Virus record (IMG/VR): IMGVR_UViG_3300032285_002007 | Span: 1-21,449 of that record | Length of the DNA stretch: 21,449 nucleotides | Strand: one strand, 5' to 3' | From: a virus | In this document: in pieces, positions 1 through 21,449 of the stretch | Position numbering within the stretch: the first letter of the stretch is position 1 | Layout: every line of letters starts with the position of its first letter | Position numbers and translations under genes: made by a program | The notes under the pieces: model-generated | What the model was told of the DNA's origin: nothing | Databases searched by the model: none | Seen by the model: only the letters and a program-made list of their open reading frames with translations

Positions 1-81
1 CAACTGTTCGCAGAAAATCGTAGAACTCTGTTTGGCAATGTTGAACAAGCACGCCGCGAACTACCAGTGAGGACTAGATAA
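1..81 (+). CDS. C-terminal end of an upstream gene (partial)
   Basis: Reading frame 1 is open from the window edge and ends at TAA 79-81, giving 26 residues that end in basic RRELPVRTR. The stop overlaps the next start by one base (TAATG), which is typical of translational coupling in a phage tail operon. The product cannot be recognised from this fragment. Its place before minor tail genes fits the end of a tape-measure or other tail protein, but that is inference from gene order only. Confidence 0.7.
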   Translation, partial: QLFAENRRTLFGNVEQARRELPVRTR

Positions 82-740
82 TGAGTATTCAAAGATTAAT
101 CAACGTTGCCAGTAGCTTGACTATCAATCGCCGAAAGGTAGTTGGTATTCAATATACTAGAAATGAAATTATAAAAACATCAGCAACGCCTACACGCAAT
201 CCATGGCGCTTTACCCTAAGCATACCAAGTGGACTTCAATATCACAACATTAGAGATATTATAGAAACCATTGACAATACTGATCGCAACACACCAGAGA
301 CTGTAAGTTTTAGTGGGGTTCCTGGACAGGGTTTTATATTTGCCTATCGTGGCGATATGACACAAATACAGCGAGATGCTATCAGAATAACCAGCTTTAC
401 TGGCACAAGTCTAGTATTGAATACACTACCTGGTATAGGTGCTGGTGCTTATCTGTTTAAGAAGGGTGACCTAATACAAATTGCTGATTATCCATATCCA
501 TTTACTGTTACAGCGGATGTGCTTAGAGGTAGTGCTAATACTGTTACTGTTACTACACATAGAGGCAATTGGATTACTGCTTCTGTTGCAGGTAAAGCAA
601 TCCTAATTGGCAATGCTTGTCAGTTCCGTGTGATCTGCACTAACATGCCAACCTATAAATTAATTCCGGGGGGAGCAACCGCACTTGTTGAATGGACCAG
701 CGACTTTGAACTATATGAATATACTGGAGATGTTCTATGA
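81..740 (+). CDS. Minor tail protein, distal-tail/tail-tip type (219 aa)
   Basis: The N-terminus (SIQRLINVASSLTINRR), a central GDLIQIADYPYPFTV stretch, a DVLRGSANTVTVT beta segment and a C-terminal CQFRVICTNMPTYKL segment resemble a family of small structural proteins found just before DUF2163-like genes in environmental phages. I recognise the pattern but cannot name a Pfam entry with certainty. The protein is beta-rich, with no signal peptide or membrane segment. It starts at the TAATG overlap with the preceding gene and its TGA overlaps the next ATG (ATGA at 737-740), so it is inside a tightly coupled tail-tip operon. It probably forms a ring or collar at the tail tip. No catalytic motif is seen. 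Confidence 0.65.
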   Translation: MSIQRLINVASSLTINRRKVVGIQYTRNEIIKTSATPTRNPWRFTLSIPSGLQYHNIRDIIETIDNTDRNTPETVSFSGVPGQGFIFAYRGDMTQIQRDAIRITSFTGTSLVLNTLPGIGAGAYLFKKGDLIQIADYPYPFTVTADVLRGSANTVTVTTHRGNWITASVAGKAILIGNACQFRVICTNMPTYKLIPGGATALVEWTSDFELYEYTGDVL

Positions 741-1345
741 CAACAACCTTTGGAACAGCAGTAAATGCCGAGTTATTAAAGCCAGGTGTAGTCAATGCTG
801 AATTTGTCCGTATTGACGTTCCAGGAACAGAAGATCAAGGCGGTCCTACATTCTTCTTCTCGTCAAGTTATCGTAATGAAAGTGTTGGTGATGGCACAGC
901 CCGTGCATGGACAGCACTAGGTGGCCTAGTTGGGGTTAGTGGGCACCAGCGTGATCTATCAGTGACCAGTTATGATACTACCATCAGTCTTGCAGGTGTT
1001 GATCAAACTAAGATAGGACAGATCCTAGACGCTGGACTTAAAGGCAACAAGGTGCAGATCTATCGTGGATTTTATGATAGTAATCTAAATCTTATTGACG
1101 GACTTAAACTACGTTACACAGGTGTTATTACCAGCTATTCAATCAATGAAGAACGTGTTGATGCATTTGATGCATTTACACTCAGCATCAATTGCTCTAG
1201 TTATAAAATTGTGTTAGAAAATAGAATAGCAGGTCGCCTGACCAATGCCGAAAGCTGGCGCTATTGGAATGAAAACGATCCTAGCATGGACGGTGTTGCT
1301 GGATTGAATAATGCCAAATATAACTTTGGACAGAAGCTAGGATGA
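737..1345 (+). CDS. Minor tail protein, DUF2163/L-like (202 aa)
   Basis: Residues 70-112 (LSVTSYDTTISLAG, then LKGNKVQIYRGFYD) and residues 161-187, with AGRLTN-x5-YWNENDPSMDGV, match the layout of DUF2163-type or lambda L-like minor tail proteins. In these, a GRxTNxxD/S motif followed by a DxxMD segment sits near the C-terminus. The family acts at the tail tip between tape measure and the J-like host-specificity protein. The gene is coupled by ATGA overlaps at both ends. The Cys cluster of lambda L is absent (one Cys, at about 153). Family placement is moderately certain; the exact role is inferred from position. Confidence 0.65.
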   Translation: MTTTFGTAVNAELLKPGVVNAEFVRIDVPGTEDQGGPTFFFSSSYRNESVGDGTARAWTALGGLVGVSGHQRDLSVTSYDTTISLAGVDQTKIGQILDAGLKGNKVQIYRGFYDSNLNLIDGLKLRYTGVITSYSINEERVDAFDAFTLSINCSSYKIVLENRIAGRLTNAESWRYWNENDPSMDGVAGLNNAKYNFGQKLG

Positions 1346-1785
1346 TTAGAATAGCCACAGTATGGGATCAAGAAGCTATTATTGCAATGCTTGAACAGTA
1401 TCGCAATCATAGTCCATTAGAATTTCACAAGACAACTTCAAATGCATCTGCACGTCGATTGCTAACACATATATGGGCAGGTGCGGGTGTCTGCTTTGTC
1501 AGTGAAGATGATGCAGGTATCCACGGCATGTTGTTGGCCATTAAAAATTCCAACATATGGAATGAAGAAAAGTATGCCATGCATGAATTAGCCTATTGGG
1601 TTAATCCTGAACGCCGTGGTAGTAGTGCAGGTTATAGACTGTTAAAAGCCTATGACGAATATTGTAAAAATCTCAAAAGTCAAGGCAGTATAGAGTATTA
1701 TACTGTAAGTAAAATGGTCACAAGTCCAGACTTGGATTATGGTCGTTTTGGGTTTAATAGATTAGAAGAAATGTGGAGTCAATGA
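1342..1785 (+). CDS. GNAT-family acetyltransferase-like protein in the tail-tip operon (147 aa)
   Basis: The protein has a GNAT outline: an N-terminal IRIATVWDQEAIIAML opening, a central beta strand (GIHGMLLAIK, residues 59-68), motif A at residues 82-109 with ELAYWVNPERRG-SSAG as the acetyl-CoA pyrophosphate-binding loop (R91, R92, G93, G97), and a C-terminal YGRFGFNRLEEMW segment (133-145) like the motif B end of GNATs. It overlaps the previous gene by ATGA, and the next start lies 1 bp after its stop. It occupies the slot between the L-like and J-like genes where phages often encode an NlpC/P60 peptidase. The substrate is unknown; it could acetylate a virion or host protein or be a structural reuse of the fold. 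Confidence 0.75.
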   Translation: MIRIATVWDQEAIIAMLEQYRNHSPLEFHKTTSNASARRLLTHIWAGAGVCFVSEDDAGIHGMLLAIKNSNIWNEEKYAMHELAYWVNPERRGSSAGYRLLKAYDEYCKNLKSQGSIEYYTVSKMVTSPDLDYGRFGFNRLEEMWSQ

Positions 1786-1786
1786 T

Positions 1787-3760
1787 ATGCCATCAAGTTT
1801 AATAGTAGCCGCACTAGGTCTGGAAGCAGGTGGTTTAGCCGCGGCGGCCGTAACACTGGGTGTTAGAGTCTTAACAACCATTGCAATATCTAGTCTTATC
1901 AGCAAGGATCAACCTGATACAGGACAAGGTAATGCACAAACAGGTGGACAAGTTCAATTGCCTCCTGCAACAGACAACAAACTACCTGTAGTCTACGGTG
2001 ATGCTTGGGTAAGTCCTATTATTGTTGATGCAAGAATATCAGCTGATCAACAATACATGTGGTATGTGTTGGCATTCTGTGAAGCCACTGACACAGGCAC
2101 AATCAGCTTTGGTGATGTTTATTGGGATGACAAGATCTTGTTATTCAGCAAGACTGTTCCGGGCGCCATTGAAGGTTGGTATGATGCGGCTGGTGAACAG
2201 CGTGTGACTGGTGTTGCACCTGACATTAACATGTGGTTCTATAGAAATGGTAGTAGTCAAAGAGCCAATTATCTAGCACGTGGTCTAGATAGTCAAAATC
2301 CAACTAATGTTCAAACCAATGTCAATGCCTATGATACCGCAGTTATGGGAGATACAGCAATTCTTGATCCTTGGGATAATACCTATGCAATGAGCAACAC
2401 AGCCTTTGCTGTTGTTAGAGTAAAATATGATCAAGGACACAATATTACTGGCCTAGGACAGATCAAAGCCCTAGTTAGAAATAGCCTAACACTACCAGGT
2501 AGTTGTATCAAAGATTATCTAATGAATGATCGCTATGGATGTGGCGTAACAGATGAAACTTATATTGATACAACAAGTCTTACAGCATTAGATACATTTG
2601 CGGCCACTAACCTCAGCATTGTTGACACTGACAATGTTGCAACAACTAACACATTCAAATACCATACCAACGGTATCGTAGATACAAACAACAACTGCTT
2701 GAGCAACCTTGTTGCTATTGCTAATAATGCAGATAGTTGGATTCAATGGAACGAAGCAACAGGCAAATGGGGTGTTGTAATTAACCGCAGTCTAGAAGAA
2801 AGCGGATACAATACCAGCACAGTTAGGGTTATAACTGGTAGTCAAATCATAGGTGGTATTAATATTAATCCACTAGACCTAAACAATACCAAGAATGAAG
2901 TTAATGTTCAGTTTCCTAATGGTGTTATTAAACATATCAAGAGCGACAATACTGTTGAATATACCAACATCAATAGAGGACAGTCAGACTATCGTTATTA
3001 TGCCCTGCCAAATATCTTAAGAGCAACCAACGAGCCTAATAACGTGTTAAGTATGACCCTACCATTGTGTAATAATTCAGTGCAGGCCACTTGGTTAGCC
3101 TATAAACAGTTGTGGTCTAGTCGAGCAGATCTAACCATACATTTTACCATGGACTATTCAGGCATTACTATTGATGCTGGTGATATCATCTGTATCAAAC
3201 ATGATTGGTATGGTTGGGATACCAAAGCCTATGGACGTAGCATCTATCCAGGTAAGCCATTCCGTGTAACACAGATTACAGAAGCCAAGAGTGATGACGG
3301 ATTTCTAAGTGTGCAGATCACAGCAGTGGCCTATAACGATGACATTTATTACGAAACTAATCCACACTATTTTACCACAGTTAAGTTTAATGGCCTAACG
3401 GATCCAGGCATTATCAGCAAGCCTGATGCTCCTACCATTAGAGATGTCAATACTGCCTCAAACACATTTGTTGTGCAATGTGATATTCCCACAACAGGTA
3501 ACGTTATAGGTATGGAGTTTTGGTATAGCCTGACAACACCAGAATGGATTGACAACAACTATACCCTATATTCAACACAATATTATGCGGCTCCAGGTAG
3601 AGGCACACTTTATCCTCATTATCAAACAGATGGTGTAACACCATTCTTTGAACAGGTTATTACAGTTAACCTACCGCCTGGCGATTATTATTTTAAGACA
3701 CGGGCAGTGGGACCATTCAATACATCAGACTTTTCGGAGGCAAGCGACTATGGCGAATAG
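1787..3760 (+). CDS. J-like tail tip / host-specificity protein (657 aa)
   Basis: A hydrophobic Ala/Leu/Val N-terminus (residues 5-38) is followed by PPATDNKLPVVYGDAWV (60-75) and a WYVLAFCEA-x7-FGDVYWDD segment (92-115). This is the characteristic beginning of phage J/TipJ-like tip attachment proteins, with the conserved VVYG and ALCEG-like motifs. Residues 243-266 (DYLMNDRYGCGVTDETYID) match the conserved DYLxxxRYGxG element of that family. The last ~110 residues (from about 546, PDAPTIRDV to TRAVGPFNTSDFSEASDYGE) look like a fibronectin type III domain. The protein would sit at the distal tail and act in receptor contact or as the fibre hub. It is clearly shorter than lambda J, and receptor binding may be delegated to the downstream fibre genes. 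GGAG at 1775-1778 supports the start at 1787. Confidence 0.8.
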   Translation: MPSSLIVAALGLEAGGLAAAAVTLGVRVLTTIAISSLISKDQPDTGQGNAQTGGQVQLPPATDNKLPVVYGDAWVSPIIVDARISADQQYMWYVLAFCEATDTGTISFGDVYWDDKILLFSKTVPGAIEGWYDAAGEQRVTGVAPDINMWFYRNGSSQRANYLARGLDSQNPTNVQTNVNAYDTAVMGDTAILDPWDNTYAMSNTAFAVVRVKYDQGHNITGLGQIKALVRNSLTLPGSCIKDYLMNDRYGCGVTDETYIDTTSLTALDTFAATNLSIVDTDNVATTNTFKYHTNGIVDTNNNCLSNLVAIANNADSWIQWNEATGKWGVVINRSLEESGYNTSTVRVITGSQIIGGININPLDLNNTKNEVNVQFPNGVIKHIKSDNTVEYTNINRGQSDYRYYALPNILRATNEPNNVLSMTLPLCNNSVQATWLAYKQLWSSRADLTIHFTMDYSGITIDAGDIICIKHDWYGWDTKAYGRSIYPGKPFRVTQITEAKSDDGFLSVQITAVAYNDDIYYETNPHYFTTVKFNGLTDPGIISKPDAPTIRDVNTASNTFVVQCDIPTTGNVIGMEFWYSLTTPEWIDNNYTLYSTQYYAAPGRGTLYPHYQTDGVTPFFEQVITVNLPPGDYYFKTRAVGPFNTSDFSEASDYGE

Positions 3761-4229
3761 AGCATTTCGTTGGACACCTAGTGGTGGCAACACAATTAAC
3801 TCAGGTCCTATTGACGGAACATATATCCTAAACGGAAGCATCGGCGGTAGTAAGATCATTTCAGGTGATCCTGCCACAGTAGGAACAAAACAATCAAACG
3901 GTTTCTTTGACAATCTAGGAACCTATGCTATGGTTGCCCTAGCAGGAGCCACTGCCTATGGATTATGGAACAAATATGGTGCTGGCCTATTTGGCAGTGA
4001 TGATACTGAACAGGGTGGCGGCAATGATGGCATTCCTAATCCATTTAATCAATTCTTTCTAAGAGCAGAAACAATTCCAATTAATGATGATTACGAACCA
4101 ATAATGATAGCTGAAGAAAATAGTCCAACTAGATTTTTATTTGATACTACATTACCTCAACCTGAACCATATCTAGTTGCACAAAATGATGGATTTGATA
4201 TATTTGGCGACGGATGGGCAGAGGCATAA
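3750..4229 (+). CDS. Small virion-associated protein of unknown function (159 aa)
   Basis: The frame is open from 3648, but the start is placed at 3750 because GGAGG at 3736-3740 lies nine bases before this ATG. This overlaps the end of the J-like gene by 11 bp. The N-terminus (residues 1-50) is rich in Gly, Asn and Ser (FRWTPSGGNTINSGPIDG) and resembles short beta fibre-attachment stretches. Residues 55-74 (NLGTYAMVALAGATAYGLWN) form one possible membrane or hydrophobic helix. The C-terminal half is acidic (FDIFGDGWAEA end). It is not recognised. Position right after the J-like gene suggests a tip accessory or fibre-connecting protein, which is inference. Confidence 0.6.
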   Translation: MANRAFRWTPSGGNTINSGPIDGTYILNGSIGGSKIISGDPATVGTKQSNGFFDNLGTYAMVALAGATAYGLWNKYGAGLFGSDDTEQGGGNDGIPNPFNQFFLRAETIPINDDYEPIMIAEENSPTRFLFDTTLPQPEPYLVAQNDGFDIFGDGWAEA

Positions 4230-4232
4230 ACT

Positions 4233-5444
4233 ATGACAACAACTAACAAATATCCGGATTTTGGAGACGGCGGTGCTGGTGGGGTTAACTTTGAATCGGG
4301 CGGTGCCAACACACAGAATAGCACATTAGATCCTTCAGTTGTAATGTATGACACCAATGGCAATGTTATCAAAGCCGTTGGCATTGATCCGGTAACAGGA
4401 CAAGCAATATATGCCACTAAATTAAGTGCCGGAATGAATGGCATAAGCGGAACCTTTACTGGCGGTAATGGCATTCCTGTAGTAAGAGGATTACCAACCA
4501 ATCTTCAAGTTGGCGGAAGTAATCAAGCCACAGCAAAAACTGTTACACAAAATATTGCAGGTCCTGGAATATATCTTTCAAATCCTACTGGCAAGGGTAA
4601 TGTTGTTATTTCAACTTCACCTTTTCCTATTACACCAAATAAAGAAACGCTTTATGATATTGTATGGACTACAGTTTATAACAAGCCATATGGTGTAGTT
4701 CCACAATTTATTGCCACAGGTGCTAATGGTGCAGTTATGCGTAGTCGTGATGGCAAACACTGGAGTCAATTGCGAGGTCCTGTTGGAACTACTATATTAG
4801 GTGTTAGCAGTGAAGTGAATACTAATATTCCAGACAATCATGTGGAATATAATGGTGTCAGTTATGATGGCAAGTTTGTCTATGGACGACAAGGTGTCAA
4901 TAGTGATGGCATGACCACTGTCGGACAATTAAGTGATGCATCAGGTGCTATTACTGAAGATCTAGTTAGCACTTATATTTTTATCAATGCTGGCGCAGGC
5001 GGTCAAGCAGATTATTATAATGACATGCTGACTTATCCTGAAACAGGTAGCAATGTAACCTATCCAGGTATTCCTTTAAACAATTTTAGCCATTCAGAAA
5101 ATCTTTATATCACTTGGTATGCACAAGTTGGCAATTTAACTTTAGCGCAATGGCTTCAAAAAATCAGTAATGTGAATACAGCACCAGTGGCTGAGGTAAT
5201 TATTGATGGGACTAAAAAAACCAGCCCAGATCAAATAGCCAATTACCCATATGCACAATATGTTAAAGGATATGAAATTGTTAATGCTGATCTTGTTGCC
5301 TTATTGGCAATAGAAAATGCATTCAATATTCCAATTGGTAGTCACACCGTGGTTATTAAGTTATGGGCAAACTTTGGAAGCTATCAAGGAAATCCAACAA
5401 CGCCACAATATACCTTTAGTTACAATTTTACAATAGGACCATAA
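4233..5444 (+). CDS. Probable virion/adsorption protein with a propeller-like segment (403 aa)
   Basis: The N-terminal third is Gly/Asn-rich and includes IAGPGIYLSNPTGKGNVVIS, a pattern common in tail-fibre shafts. Residues ~143-190 hold one propeller-like blade, IATGANGAVMRSRDGKHWSQL, resembling the BNR/Ycf48-type repeat (G-x-G-x-hydrophobic-x-x-S-x-D-G-x-x-W). The C-terminal ~130 residues (YITWYAQVGNLTLAQW; PIGSHTVVIKLW) look like a separate beta domain with no family I can name. It starts three bases after the previous stop and ends one base before the next start. The neighbouring gene carries further blades, so the two may be a split or duplicated adhesin. Function is inferred from context. 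Confidence 0.6.
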   Translation: MTTTNKYPDFGDGGAGGVNFESGGANTQNSTLDPSVVMYDTNGNVIKAVGIDPVTGQAIYATKLSAGMNGISGTFTGGNGIPVVRGLPTNLQVGGSNQATAKTVTQNIAGPGIYLSNPTGKGNVVISTSPFPITPNKETLYDIVWTTVYNKPYGVVPQFIATGANGAVMRSRDGKHWSQLRGPVGTTILGVSSEVNTNIPDNHVEYNGVSYDGKFVYGRQGVNSDGMTTVGQLSDASGAITEDLVSTYIFINAGAGGQADYYNDMLTYPETGSNVTYPGIPLNNFSHSENLYITWYAQVGNLTLAQWLQKISNVNTAPVAEVIIDGTKKTSPDQIANYPYAQYVKGYEIVNADLVALLAIENAFNIPIGSHTVVIKLWANFGSYQGNPTTPQYTFSYNFTIGP

Positions 5445-5445
5445 T

Positions 5446-6063
5446 ATGAGCACCACTGCAACTACAACTACACTTTATCTAACATTTGGTGCGGCTGGCG
5501 GAATATGGGCAGGCAAGCCAAACACTGATACAGGTCCTGCAACCTTACGTAAAGAGCCTAGTGGAACTACTGATATGTTTTATCAAGCCGCCAGTGATAA
5601 TGATATAACAAAAACCAATTACAATGTTTTGGTAGTGACTTCTGGTGGCAAAATATTAAAAAGTCAAAGAAGTGGTAGCAATACTGGGACTTGGAGCACA
5701 GTATATACAGCCAGCACTCCATTATATGCATTAGCCACAGATGGCACTACATGGGTAGCTGGTGGAACAGGTAATAATATAGCAGTATCAGATAATACAA
5801 CTTCTTGGACACAAGGACAAGGCGCTGTTCTTGGAGCTACATGGAATTGGGCGGCCTATGGCAATGGTAAATTTGTCATGGTTGGATATAAAACTGTAAA
5901 TGGTGTTCGCCAAGGTGCAGTTCAATATTCTAGCAATGGAATAGGTTGGACTGAAGGTAACCCAGGCACAAAAAGTGTCCTACAATCAATTGCCTATAGT
6001 CCAACACTACAGATGTTTGTTGCAGTAGGTGCTAATGGTGCTACTGTTCAGGTTAAAGGATAA
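5446..6063 (+). CDS. Beta-propeller-like repeat protein (205 aa)
   Basis: At least three degenerate blades are visible: LYALATDGTTWVAGGTGNNIA with SDNTTSWTQG (about residues 89-124), WAAYGNGKFVMVGYKTVNG with QYSSNGIGWTEG (131-170), and LQSIAYSPTLQMFVAVGANG (182-201). An earlier GGKILKSQR-x9-WSTVY unit lies at about 64-83. The repeating logic (W or I-A-Y-G-N-G-x-F-V-x-V-G, then S-x-D/N-G-x-x-W) is that of BNR/sialidase-like propeller repeats, often found in phage and bacterial adhesins. No sialidase catalytic residues can be assigned. AGGA at 5435-5438 lies upstream of the start. It is likely exposed on the virion, which is inference from the surrounding fibre genes. Confidence 0.6.
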   Translation: MSTTATTTTLYLTFGAAGGIWAGKPNTDTGPATLRKEPSGTTDMFYQAASDNDITKTNYNVLVVTSGGKILKSQRSGSNTGTWSTVYTASTPLYALATDGTTWVAGGTGNNIAVSDNTTSWTQGQGAVLGATWNWAAYGNGKFVMVGYKTVNGVRQGAVQYSSNGIGWTEGNPGTKSVLQSIAYSPTLQMFVAVGANGATVQVKG

Positions 6064-6068
6064 ACAAA

Positions 6069-7883
6069 ATGGATTTTGAACCAGTCACACAAAACGGAAT
6101 TGACCCTCAAACAGAATATTTTATTTTGCCAAGTCGATTTGCATTAGCAGTTAGCACAACTACATTTGTTCGCACTCAAATAATAACACTAACTGCTTAT
6201 AGTGATGCACAGATTTATAAGCGTAAACCTGTAACATTTTATGCAAAAAATACTTCTACTGATGCAGTATCTGTTATTGGATCAGGCACATGGATTTCTA
6301 CTACCACATGTCAAATAAGAACAAGTAATGTGCCTGTTGATACTGGAGCTATCTATGCAAGTTGGCCAGGAGAATTAAAGTATGCTCCTAAATCAACTGA
6401 GCTTAATACAATACCTGTTACTATAATTCCGGGATATGCATTAGGTCGTGCTATTAATATGACTGCTACACCTAATCCTGTTGCCGTCAATGAAAATGTT
6501 ACATTAAGAGCAACTACCACTGCCAGTAATGCAATAACAAATGGTAGCAAAATAGATTGGTATGCTAATAGTATCAATATAGGTAATAGCACATTTAACT
6601 CAGGTGCAAGCGTCTTTACTGCAACTTTTGCATCAACTGGCACACAAAGCATTTACGGTATTTGGAATGGTGGATTATTAAATGGTTCTGCTTATCTTAG
6701 CCAACAAACTGCCAATACAGTTTCATTAGAGGTCAATGAACGTCAAACATTATCTGGTCAATTATTATTATCGGCCAATAAATCTGCAATAACAACTGCA
6801 GAATCTATTACATTTACTTCTATATTGAATACCACAACAATAGTTACAGGAACTACAGTAACATTTATTGGCGGAACTTCAACTGGATCTACTATTACAT
6901 CAGTAATAAGCCTGGTGGATAATATTGCCTCATTTACAATTCCCCCAAATACATTAACGTTGGGCAATTATACAATGACTGCAACATGGTCGGGTAGAAC
7001 TATTACACCTAAGTATTATCCAAAGACTTCTGATACTGTATATTTTACAGCACAAGTTCCACAAACTCCAAGTTTTGGATTAACAATTACACCATCAACA
7101 TATCGTCGATATGACAGCGCAGGAACAGCAAATCCAAGCACTATTGTTACAGCTACTATTGCAGTAGGAACAGGATGGGGAAGTCCGCATACTCCAACAG
7201 GAACTGTTAGTGTATATGATGTAGGAACAAATTCATTGTTAACATCAACTACTATAACAACATCTGGCACATATAATTTGACATGGAATCCTATAACTGC
7301 CAATCAATATCAACAAGGTGTAAGAACAATTCGTGCTGTTTATAACGGTGACAATTACAACACTTCTGCCACTACTACAGCTACATTCCGAGCATTAGGA
7401 TCTGATGCTGTTAATAATATTCAAGGACTGTATTCAATAGGCGGCACATTCCTCTACCCAGATGGAGGAAATGGATCTTATGGCGGAACGGGAGTTGTTC
7501 ACCTAACTACTTCGTCAACAGCTACCTGTTATACTACTGCAACATTTAAATGGGTTAATGCTAATACCAGTGCTACATATACTGCAACAAATCTAACCGG
7601 AACTATTACATTCTGGAGTAGATACATAGTGGACCCAGATAATGGTGGTGCTGATACTGCAAAAACAATTCCATATGTTCTTGGAACAGCTACATTGGTC
7701 AATAATGTCATAACTCCTATTAAGGTTGGATTCCGAATGGAACCGTATTATTATCCAGGACCAGCTTATGTATGGTGGGAATATAGCGGTAACTCGGTAT
7801 ATGAAGGTAAACATCCAACAGTTTACTTGGCAGGACAAGGTTACTATTCTGAGCAATCAAGTAACGTGTATATCAACAATTAA
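6069..7883 (+). CDS. Multi-domain bacterial Ig-like virion protein (604 aa)
   Basis: Four consecutive Ig-like beta-sandwich units can be traced at about residues 28-118, 129-222, 228-329 and 335-441. They share phrases such as MTATPNPVAVNENVTLRAT, then xxxIDWYAN, and for the fourth TPTGTVSVYD followed by IRAVYNGDNYNTS, which closely fits the Big_3/Big_5 family pattern (G-T-V-x-hydrophobic-x-D ... A-x-Y-x-G-D-x-x-Y). Residues 450-604 are a Tyr/Trp/Gly-rich C-terminal domain I do not recognise. Such Ig-like arrays decorate phage tails and capsids and are thought to bind weakly to carbohydrate. AGGATAAACAAA directly precedes the start. It is the last gene before a hairpin at 7896. Confidence 0.65.
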   Translation: MDFEPVTQNGIDPQTEYFILPSRFALAVSTTTFVRTQIITLTAYSDAQIYKRKPVTFYAKNTSTDAVSVIGSGTWISTTTCQIRTSNVPVDTGAIYASWPGELKYAPKSTELNTIPVTIIPGYALGRAINMTATPNPVAVNENVTLRATTTASNAITNGSKIDWYANSINIGNSTFNSGASVFTATFASTGTQSIYGIWNGGLLNGSAYLSQQTANTVSLEVNERQTLSGQLLLSANKSAITTAESITFTSILNTTTIVTGTTVTFIGGTSTGSTITSVISLVDNIASFTIPPNTLTLGNYTMTATWSGRTITPKYYPKTSDTVYFTAQVPQTPSFGLTITPSTYRRYDSAGTANPSTIVTATIAVGTGWGSPHTPTGTVSVYDVGTNSLLTSTTITTSGTYNLTWNPITANQYQQGVRTIRAVYNGDNYNTSATTTATFRALGSDAVNNIQGLYSIGGTFLYPDGGNGSYGGTGVVHLTTSSTATCYTTATFKWVNANTSATYTATNLTGTITFWSRYIVDPDNGGADTAKTIPYVLGTATLVNNVITPIKVGFRMEPYYYPGPAYVWWEYSGNSVYEGKHPTVYLAGQGYYSEQSSNVYINN

Positions 7884-7895
7884 AATTAGCAATAT

Positions 7896-7919
7896 CCAAC
7901 CCTCAAAATAGGGGGTTGG
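7896..7919 (+). terminator. Strong hairpin, possible terminator or processing site
   Basis: CCAACCCTC (7896-7904) pairs with GGGGGTTGG (7911-7919) over nine base pairs with one G-U pair and a six-base loop AAAATA. There is no U-tract after it, so intrinsic termination would be weak. It lies 13 bp after the Ig-like gene and one base before a TAAATA hexamer. Confidence 0.6.
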
Positions 7920-7920
7920 G

Positions 7921-7926
7921 TAAATA
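7921..7926 (+). promoter_or_regulatory. TAAATA hexamer, candidate late-promoter core
   Basis: The hexamer TAAATA follows the hairpin at 7896-7919 by one base and lies 50 bp upstream of the ATG at 7977. It is one of seven such hexamers found between genes or at gene heads. The T4-type late promoter consensus is TATAAATA; here only the last six bases match. Confidence 0.4.
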
Positions 7927-7930
7927 TGTG

Positions 7931-7953
7931 AGACGGCATGCTTTAGCATGTCT
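7931..7953 (+). other. Hairpin in the 5' leader of the downstream gene
   Basis: CATGC (7937-7941) and GCATG (7946-7950) form a five-bp stem with loop TTTA, extended by AGA/TCT across a three-base bulge. It is followed by TCTTCATTTT and then the TAGGAG ribosome-binding site at 7965-7970. It could be a second weak terminator or an mRNA-stabilising leader structure. Confidence 0.4.
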
Positions 7954-7976
7954 TCATTTTCCCTTAGGAGTATAAA

Positions 7977-8483
7977 ATGGCTGGTGTCTTAAACTTTTCC
8001 AATTATATCGGCGGCGCCGATAATATTCAGATCGAACAGATCTTTCCCTCTACACAACGAACTCTAGTTTACAATTATGGTCAAAACATATCAAACTGGA
8101 CATTCTATCTAGATTATCAAACAATCGTAGTTGATAGCCTAGCATTTGATCGCAACACAGGTGAACCTAATTTTGCCAATAGCAACGTTATTGGAGCCTT
8201 TTCAACAGGCACAATCAACACATCAACTTTTGTTAGTGTAATCTCAGCAAATTCTGGCACAGTGGGTATTACATTCCCTAAGAACATGTATTCAGGTCCT
8301 ATATTACCTGATGCAAGAGCACATACTCCAATCACTGTAGTTGGTGTAACTTGGACAGATGCTTCTACACCACCACAAACAAATACTCATCGCTGGGCAT
8401 TTATTCAAAGTTGGGAGCCAGGTGTTGCTCCGGGTGACCCTGTTTTAGCAAACGGATATACAGCAATTACTGTAGGAGCATAA
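7977..8483 (+). CDS. Probable structural protein, unknown (168 aa)
   Basis: The start has a good TAGGAG site at 7965-7970. The sequence is beta-rich, with a middle region FPKNMYSGPILPDARAHTP and a C-terminal HRWAFIQSWEPG. The opening (GVLNFSNYIGGADNIQIEQ, then NWTFYLDYQTIVVD) reads like the one-domain baseplate or fibre-base proteins that begin fibre operons, but I cannot name a family. It has its own leader with two hairpins and a TAAATA hexamer, so it probably heads a separate late transcript that carries the collagen fibres. Its stop is one base before the next start. Confidence 0.6.
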   Translation: MAGVLNFSNYIGGADNIQIEQIFPSTQRTLVYNYGQNISNWTFYLDYQTIVVDSLAFDRNTGEPNFANSNVIGAFSTGTINTSTFVSVISANSGTVGITFPKNMYSGPILPDARAHTPITVVGVTWTDASTPPQTNTHRWAFIQSWEPGVAPGDPVLANGYTAITVGA

Positions 8484-8484
8484 A

Positions 8485-9708
8485 ATGGCCTACACACTGA
8501 CTATTACTAATGTTAGTAATAATTTTACTGTTGCTCAACCTGACAATACTGTTGCTATTAGTCAGACCTCAACAGCCGTTACCATTAATCCAAATGCTAT
8601 TATTATTCAAACAAAGAATACAGCAGATACTTTTCGCGGTGAGTGGGCGGCAAATACTGTTTATTTTCGTGGCGATACTGCTACTTACGGTGGTGTTCTT
8701 TATCTAGCACGAAACAACGTAACCAGCGCAACAGTTCCGTCTACTGATACTACCAATTGGACACGTTATGTAGTTTCTACAACTACTTCAACATTTGCTA
8801 CTCTTACAGCCACTAATAAAATTGTTGCGGCATCAAGTGCTTCAATTGAATTTTTACATCCTACAGCATCAACTGCTAAGATTAGCGTTCCAACTACAGG
8901 TGACCTAAGTGGTGTCCTAGTTTTTACAGCCACCAGTATCAGACTTGTTACTCCTGGCACTTATGGTGTAACTTATATAGATGGTAGTGCCGAAGCTAAG
9001 AATGGTATCTATATTGATGGCCATTATAATGGCCAAGGTGCTCCATTAACCAGTGACGGAACACAAGTATATGATCGCGGTGATTTATATTTAGAAACAG
9101 GTAGCATGGCATTACAGTTTGGTAATGTCAATGTTCAACAAGGTCGCATCAATGTTCAGAATAACTTATTCCTAAGTAAGGATCCAAACGTAGCGGCTGG
9201 AACTATAACTGGCACAAACGTAACTATTGTTGCCGGCAATCAAATTACCTTAAACGAAAATACAAATGGACAGACTAAAGTCTATGGTGTATTGCGTGTT
9301 AATAATGGATTTACAGTTAATGCGGCTGGTGAAACTACCACTGCAAAAATAACATTCCCAGACAATACCACAATGACTACTGCTCCTACAGGTGGAGCAA
9401 CTACGGTCAATTACACAGGCATCACAGGCACAGGACAACAACAATTAGACAGTTTAGATACTACTGCCTATGACACAGCAAAATATTTTATTCGTGTCAA
9501 AGATGGTAGTAACTATCACATCACAGAAATAGTCATTTTTTATGACGGAACGGATGTTGGCTTTAGCCAATATGGTATTATTACCAACAACAGCACACTT
9601 GGAACATTCACTGCAGATAAGAATGGATCAAATGTAAGATTGCTATTCACTCCAAGTGGAGCGACTTCAATGTCAATTAGAGTAGCTAAAACACCAATGG
9701 CTTTATAA
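8485..9708 (+). CDS. Tail fibre with carbohydrate-binding-like N-terminal module (407 aa)
   Basis: Residues 51-93 (RGEWAANTVYFRGDTATYGG, then LYLARNNV-x13-NW) follow the W-x3-x-x-Y-x-x-G-D-x-x-x-Y-x-G-x-L-Y-x-A-x(n)-W signature of chitin-binding type 3/CBM5-12-like modules common in phage fibres. Residues ~284-300 carry ITFPDNTTMTTA, the typical hinge before fibre heads. Residues ~317-407 (TAKYFIRVKDG, QYGIITNNSTLG, NVRLLFTP) form a terminal domain also present at the end of the 9731 gene. TAGGAG at 8473-8478 fixes the start. Likely role: receptor-binding or side-fibre protein. The sugar ligand is unknown. Confidence 0.7.
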   Translation: MAYTLTITNVSNNFTVAQPDNTVAISQTSTAVTINPNAIIIQTKNTADTFRGEWAANTVYFRGDTATYGGVLYLARNNVTSATVPSTDTTNWTRYVVSTTTSTFATLTATNKIVAASSASIEFLHPTASTAKISVPTTGDLSGVLVFTATSIRLVTPGTYGVTYIDGSAEAKNGIYIDGHYNGQGAPLTSDGTQVYDRGDLYLETGSMALQFGNVNVQQGRINVQNNLFLSKDPNVAAGTITGTNVTIVAGNQITLNENTNGQTKVYGVLRVNNGFTVNAAGETTTAKITFPDNTTMTTAPTGGATTVNYTGITGTGQQQLDSLDTTAYDTAKYFIRVKDGSNYHITEIVIFYDGTDVGFSQYGIITNNSTLGTFTADKNGSNVRLLFTPSGATSMSIRVAKTPMAL

Positions 9709-9730
9709 GCCAACAACACGGAGCAATTAG

Positions 9731-11473
<1,743 letters not shown>

Positions 11474-11480
11474 ACGCAAT

Positions 11481-11497
11481 GGGGGTGAAAAGCCCCC
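11481..11497 (+). terminator. GC hairpin between the two collagen-like genes
   Basis: GGGGG (11481-11485) pairs with CCCCC (11493-11497) around loop TGAAAAG, followed by TCTAAATTTTATT. It fills the 61-bp gap between the two collagen-like genes. The A/T tail is interrupted, so it is a plausible but not ideal intrinsic terminator; it may attenuate transcription rather than end it. Confidence 0.55.
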
Positions 11498-11534
11498 TCT
11501 AAATTTTATTCCTTAAGTGGATATGGAAACTTAA

Positions 11535-13111
<1,577 letters not shown>

Positions 13112-13112
<1 letters not shown>

Positions 13113-14077
13113 TGGCATTAGGTCCTAAAGCACTTGGTAATAATCCTAATACGGATCCCTACTACGAATCTACGATTGTTAATTTAAATTTTGAAAACAA
13201 TCTAAATGATTTAAGTCCAAAGAAAAGAACTTGGAATACTATCAATGCGGGTGTTCAGCCAGCTTATACCGCTACCAATACATTGTTTGGTAGTGCCAGT
13301 TATCATATTCCATTAGTTTATGCGGCTAATAGTTGCACAGACATTGTAACAACTTCCGGACTTAGTGATTTTGCTCATCCTAGCAATAAATTTACTTTTG
13401 AAATTTGGTGGTATCCAACTGCTGTAAGTAGTGGCGTGCTCAACGGCTATGATAGAACTGGCACCAGTTATGAATATTTTGGTGGGTGGTATGATCAAGA
13501 AGGTGTTGCTTATAGTTCTACTGCTCCAAATTGGATGGCCTACAATGATCACGGCAGAATATGCTATTGGTATAGAGGTAACTCAGTTCCCTTAGATAAT
13601 ACTTTATCTGGCGGATGGTATGGACCTAGACAGCCAGGAGATACTCGTGCTAAATCAGGAACTCCAGGAACAAGTCGTCCCCTTGATGGTAGTCCAGCCA
13701 GTGATCAAACTGGCGGCGCACAATATGTTGGTGTAAATATGTGGAATTGGATTGTTATCCAACAATGGGATACAGCCGCAGGTTCCGCTACCGCCAAGCA
13801 AGGTGTAAAAACTTATATCAATGGTAAACTACACAATATCAATAGTTCAGCCAATGCAACTGCTTATTCTACACCTGCCAGCTTAGGTGTATTGCTAGGT
13901 TCTTGGTTTAATACCAGTAATTATACTGCGGCATCAGCCAGCGAGCCTGCTGGCAATAGATATAATGCCTGTGGATATTTTGACGGATTTAGATTAACTA
14001 ACGGTGTTATTCGTTATGATAACCTAGGAACTGGTAGTGATACAATTCCTGTGCCTAAAGCACCACCATTACCATAA
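13112..14077 (+). CDS. Concanavalin A/LamG-like lectin-domain virion protein (321 aa)
   Basis: The protein follows the LamG/concanavalin A-like plan: NLNFENNLNDLS near the N-terminus, FGSASYHIP, a FTFEIWWYPT strand (about residues 93-102), then WNWIVIQQW, TYINGKLHN, LGVLLGSW and the closing YFDGFRLTNGVIRYDN (about 288-303). These are the standard landmarks of this fold in environmental phage structural proteins. The fold binds sugars or mediates protein contacts. The start overlaps the preceding stop (TAATG at 13110-13114) and follows AGAGGA. It lies right after the collagen fibres, so it is probably a fibre-associated or receptor-binding lectin. The ligand is unknown. Confidence 0.75.
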
Positions 14078-14086
14078 GGAGTTTAT

Positions 14087-14293
14087 ATGCAAATAATATA
14101 TCGTGTTGAATTCCTAGATAAGGAACCAGAAAGTTATACAGTAGAATCTACAGAAGATGCTATTGATCAATATATTCATGATACACATCCAGACCTACAT
14201 GGATTTCATTGGCATCCTATAGACAATCCTAAACCTGAAGATTGTTATATCTGTCAAGGTATCACACATTTAGAATGGAAAATGGGACAATGA
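14087..14293 (+). CDS. Small protein of unknown function (68 aa)
   Basis: AAGGAG at 14076-14081 lies just before the ATG and the TGA overlaps the next ATG (ATGA 14290-14293), so translation is supported. Visible features are an N-terminal beta segment (QIIYRVEFLDKEPESYTVES) and a C-terminal C53-x2-C56 pair in PEDCYICQGITHLEW, with several His residues at 32-43. A metal site is possible but incomplete. No family recognised. Confidence 0.65.
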   Translation: MQIIYRVEFLDKEPESYTVESTEDAIDQYIHDTHPDLHGFHWHPIDNPKPEDCYICQGITHLEWKMGQ

Positions 14294-14544
14294 GCATAGA
14301 AACAATTGAACAAGAAAGCGAAGATTTGCCAACTCATGTAAGTCTTTGCGCTCAACGCTATCACGAATTAGAAAGTCGATTGGACAAAGTAGAACTTCGT
14401 CTTGATGAACTTGCCACTATGGTTAAGGAATATATCAAGACCACTAGGATTACAATCATCCAAGCAGTGGCGGCTATATTAGTTGCTGGTATTGGTGCCA
14501 CTGCTACTATCGTTGGTGTAATCATAAATCACCCATTGAAATAA
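14290..14544 (+). CDS. Holin/XhlA-like coiled-coil and membrane-anchor protein (84 aa)
   Basis: The frame is open from 14242, but ATG 14290 gives an ATGA overlap with the previous gene and is preferred. Residues 20-50 are a charged amphipathic helix (YHELESRLDKVELRLDEL), typical of a coiled coil. Residues ~53-78 (ITIIQAVAAILVAGIGATAT) form one clear transmembrane segment, with a short HPLK tail. The layout, short cytoplasmic coiled coil then one C-terminal membrane span, is that of XhlA-type hemolysin/holin accessory proteins and many phage lysis proteins. No endolysin gene is in this window, so the lysis role rests on topology and size. Confidence 0.6.
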   Translation: MSIETIEQESEDLPTHVSLCAQRYHELESRLDKVELRLDELATMVKEYIKTTRITIIQAVAAILVAGIGATATIVGVIINHPLK

Positions 14545-14550
14545 CCAAAA

Positions 14551-14564
14551 CACCTAAATAGGTG
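14551..14564 (+). promoter_or_regulatory. TAAATA hexamer inside a short inverted repeat
   Basis: CACCTAAATAGGTG has arms CACCT/AGGTG around the centre; TAAATA occupies 14555-14560. The ATG of the following gene comes five bases after the hexamer. The same CCTnAATAGG context recurs at 16965-16974. Confidence 0.45.
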
Positions 14565-14565
14565 T

Positions 14566-14928
14566 ATGGATCTTAATCAACTTATCGAATTCATTAAACC
14601 CTTTGCTGAATATAGAATTGGCACGGATAAGATATTAGAAAATCGCGGCGGTAAATCTAAACCTAAAAAATGTATGCCTCTTGAACTCAACGAGTTTGAT
14701 GAGCCCGTTGAAGAATTACCAGAAGAATTACCAGAACCCTTAAATGGATATCTAGTGGTAACCAAATGGTTACACGAACAGCCGGAAAACATGTGCGGAC
14801 ATTTTAGTAAAATGGCCTATCAGCGCACACTAGAAGGATGGAAACCCTATTGTCAAAAGTGTGGCCGAGAAAGATGGGCCAAGCTAAATAAAATAGCAAC
14901 AACGCTTGCCCAACAAGCGGATCTATAG
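14566..14928 (+). CDS. Zinc-ribbon-like small protein (120 aa)
   Basis: Residues 75-100 carry C77-G-H79 and C96-x2-C99 (MCGHFSKMAYQR, PYCQKCG), a spacing compatible with a zinc ribbon that could bind nucleic acid or support protein contacts. The centre is acidic and Pro/Glu-rich (FDEPVEELPEELPEPLNG, 44-61). There is no Shine-Dalgarno site at normal distance: the ATG is five bases after TAAATA. The next in-frame ATG is at residue 37, which would still keep the Cys motif, so the start is uncertain. No family assigned. Confidence 0.55.
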   Translation: MDLNQLIEFIKPFAEYRIGTDKILENRGGKSKPKKCMPLELNEFDEPVEELPEELPEPLNGYLVVTKWLHEQPENMCGHFSKMAYQRTLEGWKPYCQKCGRERWAKLNKIATTLAQQADL

Positions 14929-14980
14929 ATTGCCATTCGGTAGGTCAGTTGTATTTCCTATACTCCATGTAAATGGTTTA

Positions 14981-15011
14981 GAAACCCTAGTAATTCCCTT
15001 GCTAGGGTTTC
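14981..15011 (+). terminator. Ten-bp hairpin, intrinsic-terminator-like
   Basis: GAAACCCTAG (14981-14990) pairs perfectly with CTAGGGTTTC (15002-15011) over an 11-base loop, followed by ATCTTTTGC. It is the first of three hairpins in the 237-bp gap after the zinc-ribbon-like gene and a good end for that transcript. Confidence 0.65.
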
Positions 15012-15028
15012 ATCTTTTGCAAACTAGA

Positions 15029-15034
15029 TAAATA
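15029..15034 (+). promoter_or_regulatory. TAAATA hexamer between two terminator-like hairpins
   Basis: GATAAATA lies 18 bp after the 14981-15011 hairpin and six bp before the next one. If it is a promoter, its transcript would meet the 15040 hairpin almost at once, so it may be a pause site, a remnant or unused. Confidence 0.3.
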
Positions 15035-15039
15035 TTCTT

Positions 15040-15060
15040 GTCCATGAAGGTGGACTTTTT
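15040..15060 (+). terminator. Short intrinsic terminator
   Basis: GTCCA (15040-15044) pairs with TGGAC (15051-15055) around loop TGAAGG and is followed at once by five Ts. The stem is short, but the hairpin-plus-U-run form is classical. Confidence 0.55.
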
Positions 15061-15080
15061 CCTAAATCTCAGTTGTCGGT

Positions 15081-15109
15081 TCCCCCTAAGTTGGCATGGC
15101 TTAGGGGGA
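15081..15109 (+). terminator. Ten-bp GC-rich hairpin upstream of the glycosyltransferase gene
   Basis: TCCCCCTAAG (15081-15090) pairs perfectly with CTTAGGGGGA (15100-15109) with a nine-base loop, followed by TTTCTATTTCC. It is very stable. It insulates the downstream glycosyltransferase gene from upstream transcription, or is a leader element if transcription starts earlier. Confidence 0.6.
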
Positions 15110-15141
15110 TTTCTATTTCCAGCCAATTTTTTACTGGTGCT

Positions 15142-15149
15142 TATAAATA
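15142..15149 (+). promoter_or_regulatory. Full TATAAATA, T4-type late-promoter-like element
   Basis: TATAAATA is an exact match to the T4-type late promoter octamer and is the best copy in the window. It is followed by an AGAGGA ribosome site (15155-15160) and the ATG at 15166, giving a short normal leader. Whether a gp55-like late sigma factor exists in this phage cannot be seen here. Confidence 0.55.
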
Positions 15150-15165
15150 CACTGAGAGGAAACTT

Positions 15166-16257
15166 ATGAGTGATTTAAAGATTTGTGTTTATGCCATATG
15201 TAATGGCGAAGTAGATTTTGTTCCACGCTTTATGGAAGGTGCAAAAAGTGCAGACCTAGTCCTAGTTTGCGATACAGGTAGCACTGACGGTGCTGGTGAC
15301 AAACTCCGTGAACTAGGTGCAACGGTTTATGATATTTCAGTCAAGCCTTGGCGCTTTGATGATGCCCGCAATATTGCACTAGGACTTGTTCCAACTGATA
15401 TAGATGTCTGTATGAGCTTGGACATTGATGAAGTCCTGCAACCAGGATGGCGTGAAGAAATAGAACGTGTTTGGCGGAAAGGTGAAACCAATAGACTCAA
15501 ATACAAGTTTGATTGGGGTGCTGGTATCGCTTTCTATTATGACAAGTGTCATGCACGTCATGGATTCCGTTGGCGCAACATGTGTCACGAAGCAGTTTAC
15601 CCAGACCCTCGCACACAAGAAGTTTGGGCACAAACAGATGAGCTCCTAGTAATCCATATGCCAGACAACAGCAAAAGCCGTGGTCAATATATGAGTCTGC
15701 TAGAACATGATGTCAAAGAAAATCCATGGAATGCTCGAAATGCCTTTTATCATGCACGTGAATTAGGCTTTCATCGTCGTTGGCAAGAAAGCATAGCCGC
15801 AGTAGATCGCTATTTGGCCTTGCCAGATGCAACTTGGGTTAATGAAAGGTGTTATGCACTCCGAGTGAAGGGTAGAGCATACGATGAACTAGGTGATGGC
15901 GAAAACGCCTTAAAAGCCTTCAGATTGGCCACAATTGAGGCTCCAAATACACGAGAACCATGGGTAGATCTTGCGGAATCTTGCTATAAGAAAAGTTTGT
16001 GGGATGAATGCTATCTTAGTGCTGTTCGTGCTCTTAAGATTACCAATCGCGAAGATGTCTACACAGTGGATCCAGAATGCTGGGGATTTAAACCCTATGA
16101 CCTAGCGGCCATTGCGGCTTGGAATATGGGCATGAGAGAGAAAGCAGTTGAATATGGAACTTTGGCAAAACAAGCGGATCCAACCAATGAACGGCTAAGC
16201 GTTAATTTGCTTTGGTATTTGGGCGAGAAAAAAATCCAAGATATTGACAGTGAATAA
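15166..16257 (+). CDS. GT2-type glycosyltransferase with TPR-like C-terminus (363 aa)
   Basis: The frame is open from 15073, but that part covers the hairpin at 15081-15109; ATG 15166 has AGAGGA six bases upstream and a TATAAATA before it. Residues 5-110 are a GT-A fold of family 2: KICVYAICNGEVDF, CDTGSTDG (35-42, nucleotide-sugar loop), WRFDDARN (62-69) and the DxD metal motif in SLDIDE (D86, D88). These are the landmarks of SunS-like and related GT2 enzymes. The C-terminal ~170 residues are helical and repetitive (DELGDGENALKAFRLA, WVDLAESCYK, AAWNMGMREKAVEYG), TPR-like, a layout of enzymes that recognise protein acceptors. The acceptor is unknown; fibres, DNA or a host surface are possible. 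Confidence 0.8.
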   Translation: MSDLKICVYAICNGEVDFVPRFMEGAKSADLVLVCDTGSTDGAGDKLRELGATVYDISVKPWRFDDARNIALGLVPTDIDVCMSLDIDEVLQPGWREEIERVWRKGETNRLKYKFDWGAGIAFYYDKCHARHGFRWRNMCHEAVYPDPRTQEVWAQTDELLVIHMPDNSKSRGQYMSLLEHDVKENPWNARNAFYHARELGFHRRWQESIAAVDRYLALPDATWVNERCYALRVKGRAYDELGDGENALKAFRLATIEAPNTREPWVDLAESCYKKSLWDECYLSAVRALKITNREDVYTVDPECWGFKPYDLAAIAAWNMGMREKAVEYGTLAKQADPTNERLSVNLLWYLGEKKIQDIDSE

Positions 16258-16272
16258 CAACCAGTGTATAAT
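16244..16272 (+). promoter_or_regulatory. Exact-consensus sigma70-type promoter
   Basis: TTGACA (16244-16249), a spacer of exactly 17 bp, and TATAAT (16267-16272) are all consensus. Transcription would start near 16279, leaving a ~25-base leader before the ATG at 16304. The -35 lies in the last codons of the glycosyltransferase gene. It should be read by unmodified host RNA polymerase. Confidence 0.8.
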
Positions 16273-16303
16273 TAAAAGTATAGGCAATCAAGGGAACATC
16301 ATT

Positions 16304-16597
16304 ATGGCAAATAAGCAATCACACGAAATCATACCATCAGGCAAATATAAAGGATGGTCAGTCGGACAAGTTCCGGGAGACTATCTTTCATGGCTTAGAA
16401 CATATGGCAAAGGCTCCTACTTGTATAATTGGTTTTACAATATTAAAACACCTAAAAAACAAAAGCAAAGGCACAAACAAGTTGGCGGAAATCAACCCGC
16501 TCAGGGGGCTAAAACAGGGCCCGTCCATAGTCCTAAATTATTTCGTGTTAGAACGAATGCAGATGGGACTACCACAAGAATAGAAGTTCCTAGGTAA
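16304..16597 (+). CDS. Small DUF3820-like protein (97 aa), moron-like
   Basis: ATG 16304 is chosen because it lies just downstream of the predicted transcription start and after AGGGAA (16291-16296); the open frame extends to 16244 but would overlap the promoter. Residues ~10-34 (IPSGKYKGWSVGQVPGDYLS, then WLRTYGKG) match the GKYKG-x(4-6)-P-x-x-YL-x-W-hydrophobic signature of DUF3820-type and exonuclease X C-terminal-type small domains, whose biochemical role is not established. The remainder is basic and low in complexity (KTPKKQKQRHKQ), suggesting nucleic-acid contact. It stands alone with its own strong promoter and a possible terminator at 16729-16762, like a moron gene. Early expression during infection is inferred. 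Confidence 0.65.
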   Translation: MANKQSHEIIPSGKYKGWSVGQVPGDYLSWLRTYGKGSYLYNWFYNIKTPKKQKQRHKQVGGNQPAQGAKTGPVHSPKLFRVRTNADGTTTRIEVPR

Positions 16598-16697
16598 CGG
16601 TCTAACAAACCTAACCTAATGCGGTGCCCATAAATGAGGGTTGGTGAAAAGTCGTGAAATAGACGCAGGGATAAAATTTCTTTCTTGGGAGGCAGAG

Positions 16698-16768
16698 ACA
16701 GCCAAGGACATAAACACAGTAGTGTGATAAACTATCGTCTCCTTAGTTTCGGTCATTTTTTTGGCTGT
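16698..16768 (+). ncRNA. Candidate three-way-junction RNA fold with embedded terminator-like arm
   Basis: ACAGCCAA (16698-16705) pairs perfectly with TTGGCTGT (16761-16768), enclosing ACAC-AGTA-GTGT (16714-16725) and AAACTA/TAGTTT (16729-16734 with 16744-16749). Seven Ts at 16756-16762 follow the second arm, so the same segment could alternatively act as a terminator for the 16304 transcript. The closing stem and the T-run overlap, giving two mutually exclusive states, as in attenuators. Confidence 0.4.
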
Positions 16769-16966
16769 TGCTAGGTTATGACTGTTAAATGAGATAAGAT
16801 GATTTGTATATGACAACATCAGTTTGCTAAAGCAAACCGCTGTTCTTAGATGCGAAGTGGCATCGTGGCTTACGCCACTTACCCCTTACACATCACGAAA
16901 TGGACTGCGTCAAAAAAAATGTGTTGAGCACTTGTGCGAAAACACGGACGAATGTAAATTCGTCCT

Positions 16967-16972
16967 TAAATA
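16967..16972 (+). promoter_or_regulatory. TAAATA hexamer upstream of the HNH-relic-like gene
   Basis: It lies one base after the perfect eight-bp hairpin 16946-16965 and within GTCCT-TAAAT-AGGAC. AGGA at 16972-16975 and the ATG at 16984 follow. Confidence 0.4.
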
Positions 16973-16983
16973 GGACTAATAAA

Positions 16984-17421
16984 ATGAATAGAGCAAAACA
17001 CCCCTTATACATGCGCCATTATATGATCATGAAGCGTTGCTATGACGAAAATAGCCAGTATTATGACACAGCAGGTGCTAATGGACTTACAGTTGCACGT
17101 CGATGGCACAATATGGACAACTTCTTTGCTGATATAGAAGATCAATGGGGATTACCACCCTCTCCTTATGCCCAATTAGCACGTAAGGATCCACACAAAG
17201 GATGGTATCCTAGCAACATAGCAGGATGGGAAGATCACAAGTTTGTTGCACGTCATCGCAGAGATAATCTAAACATTACCTATAAAAAGCGCACACAGAC
17301 TCTAGCTGAATGGAGCCAAGAATTAGGCATACCAGCAGGCACGATATGGAGTCGTCATGAAAAAGGCAAAAGCATTGAAGAATGTTTTGGATTTAAGAAT
17401 GGTGATAGGAGATGCAAATGA
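16984..17421 (+). CDS. HNH/AP2-type phage homing-endonuclease relative lacking a clear HNH centre (145 aa)
   Basis: ATG 16984 is preferred over the upstream ATG at 16900, which lies inside the hairpin region; AGGA is eight bases before 16984. Residues 17-50 (KRCYDENSQYYDTAGANGLT, then ARRWHNMDNFFADI) follow the RCYNPxxxxYxxYGGRGIxVCxRW-x-FxxFxxDM pattern of small phage HNH-type proteins. The usual DRIDNxxxYxPxNCRW catalytic segment is replaced by LARKDPHKGWYPSNIAGW. Residues 105-135 (TLAEWSQELGIPAGTIWSR, ...EECF) match the C-terminal helix-turn-helix of the same family. It is probably DNA-binding, possibly without nuclease activity. Its ATGA end overlaps the next start. Confidence 0.6.
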   Translation: MNRAKHPLYMRHYMIMKRCYDENSQYYDTAGANGLTVARRWHNMDNFFADIEDQWGLPPSPYAQLARKDPHKGWYPSNIAGWEDHKFVARHRRDNLNITYKKRTQTLAEWSQELGIPAGTIWSRHEKGKSIEECFGFKNGDRRCK

Positions 17422-18050
17422 AGAATATAACTCTAGTGGTCATTGACACACTTAACTATCGTGCAACTGAGTGGGCAGTTGGTCAAACACGCAAGATATT
17501 TCCTGACAGTCCCCTATTGGTAGCCAGTGATCAAGAGTTTATGCCCTCAGATACATTTGTGGAATTGGACATCAAGTTAGACAAGTATTCGCACTCACGT
17601 GCCTGTTTAGACATTGGCCAGTTTGTTGAAACAGACCATGCCTTATTCATACAGCATGATGGCTTTCCAGTTAGACCTGAACTATGGCGTGATGAGTTCC
17701 TTGAATATGACTACATAGGTGCTCCTTGGACAGGTAAGCCAGAAGAACGTAGTGTGGGCAATGGAGGCTTTAGTCTGCGTTCAAAACGGCTATTAAACCT
17801 AACACCACACTTGCCACAGGACACAGATAAGTCACATGAATATTGGTTAGAAGATGGTATGATTGGCATGATATTCCGCCCTTGGTTAGAGCGCAATGGA
17901 TGCCGTTTTCCACACTCCGATCTAGCACATAAATTCAGCCATGAACATCCATTTGGCCCTTATGAAGATAGTTTTGGATTCCACGACAAGCGTAATGCAG
18001 AACATTTTCTATCACCCGAGCTATACGAGGAATGGTTAAACTGTTATTGA
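17418..18050 (+). CDS. DUF5672-domain, glycosyltransferase-like protein (210 aa)
   Basis: Two in-frame ATGs exist, 17412 and 17418; 17418 is chosen because TAGGAG at 17406-17411 then sits at proper distance and an ATGA overlap with the upstream gene is formed. Landmarks are NITLVVIDT at the N-terminus, LFIQHDGFPVRPELW (76-90), DEFLEYDYIGAPW (92-104), VGNGGFSLRSKRLL (113-126) and EDGMIG (145-150). This is the DUF5672 signature, a family found in sugar-modifying loci and related to GT-A glycosyltransferases. Enzymatic activity is not proven for the family. With the GT2 gene 1.2 kb upstream, it forms a probable sugar-transfer module. Confidence 0.75.
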   Translation: MKNITLVVIDTLNYRATEWAVGQTRKIFPDSPLLVASDQEFMPSDTFVELDIKLDKYSHSRACLDIGQFVETDHALFIQHDGFPVRPELWRDEFLEYDYIGAPWTGKPEERSVGNGGFSLRSKRLLNLTPHLPQDTDKSHEYWLEDGMIGMIFRPWLERNGCRFPHSDLAHKFSHEHPFGPYEDSFGFHDKRNAEHFLSPELYEEWLNCY

Positions 18051-18075
18051 CAACAACCAAAATGTCATGTAAAAT
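18047..18075 (+). promoter_or_regulatory. Near-consensus sigma70-type promoter
   Basis: TTGACA (18047-18052), a 17-bp spacer and TAAAAT (18070-18075, five of six matches). The -35 overlaps the final codons of the DUF5672 gene, just as the promoter at 16244 overlaps the end of the GT2 gene. Both contain ACAACCA in the spacer. Transcription would start near 18082. Confidence 0.7.
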
Positions 18076-18087
18076 TACAAGTGTTAA

Positions 18088-18093
18088 TAAATA
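18088..18093 (+). promoter_or_regulatory. TAAATA hexamer just before a GTG start
   Basis: AATAAATA ends four bases before the in-frame GTG at 18098. This repeats the layout at 14555 and 19947, where an ATG follows TAAATA by five bases. It also lies downstream of the sigma70-type promoter at 18047. Confidence 0.35.
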
Positions 18094-18097
18094 CATT

Positions 18098-18427
18098 GTG
18101 AAACAAAAACGCCAAATATTCAAAACTCGCAAATATCAGGACCCGCTTCTGCACATGAGATATAATCCATTTCTACGCAGTCGTGCCCAGGCCTGGTATC
18201 TGCTACAGGAATGGACTTTGGAATTTGAGGATTACTGCACCCTATGGACAGTAGATCGTTGGTATTGCCGGGGAAGAGGCATCGGAGATCTAGTTATGGT
18301 GCGTAAAGATGTAGAGAAAGGTTGGACATTAGAAAATTGTGAAATCGTTACTCGCAAAGAACAACTGCGTAGAACACGATTCCGTGAACATGGAAAAGGG
18401 AAAAATCTAAATGGCACATCAGGTTAA
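18098..18427 (+). CDS. Second small HNH-relic-like protein (109 aa)
   Basis: The frame is open from 18032, but that ATG lies inside the DUF5672 gene and upstream of the promoter at 18047-18075; GTG 18098 is the first start after the predicted transcript start, with ATG 18155 as an alternative. Residues 47-83 (with WTVDRW, LVMVRKDVEKGWTLENCEIV and TRKEQLRRTR) match the final part of small phage HNH-type proteins, in which xKDxxxGWTxENCEIVTxxEQxRxTR follows the finger. No His-Asn-His centre is evident. It shares this family affinity with the 16984 product, so the two flank the DUF5672 gene. Function may be DNA-binding only. Confidence 0.55.
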   Translation: MKQKRQIFKTRKYQDPLLHMRYNPFLRSRAQAWYLLQEWTLEFEDYCTLWTVDRWYCRGRGIGDLVMVRKDVEKGWTLENCEIVTRKEQLRRTRFREHGKGKNLNGTSG

Positions 18428-18767
18428 ATTAACACGCAACCATCAGCGTATTCTGTTGGAAGCTCTGGCTATCAGTCAGGAAATTAAAGAAAAGAAACTA
18501 CGCAATCCAGACAGTCGTAGACGCATGGATGAAGAGTATTACAAGGCCGCTAAACGTCTTATAGACGAACCTGCTATAGAATGTGGACGAGCAGGACACA
18601 AACCTGGCGACAATCTATTTGCTTGGATACGTGATCAGTTTTACCACTCAGGTGATTTTGTTGAAACTGAATTTGGTCGTCTGGCAGTCAACATCTGCGA
18701 AGCCGCCGGAGACAATGCTTATGAGGGCTATTGCCGCATGACCATTATGAATAGGCTATTTGAATAA
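18411..18767 (+). CDS. Small protein of unknown function (118 aa)
   Basis: The gene overlaps the preceding one by 17 bp, has GGAAAAGGG at about 18391-18399, and its TAA overlaps the next ATG (TAATG at 18765-18769). The sequence is charged and helical (HQRILLEALAISQEIKEKKL, RRRMDEEYYKAAKRLIDE), with a C-terminal half containing GDNLFAWIRDQFYHSGDF and two Cys residues. There are no membrane segments. No family recognised. The coupling indicates co-expression with the following coiled-coil gene. Confidence 0.6.
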   Translation: MAHQVKLTRNHQRILLEALAISQEIKEKKLRNPDSRRRMDEEYYKAAKRLIDEPAIECGRAGHKPGDNLFAWIRDQFYHSGDFVETEFGRLAVNICEAAGDNAYEGYCRMTIMNRLFE

Positions 18768-19000
18768 TGTTTAACAACTACGACCCCTACGAAGAAATAG
18801 AACGCTTAAAAGCAGAAGTCATGCAGTTGCGCAACAATGATCATCAGATAGCACTGGGACACAATGGACTTCGTGATCAAGTGCAGAGCATAGACAACAA
18901 ACAAGAACAAATATTGGTAGCCATGCGCCTGCTGGAAGGCCAATTAAAATTAATGGAAGCCCGACTAAACATGTGGCTAGAAACTGTGAGGATAAAATGA
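18767..19000 (+). CDS. Small coiled-coil protein (77 aa)
   Basis: Almost the whole protein is predicted helix with heptad-like hydrophobics (EEIERLKAEVMQLRNN, DQVQSIDNKQEQILVAMRLL, EGQLKLMEARLNMWLE). There is no transmembrane segment. TAATG and ATGA overlaps link it to both neighbours. It could be a scaffold, chaperone or oligomerisation factor. No family recognised. Confidence 0.6.
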   Translation: MFNNYDPYEEIERLKAEVMQLRNNDHQIALGHNGLRDQVQSIDNKQEQILVAMRLLEGQLKLMEARLNMWLETVRIK

Positions 19001-19179
19001 CTAAAAAAGAAACAACCACCAAAGCGGCCTATTGGATCCGCATTGATATCGTGGACAATGGATCAGCTACATATCACTATGAAAACAAACGTATGGCCTA
19101 TGAACACTGGCTAATGCTACGCACACAAGGCGTGACATTTGGGCAGATCATCAAAAATATCGAGACTAACTTAGAATGA
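18997..19179 (+). CDS. Small protein of unknown function (60 aa)
   Basis: ATG 18997 is chosen over 18973 because it gives the ATGA overlap and is preceded by GAGG at 18987-18990. The sequence begins MTKKETTTKAAYWIRIDIVD, then YHYENKRMAYEHWLMLRTQG, a mixed beta-helix pattern without a recognisable motif. ATGA at 19176-19179 couples it to the methyltransferase gene. Confidence 0.55.
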   Translation: MTKKETTTKAAYWIRIDIVDNGSATYHYENKRMAYEHWLMLRTQGVTFGQIIKNIETNLE

Positions 19180-19748
19180 CATTAGAAGAACTTTATCAAT
19201 CAGGTGTAGATCAATGGGGTGGCACACCCACAAGTTTTACAGACAAAGGCACAGACCACGACTACCTAGGCTTTTACACAGATCGTTTTAAAGATCGCAA
19301 GAACAAACGCCTGCTGGAAATAGGCATATCCAGTGGCGGAAGTGCTTGGTTATGGTCAAAATGGTTTGAATCCAGTGAAATTGTAGGAGTGGATATTGCC
19401 AGTGGATTCCATACACCTCGCGATTTCCAAACGGATATTGATGCTAAATTTATCTGGAACTTTGACAGCACACACGCCAATAGCTATCTACGCTTAGAGG
19501 GTGATTTTGACTATATCATAGATGATGGCGATCACAGCCCTGCAACACAGTTGGCTACCTGCCGTCAAGCATGGCCCCTACTCAAACAGGGTGGCTTATA
19601 TATTATAGAAGACTTGACAAACTTGCCCACAGCACAAGCAGTTAAGAAGGAACTAGAAAGCCGTTATGGACAAGAATGGGTTATATTTGCTGGAGAACGT
19701 TACCCTAATAGACAGGATGATATTATCTTATGGACAATTAAACTATGA
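19176..19748 (+). CDS. Class I SAM-dependent methyltransferase (190 aa)
   Basis: Motif I is LLEIGISSGGSAWLW (46-60, glycine-rich SAM loop), followed by EIVGVDI with acidic D73 (ribose contact), DYIIDDGDHSPATQ (112-125) as motif IV-like, and LLKQGGLYIIEDL (135-147). This is the layout of small methyltransferases related to MycE/cephalosporin-hydroxylase-type (Methyltransf_24-like) enzymes, which often methylate sugars or small molecules. No DNA-methyltransferase DPPY motif is present. It ends the accessory operon with a 49-codon gene overlapping it, and could modify sugars added by the upstream transferases. The substrate is inferred only. Confidence 0.75.
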   Translation: MTLEELYQSGVDQWGGTPTSFTDKGTDHDYLGFYTDRFKDRKNKRLLEIGISSGGSAWLWSKWFESSEIVGVDIASGFHTPRDFQTDIDAKFIWNFDSTHANSYLRLEGDFDYIIDDGDHSPATQLATCRQAWPLLKQGGLYIIEDLTNLPTAQAVKKELESRYGQEWVIFAGERYPNRQDDIILWTIKL

Positions 19749-19894
19749 TAGACCCTAAACCCAACCTATCACCAGCAGGCATCAAAGCCAATATAGAACA
19801 CTATGAAGCACTGGTGGCACAAAGCAAAGATGCATGGCAACAACATGTAGAACAACTACAGTATTGGCTAGACCAACTTGAAACTGTAGAATAA
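19745..19894 (+). CDS. Very small helical protein (49 aa)
   Basis: ATG 19745 overlaps the TGA of the methyltransferase gene (ATGA) and the frame is open to TAA 19892-19894. The product (MIDPKPNLSPAGIKANIEHY, then EALVAQSKDAWQQHVEQLQY, WLDQLETVE) is a plausible amphipathic helix pair. Its coupling and coherent coding make it likely real. It is followed by the terminator at 19913. No family recognised. Confidence 0.55.
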   Translation: MIDPKPNLSPAGIKANIEHYEALVAQSKDAWQQHVEQLQYWLDQLETVE

Positions 19895-19912
19895 TCAGTC
19901 ATAGACTGTTTT

Positions 19913-19937
19913 AGCCCACTTTACCGTGGGCTTTTTT
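19913..19937 (+). terminator. Textbook rho-independent terminator
   Basis: AGCCCAC (19913-19919) pairs with GTGGGCT (19926-19932) around loop TTTACC, with six Ts from 19932. It closes the accessory operon ahead of the terminase genes. Confidence 0.9.
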
Positions 19938-19946
19938 GTGTCCTGT

Positions 19947-19952
19947 TAAATA
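19947..19952 (+). promoter_or_regulatory. TAAATA hexamer directly before the small terminase gene
   Basis: GTTAAATA ends five bases before the ATG at 19958, nine bases after the T-run of the terminator. The gene has no Shine-Dalgarno sequence between. If the hexamer is a promoter, the mRNA would be leaderless or nearly so. Confidence 0.45.
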
Positions 19953-19957
19953 ACAAC

Positions 19958-20356
19958 ATGGACACCACTGAGAATATTCCCACCCCTAGAAAGAAAACAG
20001 GACCCAAGCCTAAACAGCTGACTGAGAAAGTAGTATTAGGACTGCCTGTCGGGCGCGATAAGAAAGTAGTCCCACCTGATGAAGTCTACAAATTAGCGGC
20101 CTTGGGCTGTAAGAATATAGAAATTGCAGACTGGTTTGGAGTCAGTGAAGATGCCATCAGCAGGAATTTCGCCGCAGAACTGATAAAAGGTCGTAGTGCA
20201 GTAAAGATCAGTCTACGCCGTGCCATGCTTAATAATGCATGCCAGAATATGAGTGCGGCTGTGCAGATATTCCTAGCCAAGAATATGCTGGGCATGAGTG
20301 ACAATCCAATGGACAGTGATGCCAATACCCCACTGCCTTGGAGCGATGACGAGTAA
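19958..20356 (+). CDS. Terminase small subunit (132 aa)
   Basis: A basic N-terminus (PRKKTGPKPKQ) is followed by a helix-turn-helix at about 43-73 (YKLAALGCKNIEIADWFGVS, then EDAISRNF) and an oligomerisation segment SLRRAMLNNACQ-x-MSAAVQIFLAKNMLGM (85-113), typical of small terminase subunits that recognise packaging sites and load the large subunit. The next in-frame ATG is at residue 90, so 19958 must be the start despite the missing ribosome site. Its TAA overlaps the ATG of the large terminase gene. Confidence 0.8.
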   Translation: MDTTENIPTPRKKTGPKPKQLTEKVVLGLPVGRDKKVVPPDEVYKLAALGCKNIEIADWFGVSEDAISRNFAAELIKGRSAVKISLRRAMLNNACQNMSAAVQIFLAKNMLGMSDNPMDSDANTPLPWSDDE

Positions 20357-21449
20357 TGCCCCTAAGCACCGCGCAAGCAGAAATAGTAGCCAGCCCACAC
20401 AGATTTAAAGTAGTAGTGGCTGGTCGACGCTTTGGTAAAACGCATCTAGCCATCCGTGAACTGTGTTTTCACGCTAGACAACCTGATCGTGAAATATGGT
20501 ATGTGGCACCTACATACAAACAGGCCAAGATGATTGCATTTAAGAGTCTACGCAAGCGACTCTTACAATTACGCTGGGTCAGCAAGATAAATGAAACTAA
20601 CCTCAGTTTTGAACTCAAGAATGGATCTACTATAAGTCTCAAAGGTGCTGACAATTATGATAGTCTGCGTGGTATCGGCCTTGACTTCCTCGTGCTCGAT
20701 GAGTTTGCAGACATTGACCCCGAAGCCTGGTATGAAACTCTACGCCCCACCCTGTCCGATAAGCAGGGATCAGCCTTGTTTATCGGAACACCCAAGGGCA
20801 TGAACTGGGCACATGATCTATGGACTAACAGCCAAGCATACCCTGATGAATGGGCCAGTTTCCAATACACTACAATAGATGGGGGCAATGTCAAGCCAGA
20901 AGAAGTAGAAGCCGCCCGTAGAACGCTAGATGAACGCACATTTAAACAAGAGTATGAAGCTACCTTTGAAACATTCTCAGGACGTGTATTCTACGCATTT
21001 GACCGTAAGAAGAATATCCGCACATGGACTCCACCTGAGGATCTCAAGTTAGCGGACATACACATAGGCATTGATTTCAACGTGGATCCCATGTGTGCAG
21101 TGATATTTGTCAAGCTGAATAACGTGCTTTGGGCCATAGATGAAGTCAAGATCTATGGTAGCAACACAGATGAGTTGGTAGAAGAAGTTAAAACACGTTA
21201 TCCTAACAAAAAGATATTTGCCTACCCTGATCCTGCTGGTAGCCAACGTAAGACTTCAGCGGGTGGACGCACTGATCACACTATTCTACGCATGGCTGGA
21301 TTCACTGTGATAGCACCATATGGACACAATGCCATACGTGATGGTGTCAACGCCGTTAATGCTAAACTCTGCTCATCTAGTGGTGAAATAAGCCTATACA
21401 TAGACCCCAAGTGTAAATATGTAATTGAATGTTTAGAGAAACAGACATA
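20356..21449 (+). CDS. Terminase large subunit, 5' 364 codons (partial)
   Basis: ATG 20356 overlaps the preceding stop (TAATG) and the frame is open to the window edge. Walker A is VAGRRFGKTH (21-30, K28, T29), Walker B DFLVLDEFADI (110-120, D115, catalytic E116), the coupling motif FIGTPKG (142-148), and the nuclease domain begins with HIGIDFNVDP (236-245, D240) and AYPDPAG (289-295, D292), two of the RNase H-like metal ligands. This is the ATPase/endonuclease motor that packages DNA into the prohead. The C-terminal nuclease residues lie outside the window. Confidence 0.92.
   Translation, partial: MPLSTAQAEIVASPHRFKVVVAGRRFGKTHLAIRELCFHARQPDREIWYVAPTYKQAKMIAFKSLRKRLLQLRWVSKINETNLSFELKNGSTISLKGADNYDSLRGIGLDFLVLDEFADIDPEAWYETLRPTLSDKQGSALFIGTPKGMNWAHDLWTNSQAYPDEWASFQYTTIDGGNVKPEEVEAARRTLDERTFKQEYEATFETFSGRVFYAFDRKKNIRTWTPPEDLKLADIHIGIDFNVDPMCAVIFVKLNNVLWAIDEVKIYGSNTDELVEEVKTRYPNKKIFAYPDPAGSQRKTSAGGRTDHTILRMAGFTVIAPYGHNAIRDGVNAVNAKLCSSSGEISLYIDPKCKYVIECLEKQT

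Follow-up and report, generated by a model that had tools for sequence, protein, structure and literature searches.

The DNA analysed here (the window, 21,449 nt, positions 1 to 21,449 of IMG/VR record IMGVR_UViG_3300032285_002007) carries tailed-phage genes for tail proteins, collagen-like tail fibres, glycosyltransferases, an HNH endonuclease, a putative TerS and TerL. The TerL presents 53% identity to the TerL of DSL-LC06, a lake phage, and about 50% to those of Pelagibacter phages. A gap of 386 bp (16598-16983) separates the ORF at 16244-16597 from the HNH gene, which begins at 16984, and lies 3.4 kb upstream of terL. A first-pass annotation had described this gap as gene-free, and we indeed found no conserved gene in it. 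The HNH protein is 145 aa long and its matches are plain phage HNH families, while no relatives of it could be confirmed in IMG/VR. An in-frame ATG is found at 16900, upstream of the annotated HNH start, but 16920-16965 is RNA hairpin. Neither ARAGORN nor Rfam led to any tRNA or tmRNA in the 21-kb window. The features of the locus are collected in Table 1.

Table 1. Features of the gene-free gap and its surroundings (window coordinates).
Feature	Position	Strand	Remark
Sigma-70 promoter TTGACA-17-TATAAT, 12/12	16244..16272	+	Overlaps the end of the glycosyltransferase gene
Leader ...TATAGGCAATCAAGGGAACATCATT then ATGGCAAATAA	16273..16300	+	Visual comparison with relatives' leaders
98-aa ORF between promoter and RNA	16301..16597	+	Weak QSregVF_b (PF12843) match just below the Pfam cut-off
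Structured noncoding RNA, type C	16598..16970	+	Coding content not detected
5' hairpin, GCCC/GGGU core in window	16624..16645	+	97% of cells paired; longer in homologues
Core closing helix, 5' strand	16650..16657	+	Pairs with 16776-16783
Invariant TAGACGCAGGGAT	16660..16672	+	Mostly hairpin loop; the homologues have another stem than the window
Pseudoknot stem a, 5' strand GAGAC	16695..16699	+	Pairs with 16737-16741
Pseudoknot stem b, 5' strand AGCCA	16700..16704	+	Pairs with 16762-16766; inside the earlier-proposed closing stem
Pseudoknot stem a, 3' strand GTCTC	16737..16741	+	Pairs with 16695-16699
Pseudoknot stem b, 3' strand TGGCT	16762..16766	+	Pairs with 16700-16704
Core closing helix, 3' strand	16776..16783	+	Pairs with 16650-16657
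Hairpin GTTTGC-TAAA-GCAAAC (hpA)	16822..16837	+	T-A to C-G in homologues' counterpart
Adjacent hairpin pair GATGC/GCATC and GTGGC/GCCAC	16849..16878	+	One longer hairpin in homologues, by inspection
Tandem-GA hairpin TGTGTT-GA-GCAC..GTGC-GA-AAACACG	16920..16946	+	3' module of most RNA types at the locus
Terminal 8-bp hairpin GGACGAAT/ATTCGTCC	16946..16965	+	G-C, A-T and T-A at one position among homologues
HNH endonuclease gene, phrog_3377	16984..17421	+	First gene 3' of the RNA; non-adjacent in homologues

About half of the gap (16613-16800) recurs at the same locus in six further distinct phage sequences, which together with the window make up the type C set. Three of them (L110, L127 and L133) were found among TerL-fetched loci and three (L153, L155 and L159) were added by a pattern scan. 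The homologues match with 72-74% DNA identity across about 125 nt, and their counterpart stretches are gene-free and established at the corresponding place. All seven sequences fit the type C sequence and structure profile, with covariance model (CM) scores of 126-232 bits against a model of which they are themselves part. The best-conserved stretches are mostly loop sequences (TAGACGCAGGGAT, AGACAGCCAAGG, ATAAACA and GGCTGTTGCTAG), while in the 3' half the sequence has diverged among homologues and the series of hairpins is kept. DNA searches with type C gave no match in INPHARED and PLSDB, and a pattern search of bacterial genomes returned two matches, both probably due to chance by our estimate. 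A minus-strand ORF of 67 aa inside the gap (16616-16819) could be taken as the trace of a decayed protein gene, an explanation of negligible probability: the homologues contain stop codons in each of the six frames, with 2-6 stops per minus frame of the core, and differ by indels of 1 and 8 nt, which are not multiples of three, so the gap is no gene. The existence of a conserved noncoding structured RNA at this position is well supported by the sequence comparison.

Concerning the fold, RNAalifold and direct pair counts were applied to the seven type C sequences. In the predicted stems 96.3% of the cells are paired, against 25-42% with the partners slid. The closing helix (98% paired) shows consistent one-sided changes in four pairs, and pseudoknot stem a carries a compensatory change from G-C to C-G in L133. 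The individual stems noticed in the first-pass annotation are all present (ACAGCCAA/TTGGCTGT at 16698-16705/16761-16768, the hairpins at 16822-16837 and 16946-16965, and the stem 16855-16861/16874-16880). Its three-way junction was not retained as such: the pairing of the proposed closing stem stands, but a pseudoknot within a longer helix fits better than a junction. The inner fold is thus given here as a pseudoknot enclosed by the longer closing helix, an arrangement that is plausible rather than proven.

The folding energy of the gap (z = -3.4) is equalled by none of 100 shuffles, but for coding controls taken from the window z lies anywhere between 0.0 and -3.4. The core alone (16609-16789) has z = -0.5 and the tail (16915-16983) z = -4.6. 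Because coding controls are equally good, the MFE z-score was dropped as main evidence; the energy is ambiguous and the comparative evidence decisive. Compensatory changes among the homologues, such as the three pair types at one position of the terminal hairpin and the pair swap in hpA, favour the RNA that the first-pass annotation had proposed. In the core there is a two-sided change in one pair and consistent one-sided changes in several, but its covariation score is reached by 71 of 500 shuffles, a formally weak result because all but one of the seven type C sequences are close relatives.

The locus was linked across terL relatives by all-against-all comparison of gene-free gaps, and an RNA of type A, B or C was found there in 17 of 29 distinct terL-relative contigs. 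Types A and B have a common 5' motif (ACAAGGTTGRCGGGCC...AATACCGYTG), are approximately 400 nt long and occur in dozens of IMG/VR contigs, T4-like and giant ones included (contigs of 217 and 349 kb among them). The type A/B patterns matched 67 and 50 IMG/VR stretches, and nhmmer bears out the relationship for most of these, in many cases across 250-420 nt; as these loci were pattern-selected, conservation of the patterns is by construction, that of the remaining sequence is not. Type B has two-sided changes in 28 of its 52 consensus pairs (29 non-redundant sequences). The loci that carry this strongly covarying type A/B RNA include L185, L193, L195, L209, L222, L253 and L260. Types A and B are absent from Rfam, and blastn detected neither in 50,697 INPHARED phage records. 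Outside the terL setting they adjoin SbcC/SbcD and phrog_447 genes, a neighbourhood which we take to be associated with T4-like phages.

Type C shows no homology to types A/B by nhmmer --max or by two covariance models. It shares with them the terL-clade locus and the 3' tandem-GA hairpin, not profile or CM similarity, and the closing-helix letters common to C and A/B (AAGGUU...UGACU.GAAA) are only suggestive. The types are instead linked by the locus, by the promoter and leader arrangement and, mostly, by the 3' tandem-GA hairpin. Of 22 RNAs covering types A to E, 14 have this 3' hairpin with its pair of facing GA steps, where shuffled sequences would give 0.4; the number of independent events is lower than 14 because the 22 RNAs include close relatives. 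The region upstream of the RNA has 93% identity across 93 nt between L133 (type C) and L134 (type B), after which the two contigs continue with different RNAs, as cassette exchange would predict. Further structured gene-free stretches were seen in L073 (2190-2545) and L077 (4050-4440), termed type D, and in L085 (3112-3560), termed type E, with z = -5.9 to -8.7; they follow small related genes at the locus. In L129 (5977-6711) and L081 (2951-3703) a protein gene takes the RNA's place, preceded by a similar terminator and leader, and neither replacement protein matches a family.

The position of the gap relative to terL, next to an HNH gene, would also suit a DNA element, such as a cos/pac site, a recombination site or a replication origin. 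However, compensatory changes and conserved loops are signatures of RNA, and terS has a gap of its own upstream (19749-19957). Since some A/B copies are found in contexts with no nearby terminase match, a packaging site is disfavoured, and we hold a DNA element of any of these kinds to be very unlikely.

The strong host-type promoter claimed earlier was confirmed, with both hexamers intact, and it is the sole perfect sigma-70 promoter within the scanned 1500-21449. By visual comparison the leader that follows resembles those which relatives have 5' of the RNAs or of the gene that replaces them (AGGCAAACATGGCAAA in L134, ATGGCAAATAAACAA in L129), and the A/B-type RNAs of L196 and L209 are likewise preceded by 12/12 promoters. 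Among the A and B relatives of the clade, several have an intrinsic terminator before the start of the unit, whereas the terminator-like hairpins of the window precede the glycosyltransferase gene. No convincing intrinsic terminator was found on the + strand at the 3' end of the RNA. As the 98-aa ORF is located upstream in the same predicted transcript and such a terminator was not detected, a role borne by the mRNA has to be weighed: the RNA may be a structured 3' UTR of the mRNA of this ORF, processed from it or merely stabilising it. An ORF does lie between the promoter region and the RNA in the window and, as another gene, in L073, L077 and L085, but the ORF of the window is unrelated to those three, and in most A, B and C relatives the ORF is very short or absent, which makes a 3' UTR decidedly unlikely. 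Relatives of the 98-aa ORF could not be confirmed in INPHARED or IMG/VR. Its C-terminus GAKTGP (window 16490-16597) resembles an ORF of approximately 22 codons (GVKTGP...) directly 5' of the homologues' RNA (L110 6200-6270, L127 7142-7208; out of frame in L133). A further structured element was observed just 5' of the RNA unit in four relatives (L127:6967-7077, L133:6928-7036, L110:6015-6124 and L134:3085-3193), resembling the Rhizobiales sRNA Atu_At1 (RF02496) with 48-56 bits (E-values 9e-7 to 4e-5), slightly short of the gathering score (60); the window has no such element.

The terminal hairpin ends 18 nt 5' of the HNH start codon and the window has competing pairings, as would be expected from a cis-acting leader or attenuator governing the HNH gene and those that follow. 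The first-pass annotation had proposed two exclusive states as in an attenuator, built on the overlap of its closing stem with a seven-T run. None of the six homologues has these Ts, all of them showing an A-run instead, and the attenuator thereby loses its basis. The gene located 3' of the RNA also varies, being the HNH gene in the window, a 105-aa gene in L127 and a small ORF in L110, and A/B-type RNAs adjoin unrelated genes, at some loci with the downstream gene on the opposite strand. Since the neighbours vary, a leader for a single gene is disfavoured and appears unlikely.

When the window was compared with Rfam by cmscan, no family rose above noise and only chance-level matches were obtained, in agreement with the earlier remark that the RNA fits no known family. 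The models of GOLLD and ROOL gave no match either, at E-values up to 5 for the window and up to 10 for the relatives. GOLLD is a large and strongly structured RNA of phages and prophages, whose expression is reported to rise in phage lysis, and ROOL, likewise from phages and prophages, contains pseudoknots and has no protein partner known so far (PMC12286853). Like GOLLD, type C is phage-borne, large, strongly structured and less conserved in one part than in the other; the variable part, however, is the 5' region in GOLLD and the 3' array in type C, which is about half as long as many GOLLD RNAs and has no tRNA in its window. With ROOL it has in common a phage origin, a pseudoknot and the lack of a known protein partner, but ROOL is often found near tRNA islands, of which there are none in the 21-kb window. 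A further trait that marks out GOLLD is its assembly into a homo-oligomeric RNA cage. Type C is of the general kind of GOLLD and ROOL, yet fails both models, and is best filed as an RNA class of its own, new also in its arrangement. Part of this RNA set may already be an unnamed candidate in earlier screens of viral metagenomes for structured RNAs.

The adjoining HNH gene also recalls self-splicing introns and the guide RNAs of small mobile nucleases, HEARO and the IscB omega-RNA being structured RNAs directly 5' of an HNH gene. Such an identity is extremely unlikely here: even with relaxed E-value limits Rfam detected neither a group I or group II catalytic core nor HEARO in the window, the HNH protein is a short one rather than an IscB (RuvC+HNH), and in the relatives HNH is unlinked. 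Three resemblances were also set aside. A hammerhead-like reading of UGAG..CGAAA was rejected by eye, having neither the CUGA strand nor the cleavage site, an HDV-like double pseudoknot is similar in strand order at first sight but the window has no P4-like hairpin, and a P7-like pairing as in group I introns, towards the core's 3' end, was rejected because the spacer of L110 is too short.

In our reading, to which we assign a probability of roughly 60% as a whole, the product of the gap is a noncoding phage RNA some 370 nt long, made up of a pseudoknotted core and, 3' of it, an array of hairpins. This RNA would be transcribed from a host sigma-70 promoter as an accessory unit and would act separately in trans, not as the leader of the gene that follows. 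Host RNA polymerase would transcribe it, in this phage together with the 98-aa ORF, most likely early or constitutively. After any processing from that transcript, the RNA may fold compactly and act through its shape on a host or phage target, in the manner of GOLLD and ROOL. Placed between the terminase genes and those for tail fibres and glycosyltransferase, the unit would be accessory cargo with a role in host takeover or counter-defence; we infer this role from the exchange with a protein gene, and it is the weakest step of the proposal. Phage morons are independently transcribed accessory insertions, and the unit resembles them in its own promoter, in the upstream terminator of the relatives and in the swappable content at one site, but its cargo is mostly structured RNA and not a protein gene.

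To our knowledge, phages have so far yielded no more than a handful of large structured RNAs. The RNA class described here, outside Rfam, comes with a sequence set from one locus, compensatory helices, strong predicted promoters and natural swaps, and the features common to the swapped RNA and protein cargoes may offer a way to its function. Types A/B seem to be common in environmental phages. With other folded RNAs or a protein gene found at the same locus in relatives, an exchangeable slot for phage RNAs is suggested. More tentatively, and with somewhat less than even odds, the slot may be a widespread one in which large structured RNA effectors without recognisable sequence kinship (A/B, C, D or E) or a protein are exchanged behind a host promoter, with the common 3' tandem-GA module mostly kept. 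Its RNAs would then be counterparts of host-takeover or counter-defence genes, and A/B a further major class of large phage RNAs beside GOLLD and ROOL.

Three other sites of the window deserve mention. A cluster of three terminator-like hairpins is located at the start of the glycosyltransferase gene (14928-15110), possibly marking the end of the tail operon. A further near-perfect sigma-70 promoter (18047-18075, 11/12) lies among the genes between HNH and terS. Finally, the gene-free gap just 5' of terS contains a terminator-like hairpin (19913-19932) and has a folding energy of z = -2.8.
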